Source of the DNA: Beroe forskalii
Taxonomy: Eukaryota; Ctenophora; Nuda; Beroida; Beroidae
Direction: 5' to 3'
Assembly (NCBI GenBank): GCA_011033025.1
Contig: WFMF01000433.1
Coordinates: forward strand, 89,662-153,661
DNA length: 64,000 nt
Part shown: positions 1-64,000 of the stretch, piece after piece
How the letters are laid out: each line of letters begins with the position of its first letter
Position numbering within the stretch: position 1 is the stretch's first letter
Translations under genes and position numbers: made by a program
The notes under the pieces: generated by a model
Told to the model about the DNA's origin: nothing
The model's database searches: none
Seen by the model: the letters and a program-made list of their open reading frames with translations, nothing else

Positions 1-3000
1 CAGAGTGTTATTTATACCATGTATCTCGCTCTGAAGAAGGAGGCGTGTCGTCTTCATTCTTAGTTTTGAAATTGAGATGGTGACTCCAAGACCAAGAAAT
101 TGATTAGTTAATTAATTCTCTTAATTAAGAGAAATCAAGATACATCTTGATTCTTGATGTAAGAATAAAATCTCACTAGCAAAGTTTATAGCCATGAAAG
201 GCTTTGCATTTAGTGTTTTATTGAAAGTATTCACAATCAATACTCAAAAGTCATCCTATAGGTATTGCTTTAATAAGATGTTTATTTTTCGAAAATTATT
301 AAGAGGATTTTGTAACATGATTCATGAGAATTAATCCAATCTAATAAATATTTAAATTCAATTTAGACTAATGACTGCTAAGCATTAATAACCATTATTG
401 GAGGCTGGGACAGGGAATTTAGCTGGTTTACAGCTCAATTGATCAGATAAATCGTAATTTTTAGAGTCGAAATTAAAGGTACTTTTTTCCTCCAACTTTT
501 GATTTTGATGCAAAAACCCAAATCTCATTGTGAGTCTGCAACAAACCATTGTCTCCGTCGAATTTAGTAATGAAAATAACATTTTACTGTCATACGATAC
601 TATAAAAGTATAATATCATTTTCTGATATATCATGGCGGCACGCCCTCATTTATTTTCATTTCATACAACCATATAACTTGAATTTACGGAACAGAAAAT
701 AATGTATTAGCCTCACCATGAAGAATGTTTCATTCAAAGCACATTTAGATTTTCAAATATTATCCCTTTTTGAATAATAAAATGATAATCGCTTTTATTT
801 TTGGAATGTATATAGTACACATGTTCTGGTGGTCTATTGTATCATTGTGCCCCTTCCAGGTTTGTCTCTTCCAGCCTTAGCGACCGTGTAAGTTTGGTTT
901 AAATACGGTTTCCATCGAATTACAGTACAAAATCGCTGAAAATCAAGTTATATTTTATAAAGGAGCACTCAAAAATCTACTAAAGTGTTGAATCCGGATT
1001 CCGGACGAGGGTCGTCAGACCGGAGTTGGAAGAAATACACAAATACTATTGTTTGGTCGGAGAATAGTCGGTCCCATGATCTCGGAGGGGCGGTACACCT
1101 CCGATAATGAACTCGGCACGCCTCCTCCACTATCTAACTTTCACAGTTACACTGTCTCGGCTGTTGCCTCGACCGGTTAAGTTGCGGTAAACGGTCACCA
1201 CTTCGACATGTTACCGCTTAGTAAACGGACATGACTTCGATTTATGTGAGGTCAGCAAGGGCATACTTTCTTTTTTCAGCGGAGGTATCAGTCTCTAACT
1301 GACTCCGAAATAGTCATCTTCGATCACTTAAAAACGTGTCCGTTAAAGAAAAACCTTTCGGCGAATACTTGTGAAAGGAACCAATTTAACATATATTTCT
1401 CACTTAGGGTGGTTTTAAAGCGCAATTCAAAGTAATATTGCGATGATCGGTACCGATTACAATGAAAAATGGGGAAGCTTTCGTATTCCAACTTAACCAG
1501 TGCCATCCATTATTATTATTAAGTGTTGAGACATCACGCTATCACGCTATTCGGGGCGACATATAAATTACTGTACACTTTGTGGAACTAGAATCTAGAA
1601 ACTTGGAATGGTATCTGTTAAGTCTGTGGGGTACAAAGCATGCTCCTTGACGATAGCTTACATATTATAACAGAAGATTAAGATTACAAGATTACAGAAG
1701 ACTCAGATTAAATCAATGACCCTCATAGTTAATATTAGTTACGCATGTTCGCGGACTAAGGCTATTTTGTCCGCTCAGCCTTGCTTAAAGTTCTATCATG
1801 GTAAATACCTTGAGTCTGGCAGCGAGACACTCAGATGCTACCAAAATTGTTGGCGTTATGAATACCACAATTAATTGATTTTGCTTACAGAAGGGTATTT
1901 TGTACGTACAACATTTAATTTAGTATTAACGCATAGTTCTTCGGTCTGGTACGGAAAGTTAAATACTGAACATTCTAAATAAGTAGTATACTTCCATATT
2001 ATTGTCTTAGCGTTGTGCTGGAGTACATGTGTATGGCATACTCAATTATTTATGAGGTTTGCATTTGGAACTTATGAAGTGATCATTGATATCACTATAT
2101 CAATCCCGTTTGAAATCAATATTGAATCTTTCAGAATTCAGTCCAAAACTTTGCCTTTAACTTTAAGATAATGCATTTATCTCATTATCATTACTACTCA
2201 TTGCACAATGCACACCATCGCAGCTAATGCAGCAGCTCCTTTCAGACTTCAGCGCATGCACCACTCTCAAATCCGTCAAATAACTGAGCTCGGTTGCAAC
2301 AAAAATGCCCTTAACCGGTACAACAAAACAATATGAGTAGTGATCATATAATTTTATGCATCGGAGCACAATGAAAAATGAACCCATTTCAAGCCATTCA
2401 TTCATCCTGTATTACAGAGAAACGCTAAGTAATCTTTGCGGACACAAAAGATGTTTATTATTTTATCGGCGAGCTGAAGATTAAAAGGTTTATCGTCGGC
2501 CGGTCCGCTGGGAAACACAATACGATCTCATTACAGATTCATGAGTCACCTGCCCAGGAGAGAAAGGGAAGGAGGAGAAAATATTATAAATAACAATATA
2601 TTACTTTTCTGTTGTCCCCCCTCAACCCCGGATTCGAAATATTGCTATTCGTATTATTCTCCGGCCGGCAAGAAGCGGGATTACAATCAAACACTTGGCA
2701 TTTTATTAGTCAACATTCACTCGTTATTAACATTACAAAGGGGGGCTGATGTCCCGCTCGCACTGATGCAACGTGTTGAAGGCAATTTTCTGAAAGGAGT
2801 ACGTATTTTGAACAAGGAGTGCGACCTAAAACGGATTTCAGAGAAAACTGTGGTCCATGGAGAATAAATTAATAAAGGCGGCCATTGAAATCGAAGGGAC
2901 TATCAATCACAGATGAAAGGGCCTTTCATAATAAAACTTTTAACAATGATTGCTGGGAAAATTTTCTTATGGTAAGTAAAATCGTTCAGCAGTGAATTCA

Positions 3001-4392
3001 AAAGTTAATGTTGAATGGATTTCCCAGGAAGCAGGAATTATCCAGTTTCTGACATGAACTAGAATCCTAGATCAAGAGAAAACATTCCACAATTCTTGCA
3101 TTCGAAAATCAATACCATAAAGAAGATACCTCTATGTCTCTATACCTGTTTTCATATAAGCTCGTATTCTGACCATCCTACCCTATGATACAGCTGCTGC
3201 TTGTAAGGGGCATTTGAGTGCTGCTAGTTTCGCAATACGTTCGTCAGATGGCCGGTCCCACCGTGATTTCTGATGACGATTCAAATGTGCTCGAAATTAT
3301 TTCCTAGCTGCATGCAAAACATTTACGCATTTACAAGGTGTGATGGAGATAAACAGCGTATATTTCGTACCCAAGGTGCACAGTCGCGCGGAAATGCCCT
3401 TTTATTAGCAGAATTGCTCAACTCGTGGGACACTGGGACATTCTGCGGGGTAGAAGATATAACTTTCCAGATACGTGTGGTCTGGAGGATCTAGATTATG
3501 ATAATTATTTATTATTAAAAGATTACAACACATTTATCGAAATACTGAAATGGCCAATGCTTTTTAAAATGACACGTCGAGGCAATTCCTTAGTACCTGC
3601 CGTACTGCCACATGATCTTATTGATTTTCAGATTGTCAATCCTTTTCTGGAGACGGCTTCATTTTGTTCCAGAGAGCCTTTGTCCCTTAGAATGTTAATA
3701 TGCATGACTTTTTGCAATAGTATGACCTGTAGGCTGTAACAATTGAGGAGCTGAGATCTGAGTCAAAAATGGCAATGGACATTGGGTAATCCGTGACAGA
3801 GCAATATTCTGTAAGCCGTTACGATTGGTGGATATTCTAACAGTATATTTGCAAGAAAGTGACACTTGCCCATACCATAATAATATATAATACGCAATGA
3901 CTGACTATTGCAATGACCGACTATTACGATGGCTGGAAGATAACAAAAGTCACCCACACACTGACCATGGCGTTATGATATCCACCCAGCCATTCAGAAT
4001 GGTCTATTGTTTCAAACAGGGTAATAGGCTGTAGGGCAGGACATTGCCAACTGTTACAAAAAAAGGACATTGGGCTATAGCTGAATCAACATTCTTCCTT
4101 TCCTTCTATAAATCCCTAAAATCTTAAAGAATATCATCAACCATGAACGGTTATATCAAAGAGAAATAATGTGGCTGACATTGCGTAACTCAAATCCTAC
4201 TGATATGAATTATCCCTTCTATATTTCCTATATCGTATTTATATAGAAATATTATAAAATAGAAATTTTATTCTTTAGAATAAAATAGAAATATTATTAT
4301 TTAAAATAGAAGATTTATTATTCTTTATAAAAAGACCTATTATGTATTTCCTTAAATCCTCCAGATTTTTGATGCACATCAACAATGAAAGT
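1..4392. other. Intergenic stretch, nothing recognised
   Basis: AT-rich sequence with only short open frames (for example 2541-2867 and 3425-3739 on the plus strand). These lack recognisable domains, start in arbitrary places and have no convincing splice context. A short AT-rich tract with repeated 'aaaatagaaat' words lies near 4250-4325. I see no tRNA, no transposon termini and no recognisable exon. Confidence 0.5.
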
Positions 4393-5801
4393 TAGACCAA
4401 CCGTCCAACGGTTTTGGTGGTGATATCTTGACGAATAATAGTTTGAACCCATGTTACTTGCCCAAAGGCAGTTTGGACCCACGTAACTTGCCCTCACGTA
4501 GTCGAACCCACGTTATAAGCCCACACGCAAGTCTAACCCACGTAACTCATGTTCTGACGAAGTCAAAAACTACGTTATTCGTATTTAACTGATTTTACTA
4601 GAATTGATATATTTCTTAATTTCTACAAATCATCCATGTGAACTCACGTGCCGAAATATCGCAAACAGATCTAATTTCACATGCATCAGTCGTATTTGAA
4701 CTCATTTCAACGTCACCAAGTCGAAAATCCCGTGTAAATATCAATTTCTTCAAATCCCCTAATTTCTACAAAACGGCCGTGTGTACTCACGTGCTGAAAT
4801 ATAGCAACCAGATCTAATTTCACGTGCAGTAGTCGTATTTAAACTCATTTCAACGTAATCAAGTCGAAAATCCCGTTTAAATATCAATTTCTTCAAAATC
4901 CCTAATTTCTACAAAACATCCGCGTGAACTCACGTGCTTCACTATTCCATCGTATATTTCCATCCCTAGTCACTGCGAGTCATGGAGAAACCATTATCAG
5001 TTCACTATCGTATCACAGAATAGGACTACAGTACAATTTTTCGTCATAAACGCAATTTCAACCATTTTGCATCTCAATTTTTAGAGGCTTCACATGACGA
5101 CATTTTCGACCGATCACCTTGAAACTATTTTTATAGCTAAATCTCGAGGTCTAAAAAGCAAAATATCGACGTAAAACATTATCCGATGAAAACTCTCTGA
5201 GTTAGAGATGTTCAAAGTAGTGCAAAATAGCGTTTTATCGCAAAATACGTTATTTTAGTGGTTTTACGCGATTTTGATGACGTCATCACAGCACCAAAAT
5301 AGGCTCAAACCAATTTCCCATATAGCCTATTAAGCAATTCCGCCTTAGTAGAACATACTTTGACCGGTCTCATCTCAAGATACTTGGTACATCTCACTCG
5401 TTTCAGTTTTGACCTATAATTTGGAAATCGATTTTTCACCGTACCTTAGAAAATCGCGTATATCTCGATGAAAAATCGAGATAGCCCGATGATCCGTATG
5501 ATTTTCTGAAAGCTCTTTAAATTTCCAACTAACGATTTTTCAACATTTTTGAGCTATCTCCATTCCTTCTTGGTGAAAAATGCGCACAAAGATGACCTAA
5601 AAAAGAAATAAAATTTCGCTAAGTTGATGACGTCATAGTGACGTGATAATGACGTCACCAGAACTTCTCTTATAGCCTATAACATTTTCCCATCTTAGAT
5701 CAACAAAACCTGACCTCGATCATGGCTCTACCATTTCCCGTTCTTGACATCTCGGCTTTCCAAATTTGCTCCCAATTATCATGATCTATCTTATTATTAT
5801 A

Positions 5802-5946
5802 CACCACCAAAACCGTTGGACGGTTGGTCTAGTAACCCCCCGCTGGTTTGGATGTGATCAGCCCATTTTGTCTCTTTTCAGGTTCCGTTGTCACATCCAA
5901 ACCCGCGGGGGGTTACTAGACCAACCGTCCAACGGTTTTGGTGGTG
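5802..5946. repeat. 145-bp hairpin, copy 1
   Basis: Near-perfect inverted repeat with arms of about 55 bp (beginning CACCACCAAAACCGTTGG and ending with its complement) around a loop of about 33 bp containing 'cattttgtctctttt'. It marks the junction between the first and second long units. Confidence 0.9.
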
Positions 5947-7329
5947 ATATCTTGACAGATGTATGTAGTTTGAACCCATGTTACTTGCCCAAAGGCAGTT
6001 TGGACCCACGTAACTTGCCCTCACATAGTCCGAACCCACATTACTAGCCCACACGCAAGTCTAACCCACATAAATCACCCTGAGGAAGTCCAAAACTAAG
6101 TTACTCTAACTTGAAATTACTAGAATTGATATATGTCTTAATTTCTACAAAACGTCCGTGTGTACTCACGTGCTTAAATATAGCAACCAGATCTAATTTC
6201 ACGTGCATAAGTCGTATTTGAACTCATTTCAACGTAACCAAGTCGAAAATCCCGTGTAAATATCAATTTCTTCAAATCCCCTAATTTCTACAAAACGTCC
6301 GTGTGTACTCACGTGCTAAAATATGGCAACCAGATCTAATTTCATGTGCATTAGTCGTATTTAAACTCATTTCAACATAATCAAGTCGAAAATCCTGCGT
6401 AAATATCAATTTCTTCAAATCCCCTAATTTCTACAAAACGTCCGCGTGAACTCACGTGCTTCACTAGTCCATCGTATATTTCCCACATTTAGTCACTGCG
6501 AGACATGAAGAAACCATTATTAGTTCACCATTGTATCACAGAATAGGGCTACAGTACAATTTTTCGTCATAAACGTAATTTCAACCATTTTGCGGCTCAA
6601 TTTTTAGAGGCTTCACATGACGACATTTTTCGACCGATCACCTTGAAACTCTTTCTATAGCTAAATCTTGAGGTCTAAAAGCAAAATATCGACGTAAAAC
6701 ATAATCCGATGAAAACTCTCTGAGTTAGAAATGTTCAAAGTAGTGCAAAATAGCGTTTTATCGCAAAATACGTTATTTTAGTGGTTTTACGCGATTTTGA
6801 TGACGTCATCACAGCACCAAAATAGGCTCAAACCAACTTCCCATATAGCCTATAAGACAATTCCGCCTTAGTACAACATACTTTGACCGGTCTCATCTCA
6901 AGATACTTGGTACATCTCACTCGTTTCAGTTTTGACCTATAATTTGGAAATCGATTTTTCACCATACGTTAGAAAATCGCGTATATCTCGATGAAAAATC
7001 GAGATAGCCCGATGATCCGTATGATTTTCTGAAAGCTCTTTAAATTTCCAACTAACGATTTTTCAATATTTTTGAGCTATCTCCATTCCTTCTTGGTGAA
7101 AAATGCGCACAAAGATGACCTAAAAAAGAAATAAAATTTCGCTAAGTTGATGACGTCATAGTGACGTGAAAATGACGTCACTTGAACTTCTCTTATAGCC
7201 TATAACATTTTCCCATCTTAGATAAACAAAACCTGACCTCGATCATGGCTCTACCATTTCCCGTTCTTGACATCTCGGCTTTATAACTTTGCTCCTAATT
7301 ATCATGATCTATCTTATATATTATATATT

Positions 7330-7422
7330 ATATCACCCTGTGACACTCAAATCTCTAATATATACCCTGGCCAGTCTTTTCATTACCGCGGGGGGTTACC
7401 GCCCTGGCCAGGGCGGGAATTC
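7330..7422. repeat. ~90-bp CCCTGGCCAG module
   Basis: This module starts 'atcaccctgtgacactcaaa', contains CCCTGGCCAG, a 'cgcggggggttaccg' block, then GCCCTGGCCAGGGC, itself a 14-bp palindrome. The same module occurs at 14605-14695 and three times at 20500-20770. It sits directly before a 145-bp hairpin here and at 14.7 kb, so the two probably belong to one composite element. Confidence 0.8.
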
Positions 7423-7427
7423 TTATA

Positions 7428-7572
7428 CACCACCAAAACCGTTGGACGGTTGGTCTAGTAACCCCCCGCTGGTTTGGATGTGATCAGCCCATTTTGTCTC
7501 TTTTCAGGTTCCGTTGTCACATCCAAACCCGCGGGGGGTTACTAGACCAACCGTCCAACGGTTTTGGTGGTG
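7428..7572. repeat. 145-bp hairpin, copy 2
   Basis: Same length and essentially the same sequence as the hairpin at 5802-5946, including the loop. The near identity suggests recent duplication of the unit. Confidence 0.9.
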
Positions 7573-9078
7573 ATATCTTGACAGATGTATGTAGTTTGAA
7601 CCCATGTTACTTGCCCAAAGGCAGTTTGGACCCACGTAACTAGCCCAAACGCAAGCCGAACCCACGTAACTTACCCTGACAAAGTCCAAAACTACGTTAT
7701 TCTAACTTGGAATTACTAGAATTGATATATTTCTTAATTTCCACAAATCGTCCACGCGAACTCACGTGCTTAAATATAGCAACCAGATCTAATTTCACGT
7801 ACATAAGTCGTATTTGAACTTATTTCAACGTAACCAAGTCGAAAATCCCGTGTAAATAGCAATATCTTCAAATCTCCTAATTTCTACGAAACGTTCGTGT
7901 GTACTCACGTGCTGAAATATGGCAACCAGATCTAATTTTACGTGCATTTGTCGTATTTAAACTCATTTTAACATAATCAAGTCGAAAATCCAGTGTAAAC
8001 ATCAATTTCTTTAAACCCCCTAATTTCTACAAAACGTCCGTGTGTACTCACGTGTTGAAGTATAGCATATGCGTCTTATTTCATGTGCATTAGTCGTATT
8101 TGAACTCATTTCAACGTAATCAAGTCGAAAATCCCGTGTAAATATCAATTTCTTTAAATCCCTAATTTCTACAAAACGTCCACCTGAACTCACGTGCTTC
8201 ACAAGTTCATCGTATATTTCCCATCCCTATTCACTGCGAGACATGGAGAAACCATTATCAGTTGACCATCGTATCACACAATAGGACTAAATAACAAATT
8301 TTCGTCATTAACATAATTTCAATCAAATTGCAGTTCAATTTTGAGAAGCCTCTCACGACAACAATCTTCGACCGATCGCCCTGAAACTCGTATCATAGCT
8401 AAATCTCAAGGTCTAAAAGCAGCAGATCAAAGTAAAACATAATCGGATGAAAAATCTCTGAGTTGGAGATGTCCAAAGTAGCGCAAAATAGCGTTCTATC
8501 GCAAAATACGCTATTTTAGTGGTTTTACGCGATTTTGATGACGTCATCACAGCACCCAAATAGGCTCAAACCAACTTCCCATATAGCCTATAAGACAATT
8601 CCACCTTAGTACAACATACTTTGACCGGTCTCATCTCAAGATAAGTTGCAGTTCTTGACACCTCACTCATTTAATTTTTGTCCTATAATTTGGAAATCGA
8701 TTTTTCACCGTATCTTAGAAAATCGCGTATATCTCGATGAAAAATCGAGATAGCCCAATAATCCGTATGATTTTCTGAAAGCTCTTTAAATTTGCTAAAA
8801 ATTGTTCCGAAAAATCAGACCGCTATCTCCTTTCCTTCTTGGTGAAAAATGCGCTCGAAATTAGCCTATTTTCGCTAAGAATGCAATAAAATTTCGCTAA
8901 GTTGATGACGTCATAGTGTCGTGAAAATGACGTCACCAGAACTTCTCTTATAGCCTATAACATTTTCCCATCTTAGATCAACAAAACCTGACCTCGATCA
9001 TGGCTCTACCATTTCCCGTTCTTGACATCTCGGCTTTATAACTTTGCTCCTAATTATCATGATCTATCTTATATATTA

Positions 9079-9690
9079 CTAGAAGGCCCGTTGGGCCTTC
9101 AGCTAGGTCACAGGACACCCGACCATTTCAATGCTGGCTACAGAGTACCACAACAGTAACATAATGAAATTATATTATAATTGCCCTAACCAGGACCTAG
9201 TTTCCTAAAATATGGACATACACAGTATTTTCAAAATTCATGGATCACAACGCAGATTTCGTAAATATTGAACTATAGAAATTAATAACAAAACAAATGT
9301 TTGTAAAACGTATGAAATTGAAACATGATCAATGGCGTTTTTTAAAGTTTGGAAGTGTCAAATGTAATATCTAACACTAAGTAAGTCATTGATGCAATTT
9401 TTTGTTGCTGGGGATGGGGGTGCAACGTAACGAAATTGCGAAATATTCACATAGGCTTTGAAAATAAATGAAAAAAATTTACGATTGCATATCAACCTCG
9501 AGAAAACAGTTGGTAATTAGTAAGAACTTCAGAACAATCTTTTTTTAAACTTTAGTTCAGATTAGGAGAATAGATGGGCAACAAATTTGAATCCAAGTTC
9601 ATTGAAGTCAAAATTGTTCGCAATTTTATCAGTTATCTGTTTGTAACTCACTTCTAGCTTCAGTCAATACGAATTATAAGGTAAAAAACG
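9079..9690 (-). mobile_element. Helitron-like 3' terminus and adjoining repeat
   Basis: On the minus strand the sequence ends in a stem-loop (plus strand GAAGGCCCGTTGGGCCTTC, 9082-9100) fused to CTAG and followed by T. This fits the Helitron rule of a 3' hairpin, CTRR terminus and insertion before T. Sequence to the right is AT-rich with no coding potential. The 5' end is not defined, and the element may continue into the 160-bp array. Class assignment rests only on the terminus. Confidence 0.45.
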
Positions 9691-9699
9691 GCAAAAAAT

Positions 9700-10720
9700 G
9701 CCACGATCTGTGCAAAAATTATTTACAAAGGTTTTATTGTTGGAATGTGTTCTAATAGGTCCCATGAAGGTCTCCAAAGAGTGTTAAGGTGCTACCTTGA
9801 AGGGAAAAGTCAGGAGGGCCACGCCCTTTTTTCGACCGTGGGAAATTTTGAGGGAAAAATGAAAATTCAGTTTTAATATGATATATGACATGTGGGTACC
9901 CTAAACCTATGTTTTTTGGGACGGGGAATCGATTCCAAACACTTTCAAAGTCGTATCTACCTTCATTGACCCAAAACCGGCCACGCCCATTTTTGCGCAA
10001 GGCATTTTGAGGTCTAAAAGCTATTTTCAGATTAATGCGATATATGGCATGTAGGTACTCTAAACCCATGTTTTTGGGACGAGAAATCGATTCCGCACAT
10101 TATCAAAGTCGTATCTACCTTCTTTACCCCAAAACCGGCCACGCCCACTTTTGTGTATGGGATTTTTGACCGCCACAAAGGTATTTTTCAGTGAAGTGCG
10201 ATGTATGGCATGTAGGTACTCTAAACCTATGTTTTTTTGGGACGAGAAATCGATTCCACGCATTATAAGAGTCGTATCTACCTTCCTTGACTCAAAATTG
10301 GCCACGCCCAATTTTGCGCAAGACATTTTGAGGTAGAAAAGCTATTTTTCAGATTAATGCGATGTATGGCATGTAGGTACTCTAAACCCATGTTTTTTGG
10401 GACGAGAAATCGATTCCACACATTATAAAAGTCGTCTCGACCTTCCTTGAACCAATATCAGCCAAGCCCACTTTTTGCGTATGGGATTTTTGCCCACCGG
10501 CACCATAAAGTTATTTTTCAGTTAAATACGATATTTAGGATGTTGGTACCCTAACCCATGTGTTTGAACAAAGAAATAGAATCGATTCCACACATTATCA
10601 AAGTCGTACTGAACTTCCTTGATCCGTTTGTGGCCACGGCTACTTTTTTGTGCAGAGTATTTTTGACCAGTCTAAAATATATTGCTCAGTCACATAAGAT
10701 ATAAGGCATGTTGGTACTCT
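9700..10720 (-). repeat. 160-bp tandem array, left inverted arm
   Basis: About six units with period near 160 bp; 'ccacgccc' recurs at about 9819, 9981, 10139, 10302, 10462 and 10633. Units contain 'gggacgagaaatcgattcc' and 'ggcatgtaggtactctaaa'. The last two units are more degraded. Open frames here (9752-10326) are by-products of the repeat. The array is the reverse complement of 12.22-13.0 kb. Confidence 0.9.
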
Positions 10721-10739
10721 AAACATGTTATTATCACAA

Positions 10740-12220
10740 TTGATTATTGATTTTCTGAGTATCTGGTCAAACTAGCTGCAGTAGTTTAGGTTAGTCATTC
10801 GAGGTATAACACTTGTTGATGTTCTTCCCACATAAAAGTACATTGGTCTGCTATGGTCGGCCTCTACTGGTGATAGACAAAATTCTGGAAAAAAAACCAG
10901 CCCCGAAATCAAGGAGGCGCGGCAGTCAACTAATGTCTAACCTATGAAAACGGGTGATGTATCCCTATTCCTCCCAGCACACTACAAGGAATGAAATTTA
11001 TTGAGGTGCTTTTCTGCTCCTGCCCGACCAGTTCCTTTCCGACTGCTACTGTCATAACTTTCTCCTCTTCTCTGTTTGTTGTGTGCTCTGCTAGATCGAG
11101 GCTCTGCTGTTACTGAGGTGAAGTGTTTATCAATCCTCACTCACTGGCTTTGAATTGTTCTCTCCGTCTTTCACTGGGGTCGATAAATTCATTAAAATGT
11201 CAGACATTCACTCCTCCTTTCCATCCTGGATAGAAAGGATAAAATATGGACATCCACTTATGTTATTAATATCAATTCAATGCCCAGCTGCCCTTCAAGA
11301 TTTCTATGGCAGTGTATTTGTCTGAATACTTCCTTGTCAGCTATCCCTGTAGGCATCCAACTTGATCCCCATTCTTCACGACATGCCCAACCTTAAAACC
11401 TAACCTCTTGTTTTCGGCTCGGCCATTCTGTTAACCTGAGCACAGCGGGTTTTCTCTCTTGTCCTGCTTATCATTTCAGCCGTGCCCATCTCTTTAACCC
11501 GGAGCAGATTCGTTGTGTCCGAGTGTCCCACAATCACGAAGCCATTGCCAAACGACCTCTGGAACCCTATTTTCTCGGCGAAATATCACTTTCAATGCTT
11601 CATTGGCAAAATTCCTGTTGTAGTAGAATTTCTGAAATTAATTGCGATAGCAGCCAGAAGCCTGATCAGCCGAGAAGAGAGTTCCTCACAATTGGTCTTT
11701 TCTGGTACCCCACATGTACAAATCTAATTACCATCCATATCAAGATATCACAGTGATCCCGTTATGGCTTGGAAATCTTTCCATGGTAAGATGGTAGAGA
11801 TTGGATGTATCTCTACAATTTATCCTGGATTTAGAGTACATACCTAAATGGGTGACTTATCACGTTTGGTCGCTGGGAAAGGAAACATGACTTTCGCTTG
11901 CTTACGTTAGGTGATCAAACATTTATCTGGTAAAATCACTTTCTTGGAATAGAGCCAAATTCGGGTGGGTTCAGTGTTTGCTGGTTCTGCTGCACAACCA
12001 ATACTCCTAGGCAAACTGCTCAACCTTTGGCTTTATCCCTGGAGAAGAACCCTCCACCCTTGCACACCATGTCCTGTCTATCCCCACATGTATGCATTAT
12101 GTATGTGTGCACCTTGGTAGGTGCTGGATGCCGTGGCAAGACCCTTCACAAGCGACTGAGGGGTGGCGACCACATTAGGGGAAAGCAAGTGCAAATCCAA
12201 AAGAGGATTATCTGCCAATA
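10740..12220. other. Spacer between inverted 160-bp arrays
   Basis: Unique-looking sequence with no recognisable gene. Short overlapping open frames at 11482-11756 and 12027-12221 show no family features. It forms the roughly 1.5-kb middle of a foldback structure. Confidence 0.5.
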
Positions 12221-12998
12221 AATACGCAAAAAGTGGGCGTGGCTGGTATTGGGTCAAGGAAGGTCGACACGACTTTGATAATGTGCGGAATCAGTTTCTC
12301 GTCCCAAAAACATGGGTTTAGAGTACCTACATGCCATATATCGCATTAATCTGAAAAATAGCGTTTCTACCTCAAAAATGACTTGCACAAAAATGGGCGT
12401 GGCCGGTTTTGAGTCAAGGAAGGTAGATACGACTTTTATAATGCGTGGAATCGATTTCTCGTCCCAGAAAACATGGGTTTAGAGTACCTACATGCCATAC
12501 ATCGAACTTCACTGAAAAATACCTTAGTGGCGGTCAAAAAATCCCATACGCAAAAAGTGGGCGTGGCCGGTTTTGGGGCAAAGAAGGTAGATACGACTTT
12601 GATAATGTGCGGAATCAATTTCTCGTCCCAAAAAACATGGGTTTAGAGTACTTATATGGCATATATCGCATTAATCTGAAAAATAGCTTTTGGACCTCAA
12701 AAATGTCTTGCGCAAAAATGGGCGTGGCCGGTTTTGGGTCAAGGAAGATAGATACGACTTTGAAAGTGTTTGGAATCGATTCCCCGTCCCAAAAAACATA
12801 GGTTTAGGGTACCCACATGCCATATATCATATTAAAACTGAATTTTCATTTTTCTCATAATTTCCCACGAACAAAAAGGGCGTGGCCCTCCTGACTTTTT
12901 CCCTTCAAAGGTAGCACCTTAACACTCTTTGGAGACCTTCAAGGGACCCATTTGAACACATTCCAACAATAAAACCTTTGTAAATAATTTTTGCACAG
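12221..12998 (+). repeat. 160-bp tandem array, right inverted arm
   Basis: About five units with 'gggcgtggc' recurring near 12235, 12397, 12559, 12720 and 12876. Unit sequence and flank ('aacactctttggagacctt', then 'aacaataaaacctttgtaa') are the reverse complement of the left arm and its flank at 9.7-9.83 kb. An apparent 118-codon frame at 12445-12801 is repeat read-through, not a gene. Confidence 0.9.
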
Positions 12999-13179
12999 AT
13001 GGTTTCATTTTTTCTCTTATAAGAATTCTTCATTCCGTCGACGGTCGATTTATCGCAGCAAACCATCGAAACTACAATTAATATCTTCACATGAATGAAT
13101 TATTGCTGATGTTCACTATGGAACAAAATGTTCAACTCTTACCTTTTCTCCTCTCTAAAATATTGATTGTCTCCTGCAG

Positions 13180-13481
13180 TCGTACTCTTTTTTACCAAAC
13201 TTGAAAATTCCATTGGGAACGTTAATTATGAATTTCAACAGTGGAAACGTTTCCAAAATACACAATAACGAAATGGTAGATTTTTCGTTAAAATGCACGT
13301 GCAATTTTGCGCGCTAGCGCTTGTATCCATAGCAACGCGCGCAACTGGTGAATCAAACCTATAACTCGATCTTGTTTTTCGCGACCCTTTGTCCAACTTT
13401 GAGCATAAATTACGGAAAATCTAAAGCCTTTACGCAAAAAAGAAGAATGTAGCAATACGAAGACACCTTTTTTCTACCACC
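13180..13481 (+). repeat. Dispersed repeat, 5' part (interrupted copy)
   Basis: Homologous to 28430-28840. Shared words include 'taccaaact.gaaaattcc', 'gcaacgcgcgcaactggtga' and 'cttgtttttcgcgac'. The homology is broken at 13481 by a transposon and resumes at 14490-14580, ending in 'ccctgcaaaaaatggcgg'. No coding potential is visible. Confidence 0.8.
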
Positions 13482-13585
13482 CATAGCTTCCGACCATTGA
13501 AAATCCGTTCGGAGGGCAGTTTTTTGCCCAAATAGGAGGGCAAATCAACGCAAAAAGAGGGCAATATTCCATACAAAAGTGGCGA

Positions 13586-13588
<3 letters not shown>

Positions 13589-13619
<31 letters not shown>
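13589..13619. repeat. Poly-T tract
   Basis: Uninterrupted run of about 30 T inside the 1,008-bp transposon, immediately before its tandem core. Confidence 0.95.
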
Positions 13620-13639
13620 GACACCGCCTAAAAAATGCA

Positions 13640-14290
13640 ATCCGAGATAGTGCCTATTAAGTGTATTTTCACAACCATGGGTGTATTTCAGGAACTTCAG
13701 GTGTATTTTAGGTGGATTCAGTGAAAGTCTATTCACAGGATCAATCCGAGATAGTGCTTGTTAGGTGTATTTTCACAATCATGGGTGTATTTCAGGAACT
13801 TAAGGTGTATTTTAGGTGGATTCAGTAAAAGTGTATTTACAAAATCAATCCGAGATAGTGCTTATTGGGTGTATTTTCAGAGTCCAGAGTGTATTTCGGG
13901 AACTTTAGGTGTATTTTAGGTGGATTCAGTGAAAGTCTATTCACAGGATCAATCCGAGATAGTGCTTGTTAGGTGTATTTTCACAATCATGGGTGTATTT
14001 CAGGAACTTAAGGTGTATTTTAGGTGGATTCAGTAAAAGTGTATTTACAAAATCAATCCGAGATAGTGCTTATTGGGTGTATTTTCAGAGTCCAGAGTGT
14101 ATTTCGGGAACTTTAGGTGTATTTTAGGTGGATTCAGTAAAAGTGTATTTACAAAATCAATCCGAGATAGTGCTTATTGGGTGTATTTTCAGAGTCCAGA
14201 GTGTATTTCGGGAACTTAAGGTGTATTTTAGGTGAACTCAGTAAAGTAGATTTCCAAAATCAATCGGAGCTAGTGCTTGTTAGGTGTATT
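13640..14290. repeat. 104-bp tandem array
   Basis: 'ccgagatag' recurs near 13642, 13746, 13850, 13954, 14057 and 14162, with a diverged copy near 14265, so the period is 103-105 bp over about 6.5 units. Each unit repeats 'ggtgtattt' three to four times. Units alternate between two variants (extra 'cacaatcatgg' or 'cagagtccagag'), suggesting a 208-bp higher-order unit. Confidence 0.9.
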
Positions 14291-14604
14291 TCCGAAATAC
14301 ATGGTCGACCCAGAAAGACCTATTTAAGGCCATATATGCTAGGTGTATTTTGAGATGGGTCAAAAAGGAGGGCAAATTGGGCCTAAAGGAGGGCAAAAAA
14401 GAGGGCTCGGAGGGCAAGACCCAAAAAGGAGGGCAAAAAGAGGGCATGAGAGGGCGCCCTCTCAAAAAGAGGGCAGTTCGGAAGCTATGCTACCACCCTG
14501 CAAAAAATGGCGGTTTTTCAACTCCTAGTTTGTCAGATTTTCTGGGAGAGCGGAGGCTCCTACCTTGAACTACCTCTCTCGATTATAATAATAGATATAT
14601 TATA

Positions 14605-16350
14605 TCACCCTGTGACACTCAAATCTCTAATATATACCCTGGCCAGTCTTTTTATTACTGTAGGGGGTTACTGCCCTGGCCAGGGCGGGAATTCAAAACA
14701 TCAAAACCGTTGACGGTTGGTCTAGTAACCCCGCTGGTTTGGATGTGATCAGCCCATTTTGTCTCTTTTCAGGTTCCGTTGTCACATCCAAACCCTGGGG
14801 GGGTTACTAGACCAACCGTCCAACGGTTTTGGTGGTGATATCTTTGACAGATGTATGTAGTTTGAACCCATGTTACTTGCCCAAAGGCAGTTTGGACCCA
14901 CGTAACTAGCCCACACGCAAGCCGAACCCACGTAACTTACCCTGACAAAGTCCAAAACTACGTTATTCTAATTTTCTAACTTGGATTTACTAGAATTGAT
15001 ATATTTCTTAATTTCCACAAATCGTCCACGCGAACTCACGTGCTTAAATATAGCAACCAGATCTAATTTCACGTACATAAGTCGTATTTGAACTTATTTC
15101 AACGTAACCTAGTCGAAAATCCCGTAAATAGCAATATCTTCAAATCTCCTAATTTCTACGAAACGTTCGTGTGTACTCACGTGCTGAAATATGGCAACCA
15201 GATCTAATTTTACGTGCATTTGTCGTATTTAAACTCATTTTAACATAATCAAGTCGAAAATCCAGTGTAAACATCAATTTCTTTAAACCCCCTAATTTCT
15301 ACAAAACGTCCGTGTGTACTCACGTGTTGAAGTATAGCATATGCGTCTTATTTCATGTGCATTAGTCATATTTGAACTCATTTCAACGTAATCAAGTCGA
15401 AAATCCCGTGTAAATATCAATTTCTTTAAATCCCCTAATTTCTACAAAACGTCCACCTGAACTCACGTGCTCCACTAGTTCATCGTATATTTCCCATCCC
15501 TATTCACTGTGAGACATAGAAAAACCATTATCAGTAGACCACCGTATCACAGAATAGGATTACAGTACAATTTTTCGTCATAAACGTAATTTCAATCAAT
15601 TTGCAGTTCAATTTTTAGAAGCCTCTCACGACAACAATCTTCGACCGATCGCCCTGAAACTCGTTTTATAGCTTAATCTTAAGGTCTTAAAGCATCATAT
15701 CAAAGTAAAACATAATCGGATGAAAAATCTCTGAGTTGGAGATGTCCAAAGTAGCGCAAAATAGCGTTCTATCGCAAAATACGCTATTTTAGTGGTTTTA
15801 CGCGATTTTGATGACGTCATCACAGCACCCAAATAGGCTCAAACCAACTTCCCATATAGCCTATAAGACAATTCCACCTTAGTACAACATACTTTGACCG
15901 GTCTCATCTCAAGATAAGTTGCAGTTCTTGACACCTCACTCATTTAATTTTTTGTCCTATAATTTGGAAATCGATTTTTTCACCGTATCTTAGAAAATCG
16001 CGTATATCTCGATGAAAAATCGAGATAGCCCAATAATCCGTATGATTTTCTGAAAGCTCTTTAAATTTGCTAAAAATTGTTCCGAAAAATCAGACCGCTT
16101 TCTCCTTTCCTTCTTGGTGAAAAATGCGCTCGAAATTAGCCTATTTTCGCTAAAAATGCAATAAAATTTCGCTAAGTTGATGACGTCATAGTGTCGTGAA
16201 AATGACGTCACCAGAACTTCTCTTATAGCCTATAACATTTTCCCATCTTAGATCAACAAAACCTGACCTCGATCATGGCTCTACCATTTCCCGTTCTTGA
16301 GATCTCGGCTTTCCAAATTTGCTCCCAATTATCATGATATATCTTATATA
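14605..16350. repeat. Fourth copy of hairpin unit
   Basis: The CCCTGGCCAG module (14605-14695), then a slightly damaged 145-bp hairpin (14701-14837), then a body about 1.5 kb long matching 7573-9078 most closely (same 'gtgttgaagtatagcatatg' variant and same three TGACGTCA sites). It ends with 'aattatcatgatatatctta' as the tandem copies do. Open frames at 15990-16504 are by-products. Confidence 0.85.
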
Positions 16351-16360
16351 TTAGTCTTAT

Positions 16361-18370
16361 TATGCTATCGGGCATAGATCCGTTTGCCACTTTTTCCAGG
16401 CGCCCCATATCCAAAAAATAAAAAATTTCCCCCGAACCAGAAATTTTTGCCAATTTTGCAGCCCGCTCGCTTCGCTCGCGAAATTGACTATACTTTGTGA
16501 GCAAAGCAAGCAGTTGGCAAAATTTGCTTCTTTTTTAATATTTCATAAGCCAAAGTAATTATTCTAATATATTAGAAGTTAAAAAGGCTCTCATTCTGAA
16601 GCTAATCTAGAACAGGGAATTATTCATTGCTTATAGTTATTGACATGGAACCAGCATGGATCCAGCCCAGAATTTTTGGGGGCGTGCAAATTTATGCCCT
16701 CGCGGCGCTTCTTTTGCAAAAATTACGTTTTCTGAATGTAAAAATAATTCAAGTATGTATTAGCGCTAGCAGGGGTCTGGGGGCGGCAGCCCCCAGAAGC
16801 CAGAGGTCTGGAGTGTAAAGAAATGTCACCTCAATAAGATCTTTGCACTGTTTTTATCTCAAAAGCTCCATCTTTTTGCCGTACATAATTTCACTAAATA
16901 TATTAATTATCAAAAAAAGAACAGCAGGGGTTTGGGGGCGGCAGCCCCCAGAAGCCAGAGGTGTGGAGTGTCAAGAATTGTCAGTTCAATAGGGTTTTTG
17001 CATTGTTTTCATCTCAACAGCTCCATCCCTTTTGTTGTACATAATTTCACTTACAGTAATATATTTAAAATGCAGAGAAAGAAAAGCAGGGGTGTGGGGG
17101 CGGCAGCCCCCAGAAGCCAGAGGTGTGGGGTAATTGATGCTATCGATACTTGACAAATAAGACTATTAATGCTTTCTTGGAATTGATTTCACGGATCGGG
17201 TCGTTGAATAAGAGTCACAAGATTACAATTGATGAGTAATTTATTTATTCTCGTTTGACTCAATGGTACAGGCACAAAACTAACGATGTGGTTCTTTAAT
17301 AATGACAATCAATTTCGTCGTTCTACGACATCTTCAGGTCTCAAATTTGATTGTATAAAGTAGTGTTGTAAAGTTTAAATTGATTGTCATTAAAGAACCA
17401 CATCGTTTACATTTGTATCTGTACCATTGAGTCAAAAGAGAATAAATCGATTACTCATCAATTTCTTGGAATTCATAAACTTGTTTTCAAATAATATCAT
17501 TGATTTTCATAACTTTTTTAGTCCATTTTTGGACTTTATTTTCAATTCTAATGTTGATTTTTATTTGAAATTTTTTGAATTGCATGCCCAGAGCACGTCC
17601 CCAAATTTTCGTTTGGGGGCGTGTGCACGCCCCCTTGGATCCATGCCTGCTACATCCTATCACTGAAAACTGTTAGTTAGTAGAGCAACGATTTGAATTT
17701 TCATTTTTAAAATTTATTTCAATATAATTCGGGTAAAACATAGTGATTTTTGGTGTTAAATCAAATTTTCTGTACTTGGCTTCCACCAAAAATTTCCTCC
17801 AACTTCCCCAAAATTTCCCCCGGCTCAAAATTTCCCCCGAACCAGGTTTGCAGGTTCGCGGCTTTTTGGATATGGGCCAGGCGCCAGTCTAATGCAGGTC
17901 TAGCGCCGGTTTAATGCAGGTCTAACGCCAGTCTAGTGCAGGTCTAATGCAGGTTTGGCGCCGGTTTTGTGCAGGTTTAGCGCCGGTTTAGCGCGGGGCC
18001 AGCGCCAGTCTAATGCAGGTCCTGTGCCACTCTAATGCAGGTCTAGCGCCGGTTTGGTGCAGGTCCAGCGCCGGTTGAGCGCGGGTACAGCGCTGGTGCA
18101 ATGCAGGTCTAGCGCCGGTTTAATGCAGGTCTTGTGCCAGTCTAGTGCCACTCTAATGCAGGTCTAGCGCCGGTTTGGTGCAGGTCCAGCGCTGGTTTAG
18201 CGCGGGTGCAGCGCTGGTCCAATGCACCTCGGATGCTATCTCAATATTACTAATGCATTTTTATACAGATTTGGCGCCATTTAAATTATGCAGGTTTGAC
18301 GTCGTTTCATGCATGTTTGGCGCTGTTTTAATGCAGGTGCAACGCCATTCCAATGCAGGTTAGTTACCAC
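16361..18370 (+). repeat. GCAGGTCTAGCGCCGG array, left inverted arm
   Basis: The outer end is 16361-16403 ('gggcatagatccgtttgcc'). The arm is then split by a transposon and resumes at 17885 with short repeats of the type 'aatgcaggtctagcgccgg' (period about 17 and 34 bp) up to about 18360. It is the reverse complement of 19950-20500, including the inner end 'acgccattccaat' and the outer end. Confidence 0.9.
16404..17876. mobile_element. 8-bp-TSD transposon with CCCATATCC TIR, copy 1
   Basis: Element of 1,473 bp. The left end CCCATATCCAAAAA and right end TTTTTGGATATGGG are complementary, and the flanks are an exact 8-bp repeat CCAGGCGC (16396-16403 and 17877-17884). Removing it restores the array arm. 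A second copy lies inverted at 53150-54707. Internally there are three repeats of 'gggggcggcagcccccaga', a hairpin with 'gacatcttcaggtctcaaa', and subterminal 'aaatttccccc' words. No transposase was found. The 8-bp duplication points to hAT or another 8-bp-TSD superfamily. Confidence 0.9.
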
Positions 18371-18755
18371 CGTTAGCCATGGTAACGTCCGTTAGGGACC
18401 ACCGGTAACCATGGTAACGTCCGTTAGCTCCCATCGGTAACCATAGTAACATACGTTATTACGTTAGTGACCAGTGACCACCGTTAACCATGATAACCCA
18501 CGTTAGTTACCATAGTAACCATGGTAACCCACCTAAGTTACCACCGGTAACCATGGTAACGTACGTTAGCTACCATCGGTAACCATGGTAACCCACGTTA
18601 GTTACCAGGTCGGTAACCATGGTAACGTTCGTCAGTTACCGCAGATAACCATGGTTATGTACGTAAGTTACCATCGGTAACCATGGTAACGTATGTTAGT
18701 TACCACTGGTAACAATGATGAAGTACGTTAGTTACCACCGGTAACCATTATTTAT
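18371..18755. repeat. GGTAACCATGGTAAC tandem array
   Basis: About a dozen degenerate units of roughly 30 bp built on GTTACC and the palindrome-rich word GGTAACCATGGTAACGT. Every unit can fold on itself. It lies in the spacer of the second foldback structure. Confidence 0.85.
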
Positions 18756-18760
18756 TATTA

Positions 18761-18960
18761 CTAGCAGAACCCATGGCCTCCGGCCATCGTTCACAATTTT
18801 TTCGCTTCAGCAATTCGTACAGTATAATGCAGTACTGTAGTTCTTATCAGTGATGAGGTCATATTTTAATCGGGTGTGCCTACTCCTCTATGTGATGTCT
18901 ATATGTCAGGATGTCAGGTGGTGTCAAACGTCACTGGTACTCTGGTATGAACATTCCGAT
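18761..18960 (-). mobile_element. Helitron-like 3' terminus (minus)
   Basis: The plus strand reads ACTAG followed by a stem ATGGCCTCCGGCCAT (18773-18787). On the minus strand this is hairpin, short spacer, CTAG, then T, the expected arrangement for a Helitron 3' end. The far end is not defined, so the end coordinate is nominal. Confidence 0.4.
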
Positions 18961-19199
18961 CATCGGCAATCGGCATGCTTGATTGGGTACTGAGTGGTGT
19001 CAGAAAAATCTGTGGCTATATATAAGCCACCGGACAGACAGAAATCATGAACCGGACAGACAGATATATATTTATATCTTATATATAAAGTAAAGTCACA
19101 CGTGAATAATGTTTGTCTGTGCCGCCGTATACAATTAAATTTGAGCTTGCCAAGAAAATATCAAGAGAAACGAATGCAAACGGGAAAAAGGAGGTGCTG

Positions 19200-19883
19200 T
19201 TGCTAGGGAAACTAATTTTTGTGCACGTGCAGATTATGATTAGTTCTATGCGAGTGCTTTCTATAACGCAACTACTTTTAAATGCTGTGCTGTAGTTTTT
19301 GAAAATTTGACGCTTTCCTTATACTTCGAAGTCGAGATCTCAAGGTGGAGAAAGGGCATAACTTGAATAACGGAGGATATTTCAGATGGTTTGTTTTGAT
19401 AGAACTGTGGCAGAGGTTTCTCGATGGTCAATAATGATAACAGTAGTAATTGTAGTTTGAAAATGTACCGTTAAGAGCAATTCAAAGTTTACGAAAGTGT
19501 TCAATCTTATCGAGTCGAATGTAGCTGAAGCAGATAACGAAGAATTGATCTTGGGCTGGAACAATGTGAACGAAAAAAAATTGTCCAATGTCAGTATGAT
19601 AATCAGTTGTCAGAATTAATATCATCTTGCAATCAAAATGGAACAAAATTCACATGGTTTAGCACGACTAAGAGTTACCGACAAAGTTCTATTTTCCAAT
19701 CTTCTCCTTCACAAAATTTAATATTTGATTTATTTGACCTGATAGGAATATTTTGATGCGGTAGAATTAAAAACTATCCAATCAATTTGAATGGTAGTGT
19801 TTAAAATTTGCGAAAGAGGTGCTGCATAGCAGCGGCAGGTTAGCTGTGTGTTAGTGTGTTAGCAGGTCCAACGGGCCTGCTAG
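19200..19883 (+). mobile_element. Helitron-like element A
   Basis: Ends at 19883 with the stem-loop GCAGGTCCAACGGGCCTGC (19862-19880) overlapping CTAG, followed by T. Its body (around 19265-19700) is the reverse complement of 22.89-23.43 kb, for example 'cttgaataacggaggatat' and 'gtagttttt.aaatttgacg'. No Rep/helicase gene is present, so it is non-autonomous. The 5' end is approximate. Confidence 0.55.
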
Positions 19884-19949
19884 TATTTATATATGAGGAA
19901 GAATTATAAGTAGTAAGATTATGAAGAGTCATGGGGCATAGAATTGAAC

Positions 19950-20500
19950 ATGCTAAACCTGCATGAAACCGGCGCCAAACCCGTATTGGAATGGCGTTGC
20001 ACCTGCATTAAAACAGCGCCAAACATTCATGAAAAGACGTCAAAACTCAAACCTGCATAATTTAATCGGCGCCAAATCTGTATGAAATGCACAAGTAATA
20101 TTGAGATAGCATCCGAGGTGCATTGGACCAGCGCTGCACCCGCGCTAAACCAGCGCTGGACCTGCACCAAACCGGCGCTAGACCTGCATTAGAGTGGCAC
20201 TAGACTGGCACAAGACCTGCATTAAACCGGCGCTAGACCTGCATTGCACCAGCGCTGTACCCGCGCTCAACCGGCGCTGGACCTGCACCAAACCGGCGCT
20301 AGACCTGCATTAGAGTGGCACAGGACCTGCATTAGACTGGTGCTGGCCCGCACTAAACCGGCGCTAAACCTGCACAAAACCGGCGCCAAACCTGCATTAG
20401 ACCTGCACTAGACTGGCGTAAGACCAGCATTAAACTGGCGCTAGACCTGCATTAGACTAGCACCTGGACAAAGTGGCAAACGGATCTATGCCCATGCTAT
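19950..20500 (-). repeat. GCAGGTCTAGCGCCGG array, right inverted arm
   Basis: Reverse complement of the left arm at 16361-18370, without the transposon. It reads 'ccggcgctagacctgcatta' repeatedly and ends with 'ggcaaacggatctatgccca', the complement of the left arm's outer end. Together the arms enclose a spacer of about 1.6 kb. Confidence 0.9.
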
Positions 20501-20770
20501 CACCCTGTGACACTCAAATCTCTAACTTATACCCCTGGCCAGTTTTCTTTTTACCGCGGGGGGTTACCGCCCTGGCCAGGGCGGGAATCACCCTGTGACA
20601 CTCAAATCTCTAATATATACCCTGGCCAGTCTTTTCTATTACCGCGGGGGGTTACCGCCCTGGCCAGGGCGGGAATACTATCACCCTGTGACACTCAAAT
20701 CTCTAACTTATACCCCTGGCCAGTCTTTTCTATTACCGCGGGGGGTTACCGCCCTGGCCAGGGCGGGAAT
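20500..20770 (+). repeat. Three tandem CCCTGGCCAG modules
   Basis: Three direct copies of about 90 bp, each starting 'caccctgtgacactcaaatc' and ending 'cctggccagggcgggaat'. They abut the outer end of the right arm. Open frames of 108 and 60 codons across this stretch are repeat by-products. Confidence 0.9.
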
Positions 20771-21355
20771 TTATTAACTCATGCAATCACTCGCTTCACT
20801 CGAAGCCGGAAAGTACAGGTTCAAGCTTTATAGCAAGTTCATAGAACACTTAGGAGCTGTGAATTGCAGCGAAGTTTCGGGCTTGGAGTGTCTTAAACCG
20901 TCAATGGCTAGATATTTAGATCTTTGATTCTGCCATTTGCTATACACTATACTTTATAAGTTTACCAGGGGATGGTCCGGTTTCATTAATTCTAATAGAG
21001 TAATAGGCACTTGAATAGAATATAATGGTTGCGAAAAAGTTAAACTTCCATTAGGTTTTCAAAGGAATGATTCTAAATTCAATCATGAATTGTTACAAAG
21101 TTACATGAGGCTAAGTCAAAATAAGTCATAGGTATGCATCAATCAGTAATCACCGCCAATAAATTGTCCTTCCTGAAGGATTCGTGTTAATATCTGTTTT
21201 TTTCGGTTTAAATATTCTTGAAAAGTTGAAATTGGGTATCGGATTGGTTCTTTTCTTGTAGCGATTGATGTCCTCCGTTAAGTCCACTTGCCATTGGTCT
21301 TTACACGAAACCCAAAGCCTTCGTCGAGTTCTCAGTTGCGTTCTTTGAATCCAAA
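20771..21355. other. Region downstream of the GPCR
   Basis: No gene or repeat recognised. It presumably holds the 3' UTR of the minus-strand GPCR, whose stop codon ends at 21356. I did not find a convincing polyadenylation signal to report. Confidence 0.4.
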
Positions 21356-22402
21356 TCAAACGTTGTCCATTCGAATTTCGTCAGAAGTTCGGTTGGTAAA
21401 GTGCCTGATGATGCCCATTTTCTCCCAAAGTCCTCTTGTGACATACTTCCTGAACCTTTTGTTTGTCAGTGAGTAGAGGATTGGGTTGGCAACTGCGTTG
21501 ATGGAGATGCAGTTGAATGCGAGGAAGTCCAGTATCCGGGGAACTGGTTGACCCTTGAGTGTAGTCCCTACCAAGACAGACCTGGCAACATAGGGAGTCC
21601 AACTGAGGATAAATACTGCTGAGATGGTTATGGTGAGGAGGATGCCTTTCATGCATTCCCGTTTCCTGGTAGCCCGCTGGTGCGCTATTCCACAGATAAC
21701 TGCGTTTACCAGAGTGATAAGAATGAGGGGTAGTACAATCAGTAGAAAATGACAAACTACTGATGCGATGGGTGGTTCATAGGTGATAGTAGGTGAGATA
21801 CACTGGCCTATGAACGGGTAGAACTTGCCCACAGGCTCAAATGTGACTAAGAACCCTATAGTAGTTAAGGTTCCTAAAACCCATGCAGCTGCAGAAATGT
21901 AGGCTGCTGTGCGGGGAGACAGGGTTCGGGTTGGTGAGGAGAAGAGGCAAAGGCGGTGCACAGTGATAGCAAGAACGAAGAAAAGATTAGCGCTGCTGGG
22001 TACGTAATTCCCATTGGCCACAATGGTGCATCCTAACCTGCCCAAGACCCACCTACGTGCAGAGAACGCCAGGAAATTAGGGAACACGTGGACAACAAGG
22101 TACATGATATCTGCTGCTGCCAGGTTGTGGATGAAGGTCAATGAAACCTTGTCTAATTTGAGGGCCATGTGACGGATGGAGCCGATAATAACAGTGACAT
22201 TACCCGACACACCAACTACTAGGACCAGGAATGAGAGAATCGAGAGAGGTATGGTTTCAGCTGCACTCATCGTAGGATCGAGTGTATGGTTTGTCTTCAT
22301 CCCGTGGTTGGTGATGCCAATAGCCGTGGAATCTTCTGAAACCTCCTGCAGTTGCAAGGGAAATACTGACATGGAAGTGGGTTGTGTAGCGATTGCTTCC
22401 AT
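21356..22402 (-). CDS. Class A (rhodopsin-like) GPCR, intronless
   Basis: A 348-residue seven-transmembrane receptor in one uninterrupted exon. Numbering from the first in-frame ATG at 22402: TM1 about 53-76 with the GN pair at 68; TM2 about 88-110 with LAAAD at 94-98; conserved Cys125 (start of TM3) and Cys201 (ECL2) for the usual disulfide; HRL at 149-151 where DRY is normal; TM5 about 214-238; SWTPY at 267-271 in place of CWxPY; NPILY at 306-310; then a basic helix 8 and short tail. N38 lies in an N-glycosylation sequon in the extracellular N terminus. This layout is typical of peptide-type rhodopsin receptors at the plasma membrane, but the ligand cannot be inferred. The frame stays open upstream of the ATG only because it runs into a retrotransposon fragment, so the ATG is the sensible start. 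Confidence 0.88.
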   Translation of the reverse strand: MEAIATQPTSMSVFPLQLQEVSEDSTAIGITNHGMKTNHTLDPTMSAAETIPLSILSFLVLVVGVSGNVTVIIGSIRHMALKLDKVSLTFIHNLAAADIMYLVVHVFPNFLAFSARRWVLGRLGCTIVANGNYVPSSANLFFVLAITVHRLCLFSSPTRTLSPRTAAYISAAAWVLGTLTTIGFLVTFEPVGKFYPFIGQCISPTITYEPPIASVVCHFLLIVLPLILITLVNAVICGIAHQRATRKRECMKGILLTITISAVFILSWTPYVARSVLVGTTLKGQPVPRILDFLAFNCISINAVANPILYSLTNKRFRKYVTRGLWEKMGIIRHFTNRTSDEIRMDNV

Positions 22403-22431
22403 GATACGATGTAGCTTGTGAAGTTCGTACA

Positions 22432-22513
22432 GAGGAGTTCGCCTCTGGGGACCCAGTGATGAAGACACAGCACTGGTGTGGTGAATAGAAACCGGTGACC
22501 GTAGAAGAAGAAG
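22432..22513 (+). mobile_element. Non-LTR retrotransposon 3' fragment, (GAA)n tail
   Basis: An 82-bp insert ending in (GAA)n and flanked by an exact 11-bp duplication AAGTTCGTACA (22421-22431 and 22514-22524). Its body ('cctctggggacccagtgatg', 'acagcactggtgt') matches the 3' end of the Jockey-like remnant at 57.93-58.59 kb. It lies about 30 bp upstream of the GPCR start codon, in opposite orientation, in the likely 5' UTR or promoter. Confidence 0.9.
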
Positions 22514-22524
22514 AAGTTCGTACA

Positions 22525-22889
22525 ACTGATAAAAATGAACTATTTGAATATTGGAATTTGGAGTGTATTTCTTTGATTTTAAGAAATATGATACTGCCTT
22601 ATATAATCTAAGTTCCTACTAAGTACCTATCTATCTACTCAAATGATTATTTTATTTTCCCATGACCCTAAATTATCTTCCTTACCTACCTATCTACGCA
22701 AATCATTTTTTCCATGATCTTATATTGCGAAATCCTCAATTATCTTCCGTGTTACGACAGTATGAAGTCTCTTCAGAAGAAAAATCCTTCCACTGAAGCA
22801 CCTGACTGTACTGTATAATATAGTGTACCTATACAGTCAAGATAGACATGATGGGTGGAATAGGGACTTCTTTGTTAGCTTTATCAGAA
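22525..22889. other. Putative GPCR upstream region
   Basis: AT-rich sequence with a short duplicated block containing 'cctacctatctac' and 'aaatcatt'. No gene is seen. It would contain the promoter of the minus-strand GPCR, but I cannot identify elements with confidence. Confidence 0.35.
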
Positions 22890-22890
22890 A

Positions 22891-23430
22891 CTAGCAGGCC
22901 CGTTGCTAGATTTGGATTTATAGCTCACTCGACAGCGCTTCTTTTGCAAATATTGACGAAATTATGATTTAAAACTGTAGCTAGGTAGCAATCCAATTAT
23001 TTACTGAAGCGAAATATTCAATTTTATGAACGAGCAGAGTGAAATATAATCAGCTTATTCGTGCTAAACCATGTGAGTTTTGCTCCGTTTTGAAGTTTTG
23101 ATTGCAATATGAGTTTAATTTTGACAACTGATTCTTATCATACAATTTTGTTTCGTTCACATTGATCCAGACTCATACAATTTTGTTTTGTTCACATTGA
23201 TCCAGACTCATACAATTTTGTTTTGTTCACATTGATCCAGACCAGGAACTGTTTTCGACCTTCGTTAGGAAAACAATCGATCTGAAATATCCTCCGTTAT
23301 TCAAGTCCCTTCCCATCTTGAAATATTGAATTTAAAGTAAAGGAAAACGTCAAATTTCCAAAAACTACAACACGGAATTTAACAGTAGCATCGTAATTAT
23401 AATCAGCAAGTGCAAACAAGAATTGCGCCT
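22891..23430 (-). mobile_element. Helitron-like element B
   Basis: Reverse-oriented relative of element A at 19.2-19.88 kb. Its 3' end on the minus strand is a stem with GCAACGGGCCTGC overlapping CTAG, followed by T (plus strand ACTAG at 22890-22894). Inside, a 34-bp block with 'cattgatccagactcata' is tandemly repeated about three times (23143-23240). Confidence 0.55.
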
Positions 23431-24470
23431 GCACCGACACAATTATTGTAGTTCCCGTAGGCCGTATGCAGGCGCTTAATTTCCCTCCCCCACGGTGCTT
23501 GATGTAACCTTAGCATCATAATAAGATAATACAAAACGCAGTCGTTTTAAATTAATAAGAGTAAGACCTTGAGTATGAATATTGTATTTGTTCCGATATG
23601 GGTATGCGCGCAAACACCGAGAATACGAATTGGCACGTGCCATTTCTTCTAAAATTCCTGCGCGCGTTCGTTGTTGTACTCAGTTCGTTGTAGATTTCGC
23701 GCCATTTTGTTGAATTGGTTTACGTTTCATCAAATTGTGTCACCGTTTATTCACGCGATGTATTTTCTTGAATGTTTATACTAAGTTGATATCACATTTT
23801 ATCTGATTTACAAATTTCGTGCTTTTGTTTTCTGTTCCAATGCTGTCTCTTGTTCCAAAAGGCAATATTCGTCTTTCACAGCGAATAGTATTTTTCAAAC
23901 TTAGTCGAATTCAGCAGAAAGTCTAATAGTTATGCAGTTTGGTACTAAACCAAGAACAAAACCGAAGCCTTTTCCTCCAATCTACCGCCCAACTCACACC
24001 TAAGATTTTAACTTTTCAAGACACGATTTCTTCAACAGCCTAATTAAATTTAGAACTTATCATAATTTAGGAGTTCGAGCATGTGGCACGGATGGGCCAG
24101 ATCAACCAATAAGATTTATACTTTTGACAACCGACAGCTCCATGAATTAAGAAATTCGTTATTTTGAAGATGTATGTGATATGGGGGGGGACGGACGGAG
24201 GGACGAGGGACGGAGGGACATTTTCGCGACTGATATTATAAAGGAGCAATCCGGGCACTTTCCAGAAATTACAGTAGTTGTATTGCAAAACTGGACCTGC
24301 TATGCACATATCCTATTTCTCACCCTCCCAGACCACGATCTCTGCCAACCCTCTCATTTGCCTTTTTGTATACACAAAAAGGCCAATGGGGAGGGAAAAA
24401 ATGATTTCCATAGCAATAAGCACCTTTAGCTTTTGTTTACTTGATAAATTTTTGACAAGCAAAAATTTAA
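23415..24470 (+). repeat. Hairpin-ended dispersed element, copy 1
   Basis: About 1 kb, beginning with a stem GCGCCTGC ... GCAGGCGC (23425-23474) and 'ttaatttccctccccc', and including 'ttggcacgtgccatttcttc', a GGAC/GGAG-rich tract at 24184-24220 and 'cctttttgtatacacaaaaa' (itself an inverted repeat). An inverted copy is at 62.87-63.84 kb and a short member at 59.47-59.96 kb. No coding content; class unknown. Confidence 0.8.
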
Positions 24471-24819
24471 TTAGTGCGCCTGCGCAAACATTACTCACAT
24501 TATTCAGATAGAGCAATTATAAGTGGATACTGGATTACTGGGATACCCACATGAACAAACAAAAGTGTAGAAAAAGTGACTGTTTTGATGTAGAAAGCCC
24601 TGTTTGAGTCCAATATGAACCGTGTACCCACTATCTACACCATGCCTAATGTCTGTATAAGCGTGATAGCAGACGGTGTGTTGGTATAACAGTGTGTGAC
24701 CCCTGTAACATGATACTCAGGGGCTCAGTAAGGCTCATTAATAAGTCATTACCGACACCTGTTATAATAATACTACCACGGGGCACTGACCATTCCATCA
24801 AATCATCAACGAGTTATCA

Positions 24820-25800
24820 CATGTCTTATCATCCGTTTGTTTGTGTGTCTCATCACCTGTTTGTTTGTGTGCCTGTGTCTTATCACCTGTTTGTTTGTGT
24901 GTCTGTGTCTTATCACCTGTTTGTTTGTGTGTCTGTGTCTCATCACCTGTTTGTTTGTCTGTATGTGTCTTATCAACTGTTTGTTTGTGTGTCTGTGTTT
25001 TACCACCCATTTTTTTGTGTGTCTGTGTCTTATCACTCATTTGTTTGTGTGTATGTGTCTTATCACCTGTTTGTTTGTTTGTGTGTCTTATCACTCATTT
25101 GTTTGTGTGTATGTGTCTTATCACCTGTTTGTTTGTATGTATGTGTCTTATCACCTGTTTGTTTGTGTGTGTCTGTGTCTCATCACCTGTTTGTTTGTAT
25201 GTATGTGTCTTATCACCTGTTTGTTTGTGTGTGTGTGTCTTATCACCTGTTTGTTTGTGTGTGTCTGTGTCTCATCACCTGTTTGTTTGTATGTATGTGT
25301 CTTATCAACTGTTTGTTTGTATGTGTGTCTTATCACCTGTTTGTTTGTGTGTCTGTGTCTTATCACCTGTTTGTTTGTGTGTCTGTGTCTTATCACCTGT
25401 TTGTTTGTATGTGTGTCCCTGAATTATAAAATCGATATGCAGTATTTTGTTATGTTTGTAGTATACCCATACACCTCTATAGATAAGACATTGGATTATC
25501 ACCTGTTTGTTTGTGTGTCTGTGTTTTACCACCTGTTTGTTTGTGTGTGTCTGTGTCTTATCACTCATTTGTTTGTGTGTCTGTGTCTTATCACCTGTTT
25601 GTTTGTGTGTCTGTGTCTTATCACCTGTTTGTTTGTGTGTCTGTGTGTCTTATCACCTGTTTGTTTGTATGTGTGTCCCTGAATTATAAAATCGATATGC
25701 AGTATTTTGTTATGTTTGTAGTATACCCATACACCTCTATAGATAAGACATTGGATTATCACCTGTTTGTTTGTGTGTATCTGTGTCTTATCACCCGTTT
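24820..25800. repeat. 30-bp TATCACCTGTTTGTTTG minisatellite
   Basis: About 30 units of the type 'cttatcacctgtttgtttgt' plus a GT/CTGT tail of variable length. Near its end the array contains an 84-bp non-repeat block ('gaattataaaatcgatatgc', 'acacctctatagataagac') present twice, 260 bp apart (about 25418 and 25678), with array units between, so a higher-order 260-bp duplication occurred. Because the unit often keeps frame, long open frames occur on both strands (245 and 281 codons). They are Cys/Leu/Val-rich or Thr/His/Lys-rich repeats and are not genes. Confidence 0.95.
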
Positions 25801-25859
25801 ATGTCCCTGTGCTCGCTGTTTGTTTGGATGCCTGTGCGTGTATGCTTGTGTTTAGTGAA

Positions 25860-26195
25860 TTGTTTGTGGACTATAGGTACAGGTGTTAATAAAGAAGTGC
25901 CTGCGCTGGTGCATGTAACAATACACTCGAGTAATAAAGTAATACAGCTACGACCATGATTAATTAGCACTACTCAGCTCCTCAACACTCTCTGATATAG
26001 AAATTCCTGGCCACCTGCCGACAATCCGACAATCTGTTAACTGGCCTTGCTCAGTGAGAATATGTATAGAAAATAATAACATTGCTGGAAAAGTATAAAA
26101 TATATGTTGCATGGAAAGTTGCATTTAGCATTATAAAGATGACGAGAAAACCCGTCGGGTATTCTCTTTATTTCGATGTATATTCAATTGGACGT
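25860..26195. other. Intergenic, nothing recognised
   Basis: Short AT-rich segment between the minisatellite and a retrotransposon remnant. No gene or repeat seen. Confidence 0.4.
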
Positions 26196-27470
26196 ACGGT
26201 CTACTACTACTAAACGGGGGATGGATCTACAAGAGATCCAATCAGAGTCCCCGGCACGGGACCTCCTGCTCGGAGGTCCCGGTTGCCAGGGCTACTGTGG
26301 ATGGGAACGAGTCCCGTACCTCCCCAGGAGGACCAATATGCTCGGAGCACATTGGTGTTGACAACATGGTTACGGGAAGAGACTTCCTGCCCAGTGTTAG
26401 TGTTCCAGTACGTCGAGTCCCAACCAGGGTTGGGACTCGTGGTACCCTTTGGTGTGGATCTTCCCGTCGCAAGTCCAGGAGGATGCCAAGGTTAGTTAGT
26501 TTCAGGATCGTTATCGGCTTTTCTAGGTTCCAGTCGCCCAGTCCTATGAGCATAGCTAACGATCCTGTTCATCTTGAACTTGTCGAAGATGTCGGTCCCT
26601 GAGCAGTAGTAGGTACTGAAATACTCCGCCCTAATACTGCCCAGGGCGGGGCACGTTCCGAGGAAATGTGACACCGTCTCTTCTTCACTCAGGCAGAGTG
26701 GACAAGTTGTACTTACAGCGGGGTTCAGTTTCTTGAGGTGGTAGTTTAGGGCTGCGTGGCCAGTCAGAAGTTGAGTGGCCACTCAAGTCCCTTCTACCCA
26801 TGCTGCGCAGCTCCTTAGCAAATCTGTCCCTCCACATCATGCCGAACATTCTGGGAGGGTCAGCCTTGAAGGAGCTGGTCCAGACCTCAAACGTCTTCCT
26901 CCTAAGAGCCGCGTAGCAGACGCTACGCGGAATAGGAAGTAAGACACTGGTTGCGCTGTTGTTTTCATTGGCCGACCCAGCTTTCGCTGTGAGGTCGGTC
27001 AACTCGTTTCCCTCAAAACCACTGTGGGCCGGAATCCAACTGAGTGTTACGTCATTGGACCGGCCCAGTGCATTGAGGGAGTTTTTGGCCCTGAGGGGCA
27101 TCTTGTTCTTGATAATCGTGCTGTTAATCGCATGGATAGCAGATTTACTGTCACAGTTTATCAAGATCTTTCTGTCCTTCAGTACGTGTTCCTGTAGAAT
27201 TTCGGCTGTTTTTGCGACTGCAAATACTTCCGCTTGGAACACTGTACTGTGTTGACCGAGGTGGAAGGGTTCGCTGTGATTCAGGTGGGCCAAATGTGGC
27301 CCTCCTCGTATCACCAGTCACCACCCCTGCTCCTGATTGGTCGTTGATTCTAGATCCATCAGTATAACACACAATGCCATAATTACCTTCCTCCGGTCCT
27401 CCATAGTCGTCCCTCGAGGGGAAACGCACGGTGAACCGTTGGTCAATACTAAGAATTGGCGTCATTGGAT
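26196..27470 (-). mobile_element. Jockey/I-like non-LTR retrotransposon remnant (RNase H and zinc knuckle)
   Basis: A 5'-truncated 3' half read on the minus strand. Order: YTDGS motif of RNase H (about 27370), then in another frame EVFAVAKTAEIL, NCDSKSAIHAI and the WIPAHSGFEGNELTD motif (about 27290-26985), then in a third frame LLTGHAALNYHL and CPLCxxxEETVSHFLxxCP, the C-terminal zinc knuckle (about 26780-26640). Two frameshifts, near 27310 and 26780, show it is dead. The 3' UTR holds a near-perfect palindrome at 26415-26438 (GAGTCCCAACC arms), and the element ends in a short (TAG)n tail near 26196. No reverse transcriptase domain remains. Confidence 0.85.
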
Positions 27471-27639
27471 CGTGTTCCGAGGAGGCGTACGGTCAATTTG
27501 ACGAATTATTGAATCGAAATTCTGAAAAGCTGAAAATTTTATGGCACTTCTGGTTATCTGGAGCAATTTAAGGAAGGTCTCCCAATATTTAGACGGCGTG
27601 GAGTGACGTCACAGATCTAAACCTCAATCTTTTTGTATC

Positions 27640-27745
27640 CTAACCCTAAAACTAATCCTAACCACCACCCTAACCTTGAACCTTACACTAAACCTAACAA
27701 ATCCTGACCCTAATCATGATCCTAACCATAATCCTTAATGTGCTA
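27640..27745 (+). repeat. Degenerate CCTAACCCTAA-like tract
   Basis: About 100 bp of imperfect (CCTAAC)n-type words ('cctaaccctaaaactaatcc', 'ccaccctaacct'). It resembles a decayed interstitial telomere-like or simple repeat. Confidence 0.6.
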
Positions 27746-27809
27746 GATGCGCTTGATTATATTTTTCCGAGTGTAGTCATGGTCATAGATAATGAAGGCT
27801 CTCGTTTAT

Positions 27810-28270
27810 AGTTGACACCAGTGTGAGGACGTCAAGTGATATTGTATCAGTCGACACCAGTGCAAGTTATAGTTGATACCAGTGCGAGGTATAGTTGACA
27901 CCAGTGGGATGTACAATTGGTGACACCAGTGCGAGTTATAGTTGATACCAGTTCGAGTTATAGTTGAGACCAGTGTGACTGTGTGAGGTTAAGTTGACAC
28001 CAGTGTGAGGTATAGTAATATTGTATTATGCGACATCGGTGCGAGGTATAGTTGAAACCTGTGCCAGGTATAGTTGACGCCAGTATGAGCTGAAGTTGAC
28101 CCAGTATGAGGTATAGAAGGATAGAGTGAGGTATAGTTGACATCAGTGTGAGGTATAGAAGGATAGTTGCCACCAGTGTGAAGTTTAGTTGACACCAGTG
28201 TGAGGTATAGTTGACATCAGTGTCATTCACAGTTGACACCAGTTTGATGTATAGTTGACACCAGTTTGAG
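27810..28270 (-). repeat. ~22-bp GTTGACACCAGTGTGAG minisatellite
   Basis: Around 20 imperfect units of 'tagttgacaccagtgtgagg'. Unit length varies and several units carry small insertions. Short minus-strand frames are by-products. Confidence 0.85.
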
Positions 28271-28429
28271 GCGCCAGCTTGTGTGAGTTAGAGATGACGT
28301 GACCAGTGTTATTTTCCATGATTTTTTTCTTCTCGGGAACCTCCCAGCATACCCCTGGCCCTACAATTATAATGACGAAAGATTATCATCAATTCAATTA
28401 ACACAAAAAGTGCTAAGTATTTGAATAAA

Positions 28430-28840
28430 ATGTTCAAACCTTTTCTTTTCTTGCCGTTTTAGTCTCTTGTAGGAAAGGTTGATATATCTTCGGCCGCAAA
28501 CTTTTTACCAAACTCGAAAATTCCGTTCAGAACGTAAGTTGTGATTTTCAACAGTTGAAAGGTTTCAAAAAGAGCAAAAAACGAAATGGCAATCGCATCG
28601 TGAAAGTGGTGCGCGCGTGCACGTGCACCTTGCGCGTCGCATAGCAACGCGCGCAACTGGTGAATTGAGTCGAATTAAGAGCAATTCCTAACCTTGTTTT
28701 TCGCGACGCTTTTTCCAACTTTGGACGTTGATTACGAAAAAAGTAAAGCCTGTATGCGAATTTTGAAATGATTGTCGACACCGAAATTCATTTTTCTACC
28801 ACCCTGCAAAAAATTGCGGCGATTCAACTCCATTTTCTTC
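28430..28840 (+). repeat. Dispersed repeat, uninterrupted copy
   Basis: Paralogue of 13180-13481 plus 14490-14580. It contains the site CTACCACC once (about 28796-28803) where the 13-kb copy carries a transposon. It has 'gcgcgcgtgcacgtgcacc' and 'gcaacgcgcgcaactggtga', and no coding potential. Confidence 0.8.
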
Positions 28841-29770
28841 AGTTATTTGTTCAAATCTGGGGGTCACTGAGCAATTCCCCCTCTTTCCTTTATATCAAAG
28901 ATTAATGATGGACGATGGTTTACACTAGTGCAACGAAATGAAAATGAAAATCACTCAGCACTCGCTGATGGGTACCCCTTTGATAATACTCTTCTAGTAG
29001 GAGGAGTTACACTGTAATTCAAAATTGCCGAATTGATAACAGTATCTGAATTTTCACCATGATAGGCGTCAATGCGTTGATTATGTTTATCAAATCTTCA
29101 AATCATGCAATACTTCCGTCAGAATCTGCCAAAGTTCAAGCATGTTCAGAGTAGTTCTAATAATTCTGCGTCAGCATTAGCTCAGATTCGACGGAATCTG
29201 CCAAAGTTCAGGAATGTTCACATACAAATTGGTAGTTCTAATGATTTTGCGTCAACATTAGCTCAGATTCATAGAATGTCACAACTGTTACAACTTATAG
29301 AGTGGCAACCTGTTCGTGTTCACGATGTATATTGTATGTACATGAGTACATGCTGTGCATTGTGTAGAAGTTTTGCATTGAATACACTGTGTATCTGAGT
29401 ATGTACAATGGGTACATTGTGTATAATAGTGCTTCATTACATGAAGTCTCAAGTGTAACAGTTGTAAGTAATCAACTGTTTCAAGGCAATCTGGCTTCTT
29501 CGCGTGACTCAGTTGAGGTCATGTCTCAATTCTCGTCTCACAGTGAAGTGAAAGAACAAAATGGAAGGTGTTTTTTCCAGAATATAATTTTCATCATTAA
29601 GTCATTAAAAACACACTCACGCTCTGGCCTTGGATATAACCAATAACTTTACAACTGTGGGAGGGACTCACAGTTATGTACATGCAAATAATATAACGAT
29701 CTGCAATTCTACAATGTATAATGCCCTACACGAACGCACAATTCGAAAACTACTCAGTCCACTAAAGATG
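28841..29770. other. Intergenic with an ~80-bp tandem duplication
   Basis: Two diverged direct copies near 29120-29195 and 29195-29275 share 'agaatctgccaaagttca' and 'attagctcagattc'. Plus-strand frames at 29105-29398 and 29389-29646 show no recognisable domain. I see no gene. Confidence 0.45.
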
Positions 29771-29774
29771 TGAA

Positions 29775-30776
29775 AACACCCAATGTCAGGGCTGCTCAGA
29801 AGAGTCTAACAAAGAGTCAGTACCCAATGTCAGGGCTGCTCAGAAGAGTCTAACAAAGAGTCAGTACCCAATTTCAGGGCTGCTCAGAAGAGTCTAACAA
29901 AGAGTCAGTACCCAATGTCAGGGCTGCTCAGAAGAGTCTAACAAAAGTCAGTACCCAGTAGGGCTGCTCAGAAGAGTCTAACAAAATCAGTACCCAATGT
30001 CAGGGCTGCTCAGAAGAGTCTAACAAAGAGTCAGTACCCAATGTCAGGGCTGCTCAGAAGAGTCTAACAAAGAGTCAGTACCCAATGTCAGGGCTGCTCA
30101 GAAGAGTCTAACAAAGAGTCAGTACCCAATGTCAGGGCTGCTCAGAAGAGTCTAACAAAGAGTCAGTACCCAATGTCAGGGCTGCTCAGAAGAGTCTAAC
30201 AAAGAGTCAGTACCCAATGTCAGGGCTGCTCAGAAGAGTCTAACAAAGAGTCAGTACCCAATGTCAGGGCTGCTCATAAGAGTCTAACAAAGAGTCAGTA
30301 CCCAATGTCAGGGCTGCTCAGAAGAGTCTAACAAAGAGTCAGTACCCAATGTCAGGGCTGCTCAGAAGAGTCTAACAAAGGGTCAGTACCCAATGTCAGG
30401 GCTGCTCAGAAGAGTCTAACAAAGGGTCAGTACCCAATGTCAGGGCTGCTCAGAAGAGTCTAACAAAGAGTCAGTACCCAATGTCAGGGCTGCTCAGAAG
30501 AGTCTAACAAAGAGTCAGTACCCAATGTCAGGGCTGCTCAGAAGAGTCTAACAAAGAGTCAGTACCCAATGTCAGAGCTGCTCAGAAGAGTCTAACAAAG
30601 AGTCAGTACCCAATGTCAGGGCTGCTCAGAAGAGTCTAACAAAGGGTCAGTACCCAATGTCAGGGCTGCTCAGAAGAGTCTAACAAAGAGTCAGTACCCA
30701 ATGTCAGGGCTGCTCAGAAGAGTCTAACAAAGAGTCAGTACCCAATGTCAGGGCTGCTCAGAAGAGTCTAACAAAG
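29775..30776. repeat. 44-bp minisatellite, about 23 copies
   Basis: Highly uniform units of 44 bp ('cccaatgtcagggctgctca' + 'gaagagtctaacaaagagtc' + 'agta'), with rare variants: agag to aggg, one 'ctcataag', one 'aatttcag', and two shortened units around 29945-29995. Its right end overlaps the last codons and the stop of the secreted-protein gene. Near identity implies recent expansion or gene conversion. Confidence 0.97.
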
Positions 30777-31516
30777 GGTTCTGCAGACGTGGGTGCGGGT
30801 AGGTTGTTCCCTGTTAGAGGGGTCGCACTATAGGTTCCATACGAGGGGCCCGTGTAGCCCAGCATCATTTCTTTGAAGTCCTTCATGTCCTCGATCTTCT
30901 CAATGTAGTTTTCCATGAACACGCCGATTTTATCCCAAACTTCCCTCACCAGTTCAGCCTTCCACTCCTCGAATTCCTGGCGCATTTTCTCCACTTTAGG
31001 AACCATTGCTGTGAATATGACGTCGTCTATCTGGTCTATCACGTCCGTCATTACCCGGATAAGAAACTCCTCGGATGCCTTCAGCTCCTCGACGTAGTCG
31101 GCGACTGCGTTGGGCAGGGCAAGGTTGACTCGTCTCCGGATGTCGTCTATGTTATCGTCTCTGTGCACGTAACGGCAGTAGAACCAGGACTCACGGACCT
31201 GTGGCATCTCTGGTATCTTGTGGAGGGTGTAGCCCAGGTTCTTCTGGCACCCTATCAGCTTCTGGAGCTGCCCGTGACACCGCTCCCGCATCTTCTCGTG
31301 ACCCATGACTTTCTGCACGACCCCGTGGTAGCCGCTGTGGATGTGGCGCATCGTCCCCTTGTCTCGGTAGTTGTACGGATCGTAGCCACAATACACTGCC
31401 CGGCCAGTGTCCCCGATATTGTAATAATCCACATCCACCCCCAGTAGAGTGTTCCCAGCCACAGGAGCTGGGTAGTGACAGATACTCAGCAGGATGGCAA
31501 ACACGCTTAACAACAT
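30758..31516 (-). CDS. Putative secreted protein, family not recognised
   Basis: A 252-residue product starting at a true ATG. Residues 1-21 form a hydrophobic signal peptide (LLSVFAILLSI core), so it is probably secreted or lumenal. The mature N-terminal half carries four cysteines (YCGYD, RCHGQ, GCQKN, YCRYV), consistent with two disulfides. The C-terminal half is acidic and helical (ADYVEELKASEEF through YIEKIEDMKDFKEM), probably amphipathic helices or a short coiled coil. The tail is Pro/Thr/Ser-rich. Its last nine codons (AEPFVRLF then stop) are read from the end unit of the 44-bp minisatellite, so the native C terminus may have been altered or the true stop may lie in a spliced exon. 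Third codon positions are much more GC-rich than the surroundings, which supports real coding. I cannot assign a function. Confidence 0.7.
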   Translation of the reverse strand: MLLSVFAILLSICHYPAPVAGNTLLGVDVDYYNIGDTGRAVYCGYDPYNYRDKGTMRHIHSGYHGVVQKVMGHEKMRERCHGQLQKLIGCQKNLGYTLHKIPEMPQVRESWFYCRYVHRDDNIDDIRRRVNLALPNAVADYVEELKASEEFLIRVMTDVIDQIDDVIFTAMVPKVEKMRQEFEEWKAELVREVWDKIGVFMENYIEKIEDMKDFKEMMLGYTGPSYGTYSATPLTGNNLPAPTSAEPFVRLF

Positions 31517-32234
31517 GGCGAAGTAATAGGTCTCGTGAAATGGTGCGAAGGTCGACTCGCGATAATGGACCCGTAACTATGCATGTTACTGCTAAATTAA
31601 AGGAAGAAAAGGCTGTTGTCATAGAAACCAAAGAGCACTATTTCAAAATCAACATTTACGTATTTACAAATTATTGAACTATTAAATAGATTTTTGAAAA
31701 ATAATACGAATTTCGTTTGAATTTGAAATATTTCAAGCATACTTTGGTGCATTTCTTATCAATGCGTTGCGTTGCGATCCGTTGCGATAATGGATATCAA
31801 CGTTATGTTTATGAAACATTTTTGATGCTTCTCTAAGATGCTTCGAATGTATTCCATAACTACATCAGGTCGAATGAAAAGCAGCCTTTTCAACGCTTGA
31901 ACTTTTCTCTTGACTTCTACAAGCGAATTTCAGATGAATAGATTTATCAATGAGACGTTAAGTCTTCCAACTCTGCACTCTAGGGAGTAGGGATTCACAA
32001 TGATTCACAAACCTAGCAGCCCGCCCCGGACAATACCATTAACCAAAACACGCGTTTGTTCAGGCAGTATTGCTTAGATGCATCATAATATCATGTGACC
32101 TCAAGTTCAATGTCAATTCTCCATCACAACCCCATGAACAGCATTACGTACAGACTGCAGTATTTAGAGGACATTTCTCGAGCTGAAAATGCACAGACTA
32201 GGTACTGGATAGGATGATAGCATTATAATCCACC

Positions 32235-32312
32235 TCCAATGGCCCAATGATAAAGCACTCCGTCGACTAGGTAGCATCAAGGGGCCAGAGGATCTGAGGT
32301 CGATTTTCATTT
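32235..32312 (+). repeat. Possible tRNA-derived SINE head
   Basis: It has a box-A-like word TGGCCCAATGATAAAGC (32238-32254) and, about 45 bp on, a degraded box-B-like word GAGGTCGATTTTC, followed by poly-T-rich sequence. Spacing resembles a tRNA promoter with an altered anticodon region. No intact cloverleaf can be drawn, so a functional tRNA is unlikely. Confidence 0.3.
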
Positions 32313-32479
32313 TTTTGTTGAGTTGTTGATTCTGATAGAGGTTGACAGAGGAAAACGCCATGTAAGAATTTTATTCCTAGCTGGAGTTTTAATGATTTTT
32401 TCAAATTAAAAATTTACATACAATTACAGAATTTCCAAAGTGTATTGTACGCGCGACCTTCGATTGTTATTTGTAGGAA

Positions 32480-32690
32480 ACGACCGGTAAACCGAACCGA
32501 AACCGAAACACCGGTTAACCGGGCGTTTTTAGCCAACCGAAACCGAAACCGTAACCGAATATTTTGATTTCGCAATTAACCGTTTAGTGAAATCGGTCGG
32601 TTAACCGAACCGAAACCGAAATACCGGTTAACCGGCGTTTTTAGCGAACCGAAACCGAAACCGTAACCGGATTTATTGAGAAATGGTAAC
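32480..32690 (+). repeat. Tandem duplication of CCGAACCGAAACCGAAA unit
   Basis: Two copies of a block of about 115 bp, each containing 'accgaaccgaaaccgaaa', 'ccggttaaccgg', 'cgtttttagc' and 'cgaaaccgaaaccgtaaccg'. CCGGTTAACCGG is a 12-bp palindrome. Confidence 0.85.
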
Positions 32691-35600
32691 CGGTCGTTTG
32701 GTAGTTATTTGTCAAAAAAGCAACTTTGAATTTTTGAACATTTGAAATATATTTAATTTTTTCTCCAACAAATTTGAGGCTGAGCGCTAAAAATCCACTA
32801 AAATCGCGGTCGATTTGATTTTTATCCAGCCATTATTAAGCCATAAAACCATAATAAAATTATGTAGTAATTACTACTTTACTATTTAGTAGCGTTATAT
32901 TATATTGCTTCGCTTGAAAACTGACAAGTTCTGGTGAAGTGTCCTCAAAAAGAGAAGTGTTCCGGTAACTAACTGTAGACAAAGAGACCGATATGTGCTG
33001 GTTTAGCAACAGAAAAACTGTACGTTAATTAGCGGTGTTGAACAGCCGCACTTTTAACCAACATTAGAGGCTACTACAATACCGCTTGTGTTTCCATGAA
33101 ACCACAACGACACAGAATCATGTTTTAAATAACAGCATCATGTGGATCTGCCAGTAGTAGGCGGCTGATAATTACGTCATTATCCTTCCTTTAAATGGTG
33201 AACTGATGAACGTTACACCGCCCATTTCCACGCCCATGTCGGAGGTTATATATTTAGTATTATATTATATTATACACGTATAGTACAGTATCAGGATTCA
33301 GGAAGGATGTTGCATAAAACCAGCTGAATCTATCATCATTCATCATGCTACGTCACCATGTAAAATAAAGGCGTGTTAGCTATCAACACTCATAGTATCA
33401 GAACTGACATAGAGGCATCTATCTGACATGATACTGGCATATAGCTAACATACTGGCATCACACTACGCTCATCCTAAATGTACAATTTATGCGAATTCT
33501 TTCTACAATTTAGAAATACTTCGTGTATCATTTTTAATTCTTTCATTAGTCCATTGCGAATAAAACGGATATCATAAATCTTTATGAAGCATAATGCCTT
33601 TTATAAGCTGGCATTTTGAATCTGAGTTAATGATCGATCATCCAACAGATGCTTGATGACCCAACATGCTTTAATTGAAAATTAATCAAATATGCATTAG
33701 AGAACATTTTGATTACAGATGCTTTGAATCAACATGCCTTATGCATGTATTTTTACTAGATCAAGGTTTCTTTTCAGCTCTAATAGACAGCTGTGCATAA
33801 AGGGTTAGTGTTAACTTCTTTCGTTGCTGTCTTTAAGCCACCATAGTTTATTATTATTATTATCATCTTACCGAAAAATGCTTGATTACCCAAATCAGAT
33901 AGGCAGATAAGGAAATACCTTAAATTTTCTTCATTTGAACAGCTTGCTGAATTCAAGCTTGTAAAAGTGCAATTTCTAATTATCTAAAATTTTAAACGTA
34001 TAAAAAATAAATACTTAAATAGCCCATGTTTGATAATATATATCAAAAATTCATCGGTGATTTTGAAGAAGGTCCCTAGAGTTCAATAGTAAATGTGAAT
34101 ACCCAACATGATAAAATCAGGCATTATTTAGTGGAAGGCGTAAAGTAAGAGTATGTCTTGTAAACGTGAGTCTCGTTAACCTGTTACATGGCAAGTTGAC
34201 GGACCTACACAACGTGATGAAACGTCTCAAATTTAGCCCTGTAACAAATTCCAGGCTGCAGCCTTAGGACGCAAAACATGTGGGAATTGCAGAGTTACAG
34301 GCAGAATTGTTGCGAGCGCGTTATATCTTACATATATGATATTTGACATAGCAAATATAGTTAGCTAACTTCTAAACTACCTACAATTTAACTTTCTCAT
34401 GCACATCTAAACCAGTAAACCCTACTAAACAAGAATATAGGTACTATATACGGTTTAGAGCGCAGTCCTGTTATTTTCTGCAGATTTATAATACCTATCA
34501 TGGGAAGCTCTGCCGGTGTTTCGGGTTGGAATAATGGGTTATATAACGATCCGCAGCACTAAACGGGCTGAAAGTTCCGGGGTACATACAAATAATATAT
34601 CACAATACGTGTGTTCGGGAACATACTGAATATTATATCCTTTTATACACACAGTAATCTTCTGCCACTACGTCGGAACTGCGAACTCTGAACGCTGGGG
34701 TTAATGACCCAATTATCATATATAATAATATTGTGAAGTAAAATATGTTGTACATGGTGATACACGCTGCATGCACTTTAAGACACTGACTATAGCCACT
34801 TTGTTGAGGATGGGCCGTGTTACACCCAGCAGTTCACTACCCAACATCCCGCTAAGTCCCGGTCTTTGCCGCTCCAAGAAATGCACCGAAATTGGGGGGG
34901 GGCAACAGGACATATTGGGACGAGACGGGACAAAGCGAGACGTTGCCCTCCCCCCAATTCACTAAATACTTAAATACGGATGAGGTCATTCCCGACCAAC
35001 AAAAGATAATGTAACACTGTACAATGCATAGTGTCACTGTACATTAATTGTACAGTAAAAATTGTACAATGTTCACTTGACAATCTATAGGGTCACAAAT
35101 GTAGATATTAATATGGTCACTGTTCAGTGAAGACTGAAGGTACAGTAGTTGGACAAGGGACATTATCTCATTATCAGTGTATGATATTCTTGTGCGTCTA
35201 ATCTCTCGCTGATAAGCTGACTCACTCAATTTGACTGCCAAAAGTTTTCCGAGTTACAGTACTGCTGAAGTTGACTTTGCCAGAGCTGTTCTTGATGACA
35301 ATCGGGAGATCGCAGAGATCTCTGAGCTGGCCAAGCTGATTAAAGTCAATCTCAGAAGTCTGAGTGTCAGAAGTCTGAGTGGCAGAAGCTGACAGAGGAC
35401 CACAAACACATTCAGAAGAGGATTGGAAAGCGGAACAGAAAAACTTGACCCAACTTGACCAGTACTCGCCGAAAGATGTCACGGCTATCCTGATTGGCGT
35501 CCCAATGTTTACGAAAAAGATCTTTTCATGACACTTGATGCGAAATCCAAGATTAAGCATAAGAGAGCTTACATTTTTCATTCATTGTGTCCTGGAATGA

Positions 35601-36108
35601 TCAAAAGGAGCACCCCATGGTTGAATTTGTTTATTTAAAGCTAGACTATAGAAACCAATGTTCTGCTGTTGCGCAGCCCAACATTTTTCCCTATTTGTTC
35701 AAATTAACATTCACACTACCCCCTTTGCCCCTCGTCCCCTCTGAACTAACTCCTTAGATGTAAAAATGGTGTTCTCAATGATTTAATGGGACTGACACCA
35801 CATTAAAACCATATTTGAGCAGATGTATATTAGTTCATTGTAATTTATGGAATAAATCAGATTGAATTTGAATTTGTCTGGTCCCTGGCGTCCTGTTGTC
35901 AGCAACAAAAGTGTTTTCTAAACTGGGTACTGCTTGACACTTACATGTTACTTTGGGTCGCAACTGGCATAAAAGCATAAAGCACCTGTATGAAGCCAAT
36001 TCACTCCTTTGAACTATGCTACTAGTATGATCTCACATAGTCACTTCAACCACCCTACCATGAACCACCTGTACATGCCAGCCGCCTGTATAGCAGCATG
36101 GAGCTCAC

Positions 36109-36252
36109 CTGTAAGTCGTAGAGTCTGACGTGACGGTTGTCAAAGGGGATGGCGAGGGTGTGGTGGGAGTCTTCCGAGATCGCTACTTTGTTCACTGACG
36201 CGTCGCACTGGATCGTGGAGATGGCCGTCCGCATGTTCCGCAGATCCCACAC
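36109..36252 (-). CDS. WDR37: WDR37 exon 7 (end of WD 5, WD 6)
   Basis: Acceptor CTCCTCCAG|GTG in phase 0. It encodes VWDLRNMRTAISTIQ and IPFDNRHVRLYDLQ, matching VWDLKNMRSPIATIR and LPHDNRQVRLFDM. It ends at CAG|GTGAGC. It lies 13.5 kb downstream of exon 6, beyond the giant inverted repeat. The next exon, expected to begin with an Arg/Leu-rich block and end in a GWN word, was not found in the rest of the window. Confidence 0.94.
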
Positions 36253-36892
36253 CTGGAGGAGTCACGTGGTTAGAAATAATGTGGTATGAGAGTCACGTGA
36301 TTAGAAATCCTGTTGTTAGTCACGTGGTTAGAATTGAGAAATTCTGAGCCTCTAACCACAGTGTTTCACTGTTGCATTCAAGGCATATTTGATGAATATA
36401 TTGCTCTGAAGTTAGAGCAAAAACCCTGAAATACCACCACATACAAGTAAGACAGTACATGAAACATCAGGTCACGCGCACAAACAAAACGTGACAAGAG
36501 TCGAAAGGACCCTCACAGAATTGACGCAGATTCGCATGACACTGGAATTGATAATTAGTTACATATCAAATGGCAGTAATTGCGGCAATTCAAAACCCCA
36601 TCACATACATTGGACCACTGACAGCTGTTATAATGAACTATTTGACATTTAGCAGAGAAATTAAATTAATTGACATTTTAGAATTTCAAGGAGGTTAATA
36701 TACCGGTGTATACATGTTTATTGTAATTTTGTAATATCGTATAGTGTATAATGTATGGTGTATATCATGTACAGATTGAAACTGCACAAGAATTCTCTGC
36801 ATATTTCAGCCAGAAATCAAAACACTCGGACAGTGGTATACACTATACCGCAGTCTTGGTTGGAGTACCATAACTGGATATCAGGAGGACCA

Positions 36893-36950
36893 TAAGCAGT
36901 GAAAGCAGTGAAAGCAGTGAAATCAGTGAGAGCAGTGAAAGTGTGTATAA
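36893..36950. repeat. 9-bp AGCAGTGAA repeat
   Basis: Five to six short copies of 'agcagtgaa' within WDR37 intron 6. Confidence 0.85.
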
Positions 36951-37119
36951 CATGATGGTGGGTCAGGAAGTGAGAAGTTCACTAGACATTGCTCTCACTG
37001 CACATGTTCACTCCCATGTCCGCAGGAGTGTAATGAGATACAACCACTGTGTGATATAACACCCGCCTTCCCCAGGTCCTCCACATTACACAGGGTGCTA
37101 ATCAACATGACAATTAATG

Positions 37120-39560
37120 GGGTTGGCAAGTAGGGGGAGCCCATGTATCCGTTTTGGTGACAAGGGCTCCCCCTATCCTATGTATCAAAAATTACAGAGT
37201 TCACCGTACCCAAGCTTCCCCTACACATGGGATAACCTCTTATGAAAGCTCCCCTATACACCGCTCCCCCTAATCTAGGGATCCCCCGATTGTCCGGGGC
37301 TCACCTCTATACCCGGTCTCGCCCATACCAGACTCACCCTTACCTTGGGCTTCGCCATACCAGGCTCCACCGGACCTCGGGCTTCACCAATGCCTTGGGA
37401 TAACCCCGATACAGGGGCTCACCCGTACCAGGCTCACCCTTACCTTGGGCTTCGCCATACCAGGCTCACCCGATCCTCGGGCTTCACGGATGTTCTGGGA
37501 TAACCCCGATACAGGGGTTCACCCGTACCAGACTCACCCTTATCTTGGGCTTCACCATACCAGGCTCCACCGAACCTCGGGCTTCACTGATGTTCTGGGC
37601 TCACCCTCAAACATGGCATCACCCATACCAGGCTCACCCTTACATTGGGCTTCACCGTACCTGGCTCCACCTTATCCTGGGCTACACTGATGTTCTGGGC
37701 TATCCCTGAAACATGGGATCACCCATACCAGGCTCACCCTTACCTTGGGCTTCACCGTACTTGGCTCCACCTTATCCTGGGCTTCGCCATAGCTTGGGCT
37801 CCCCCACACTTATTTGGGCTCCCCCACCAACTCGGGCTCCCCTGTGATTACTCGGGCTCCCCCATACTAACTTGGGATCCACCTATCAACTCCGGGCTCC
37901 CCCTATACTAACTCAAACTCCCCACACCAACTTGGGCTCCCATATACCAATTTGGGCTCCCCCACCTGTTGGGCTCCCCCCATACTCCCATACTAACTAG
38001 GGCTCCCCATACTAACTCGGGCTCCCCCATACTAACTCGGGCTCCTCCATACTAACTCAGGCTCCCCCACACTAACTCGGGCTCCCCCATACTACCTCGG
38101 GCTCCCCCATACTAACTCAGGCTCCCCCATATTAACTCGGGCTCCCCCATACTACCTCGGGCTCCCCCATACTAACTCAGGCTCCCCCATATTAACTCGG
38201 GCTCCCCCATACTACCTCGGGCTCCCCCATACTAACTCAGGCTCCCCCATATTAACTCGGGCTCCCCCGTGCAGTACGGGCTCCCCCATACCAACTTGGG
38301 CTCCCCCGTTCTAATCGGGCTCCCCCATACCGACTTGGGCTCCCCCGTGCTGTTCGGGCTCTCCATACCAACTTGGGCTCCCCCGTGCTGTTCGGGTTCC
38401 CCCATACCAACTTGGGCTCCCCCGTGTTGTTCGGGTTCCCCCATACTAACATGGGCTCCCCCGTGCTGTTCGGGCTCCCCCATACCAACTTGGGCTCCCC
38501 CGTTCTAATCGGGCTCCCCCATACCGACTTGGGCTCCCCGTTCTGTTCGGGCTCCCCATACCAACTTGGGCTCCCCGTGCTGTTCCGGGCTCCCCCATAC
38601 CAACTTGGGCTCCCCCGTGCTGTTCGGGTTCCCCCATACCAACTTGGGCTCCCCCGTGTTGTTCGGGTTCCCCCATACTAACATGGGCTCCCCCGTGCTG
38701 TTCGGGCTCCCCCATACCAACTTGGGCTCCCCCGTTCTAATCGGGCTCCCCATACCAACTTGGGCTCCCCGTTCTGTTCGGGCTCCCCCATACCAACTTG
38801 GGCTCCCCGTTCTGTTCGGGCTCCCCATACCAACTTGGGCTCCCCCCGTGCTGTTCGGGCTCTCCATACCAACTTGGGCTCCCCCATGCTGTTCGGGTTC
38901 CCCCATACAACAGGGCTCCCCGTGTTGTTCGGGTTCCCCCATACTAACATGGGCTCCCCCGTGCTGTTCGGGCTCCCCCATACCAACTTGGGCTCCCCCG
39001 TTCTAATCGGGCTCCCCCATACCAACTTGGGCTCCCCCGTTCTGTTCGGGCTCCCCCATACCAACTTGGGCTCCCCCGTGCTGTTCGGGCTCCCCCATAC
39101 CAACTTGGCCTCTGTGCTGTTCGGGCCCCCATACCAACTTGGCCCCCCGTGTTGTTCGGTGCCCCCATACTAACATGGGCTCCCCCATGCTGTTCGGGCT
39201 CCCCCATACCAACGGGCTCCCCCGTTCTAATCGGGCTCCCCATACCAACTTGGGCTCCCCGTTCTGTTCGGGCTCCCCATACCAACTTGGGCTCCCCGTG
39301 CTGTTCGGGCTCCCCCATACCAACTTGGGCTCCCCGTGCTTTTCGGGCTCCCCCATACCAACTTGGGCTCCCCGTGCTGTTCGGGCTCCCCCATACCAAC
39401 TTGGGCTCCCCCGTGCTTTTCGGGCTCCCCCATACCAACTTGGGCTCCCCCGTGCTGTTCGGGCTCCCCCATACCAACTTGGGCTCCCCCGTGCTTTTCG
39501 GGCTCCCCCACACTAACTTGGGTTCTCCCGTGCTGTTCGGGCTCGCCCTCGTGCCCCTTT
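37120..39560 (+). repeat. Giant inverted repeat, left arm
   Basis: The outer part (37120-37900) has units of about 115 bp ('ccataccaggctcaccctta', 'gggcttcaccgtac'). The inner part (37900-39545) has about 60 copies of two alternating ~20-bp words, GGCTCCCCCATACCAACTTG and GGCTCCCCCGTGCTGTTCG. The outer end GGGGTTGGCAAGTA and successive landmarks ('gattgtccggggctcacctc') appear in reverse complement at 41.35-43.41 kb. It lies in WDR37 intron 6, where the sense transcript reads it as the G-rich strand. Long frames on both strands are by-products of the frame-keeping repeat. Confidence 0.95.
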
Positions 39561-39657
39561 CCTAATCTACTGGTTTTCTGGGGTGTCAGAGGCGGGCTTT
39601 TCCTAAGCACGAAGTGACGCTTACAAAGATTTTATCAATTATCCAAAGTTCTCTTAA

Positions 39658-41162
39658 AGGGCCCACAAGCTCTAGAAACAACTTTATCTTAATGGATAGA
39701 TATTAGCTTGATGTAGAGAATGCGCTTTGTCCCACCCTCTAGAGTTAATTGGATTACGAGATATTAGGGCGCGTAGTTGCTTGTAATCCGAGAGGGCCAG
39801 CATGTTGCGCTACAGTGTAATGTGTGATACGTGTTATACAATAGTACAATGGATAATCATTTATTTTTATGTGAACTTATTATGTAATTAGTGCAATATA
39901 GAATGTTTGGGCAGGTGATGGAACTAATTAGTTCAATTTACCAATATGTTTCTATGAATATAACATGCCTGAAACATCCATTATAGTAATTAGGACACAT
40001 AATATATGACATATCCCTCATGTAGTTATTCTATCACCCGTACATCATGATCACCCTCATAGGAACCATCTTCTTTCGGGTATTTTTCTCTGATCTTGCC
40101 AACAACACACCTTGGGATTACAGTTCGATTATTTTTGCCTAATGGATGTCCTTTGTTGGCCATGATAACGAAGTAGTAAACGATAAAGTAAATGACGTTT
40201 TAAGCCGTTATTCAAGGGCTTAGAAAGATACTCATCCCTTTTCTTAGAATCCTTGATTGATGAACCGTGTATGAAACGGGTGTACTCGAGTCCTTGCGAG
40301 ACCAAACCGTCAAAAATATTCGTTTCTGTCACGCAATTGTATGGCTCAGATATAAGGTCAGAGAGTTCATCACACTTCCTACAACATACAGCTTCCTGAA
40401 CTTTACTGACGAAACATTTGTCACATTCGCGAAATGATGCTTTTGAGACAGTTTGTGAATCCATTTGAGCATGATGCATGAGAACAAAACGAACCACCAG
40501 ACTTTTGCTTCTTCTTCAGAGGCTCCGAAGAAGAGGATGATTCAGCATCCATGTGGGCAGTGATCGCAGACAAACCAATAAATGCAGTACTTGATACTTG
40601 GCTAAATTTGTGTGGTTTATGACGTTTAAATTCATAATAATTTTAAGTTCAAAACCATGTTAAGTCTATTAGTATTAAATCAACGAATAGGTAAATATAG
40701 AATTTGAATACCAAATTATGGTGAGTAACTTCAGACGTCTAATCTAGAACTCTAGAACTCTAGAACAAATCGGGATATTGAATGATACTGTTATAAATTC
40801 TCATTTATGACCCTATTTATTACACTTATTATGACATAATTATACTTGACTAAGACAATGAGATTGACTTCAAAAACATTGCAAAAGCAATATGCGAATA
40901 TTTAATCCACGGTTGCTTGTATTGAATATATGAAATGGAACAAAACAAGAGAAACGGACAGCTTAACACAGTAGATATGTAAGATACGTTTGTTATTCTT
41001 GCCGGTACATGCTGGCCCTCTCCAATCGCGCGTGTATTAGATTACGCCCTGTCGCTAATTGGATTATTTATGTACTGTTCTTTTACGCTAGATCGACTCA
41101 GTACATGTATACGGTAATTTTGTGACATAATTTGAAATTTCGACCTAGAGCTTGTGGGGCCT
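39658..41162. mobile_element. TTAA-flanked inverted-repeat element with P2RX7_C cargo
   Basis: Left end AGGGCCCACAAGCTCTAG; the right end is the complement of AGGCCCCACAAGCTCTAG (one mismatch). Both are flanked by TTAA (39654-39657 and 41163-41166). A second inverted word GAGAGGGCCAGCATGT lies about 135 bp inside each end (39790-39805 and 41007-41022), with partial similarity between. TTAA duplications are typical of piggyBac and Kolobok superfamilies. No transposase is seen; the interior holds the P2RX7_C pseudogene. The element sits in the spacer of the giant inverted repeat. Confidence 0.7.
40026..40552 (-). pseudogene. Frameshifted P2RX7_C-type zinc-domain gene
   Basis: A candidate start at 40552 opens with an acidic/Ser then Lys-rich leader (MDAESSSSSEPLKKK). 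In a second frame come ECDKC, AVCCRKC and YNCVTETNIFDGLV; in a third frame come NRTVIPRCVVGKIREKYP and EDGSYEG, then a stop. The order CxxC, CCxx(C/E), CxTxxxxF, HxxYR, NRxVIPxCVVxxIRxxYPxxDGxYxG is that of the cysteine-rich cytoplasmic domain of P2X7 receptors (Pfam P2RX7_C), found as stand-alone proteins in many invertebrates. At least two frameshifts (about 40440-40500 and about 40160) break it. No channel transmembrane segments are nearby, so this is not a P2X receptor. It is nested in WDR37 intron 6 on the same strand. Confidence 0.75.
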
Positions 41163-41344
41163 TTAATAGTCAATAATCATGTTATTCAAATTTCCTAATA
41201 CTGTTTAGAATTAATTCATTGGGATTCTAATTTTTTAATTTAATTGAATCCATTGATTCAGTACTATTCATAATGTTTTTCATTTAAAACTGTGTGGAGA
41301 GCCGACGTACGTAGATGGAGAGCCTGAGTCAAATAGAGAGCCCT

Positions 41345-43410
41345 TATACTGAAAGGAAGGGGGATGCCCAAGATTGTACGCGGCAGCACTAACAGTGTGT
41401 TGGAGTCTGAGTTGTTATGGGGGAGCCCGAACATTACGGGGGAGCCAGAGTTGGTATGGGGGAGCCCGAACAGCACGGGGGAGCCCAAGTTGGTATGGGG
41501 GAGCCCGAACATTACGGGGGAGCCCGAACAGCACGGGGGAGCCCATGTTAGTATAGGGGAGCCCGAACAGCATGGGGGAGCCCAAGTCTGTATGGGGGAG
41601 CCCGAACAGTACGGGGGAGCCCAAGTTGGTATAAGGGAGCCCGAACATTACGGGGGAGCCCAAGTTTGTATGGGAGTACGAGGGAGCCAAAGTTGATATG
41701 GGGGAGCCCGAACAGCACGGGGGAGCACATGTTAGTATAGGGGAGCCCGAACAGTACAGGGGAGCCCAAGATGGTATGGGGGAGCCCGAGTTAGTATGGG
41801 GGAGCCCGGGTTAGTATGGGGTAGCCCGAGATAGTGTGGGGAGCCCGAGGTAGTAGGGGGAGCCCGAGTTAGTATGGGGGAGCCCGAGTTAGTATGGGGG
41901 AGCCCGTACTGCACGGGGGAGCCCAAGTTGGTATGGGGGAGCCCAAACAGCACAGGGGAGCCCAAGTTTGTAAGGGGGAGCCCGAACAGAACGGGGGAGC
42001 CCAAGTAGGTATGGGGGAGCCCGAACAGAACGGGGGAGCCCAAGTTGGTATGGGGGAGCCCGAAAAGGTGGGGGAGCCCATGTTGGTATGGGGGAACCCG
42101 AACAGCACGGGGGAGCCCAAGTTGGTATGGGGAGCCCGAACAGAACGGGGAGCCCAAGTTGGTATGGGGAATACCGGGGAGCCCAAGTTGGTATGGGGAG
42201 CCCGAACAGAACGGGGAGCCCAAGTTGGTATGGGGGAGCCCGATTAGAACGGGGAGCCCAAGTTGGTACTGGGGAGCCCGAGTTAATATGGGGGAGCCTG
42301 AGTTAGTATGGGGGAGCCCGAGGTAGTATGGGGGAGTCCGAGTTAGTGTGGGGGAGCCTGAGTTAGTATGTAGGAGCCCGAGTTAGTATGGGGGAGCCCG
42401 AGTTAGTTTGGGAGCCCTAGTTAGTATGGGAGTATGGGGGAGCCCAAATTGGTATGGGGGAACCCAAATTGGTATATGGGAGCCCAAGTTGGTGTGGGGG
42501 AGCCCGAGTTAGTATAAGGGAGCCCGAGTTGATAGGTGGACCCCAAGTTAGTATGCGGGAGCCCGAGTTATCATAGGGGAGCCCGAGTTGGTGGGGGGAG
42601 CCCAAATAAGTGTGGGGGGCCCAAGCTATGGCGAAGCCCAGGATAAGGTGGAGCCAAGTACGGTGAAGCCCAAGGTAAGGGTGAGCCTCGTATGGGCGAT
42701 CCCATGTTTCAGGGTGAGCCCAAGTTATGGTGGAGCCTAGGATTTGGTGGAGCCAAGTACGGTGAAGCCGAAGGTAAGGGTGAGCCTGGTATGGGTGATC
42801 CCATGTTTCAGGGATAGCCCAGAACATCAGTGTAGCCCAGGATAAAGTTGAGCCAGGTACGGTGAAGCCCAATGTAAGGGTGAGCCTGGTATGGGTGATG
42901 CCATGTTTGAGGGTGAGCCCAGAACATCAGTGAAGCCCGAGGTTCGGTGGAGCCTGGTATGGTGAAGCCCAAGATAAGGGTGAGTCTGGTACGGGTGAGC
43001 CCCTGTATCGGGGTTATCCCAGAACATCCGTGAAGCCCGAGGTTCGGTGGAGCCTGGTATGGCGAAGCCCAAGGTAAGGGTGAGCCTGTTACGGGTGAGC
43101 CCCTGTATCGGGGTTATCCCAAGGCATTGGTGAAGCCCGAGTTTCGGTGGGGCCTGGTATGGTGAAGCCCGGCAATAGGGTGAGTCTGGTATGGGCGAGA
43201 CCGTGTATAGAGGTGAGCCCCGGACAATCGGGGGAGCCCTAGATTAAGGGGAGCAGTGTACAGGGGAGTCCGTGATTAAAGGTGATCCCAGGTTTAGGGG
43301 AAGCCTCCGTACGGTGAACTCTGTAATTTGTGATCCCGGGAATAGGGGGAGCATTAATGCCTCCCCCTATTCCCGGGCTCCCATACTTGCCAACCCCATA
43401 TAACATTCAA
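41345..43410 (-). repeat. Giant inverted repeat, right arm
   Basis: Reverse complement of 37120-39560: inner ~20-bp words GGGGGAGCCCAAGTTGGTAT and GGGGGAGCCCGAACAGCAC, then outer ~115-bp units, ending in 'tacttgccaacccc'. Copy number differs from the left arm, so the arms pair imperfectly. Near its outer end is a local palindrome, CCCCCTATTCCCGGG against CCCGGGAATAGGGGG (43334-43376). Confidence 0.95.
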
Positions 43411-46400
43411 TAGGATCACTGACACACCCCCCAACATGGCAGCTGAAGCTCTCAGGAGCTCTCTTGGACCGCACAGTGAGATATATCACATGTATAATAA
43501 TCCCATTATTATTCGCTTATTTGATGGATTCCCCACCTTATAATAAACCTCAAGGTGTACAAGGATCAGTATACGTACATCACACCTGATGGGGGATACC
43601 TGTATAATAAAATACATTGATCGTGGTAGCAAGTATGGTTGAAGACCCCTCACAACGCTCATTATAAACAACGATGTGTATTTCCACCCAACTCTTCCTC
43701 AGTTCCTCAGTGAACCATGAAAGGTGATCAGGTGGCTGGCTGCCCGTGACATTGCTAAATTTCCAGTAGACATTAATAATCAGTAATCAGTGGTGATAAT
43801 ATTAAAGGGGGGAGGTACCATGGGGGGAATAAAGTCTTTTCTCATGGCCATGTACACTGAGCTATAAGCCGCTCAACATCGTACATTGTAATTGAATAAA
43901 AGACGAATCCACAGCCAGTCACGGACGCTTGTCAGGCTCGTCTTTGAGAAGTTCTTAGCAGGACACGCCTAGTCGTAATTCTGTTAATCATACATGAGTG
44001 TATTTCAAAGAGCAGGATATTATAGCGTACAATACGGCTAATTTTAGGCATGGCATATTATTTTCACATAATGAAAATCTGGTTCATATAATGAAAATCT
44101 GGTTCACATAATTTTTTACTTTTATGAATTATGAATAATTATGTAGACATATGTTCAGTTCGATGAAAGATATGAAAATTTGGATCACATATTTCGGACT
44201 ACCTATGCCTGTAAAATCTGTAAAAATGAAGGTAAAAATTTGAAAACAACGAATGTGGTCGACACTGGTCCGAAATATTAAGTTCAAACGCTTGAAGATG
44301 CAATCTGCATCAATCATCATACTGACCAGGTAGGAAGCAGGGGCGAAGCCAGGGGGGGGGAGGCGACACATGTGGCCGCCCCCCCCCCCTTCTTGGACTG
44401 ATGAAATGAAAGTTTTCCTTTTGTTTATTTTGATAAAATGGGAGCTTTTACCCAACAAAATAAAACATTAAACAGGTTTTGAATGTAACTCACCGCCCCT
44501 TTTAATAAATCTGGCTACGCCCCCTTTCTCACAGAAAGAAATTTAATCTTTATTCAACAGCTTTTAATAATAACAGCAGAGAATGAATTATTGGTTGGAC
44601 CCTACCGCTGCTTATAGCTAGTAATAGGTTCTCCCACTACTGCTTATTAACGTTTTCAGCAACTTCCCTTGGGAATCTTGGCGAGCTGGTTGAGGAAGAA
44701 TTTACTTGAATAGTTGAATATTTGGAGAGAGTATTAAAATCTTGTAATATCGGCGGCGTATTAGCTAACCATAGGAATTAGGATACCGGAATCGTCATAT
44801 GCTATTAGCCAATCAGCGCTCGAGTTAACGGTCAAGTCGCAAGCTGATTGGGCAATCTCAAATTGATCTCTGGGAAAGTTACAAAGCCGTCGATAATATG
44901 CCTTTTCCTGCCCAACATCTCTGTAATATTATGAGTATTCTGTTACAGCTAGTCGCTCGATACCTCAGTATTCATAACAAAGCAGCGTGGTAGGACCGCC
45001 TGTTTTAAAGGTCGTAGTTGGCACTCTAGTCTTCTAGTAAAGTGGTAGGACCCGGCACAATCAAATACTAACACCTGGCTGTTGACAGAAGAGAGAAGAG
45101 AGCATGCCAAGAGAGCAGTATAGTGACGTTATGATCGTCGAGATGATAATTCTACAGAAATATAGAAAAGGCTGCACAATGAGTGTCAAGTCATTCGTTG
45201 ACCAACTTCCTGTCAGTTTCTGAAACATGGTCAGCCAACCTGCCAGCCCTTTCTGCCATATTGGTTGGTGGATTTTGTGCGAAAAAATGCAACCATTCAG
45301 CACGTTTTGCGACATTGCAAATCATTTCGGCATTTTATTTACATTAATCACTGTCAGACCGTGCTCTATTTCTACAAATAAAGCAAATACCATATAATAC
45401 ACGGTACGACCAGTTGAAAATTCATAATCATTTTCAACCGTGAAGCGTGAAAACAGGAGTGCCTTGTATTCACCAATTTAAGCTCGGCGTATGACTGATG
45501 TCATAGAGTCATAGGGAATCTTGAAGCTGACTTCATCCATCAAGACGACTAAATATCCTCCTTTACGACACCTCCTTGCAAAATGAGAAGATTGATGTTC
45601 AAGGAAGTGACAGTGGCACTGTTTGCTAAGCCTGATTTAAAAACGCAGGCTTTTCAGACTTGAGTTTCTGTACTCTCTCTCTAAGCTTACCATGCCTGTC
45701 ATTATCACATATTGATGGAAGACTATAGTCTGTATAATGGACATGAGTTATTATTAATGACACACACTTTTGTACATGATGTCATGGCAGACCTTATTAT
45801 TATTATTATGCTCACAATGCACATTATTCTGTACTATGTTTACATCATCACCAGAAACAAACTCACGTATATAAATTTAATAATATTATTGTACAAGCTA
45901 TAAGTTTTCCGTCTTCACAAGAATAATAAATAACGTGTCTGGTAAGACTGCACCGTTTAAAACATTATGTCACTCCTCTCCGCTGCAGATTACATGGATT
46001 CATTGTGTGTAGCACGGCGGTCAGTGCAAGCATTTTGAAAATAAGCGCGGTACTGCTGGCCAAAATATAGATTTAAAACTTTCAGCTGACAGGCGGCAGT
46101 TTTGTTTTTTCATCAAGTATTTTCGCCTGAAAATTCTTAAATAGTTAAATCTGAGACTGCAGATGAAATAATAGTTTTTCCACTGAAAAGGAGAGGACAC
46201 TCTCCTTGTGTTTTTGGTTTGTATTTCAGCGACAGGTTTTCAACTACCCAGTCTCCTGTGTAAAGGAGGCCTGGGTCGGGGGTGGCTAGCACTCCCACGT
46301 TGAGCAATTGAAGTGGTCTGCAGGCCCTGAAGGGCACATGTTCCTGAGCAAAAGTTGGTTTTATAGCTTTGTTATGCATAAAATATTTCCTTGTGGTCTG

Positions 46401-47601
46401 AGAGAATTGCCGTATAGCAGGAGTAATGACCGGTCACGATACTGATAATTGCTGTGTGGTGTGCGAGCAATTATCTGTAACGCGACACTTGTCACTTTCC
46501 TGAGCTTTCAATGAAGTCATTAACCTCACACGCAGCTCAACTGAAAAATACTTGAAAAATATTCGAAGAATCTGTAATGAAAGAATCTGTAAGCAGAAGA
46601 ATTTAAATGTGACTCACATAATATTTTGATAAATCATGACATACCTAACGTAATATGATTACGAAGACCGAAGTCACATTCAAACTTATAACGGAATTCA
46701 GAACAATGATACTAGATGTCTAAACTAGAACTCTGAAATTTCACGATGGAACTTCAATATTCAACAAATTTTACTACTTTACTATTTTAGAAAATTTCTC
46801 TCAGAAAAGTTCATTTTCTTATCTCACTGTGATGGTCAAACACATCAGTCTTCTGATCCAAAATAACGGCAATTATTAATATCTGACTCATGATTACTGA
46901 ACACCAAAAGGATATTATGCACATAATATCCTGGTTTTATGCGTCAGGTAATCTTGGAATAATATGCTAATATGCCCTGTACGCACACACGCACACTCCG
47001 TGTTCTATTCCTGACATGAATATATTATGTTTACTTGACAAACCGCATAAAACAGGATAATTGCCAGAGAGCACGGCTGTGAGACGAGCAATTTATCTTT
47101 GCGAATGCGTGAAACTCTGTGGATCTAACGGAATCGTTGTCTCACTCTATTTATAGCACTTTAATATGACTCCAGCATGTTATTATTGTAATATATGTGA
47201 AAATATTTATGTTGACTAGTATTATTATAGCTTTACATTGTGTGTGTATGAGTGTTGCATACCTGGTACAACAATGAGAGGCATAACAACTCAACTTGGG
47301 AACGGCATTTATCAACATACCACAGACGACAGATTTAATGACTTTCTGACGTTCTCATCATGTGATGTAAAGAGGGGCGTTAGCAATAAACAAAACCTCC
47401 AGGTTTATTGATTTCAATGAAGTCATCAGTGGAATTTTTACTTCAGATTTCAGAGGAGACGAATGGATGGGAGATTTGGAAGCTATATTTAAAAAGTTGA
47501 TGAAAAGAATAGAGAATCAGTGTTGTTGAATGTTGGTGCTGCTATTATATAACACGCTGATTCCTCCTGTCAGTCTCATCTGACATAATATTATTGCAAT
47601 A
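43411..47601. other. WDR37 intron 6, middle part
   Basis: Mostly unique AT-rich intron. Apart from the MITE-like element at 44338-44525 I see no gene. A minus-strand frame at 46137-46379 (80 codons, with YTGDWVVENLSLKYKP) looks more protein-like than its neighbours but matches nothing I recognise. Confidence 0.45.
44338..44525. mobile_element. Short MITE-like element with GGGGCGNAGCCAG ends
   Basis: About 188 bp. The left end 'aggggcgaagccag' and the complement of the right end 'agggggcgtagccag' form inverted termini; G and C homopolymers lie inside. No coding content. Target duplication is not clear. Confidence 0.5.
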
Positions 47602-47741
47602 ACTAACAGCCATAAGTCCGCAAATTGTACCTTTCCTCAAGTTGTTGTTAAGAAGTATTTACTTACAATATATTGTAAGTAAATACTTCTTAACAACAAC
47701 TAGTGAGGAAAGGTAAAAGTTGCGGACTTATGGCTGTTAGT
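47602..47741. mobile_element. 140-bp near-perfect palindrome
   Basis: Arms of about 66 bp starting ACTAACAGCCATAAGTCCGC meet at 'acaatatattgt' (centre about 47672) with almost no loop. Only a few mismatches interrupt the arms. It is probably a MITE or a young palindrome in WDR37 intron 6. In the pre-mRNA it would form one long hairpin. Confidence 0.85.
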
Positions 47742-49768
47742 GTGGCTGTTACGAATCCTGGAATCATATTACATACATCCGATAGGGAACCGTGGGTTTA
47801 GTAATGTACTAACTTTTCGCAATTTTCATAACCAATAACCATCAACCATTAATAAGGATAATATATACATTTCGCCATTTTATAGAACTTACAACCTCCA
47901 TTCCATACCACATTATAAAGTGAACTTCATGCTTTCAGAAACCGTGACATATTATAAGGACGGTGGGTGACTGAAGAAACAAAAAATAGTACGACACCAC
48001 CATATTTGATGAGGGTATTTAGCCCCCTTGCAAGTAGTTGAATATAGGGTGCTTCGTCCGCGGTGCATGCATAATTTATCAGGCCAATGATCAACAATCA
48101 TTGATGAGGCTGTATTGTCAATTAACATTTGACGCGATAAATGCATCACATAATTCAGACACCTCTCAAAACCACACGATTTTGTTGTGCTAGTCCCGAC
48201 CGGTGATTCATTCAATGGTCAAATATATGCCTTTCTTAGAAGCCTGTCACGATTTTGTTAAACCATGACACAAGTATAATGTTGTTAATAATCATTTGAC
48301 ACCGATTGACTTATAGCAAAATGGTGTTGTGGTGAAATCAAGAAGATGAAAATAGCGTATTCTCAGAAGTCAGAAGGCAGGAGCCGGAAATATAGCCTTA
48401 TTTAGCATTGCATTAGAGTGGCAACGATTGATCACCGTCAACTTTCTATGCTATATTACTGCCGAGTGCTGAGCGCAGAATATTATATCAAAATATGAAT
48501 TGATGGAGATTTTTATCTATGAGCTATATTTCGGAAGAATCTCAAGAATGATTCCTGTAGGTACCCATATAACTAGCTAACTTAAATTATAATACACGAG
48601 ACTCGACGAAGACCCTCACCGAAGCAGACTTGAAGCAGACTGCAGATTATATTCATTAATCATAAATTTATTCAGATTTTTTTGATAGAGAGAGAATATT
48701 ATGAGAACATTACCTAAGCAACTTTACACTCCACAGTTATACTCCACAGTAACAGACCACAGTAACGGAACATAGTTACACTCCACAGTTACAGTCCACA
48801 GTTACATTCCGCAGTTACACTCCACAGTAACACTCCGCAGTTACACTTTCACAGTTACACTCTACAGTTAAAGTCAACAGTTACACTCTACAGTTACACT
48901 CGGACACAGCTACACTCCACAGTTAAAGTCAACAGTTACCCTTCACAGTTAAACTCCACAGTTACACTCCGCATTTCCCAGTTACACTCCACACATCTGA
49001 CTATTTGAGTTGAACATTGATAAGCGATAACAGCTCGTCGCCCCTCCATCACCTGCCTTAAAATCGTGTTGGAAATGATATTTAATATGGAAATAATATG
49101 TAATAGTGTAATGATGAAGTGATGATTTCTGCTCGAAAGAAGGTCTCGAAGACTACCTGAGAATTGCTGCCTTTGCAGTCACCTCGTCTCGAGACAAAGC
49201 TCCATATTAAATAAGACGCATATTCAATATGGAGCTAAGTATTATGAGCCATATTAAGTAAGATGTTAAAAAGGAACGAGACATTTTATAACCTCGATAT
49301 TCATTACGGATGGTATTTTAATCGTTTTAGTTTTAACAATTAATAACACCTTTTCGCGGTAACTTTTAACAAAATTTTTATTTTGTTTGAAATTAGGGAA
49401 AATTCAAGGGTCCCATGACTGAATCATAAGCCTGACGTTACATACCTATAATTTGTTAAGATGGCACACATAGCGTCACACACATTTTGACTTATCAACA
49501 TTACACAAGTTCAAAAACCAGGAACCCCTGAATGAATATACCACATATTGGGATATTATTACGAACATCACACATCCACTCAATATAACTATATAAGTAT
49601 ATAAGAATACCACACAACATTACGTCACACAGGACCCCACTCACCTTCACAATGGAGTCGTCACAGAACCACAAAACCACTCAATACACCACAGACCTCC
49701 CCCTGACAGTAGAGACATACCACACAACCACTCAATACACCACATTTACCACCCCCCCCCCCGGTTAC
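47742..49768. other. WDR37 intron 6, 5' part
   Basis: No gene is seen. It contains a minisatellite at 48720-48995 and short repeats just beyond the exon 6 donor ('accactcaatacacca' twice at 49677-49745). Confidence 0.45.
48720..48995. repeat. ~14-bp CAGTTACACTCCA minisatellite
   Basis: About 19 degenerate copies of 'cacagttacactcc', with variants at the internal bases. Confidence 0.9.
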
Positions 49769-49980
49769 CTTGACAGTTGAGTCGTCGCTGCCGCTGATCA
49801 CGCTGTCGTGGTGGTTAGTGAAGACTGCGCAGGTGACGGGGGCTGTGTGTCCCTGGTACACGTTGACCGAGTGGATGGAGGTCCTGAAGTCCCACACTCG
49901 GAATGTCGTGTCTTTGGAGCAGGTGACGATCAGGGCTTGTGAGGAGTGGACGGAGGTGTCGGTGATCTCCTGGTCGTGAC
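49769..49980 (-). CDS. WDR37: WDR37 exon 6 (WD repeats 4 and 5)
   Basis: Acceptor CCCTACAG|GT. It encodes [42 protein letters not shown] and [11 protein letters not shown], nearly identical to the family's [41 protein letters not shown] and VVSGSDDRTVK. Donor AAG|GTAACC in phase 0, followed by a C-rich stretch on the plus strand ('accccccccccc'). Confidence 0.96.
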
Positions 49981-50689
49981 CTGTAGGGAGGAGTGTAGAT
50001 GACATAGAGCTTGATAATACCCTGGGCAAACTAGATGCATGACAAACCAGGAATATCTGGACAATCTCAATTTTCTAAAGTAACACAATATTGTTCATAG
50101 TTTAAATGATACAAGTTGTAATTTCAAAAAGCTGCGTTTTGACAACTGTAAGGATTTCTGCGCTGCACAAAAATATTTTTCGAGCTATGGTAAGCGGTGT
50201 AAAAAGATAGAAGATAGAATACCAATAGAGTATAGACGATATGAATTTAGATGGTGCGATAGAAATCTGCCATGTTCGAACCATATTTTGAACTGATCAA
50301 TGACAATAAATATAATATTCTACAGAAGATTCGAATGATTCTGTATTTTCATTTTTCAGCACTCCTGGCCCCATTCCTTGGCGGTTACTATGCAGAGGGC
50401 TTTATGCTAGTTATGTTAACGCAAATTTGGAAGATAAAACAATTTAATCCATGGAGATTTTGTTATTAATCAAATACTTCTGAGTCCAGTGTTAATTTAA
50501 GGGACAATGTGTACAGAAACATGTACTGATAATATAATTTAATCTTGATTGAATTGTAACATAAGACGCCTGGGAAGATAAAACAATTTAATGCATGTTT
50601 TGGAGTAAAACAACCACTTCTGAGTCCATTGCAGTTGCTAGTAAACAGAACCTTGGCTTGGCAGTGATCGGTAACCTGTCCTTTACCAA

Positions 50690-51210
50690 CCATTACACAC
50701 TTTTTCGAGCTAGTTGAGGCCAAGGCCGCCCTATATTTTTTCTAAGGGGCCTTTTGAAAACCAAGGGGGGCCTAAGGCACCTGCATCGTTCCGCGTCGAT
50801 CGAATGAACTGATCAAATGGAAAACGCACACAAACGCTCGCGCTTGCTTTTTTGCACGAACGTCTTCGTATAAGTGTGTTGTGCGCATTTTTCATTTGAT
50901 CGACGCGGAACGATGGAACCACCTAAGTTTTCGTAAGCGAATTTTCACATTAAAAGCCCTAATTTTGCATTTAATAAAGATTAAAGATACAACTCAAATC
51001 ATGTTCATATTTTCTGTTTACTTTGATTCCGAAAAGATGGATTTCAAGGAGACTTCAGTTTATTAGAACTTGATTTTACACTTCATTTTGATGTTCAAAT
51101 TTTTAGAATTTAACCTTAGGTAGGGCCAAGGCCCCCTAAGATTTATCTAGGGGGCCTTTTCGAAACTAGGGGGCCAAGCCCCCCAAGGGGGGGAGGGGGG
51201 CGGTAGCCCC
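50690..51210. mobile_element. Inverted-repeat element in WDR37 intron 5
   Basis: Ends carry 'aggccaaggccgcccta' and 'ggccaaggccccctaagat' words and GGGGCCTTTT blocks on both sides. In the centre, 'gttccgcgtcgatc' (about 50789) and its complement with 'gatcgacgcggaac' (about 50899) form inverted arms of about 45 bp. Strand-symmetric ends suggest a composite or foldback insertion. No coding content. Confidence 0.5.
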
Positions 51211-51222
51211 ATGTTTACCAAC

Positions 51223-51392
51223 CTGTCAGAGTGTAGATGACAGTGGAGCTCTCTGTGTCCCACACTCGAGCCGTTCTGTCCCAGGAGGCTGTGACGCATT
51301 GTGTTCCGCCGTTCAGCCACTCCGCAGCCGTCACCACGTTACTGTGACCCACCAGGCTCTTCTGTGGTGTCCGTACAACGACAGCAGGCGTA
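51223..51392 (-). CDS. WDR37: WDR37 exon 5 (WD repeat 3)
   Basis: Acceptor TTTATCAG|T. It encodes TPAVVVRTPQKSLVGHSNVV, then [20 protein letters not shown] and WDTESSTVIYTLT, matching the family's [29 protein letters not shown] and LVHSLTGH. Donor ACAG|GTTGGT in phase 1. The exon has much higher GC content than the flanking introns. A 51.4-51.9 kb minisatellite begins about 20 bp upstream of the acceptor. Confidence 0.93.
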
Positions 51393-51413
51393 CTGATAAA
51401 GGGTAGCTTTATT

Positions 51414-51930
51414 AAGGTGCGGGTACTGCTAGAATAGGTACTGCTACAGTGCTAGAATAGGTACTGCTAGAGTGCTAGAATAGGTACTGCTAGAGTGCTA
51501 GAATAGGTACTGCTAGAGTGCTAGAATAGGTACTGCTAGAGTGCTAGAATAGGTACTGCTAGAATAGGTACTGCTAGAGTAGATACTGCTAGAATAGGTA
51601 CTGCTAGAGTGCTAGAATAGGTACTGCTAGAGTGCTAGAATAGGTACTGCTAGAGTAGATACTGCTAGAGTAGGTACTGCTAGAGTGCTAGAGTAGGTAC
51701 TGCTAGAGTGCTAGAATAGGTACTGCTAGAATAGGTACTGCTAGAGTAGGTACTGCTAGAGTAGGTACTGCTAGAGTGCTAGAGTAGGTACTGCTAGAGT
51801 AGGTACTGCTAGAGTGCTAGAGTAGGTACTGCTAGAATAGGTACTGCTAGAGTAGGTACTGCTAGAGTAGGTACTGCTAGAGTGCTAGAATAGGTACTGC
51901 TAGAGTAGGTACTGCTAGAATAGGTACTGT
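51414..51930. repeat. TAGGTACTGCTAGAGTGC minisatellite
   Basis: About 25 copies of a 15-bp unit ('ataggtactgctaga') that in most repeats carries an extra 'gtgctaga' (23 bp), in WDR37 intron 4, directly before the exon 5 acceptor. Confidence 0.95.
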
Positions 51931-53149
51931 TAATAAATTGTTACAGCATCGGTCATAAGAAGTAAGAAGTAAGATATATTGGCGGAATGGTGGAATTGTC
52001 CGGCTTGACAATTGCAATCCCTGAATTCTTATAAAATTTTGCGATTTGCATAAGGAAATACTGTGTGCTATTATGGGTATTCGATTCAGCTGTTCAGAAA
52101 ACTCATAATTACCATTCAATAAAAATACAGCTAGGAAATGCATGGGCATTTGAAGCTAGGGTAATCCGAAAATTTCTTAACGGGAGATTTTGTGGCTTGG
52201 GCGTCAATCAGGCATACTCCACCCTTACCATTTAGTGATAGCCAGCTCTTAAATTATAATATAAAGACGTCGCCCAACGTTTAAATGGTCTCTTTGACGT
52301 TTGCTCCCATTAGAAACGTCAAACCCCAATCTCTCACGTTTGCAAGTAATAAAACATTAGACATGCCACTTTGTGACAACTTGTCAACTCCTAGTGGGTT
52401 CTAACGGAGTGTGCCCCGTGTGGGCACCATGATCTTACATTCAAAGTACACAGATCAATGCTCAGGGACTATGTTGCGGACCATTATATTCTGTACATTC
52501 TGTGTAAAGCCCAAAACATACTACTTTTATTCTCAGTCATGCCATAACCGGGTTTCGAGCAAGTAAGGGTCACGGGGGGAGCTTTTCAAAACTAAGAAGA
52601 GTAAAAAAACTTATTTTTTAAGCTCATTAACATAATATTTGAGAAGTACAAACAAGTTAATATCACTATGTGTGGTAAGAATATAAGTAAAATATTATTT
52701 TACTTCGATTGGACAATCACACAAGGGATTGATGAGGTTTCTATCTATTCTTCTATTGAACCGAGAATATTTATCCTTCAGATTTTCATATTCAAATTTT
52801 GGTGAATATAGAAAACCCTACAACTTTCCAACAGTGTAACCTTTGAAGACAACGGGGTCAGGCCCCTCCAAGGGGGCTGTGTGGAGTCAAGTGCTGGGAA
52901 CTTGAGTGCAGTGCACAGGCCAGCACTTTAGAGTAGGGGCCATGTTTGGGTTTCATTATGTTAACTCGACGTTCATACAGTGCCAATCTCTTATAAGATA
53001 GGCAATATCATTAACAGTTTCATCTCACACTAATCATGAAAAGGCAGTATATAATATGTCTAGACATAAGTAAGGAGCCGGTCAAGGTTAATAAAGCGTA
53101 CCAAGAGCTATGATTGTGTATGAAATGTTCTCTGCAGGTGACATTTAGG
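51931..53149. other. WDR37 intron 4, unique part
   Basis: AT-rich sequence without recognised genes or repeats. It ends at the target duplication CATTTAGG (53142-53149) of the transposon that follows. Confidence 0.4.
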
Positions 53150-54707
53150 CCCATATCCAAAAAGCCGCGAACCTGCAAACCTGGTTTGGGGGAAATTTTG
53201 AGCCGGGGGAAATTTTGGAGAAATTGGAGGAAATTTTTGGCGGAAGCCAAGTACAGAAAATTTTATTTAACACCAAAAATCACTATGTTTTACCCGAATT
53301 ATATTGAAATAAATTTTTAAAATGAAAATTCAAATCGTTCCTGTACTAACTAACAGTTTTCAATGATAGGTAGGATGTAGCAGGCATGGATCCAAGGGGG
53401 CGTGCTGGGGGCATCCGCATGCCCCCAAACGAAAATTTGGAGGCGTGCTCTGGGCGTGCAATTCAAAAAATTTGAAATAAAAATCAACATTAGAATTGAA
53501 AATAAAGTTAGAAAATGGACTAGAAAAGTTATGAAAATCGATGATATTATTTGAAAACAAGTTTTATGAATGGTAGGTACAAAACTAAACGATGTGGTTC
53601 TTTGAGCAATCAATTTCGTCGTTCTACGACATCTTCAGGTCTCAAATTTGATTGTATAAATCAAATTTGAGACCTTAAGATGTCGTAGAACGACGAAATT
53701 GATTGTCATTAAAGAACCACATCGTTTAGTTTTGTACCTGTACCATTGAGTGAAAAGAGAATAAATCACTTACTCATCAATTGCAATCATGCGACTCTTA
53801 TTCAACGACCCGATGCGTGAAATCAATTCCAAGAAAGCATGAATAGTCTTATTTGTCAAGTATCGTTAGCATCAATTATCAATACTTCAATAGCAACTAG
53901 CATTCCTCATGGGTATATAGGTGGCAAAATTGTGTACGACAACAATGATGTAATGATGTAGATGCTGACATGAAAACAGTGCAAAAATTCTATTGAGGTG
54001 ACATTTCTTGACGCCCCACACCTCTGCCGCCCCCAGACCCCTGCTATTCTTTCTCTTCATTTTAAATATATTTAGTGAAATTGTGTACAACAAAAGGGAT
54101 GGAGCTGTTGAGATGAAAACAATGCAAAAACCCTATTGAGGTGACAATTCTTGACACTCCACACCTCTGGCTTCTGGGGGCTGCCGCCCCCAGACCCCTG
54201 CTGTTCTTTCTTTTTTATCTTTAATATATTTAGTGAAATTATGTACGGCAAAAAATATGGAGCTTTTGAGATAAAAACAGTGCAAAGATCTTATTGAGGT
54301 GACATTTCTTTAAACTCCAGACCTCTGGCTTCAGACCCCTGCTAGCGCTAATACATACTTGAATTATTTTTACATTCGGAAAACGTCATTTTTGCAAATG
54401 GAGCACCGCGAGGGCTTAAATTTGCACGCCCCCAAAAATTCTGGGCTGGATCCATGCTGGATCCATGTCAATAACTATAAGCAATGAAAAATTCCCTGTT
54501 CTAGATTAGCTTCACAATGAGAGCCTTTTTAACTTCTGATATATTAGAATAATTACTTTAGCTTATGAAATATTAAAAAAGAAGCAAATTTTGCAAACTG
54601 CTTGCTTTGCTCACAAAATATAGTCAATTTCTTGAGCGAAGCGAGCGGGCTGCAAAATGGGCAAAAATTTCTGGTTCGGGGGAAATTTTTTATTTTTTGG
54701 ATATGGG
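53150..54707. mobile_element. 8-bp-TSD transposon with CCCATATCC TIR, copy 2
   Basis: Element of 1,558 bp with ends CCCATATCCAAAAA and TTTTTGGATATGGG flanked by an exact 8-bp duplication CATTTAGG (53142-53149 and 54708-54715). It is inverted relative to the copy at 16404-17876 and shares its internal hairpin and repeated 'gacccctgct' blocks. Minor indels separate the copies. No transposase. It lies in WDR37 intron 4. Confidence 0.92.
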
Positions 54708-54715
54708 CATTTAGG

Positions 54716-55444
54716 TGATGCTTTCATAGATCTTTAATAACAATCAACCGACAACATCATACAATCAAAATTACTGAAAGTATAATGAAAAATTTCAATG
54801 CATTGAATTATAGTCTAGTCTGTGGCCTAAGTATCAGTTTAAAAGTAATTAGAATTACAATATTTACTAAGATTACTTTTTTTAAATTTCAGATTTTCGG
54901 CTCAAGTTTGAAGTGTAAACATTATATGGCTTATGCAACCAAATAAGTAAATAACTTTGACGTTTTTATATAAAACTATGATGTAAATGTAAGCCAGTCA
55001 GTGCAACCTATTTTAGTACTGTAACTTAGAAACTTCAAAAGCTTCTGTAAATGCTACTAAATCTAAAGTCTTATCTTTAATGGTGCATGGGTATATGACA
55101 AACATAAAATGAATACTGGATCACAATTCGAATACACTTTTGAGAAAATATGGATTTTATGCCGTTTAAACTAGTAAGTTGTCTTGGCTTACTCTACTGT
55201 ATATACAGATTTTGGAATGCTTTGTAATAGTACATGCTAGGCATGTCATGAGAGACATAAAGTATAGTGTATGTCCAATAATCTCAGATTGATGTATCAT
55301 CAACATTTACAACTTACAGGGTAGATAAAAGATTACCAGTAATTATGTATACTTGGAAGCAGAAAGACGATCATATTCAATAAATGAACGCCCTGTGCTT
55401 TTGGAAGCATCGAAAAGAAATATTTCCCTGGTCTTCCTACTCAC
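54716..55444. other. WDR37 intron 4, 5' part
   Basis: Unique AT-rich intron with no further feature seen. Confidence 0.4.
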
Positions 55445-55606
55445 TTCTGTTCCCTCTCTTCTTCTTCACTAAGTTCCTCATCTGATGCTTGATGAATCTG
55501 AGACTCAGCTGAGAGCACACCATCATTCTCTGGAACATCACAACACCAGATCTGAGCCGACCTATCCCCCGAGCCAGTTAGAACAAGGGGTAGAGTGGGG
55601 TGGAAC
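55445..55606 (-). CDS. WDR37: WDR37 exon 4 (end of WD 2 and acidic linker)
   Basis: Acceptor CTTGCAG|G. It encodes FHPTLPLVLTGSGDRSAQIW, completing the second WD repeat, then the acidic Ser/Glu-rich loop (DEELSEEEEREQ) that corresponds to the low-complexity insertion between repeats 2 and 3 of the family. It ends phase 2 at AA|GTGAGT. Confidence 0.92.
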
Positions 55607-55795
55607 CTGCAAGTGAAAGGTTTGAATAACTGCTACCAAGCAGTGGCTTACATGTAAAATCTATTTTCATCAATCATAATTCTAGGCAGCTTACATTGGT
55701 GAATCTTCACATAAATAGTACTGTAGAACATGGTATATCAAATTATGTGAAATTAAGATATTTTCGATTCTCTTATTATTCAATACTCATCATAC

Positions 55796-55966
55796 CTTAT
55801 TGAGTTCACACTTCCTGAGTGGCCTTGGTATTTGAGAAGGCAGTGATGACCCTCAGCAAGCCAAATTCTAGCAGTTCTGTCATTGCTTGCTGTGCCAATG
55901 ATTGATCGGCCCTTTAAACCCTTACAATAGGTGACATCCCATATACCATCCTTGTGGCCTGAATAC
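55796..55966 (-). CDS. WDR37: WDR37 exon 3 (WD repeat 1, start of 2)
   Basis: Encodes GHKDGIWDV, then GTASNDRTARIW, then KYQGHSGSVNSI, matching the family's GHRDGIWDV, GTASADHTALLW and KYAGHVGSVNSI. Acceptor TTACAG|G completes an Arg codon; donor AG|GTATGA. A highly conserved exon. Confidence 0.95.
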
Positions 55967-56091
55967 CTGTAAGCATAACCTAGTAAATGAACAGCTTAAA
56001 GTACCCAAATGGTAAATGTTTCCAAGAAATAGACTGCAGAAGAACGACTTCCAAGCAAAATGAGGTTATAGCAAAATTGTGTAGAACTTAC

Positions 56092-56326
56092 CTTCCTATG
56101 TGCTTTATTGTAACAGAAACATGAGGTGGTCTGAAAGAGCTGACAATCTTGTTGGTCTGCTCTTTATATTTAATCATTACTTTTTTAGAGAACTGGCTGG
56201 CATTTCGAGGTAAGTTCTGCCAAGGACCATCAACATCAGGATACCCTTCTTTGTTGGGTTGCTCCTTTGACTCAACATGATTCTTTAGACTCATCTGACC
56301 TTCTAGTTGTCGTAACTTTGCTTTCA
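56092..56326 (-). CDS. WDR37: WDR37 exon 2 (coiled coil and pre-WD motif)
   Basis: Acceptor TTTTTCAG|TG joins exon 1 phase 1 to give a Leu codon. It encodes a helical stretch (LKAKLRQLEGQM), a variable polar linker, then the conserved block YKEQTNKIVSSF, equivalent to the family's YKASTSKIVSSF, and IKHIGR leading into the first WD repeat. Donor AG|GTAAGT. Confidence 0.92.
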
Positions 56327-56609
56327 CTGAAAAAGGTAGTGTCTTTAGGATTCTTCATTATTAACGATACCTAATTAGTACCTAATAAATGGAAAAATAA
56401 ATAAATTAGTTCAAACATTCATATCACTTTAGACCAAGAGAAAAGTTAAGTAAGTTTAAAACTCTAAAACTTGACAACACTACTTTATTAAACAATTAAA
56501 TTTAAGACCTGAAGATGTCATAGAATGATGAAATTTATTGTCATTAAAGAACCACATTGTTTGAATTTGTACTTTTTCCATTGAGTCAAAAGAAAGTAAA
56601 TAAAGTACT

Positions 56610-56877
56610 CTGCAGAAGCTAATAAGCGGGGGGTCCGAAATAAGTGTACCGGGGTGGGAGATTTGAGAATTTCGTGCTAACGGGGGGTTGCCAAATAAAT
56701 GGGTGGACCTGGATTTCTGATAAAACGAATTAACATATTAATTGTTTTGTCCATGAAGTAATTGAAATTTCACTGATTTATGCTAGTCAGACCATATCTT
56801 AGCCAAGTTTACAAGCAAATTACCGAAAAATAAGGAAAAACTGAAAAAATACCAAAAAATTGACATAGCTTCTGCAG
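56610..56877. mobile_element. 268-bp MITE with CTGCAGAAGCTA ends
   Basis: Inverted termini CTGCAGAAGCTA are flanked by AGTACT on both sides (56604-56609 and 56878-56883). The related copies show an uninterrupted '.actcat.aattg.aatcatg' at this point, so it is an insertion. The exact duplication length is ambiguous because flank and terminus overlap. G-rich inside, non-coding. Confidence 0.75.
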
Positions 56878-56930
56878 AGTACTCATTAATTGTAATCATG
56901 TGACTCTTATTCAATGAACTGATAGTAATA

Positions 56931-57854
56931 GTGCGTTCGGAAAAGATTGTCACTTGCAATTTTCTGGAGGAACGGCTGCCGGGAGTGACTTTTTGATGTT
57001 ATATTCGTTTTTTACAGACATTTTTGGATTAAGATAATCGGGTTTTACCGATAACTAAGTTTTCTTAGTCCATTCTACAGTGAATTCAAATTTCTAATTA
57101 TTTGCTCCGCTGTACGAAACTGACCACAAATTTCGTTGTCAAAGAAAACACCCTATCAACGGACCCAGGAAGTGCGAGATAATCAAATGAGGCTGTTGCA
57201 GCACACGTGGATGCTTACTGGAACAAATGAACTGTTTTTCGTCGAGTTGAAATAATCTTAAGGGGTGCTTGACCTCAAAAAGGATATGCTCCAGATAGGA
57301 AAAGTGTAACTTTTTGTTCTGACAATTGCCCAGAAATTTAACATTTAAATAACTTGATACGTTCTGTTATCGTGTTAGGCTATTAGTTCAGGCCCTTTGT
57401 ACACAGGACAAAATTTTTAAGATTTTGAGTTATTTTTAACTTCAGAAACGTGTGTAAGATGTGTACTGCATTATCGGTTACTGAACTGTTAAATTTGCCA
57501 CTTTTTAGCTCTACTCATTATCAATAATGCAGGGTTAAATTGTACAGAAATTTGCCCCGGATGTCAACCAATCATCCTATTCTTTAGTTTTGGGCCTGAA
57601 GGCCCTGAATATGTCCTAAATAGTGAAATCGGACCATACAAACATGGCCTAGAAGATGTAGAATTCGCCATACAGCGGAGCACCTGAAAACAATCAAAAA
57701 ACAAGCTAGTTGACCCACTCAAAAATCTTCGTTAACACTGAAAATTTGCAATTCAGTCTGGTAGAGACCCTAGTACTCGACTATGTTGAAATTTTGATAT
57801 TTTTGGTCATATTTGTCATTTTATGCTTGTAGTGACAATCATTTCCGAACGCCC
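56931..57854. mobile_element. 924-bp TA-flanked element
   Basis: Left end GTGCGTTCGGAAAAGATTGT and right end complementary to GGGCGTTCGGAAATGATTGT (two mismatches), with TA on each side (56929-56930 and 57855-57856). TA duplications are typical of Tc1/mariner. No transposase frame is visible, so it is non-autonomous. Confidence 0.75.
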
Positions 57855-57932
57855 TAGTACATGAAATCAGTATCCTCAACTTAATCTATCACAATGAAAG
57901 TTAAACAAAAGCCCAATCAGAAATCTTAAATC

Positions 57933-58590
57933 TTGATTAAGAGTTATGCAATTTACAGAGTATCAAGCATTTTGATACATCGCCCTCAGGTTTTTTTCCA
58001 GACAGGTACTGGAAATTTAAGACTGCTGATTCATATCAGCCTGACTCTCAAAGTGGATCAAATCTGGATACCTGAACATATGGAAGTACCCGGCTACGAG
58101 AGGGCTGACGAGTTAGCCAATTCTGGGCCCTTGTCACTTCTGAAGGATCCAGAACTGTCCCTCCCTTTCATTGGCAGACTTATTAAGTGTTACAGGGGTA
58201 ACCCCCACTTTTGTCAATTTATGAAACAAATAGGTTGTTTCGAGAGGAACACCCATTTGAGGATCACTGGTGACCTTCACAGGTTAACTTGGAAAGTTCT
58301 GACATCCCACACAGGATTTATCCGGGAAAACAGAACAAATGGGTTTGGCCTGAGCGTTGGTACCTGTCTACTCTCCGAGTTTGCATTGCTCCAGGTAGCA
58401 ACTGACATTAGACTCCTGTGTCTAGTTTCCGTTCAATGATATGGATAAGTATGATTATTGTCAAATATGTGGAGTCTCTGGGGTTGAGCTAGCAGGAGTT
58501 TGCCTCTGGGGACCCAGTGATGAAGGCACAGCACTGGTGTTGTGACTAGAAACTGGTGACCACAGAAGAAGAAGAAGAAGAAGAAAGATT
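57933..58590 (+). mobile_element. Jockey-like non-LTR retrotransposon 3' remnant
   Basis: 5'-truncated, plus strand. It encodes the RNase H tail IWIPEHMEVPGYERADELA (58060-58115; His changed context and Tyr for Asn in the usual GNERAD), then the linker ending LTWKVLTSHTGF that precedes the C-terminal zinc knuckle, after which the frame is lost. The 3' end 'cctctggggacccagtgatg' and a (GAA)n tail (58562-58585) match the 82-bp insert at the GPCR. It lies inside WDR37 intron 1, antisense to the gene. Confidence 0.82.
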
Positions 58591-58599
58591 TATGCAAAC

Positions 58600-58962
58600 T
58601 CCTGAGCAAAGTAGAACCTTCATCGGTATTGATAGTCATTGACTCATTTTTTGGTATGATTTTCAGTAACATCAGCTGTTGACTCAATAACTTCTATCTA
58701 AGTTGTCACTAATTGATAATATTATAAACCAACAGATTAGACTTATCAGATAATATTTTATCATTAAGGGACTTTTCATATTACTATATTACATAATCAC
58801 CTAAAAGGAGGGGGGTTCCAAATAAAATTTACATTACATGTTATTGTAACAAATACAATTACTGAAAACTTGATTACAATCCCTAATTTTCAATTTCAAT
58901 TATAGCTCAACCAGCAAAATATCAGAAACTGCGGGAAACTTCTTGAAAAATATGCAACTCAC
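58600..58962. other. WDR37 intron 1, 5' end
   Basis: AT-rich intron, no feature seen. Confidence 0.4.
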
Positions 58963-59122
58963 GCTGTTCATTTTCTTGACACATCTGAACAAATTCTCTT
59001 TCAATACCATTAAAGTAGTAAGCTAATTGTTTCTGCAACCTTGGAGGAACACTTGTATCATCAATATCTTCTAGCTTGGGTCCATCATAAGCATGTTTCT
59101 TCTTTAGAGATCGAAATGACAT
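58963..59122 (-). CDS. WDR37: WDR37 exon 1 (start codon, 53 codons + 1 nt)
   Basis: Encodes the N terminus. It is short and basic (SLKKKH), then has the helix VPPRLQKQLAYYFNGIEREF that matches the family's FGQIEREF helix. The start ATG has an in-frame TAA two codons upstream, so no longer N terminus is possible without a 5' UTR intron. The exon ends in a strong donor, C|GTGAGT, in phase 1. The N-terminal region is shorter than in vertebrate WDR37, lacking the Ser-rich leader. Confidence 0.88.
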
Positions 59123-59470
59123 AGCTTATGTATATATTCTAGTCATTGAATCTCTCAAATGAAGCAAGACATTATTAAATAAAGTTTATATTTTTAGGAC
59201 ACACTATTCATTGTCAACCACAATTTTTGTATGTGAAATGAATAATTAGCTTCAAATATTATCTGCAATCATCATTTTTGACAATAAATTTATTGCCTTT
59301 GATACATGTATCATTCTTAGTTTCAATGTGAGTAAAGAAACAAAAAAACTAAAATTTAATTTTGTTGAACTTGATTGCTTATAGCATTGACTGAGGGGGA
59401 CCACATAGTGAAACACTAAGAAAGCAAAAATGGATTCAAATCAGATTTAATCTTGTTTCCTTAGTCATTG
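59123..59470. other. WDR37 upstream region
   Basis: AT-rich sequence that should contain the 5' UTR and promoter of WDR37 (minus strand). A TATATA word lies at 59132-59137, a few bases upstream of the start codon, too close to be a TATA box for this ATG. No clear promoter element is assigned. Confidence 0.35.
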
Positions 59471-59955
59471 TCAACAAGAATTGCGCCTGCCGGCCAATTT
59501 CTTGTCCAATGTTCCCTGTATGCAGGTGCTTAATTTCCCTCCCCCAGCTAGAGGTACATGATCACAATTGCAGTACAGAACTTCCATCGACGAAATGTAA
59601 CATCTAATGCATAACATGAACAAGTAATTGTAACACTGAGAGCTGGGCCCTGCAGGGAAACAGAATAGTTAGAGAGACACTATTTTTTGTGGAAAACTGT
59701 TCAATGTTCATCATCTTTGCTTCGATTCTCAATTAACAATTCTTGGACCCTCTGCATAATTATTTCAACTGAAATCATAATTTGTGTGGCTTGTTTGACT
59801 CAAACAGCGCCGCGCAAGAACTAACACCAACAATCTCACCTGCGCAAGCATTTGCGCCTGCGTTGTGCATGCACAAATGTAAGAGTTGCTAGGAGACTCA
59901 ACTGCATGACAAATTTACATCAGGCGATTAGGGAGGGGAAAAATGGTGATTGCAA
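59470..59955 (+). repeat. Hairpin-ended dispersed element, short member
   Basis: Begins 'caagaattgcgcctgc', with stem partner 'gcaggtgcttaatttccctc', and ends near 'gggaggggaaaaatgg', like the 1-kb copies at 23.4 and 62.9 kb, but with a different, shorter interior. Confidence 0.65.
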
Positions 59956-60299
59956 ATTACCATAATTGTCCACAACAATTTGGTGACAAATGACAATGGA
60001 GACAATTCCTGCCAATTCCGCACCCAAGATTGTCATGAGTATAAATTTATCATTGGTGATATATTTGAATCATAAAGAAATCTTTCTTCAAGACATCAAT
60101 TCATCAATCCGCAAGAATTTTCTCCAACTCTGTACTTGAACACCAACTCTGTACTTGATCCCCTTAGGTAATGCAATATGGAGAACAGTAGGATCCAAGT
60201 GAGTCACACCAAGATGAGTGGTGTGCAGGCATCTTCAGTCCAATACCTACCTCAGCTTTTTTTAAGGAAAATACTTAGATGCAATTCAATTATACTTAA

Positions 60300-61625
60300 A
60301 TATATCTGAATTAAAAATAATAATAATAATAATAAGTGTAATTTAAACACCGCTATTAAGCTTAAAGCTTATACTCTGCAGTGTGAAACAATTTAACAAA
60401 AAAGCTAAAAATGCCCATGAAAATTGAACCAAATCGTGGTCTAATAAATTAATTCAGTTGTTAAATAAATTAGTAAGATGATTTAATAATTAAAAGCTAA
60501 AATGAGATGAGTGATTAAAAACAACTGTTTGAATGAGAAACTCATAACTGTTAATCATCAAGATCTGAAAAACTGAAGATTCAGTAAGAATTCAATCAAT
60601 TGAAACTGAAGTAATAATTTAAAAGATAATTAATGTTAAAAAGATGTAAATGTTAAAAATAACAATATAAAAACATAAAACACAACAGAAACATATTTAC
60701 AATTAAAAATAATCAATATTAATTAAGTCAATTATTCTATTTGTTTACTATAATAGACTTTCGGGGGTCAAAATTAAGTTCAAGATCAAGATCACACTTG
60801 GAAAACAGATATGTTTTAAGCCTTTTCTTGAAAGTCGTTGCACTATTTGACTCCCTGATATCTTCTGGCAATGAGTTAAATATTCTTGGTCCAATGATGC
60901 TGAATGCCCGTGCTCCATGTTTAGTTTTGGTCATTGGCACATCAAGACGAATTGAATTTCCATGAGCAACATAGCCAAATAGTTCATGAAGGTAAGGTGG
61001 TGCAATTCTGTTGACTGATTTGTATACGAGAAGAGCAATTTTAAATATGATCCTTTTCTTTATTGTGAGCCAATGTAGTGTTTTCAAATCATCATCCATG
61101 TGACTATATTTATATTTGCCCATCACTAATTTTGAAGCTGCATTCTGGATTTGCTGAAGTTGGAGCAATAACTTCTGGCTGATGCCATAGAACAGTGCAT
61201 TGCAATAGTCCAGACATGACACAACTAAACTGTTGACAATAGTTTTCAAGTTGTCTTTGGATAAGAGGAAACGGATCTTTGTTATCTTTCGGAGTGTATT
61301 GAAGCAGGACTTTTTTAAGGAGATAACCTGATTTGACATGGATAATGATTCATCCATTAAAACACCAAGATTTTTAACTGTTGAGACAAAGCGGATTGTT
61401 ATGTCTTGACTTAGAAAAGCTCCACCAATAGGAATATTGTTGAGAACATCTTGTGGACCAAAGACTATAATTTCAGTTTTACTACCATTAAGATGAAGGA
61501 AATACTGGGCCATCCATTGTTTTACTCTATGAAAGCAGAATGATAGATCCTCTGTGAGACATAAATGCTGATTTTTAGGAGTGAATACTTTAAGAATTTG
61601 GTGATCATCAGCATAAGTAGTATAA
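60300..61625 (-). mobile_element. L2/CR1-like non-LTR retrotransposon remnant
   Basis: Minus strand. Open frame from the 5' break (about 61625) to a stop at 60737, about 295 codons. The first residues are the reverse transcriptase catalytic YADD, so the element is cut just upstream of its active site. Then come FHRVKQWMAQYFLHLNGSKTE, LGVLMDE, LDYCNALFYGIS, LQQIQNAASKLV, LKTLHWLTIKKRIIFKIALL and AFSIIGPRIFNSLPEDIRES, the standard C-terminal series of L2/CR1-clade reverse transcriptases. The frame is uninterrupted. The 3' UTR is AT-rich, with (AAT)n near 60318-60333 as a possible tail. Confidence 0.9.
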
Positions 61626-61760
61626 ATAGCTACTTATACCATTCTGAATCGAACACCCGACAAAATTTATAGCTACTTATACCATTTCGAATCGAACACC
61701 CGAAAACTTTTGAATCGAACATGCGCGTGCGCAATTGTCGGTTTGAATCGAACACTGCGC
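61626..61760 (+). repeat. GAATCGAACACCCGA short repeats
   Basis: Two copies of a block with 'tagctacttataccatt' and 'gaatcgaacacccga' 54 bp apart, followed by two more partial 'gaatcgaac' words. They abut the 5' break of the L2/CR1-like remnant. Confidence 0.75.
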
Positions 61761-61838
61761 AATTGTTGTGCAAATTAAATTTTTCAAACAAAATAATTTA
61801 AATACAAACTACACACACTAATTTAATCGAGCTATTAA

Positions 61839-62394
61839 ATGAACCCTCAAGCTGCAAAGAGGATGAAATACGGGGCGGGAATAAAATGCGAACAGTTTCT
61901 AAAACAAAACAGCAACATGAGCCGAAGCTCAAAGTTCGTCCTCGAGATCGCTGAATATGGACTGAGGTTCCGAGGGTGTAGTATATGGAAAGAGAGTAAG
62001 GAAAGGAATGGTGAGCTGGATGGATTCGTCATACCAATAAATGTGCGTCTTGTTGAGAAGCATAACTGTATGAGTTATGAATGGGGTTGATTCAACATTT
62101 TCTGACGTGGTTTGTGTGTGATATCCGTTTAAGTTATTACAGAATGAATTATTTCTTCTCTTGAGTATGTCGCATTTTATTCGCCGAAGGGTTTTTTTAC
62201 CCCCGGGCATACCCCTCGGGGTATCTTTTCTGAAGGCTGGCAAGGATTCCTTCTAATTCTTCACTCCTTGTTTTTGATGCCTCCTCATTCAGCTCACTCA
62301 CCACTAGCTCCTCAAGTGCATGACGGATTTTACGTGAGTACCAAACTTTTGCAGAGGACATTGAAATTGCGTCTGGAAAAAGATTTTCAGTCAA
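61839..62394. other. Possible small coding remnants, unassigned
   Basis: A minus-strand frame 62197-62394, whose first internal ATG is about 62359, encodes a helical, charged segment (KVWYSRKIRHALEELVVSEL ... EELEGILASLQKRYPEGYARG), preceded by a possible acceptor TTTTTCCAG. An overlapping minus frame (61929-62243) follows. Plus-strand frames here are probably antisense. The composition looks protein-like, but I recognise no family and cannot connect exons. Confidence 0.3.
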
Positions 62395-62444
62395 GAAAAC
62401 CGGCTATATTTTTCGATCTATTTCATTTCAAATTAAAATCGGAA

Positions 62445-62740
62445 AATTAAGTTTATTTGAAATTAAAATCAGAGAAAATTGAGGTTGCAACATGCAATTT
62501 TACACTAGCTGCAATAAAAATCGGAAAATGCGACGTACAATTTTACACTAGCTGCAGCATCGCTGAAATGATTTAACTTCTGATTTCAATGTGATGTTTT
62601 GAAATTAAAATCAGAGAAAATTGAGGTTGCAACGTGCAATTTTACACTAGCTGCAATAAAAGTCGGAAAATGCGACGTACAATTTCACACTAGCTGCAGC
62701 ATCGCTGAAATGATTTAACTTCTGATTTCAATGTGATGTG
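62445..62740 (+). repeat. ~133-bp tandem duplication
   Basis: Two near-identical copies, each with 'gaaattaaaatcagagaaaa', 'ttttacactagctgcaataa' and 'gcatcgctgaaatgatttaa'. The word 'acactagctgca' occurs twice in each copy, so the unit was itself built by duplication. Confidence 0.9.
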
Positions 62741-62749
62741 TTGATGTTA

Positions 62750-62840
62750 CACACATGCAGCGCGATAGTCACGTGATAGTCACGTGCGCTGACTCACGAA
62801 CATTAATGCACACATGCAGCGCGATAGTCACGCAACTTTC
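62750..62840 (+). repeat. CACATGCAGCGCGATAGTCACG duplicates
   Basis: Two copies of 'acacatgcagcgcgatagtc' with an intervening CACGTG-rich segment. Confidence 0.8.
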
Positions 62841-62869
62841 AGATTTAAATGAGACCTCCGAAAGGGTCC

Positions 62870-63840
62870 AGTCACATTTTTTCCCTCCCCATTGACCTTT
62901 TTGTGAATACAAAAAGGCAAATGAGAGGGTTGGCAGAGATCGTGGTTTGGGAATGTTAGAAATAGGATATGTGTATAGCAGGTTCAGATTTGCAATACAA
63001 CTACTGTAATTTCTGGAAAGTGCCCGGATTGCTCCTTTATAATATCAGTCGCGAAAATGTCCCTCCCTCCGTCCGTCCTTCCGTCCGTCCCCTTATCACA
63101 AATCTTCAAAATCACGAATTTTATAATCATTGGCTGTAGGTTGTCAAAACTAAAGTCTGACTTGGTCCATCCGTGGAAAATGCTCAAATTCTCTAAAATT
63201 ATGATAAATTCTAAATTGAAGGGCTGTTGAAGAATTCGTGACTTAAAATCTTAGGAGTTATAAGTTTGGCTATGGATTGAGGGATAACATGATAAGGCTT
63301 CGGTTCCTTTATTAGTTTTAGTACCAAACTGCATCACTATTCGACTGTAAACTGAATTCGACTAAGTTCAAAAAATACGGTGGGTCGATGTGATTTGTGA
63401 AATACGAATGATTCTTTTCGGAACGGGTGACAGCATTGAAACAGAAAGCATGAAATTTGAAATTTTGAAGATCAGATGAAAGTGATATCAACATTCAATA
63501 AAATACAGCGCGTTAACAAACGGTTACACAATCTGATGCGAAACGTATTAACCAATTCAACGAAATGGCGCGAAATCGAACTGATTACAACAACTTGGTA
63601 AGGTAAGAACGCGCGCGCAAGAATTTCAGAAGAAATGGCACGTGCCAATCTATGTTCTCGGTGGTCGCGCGCAGCATTGGCGAAATATTTATACTCTTAC
63701 TAGGAGTCCCTGTTGTATCACGATGCTAAGGCTACATCAAGCACCGCGGGGGAGGGAAATTAAGCGCCTGCAGCATACGGGTACATCCCACAAACAAGAA
63801 TTGAAGAATTAAGCCCGCAGGCGCAATTCTTGTTCCTTCT
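62870..63840 (-). repeat. Hairpin-ended dispersed element, copy 2
   Basis: Inverted copy of 23415-24470. Shared landmarks are 'aaaggcaaatgagagggttg', 'ggaaagtgcccggattgctc', a GGAC/GGAG tract, 'gaaatggcacgtgccaa' and the terminal stem GCGCCTGC ... GCAGGCGC (63763-63825). The loop sequence differs between copies. Minus-strand frames are by-products. Confidence 0.8.
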
Positions 63841-64000
63841 GTTGTGGTGCTTAGGGGCTTCCGCATTGGCTCTGTCATGATTTATTTTCATGTATTGCCG
63901 GTGAGACTCCATGGCACACTCGATATTCGAGATTACTGTGTTTAATGATAAGAATCTATCGTGCTTTATGAAGTTTATAACTTAAAACTAAATTTCATTC

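Follow-up and report, generated by a model that had tools for sequence, protein, structure and literature searches.

The window, by which is meant the whole 64,000-nucleotide stretch of contig WFMF01000433.1 from the ctenophore Beroe forskalii that was analysed, carries a WD40-type gene read from the minus strand. One exon of this gene occupies positions 49769–49980 and is followed by the donor GTAACC at 49768; the next starts after CTCCAG and covers 36058–36252, its low end being set by the open frame and not by a mapped splice junction. Between them lies an intron of 13,516 bp (36253–49768, minus strand), and with WD40-type exons that end at 49769 and resume at 36252, the original prediction of an inverted tandem array inside a 13.5-kb intron was correctly placed. 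The gene is presumably WDR37, a name taken over from that prediction and in agreement with similarity to that protein; no database match gave WDR37.

The array is a mobile element and not a local inversion. Very probably, it represents a non-autonomous DNA transposon with a foldback structure, whose family fits ISL2EU (PHIS superfamily, PIF/Harbinger-related). The window copy spans 37119–43397 (plus strand; 6,279 bp with a nested element included), has the ends GGGGTTGGCAAGTA...TACTTGCCAACCCC, and is flanked by a 2-bp target-site duplication, AT, at 37117–37118 and 43398–43399. Its left tip, GGGGTTGGCAAGTA (37119–37132, plus strand), recurs on the minus strand as the right tip at 43384–43397. 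The left arm, a long terminal inverted repeat (37119–39548, plus strand; 2,430 bp), is composed in order of the tip, 100-bp repeats and a C-rich array of 20/39-bp units, and is mirrored by a right arm with a G-rich array (41290–43397, plus strand; 2,108 bp). The array units approximate GGGCTCCCCCATACTAACTC, and the 100-bp unit is situated close to each outer end. Between the arms is the family's own short centre, split into a left part (39549–39657, plus strand) and a right part (41163–41289, plus strand). The coordinates proposed originally, 37120–43410, came near to the element, although its edges are actually 37119 and 43397; its mobile nature, indicated by the terminal repeats, the 2-bp duplication and many relatives, had been missed.

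The two long repetitive arms of the predicted inverted array (2.4 and 2.1 kb) are real, as both self-BLAST and global alignment demonstrate. Positions 37117–39139 pair colinearly with 43399–41410 on the opposite strand (2,081 columns, 83% identity by self-BLAST), and thus the outer landmarks of the arms follow in mirror order, beyond the 20-bp unit alone, as had been claimed. Global alignment of 37119–39548 with the reverse complement of 41290–43397 gives 86.6% identity over 1,978 aligned positions, with longest perfect runs of 149, 70 and 66. In control comparisons of the arms, the best bit score was 1815 for the inverted orientation and 24 for the direct; the reversed but not complemented arm gave no match, and 20 single-base shuffles reached a maximum of 31 bits. 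Long inverted arrays are difficult to assemble, and a false palindrome introduced by assembly must be weighed for that reason. The arms, however, differ by 13% where aligned and the tips by approximately 17%, so that one arm is not a mistaken repeat of the other. Exons of one gene also lie on both sides, and 23 other two-ended copies are built in the same way or in an abbreviated version of this layout; on this evidence an artefact is improbable in the extreme.

The left arm is 40% C and the right arm 39% G, so the unspliced transcript would carry a C-rich arm followed by a G-rich arm, as predicted, and this order is the same on both strands owing to the palindromic structure. With G-U pairs counted, the pairing potential of the arms as RNA is 90.3% over 1,978 positions. 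Judged from its sequence, the element would clearly be capable of forming a hairpin, and the long imperfect duplex foreseen in the original prediction would extend for about 2 kb. R-loops and fragile DNA, likewise raised there, would be hypothetical consequences of this structure. The G-rich arm contains no G-quadruplex motif with loops of 1–7 bases, and 88 overlapping matches where loops of up to 15 are allowed. The duplex potential (some 2 kb at 90% pairing) and the intronic position of the element would both suit co-option by the host, in which the hairpin would supply double-stranded RNA from within the intron, as a putative substrate for Dicer or ADAR, and so affect the gene; such a role would be compatible with a transposon origin. 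Similar copies are nevertheless present at many other loci, so the intronic position may be chance, and adoption by the host appears very unlikely. The case is also a warning that, where an intron holds an extended inverted array, an ordinary mobile element can be the first explanation, ahead of a regulatory hairpin.

Most of the 1.8-kb centre that had been drawn between the arms, themselves correctly recognised, is a further transposon that had been overlooked. This Kolobok-type element (39658–41162, minus strand; 1,505 bp) has the ends AGGGCCCACAAGCTCTAG / CTAGAGCTTGTGGGGCCT and is flanked on its left and right by the TTAA duplication (39654–39657 and 41163–41166). The corresponding site is an empty TTAA in 11 other copies, and together the duplication and the empty sites establish that the element inserted into the centre of the foldback. 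Kolobok elements are characterised by a TTAA duplication with 5'-RR...YY-3' ends, and the KolX protein of their Kol0 lineage resembles the P2X7 C-terminal domain (PMC9587614). The nested element shares all of these traits with Kol0, having the TTAA duplication, 5'-RR and YY-3' ends, and KolX-like remnants of P2RX7_C. One such remnant is short and lies in a minus-strand frame at 40026–40199 (Pfam; E 7.6e-7, 29.7 bits against a cut-off of 23.5); a second P2RX7_C frame (40129–40515, minus strand) is weak, its 14.8 bits being below the cut-off. Unlike Kol0, the nested window copy is only 1.5 kb long and no transposase was recognised in it. KolX-like proteins are also described from a few piggyBac families, and piggyBac is without the RR/YY ends (PMC9587614). 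A coding role for the centre of the foldback was considered and rejected, as the frames that match known families belong to the nested element. Elsewhere in the genome, a THAP frame at C224 stands alongside pieces of the nested element's family.

The foldback element has many relatives in the genome. The tip GGGGTTGGCAAGTA has 108 exact matches against two for its reversed control, and the left 241 bases returned 308 first-look candidates, of which 40 were scored and all 40 matched. Both ends could be defined for 24 copies, ranging from 181 bp to 13.5 kb with highly variable array length; five further copies (L011, L014, L015, L019 and L022) had lost one end, yielded no duplication, and are excluded from these 24. 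The flanking dinucleotides match in all 24, being AT in 22 and AC in two as read in genome orientation, and one of the AC-flanked copies reads GT once re-oriented. Equal flanks that include the two AC copies indicate that the dinucleotide is genuinely duplicated and does not simply extend the inverted repeat, and the same two copies disfavour Spy-like insertion without duplication. The target is A|AT|T, with A preceding the duplication in 20 of 24 copies and T following it in 22, and 47 of 48 ends start with GG (the exception is one end of L035, TAGGTTGG). For copy L025, a paralogous empty site retains a single AT. A longer target-site duplication was rejected: exact duplications of 3, 4, 5, 6, 7 and 8 bp number 0, 0, 0, 1, 0 and 0 among the 24 copies, the single 6-bp match lying in an AT-rich flank.

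The tips of the 20 copies longer than 1 kb are informative in a further respect. Left tips are alike between copies (median 97.2%, 190 pairs), as are right tips (likewise 97.2%), whereas the left and right tips inside one copy are 83.4% identical (n=20), compared with 83.5% across copies (n=380). The two ends therefore travel as one unit, and there is no sign at the tips of homogenisation of the arms inside a copy. These data also bear on whether a minisatellite could have been duplicated in inverted orientation on the spot, within the intron, as might be supposed from arms that are tandem arrays and mirror images of one another. Against such an origin, 23 further elements elsewhere in the genome have the same tips and equal flanking dinucleotides, left and right tips form separate lineages genome-wide, and one copy has an empty site; formation in place accordingly has next to no probability.

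The superfamily to which the foldback transposon belongs is indicated by remnants in its relatives. Fragments of DDE_Tnp_4 were recognised with Pfam in copies L034 (E 4.5e-16) and L039 (E 1.5e-10). The L034 fragment recurs beside the short centre in 12 distinct elements, two of which keep just 15–18 residues; it adjoins the centre on its outside and is absent from the window copy. The family yielded no intact transposase, the open frames over fragments in copies being 41–135 amino acids long, and among the frames listed for ten elements (inspected by eye, with selected frames then submitted to Pfam) nothing was recognised beyond the L034 and L039 fragments, so that no autonomous copy emerged. 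No HTH domain, which along with THAP is expected in ISL2EU transposases, was seen in the fetched foldback copies; a relative, L043, is 52% identical over a 69-amino acid fragment and carries HTH_Tnp_4. THAP had 49 matches in the genome, none within any fetched foldback copy, and YqaJ had none at the sensitivity of that search, for which the controls, Escherichia coli and Bacillus subtilis, gave matches; the window copy is itself non-autonomous regardless of this result.

In the account of PMC4482050, groups are defined by duplication type, and ISL2EU has an AT duplication, the target A|AT|T, terminal inverted repeats that usually start with GG, and a DDE transposase. The foldback family shares the duplication, target and GG ends, and its copies contain DDE_Tnp_4 fragments. 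It differs in its arms, which exceed 2 kb and are made of tandem arrays, and in that neither YqaJ nor THAP was found with it. The same source gives 6–259 bp for ISL2EU terminal repeats, as a range and not a definition, and up to 1,042 bp for PIF/Harbinger, and reports that most, though not all, autonomous ISL2EU candidates encode both THAP and, in a second frame, YqaJ. The preference for ISL2EU over other PHIS groups follows from duplication and target, as read from sequence, and not from a tree. Mutator is the superfamily given for the majority of known foldbacks, and P the one shown for Galileo (PMC4079207; PMC3573991), which would favour one of these superfamilies here as well. The duplication is nevertheless 2 bp and not 8–10 bp (no 8-bp case among 24 copies, with eight flanking bases compared), and the transposase fragments match DDE_Tnp_4, such that a Mutator or P affiliation is distinctly unlikely.

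Structurally, the ISL2EU-like family fits the foldback class, which has long inverted terminal repeats built of tandem sub-repeats that vary among copies. Galileo, a member of the P superfamily in Drosophila, similarly has long, internally repetitive inverted ends, a variable number of repeats, and many copies without transposase, but differs in its P-type transposase. Its terminal repeats run from 18 bp to approximately 1.26 kb in D. mojavensis, and its F group has a tandem repeat of some 210 bp (PMC3573991), as opposed to the 20/39-bp unit described here. Tetris and other foldbacks also share the foldback plan, along with tandem repeats that have sequence in common with another domain of the terminal repeat; Tetris differs in its 8–10 bp duplication and TIR-220 repeats, and Mutator has been suggested for it (PMC4079207).

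A DDE_Tnp_4-type transposase, now present in the family only as fragments, probably moved elements bounded by GGGGTTGGCAAGTA into A|AT|T, duplicating AT. The window copy would have inserted into the intron in this manner; the Kolobok-type element inserted into the centre of the copy. The arms have lengthened and shortened through tandem repetition of the unit of about 20 bp, unequally per side and per copy. Matches to a 10-base array core number 0–85 (C-type) and 0–122 (G-type) per copy among the 24, and growth and shrinkage have thus differed by side and by copy; slippage or unequal exchange is the probable cause. The array unit is similar to the subterminal motif AGTA(T)GGGGGAGCCC. Among 500 shuffles, 0 and 1 reached the score of the 20-bp unit against the tips, and 1 and 13 reached that of the 39-bp unit. 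This likeness is short, and the match of the 39-bp unit to the right tip is weak. Given the resemblance, the array may multiply putative transposase-binding sites, by analogy with Galileo, the tandem repeats of which contain secondary THAP-binding sites (PMC3688188). We suggest tentatively, and with rather less than even confidence, that an ISL2EU lineage independently evolved Galileo-like ends, in which dozens of degenerate copies of the subterminal motif would serve as multiple putative transposase-binding sites, specificity would reside in repeat number, and the ends could seed local satellite-like clusters; 13 of the 108 exact tips are on a single contig, for which 0.6 would be expected from its length.

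The foldback plan is familiar, but the group to which this family appears to belong has been described with much shorter ends. A literature search returned no report of kilobase tandem-array ends for ISL2EU among the matches listed; in the literature searched, ISL2EU and foldback were not found in the same paper, and ISL2EU occurred with minisatellite only in a placozoan survey. It has been proposed that foldback ends originated separately in several transposon lineages, and the family seems a clear example from a group described as short-ended. With sizes between 181 bp and 13.5 kb, its copies within a single genome could further reveal how terminal tandem repeats expand and contract.

The two long mirror-image repeat arms of the original prediction are borne out by a self-comparison of the window, in which 37117-39139 pairs colinearly and in inverted orientation with 43399-41410, scoring 1815 bits against no more than 31 bits in the controls (direct, reversed and 20 shuffled comparisons). 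Over 1,978 aligned positions the arms are 86.6% identical, or 90.3% paired when G-U is included, and their longest perfect run is 149. The tandem units within them measure 20/39 bp, with a 100-bp unit closer to the outer ends. At the DNA level, this inverted array makes up the bulk of a mobile element. The array had also been placed in an intron of WDR37, of which the intron stands, running from 49768 down to 36253 on the minus strand between WD40-type exons, and the host gene is WDR37-like, a name that its similarity suggests and that no database hit gave. Pfam WD40 matches above cut-off were found in the minus-strand exon frames at 55783-55995, 51218-51451 and 49664-50074 (exon ~49769-49980), and the minus-strand exon extending up to 36252 gave a weak match to larger WD40 propeller models only (best 0.00053). 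The pre-mRNA of the host could fold the window copy into a 2-kb imperfect duplex with a loop of ~1.7 kb, and no short-loop G-quadruplex motifs (loops of 1-7) occur in the G-rich arm.

The outermost inverted sequence of the element is GGGGTTGGCAAGTA (37119-37132), with its complement at 43384-43397, and AT flanks the element on each side. In a search of the genome (216 Mb in 1,134 contigs, window included), this 14-base tip has 108 exact matches, compared with 2 for the reversed, uncomplemented sequence, and the left 241 bases (37060-37300) returned 308 candidates, of which all 40 of those scored match. Among 34 stretches fetched (14 around centre matches and 20 around tips, mostly paired), both tips are present in 24 elements of 181 to 13,542 bp, including the window copy; left out of this set were five stretches with one tip lost (L011, L014, L015, L019, L022), partial fetches of elements already counted (L017 = L034, L020 = L033) and the differently arranged L040-L042. 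The flanking dinucleotides are equal in 24/24 of these elements, being AT in 22 and, in genome orientation, AC in two (L013 and the 13.5-kb element of contig C170, fetched as L023 and L024). AC faces AC, and not GT as an inverted repeat would require, which argues that the AT lies outside the inverted repeat. The duplication is preceded by A in 20/24 and followed by T in 22/24. In L025 the element interrupts a dispersed repeat, and intact relatives of that repeat in L009, L011 and L018 cross the site at 86-88%; L018 reads ...ACGTAATCAATTTTTGG... with a single AT, and L025 reads ...ACGTAATCAAT, element, ATTTTTGG....

Between copies (190 pairs from 20 elements >1 kb), the first 180 bases agree at a median of 97.2% for left ends and at 97.2% for right ends, whereas left and right ends agree at 83.4% within the same copy (n=20) and 83.5% between different copies (n=380), which argues that the two ends travel together. 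The window copy tips reach 98.3% (left) and 99.4% (right) with their best relatives. With one mismatch allowed, each of the 24 elements has 0-85 C-type matches to a 10-base array core, lying mainly in the left part, and 0-122 G-type matches, lying mainly in the right; the window copy has 85 and 59, respectively. The four smallest copies (181-419 bp) contain almost no array and carry the sequence of one end between both tips. On C170, at least 13 of the 108 exact tips form a local cluster within ~256 kb (485503-741862), counted among 100 of the 108 places and compared with 0.6 expected by length; it takes in L011, L018-L021, L023, L024, L033 and L036. Related tips GGGGTTGGCAACTA lie head to head across TTTAAA in L040 (7424-7457) and L042 (1613-1646), and in L040 the flank tatgcagtgacaat precedes three tips, pointing either to another layout of the ends or to a sister family.

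DDE_Tnp_4 (PF13359) transposase fragments occur in two copies, L034 (4.5e-16) and L039 (1.5e-10). With only the best candidates scored, so that genome-wide counts are lower bounds, these have at least 16 and at least 4 matches, respectively, and DDE_Tnp_4 itself at least 35, several being long frames outside the fetched copies. Among the fetched elements, 12 distinct ones carry the L034 fragment next to the short centre, just 15-18 residues of it in two cases; the window copy has no match to it, and no intact transposase was found in any foldback copy examined. L043, a relative 52% identical over the L034 fragment, has exons with HTH_Tnp_4 and DDE_Tnp_4.

ISL2EU elements are described as showing AT duplications, the target A|AT|T and TIRs that measure 6-259 bp and usually start with GG; most have a first ORF for a DDE/HTH/THAP transposase and a second for a YqaJ protein. 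PIF/Harbinger TIRs reach 1,042 bp (PMC4482050). The foldback family resembles this description in duplication, target, ends and DDE domain, but its TIR is far longer than the ISL2EU range and the accessory parts were not seen with it: THAP has at least 49 genome matches, none within fetched copies, and YqaJ gave no match among the best candidates scored genome-wide. Foldback plans are also known in Mutator-like and P-like elements (PMC4079207, PMC3573991). The array unit has AGTA(T)GGGGGAGCCC in common with the tips, which suggests that the array may consist of multiplied transposase-binding sites, in a family where no THAP domain was seen. The scores against the tips were reached by 0 and 1 of 500 shuffles for the 20-bp unit and by 1 and 13 of 500 for the 39-bp unit.

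The centre holds a second transposon. In other copies, bases 1-98 and 1604-1731 of the query 39560-41290 are adjacent, and the middle part belongs to a separate repeat, whose matches elsewhere reach 95%. This nested element (39658-41162) has TTAA on both sides, ends AGGGCCC.../...GGGGCCT and a P2RX7_C remnant on its minus strand (E 7.6e-7); CTC-TTAA-TAGTC stands without it in 11 other copies, with small changes at the spot in a few more. TTAA, purine-purine ends and the remnant liken it to Kolobok, which is described as having TTAA, purine-purine ends and, in lineage Kol0, a P2X7-tail protein (KolX) that in part also occurs in a few piggyBac families (PMC9587614). On contig C224, ~169124-173302 is probably a fuller copy of the nested-element family: two pieces of the family flank a 782-codon frame that contains THAP, as would be expected of such a copy.

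Two further foldback-like elements lie in the window. The arms of 9693-13013 (9693-10482 and 12222-13013, 93% alike) are built of ~160-bp tandem units, with outermost bases AAAAAATG...CATTTTTT; those of 17877-20467 (17877-18361 and 19978-20467, 95% alike) have 11/22-bp units, e.g. GTCTAGCGCCGGTTTAATGCAG. Some 35 kb separates 16404-17878 from 53148-54707, where a dispersed repeat occurs in opposite orientation (92% and 80%); both places contain two tandem units of 155-158 bp. One 143-bp tandem unit forms four short arrays (4617-4938, 6139-6460, 7735-8198 and 15009-15471), and a 44-bp unit repeated 22.8 times with 97% matches (29778-30776) makes a probably young array. Lastly, the minus strand at 21359-22615 carries an open frame of 419 aa, the start of which presumably resembles a membrane receptor gene.
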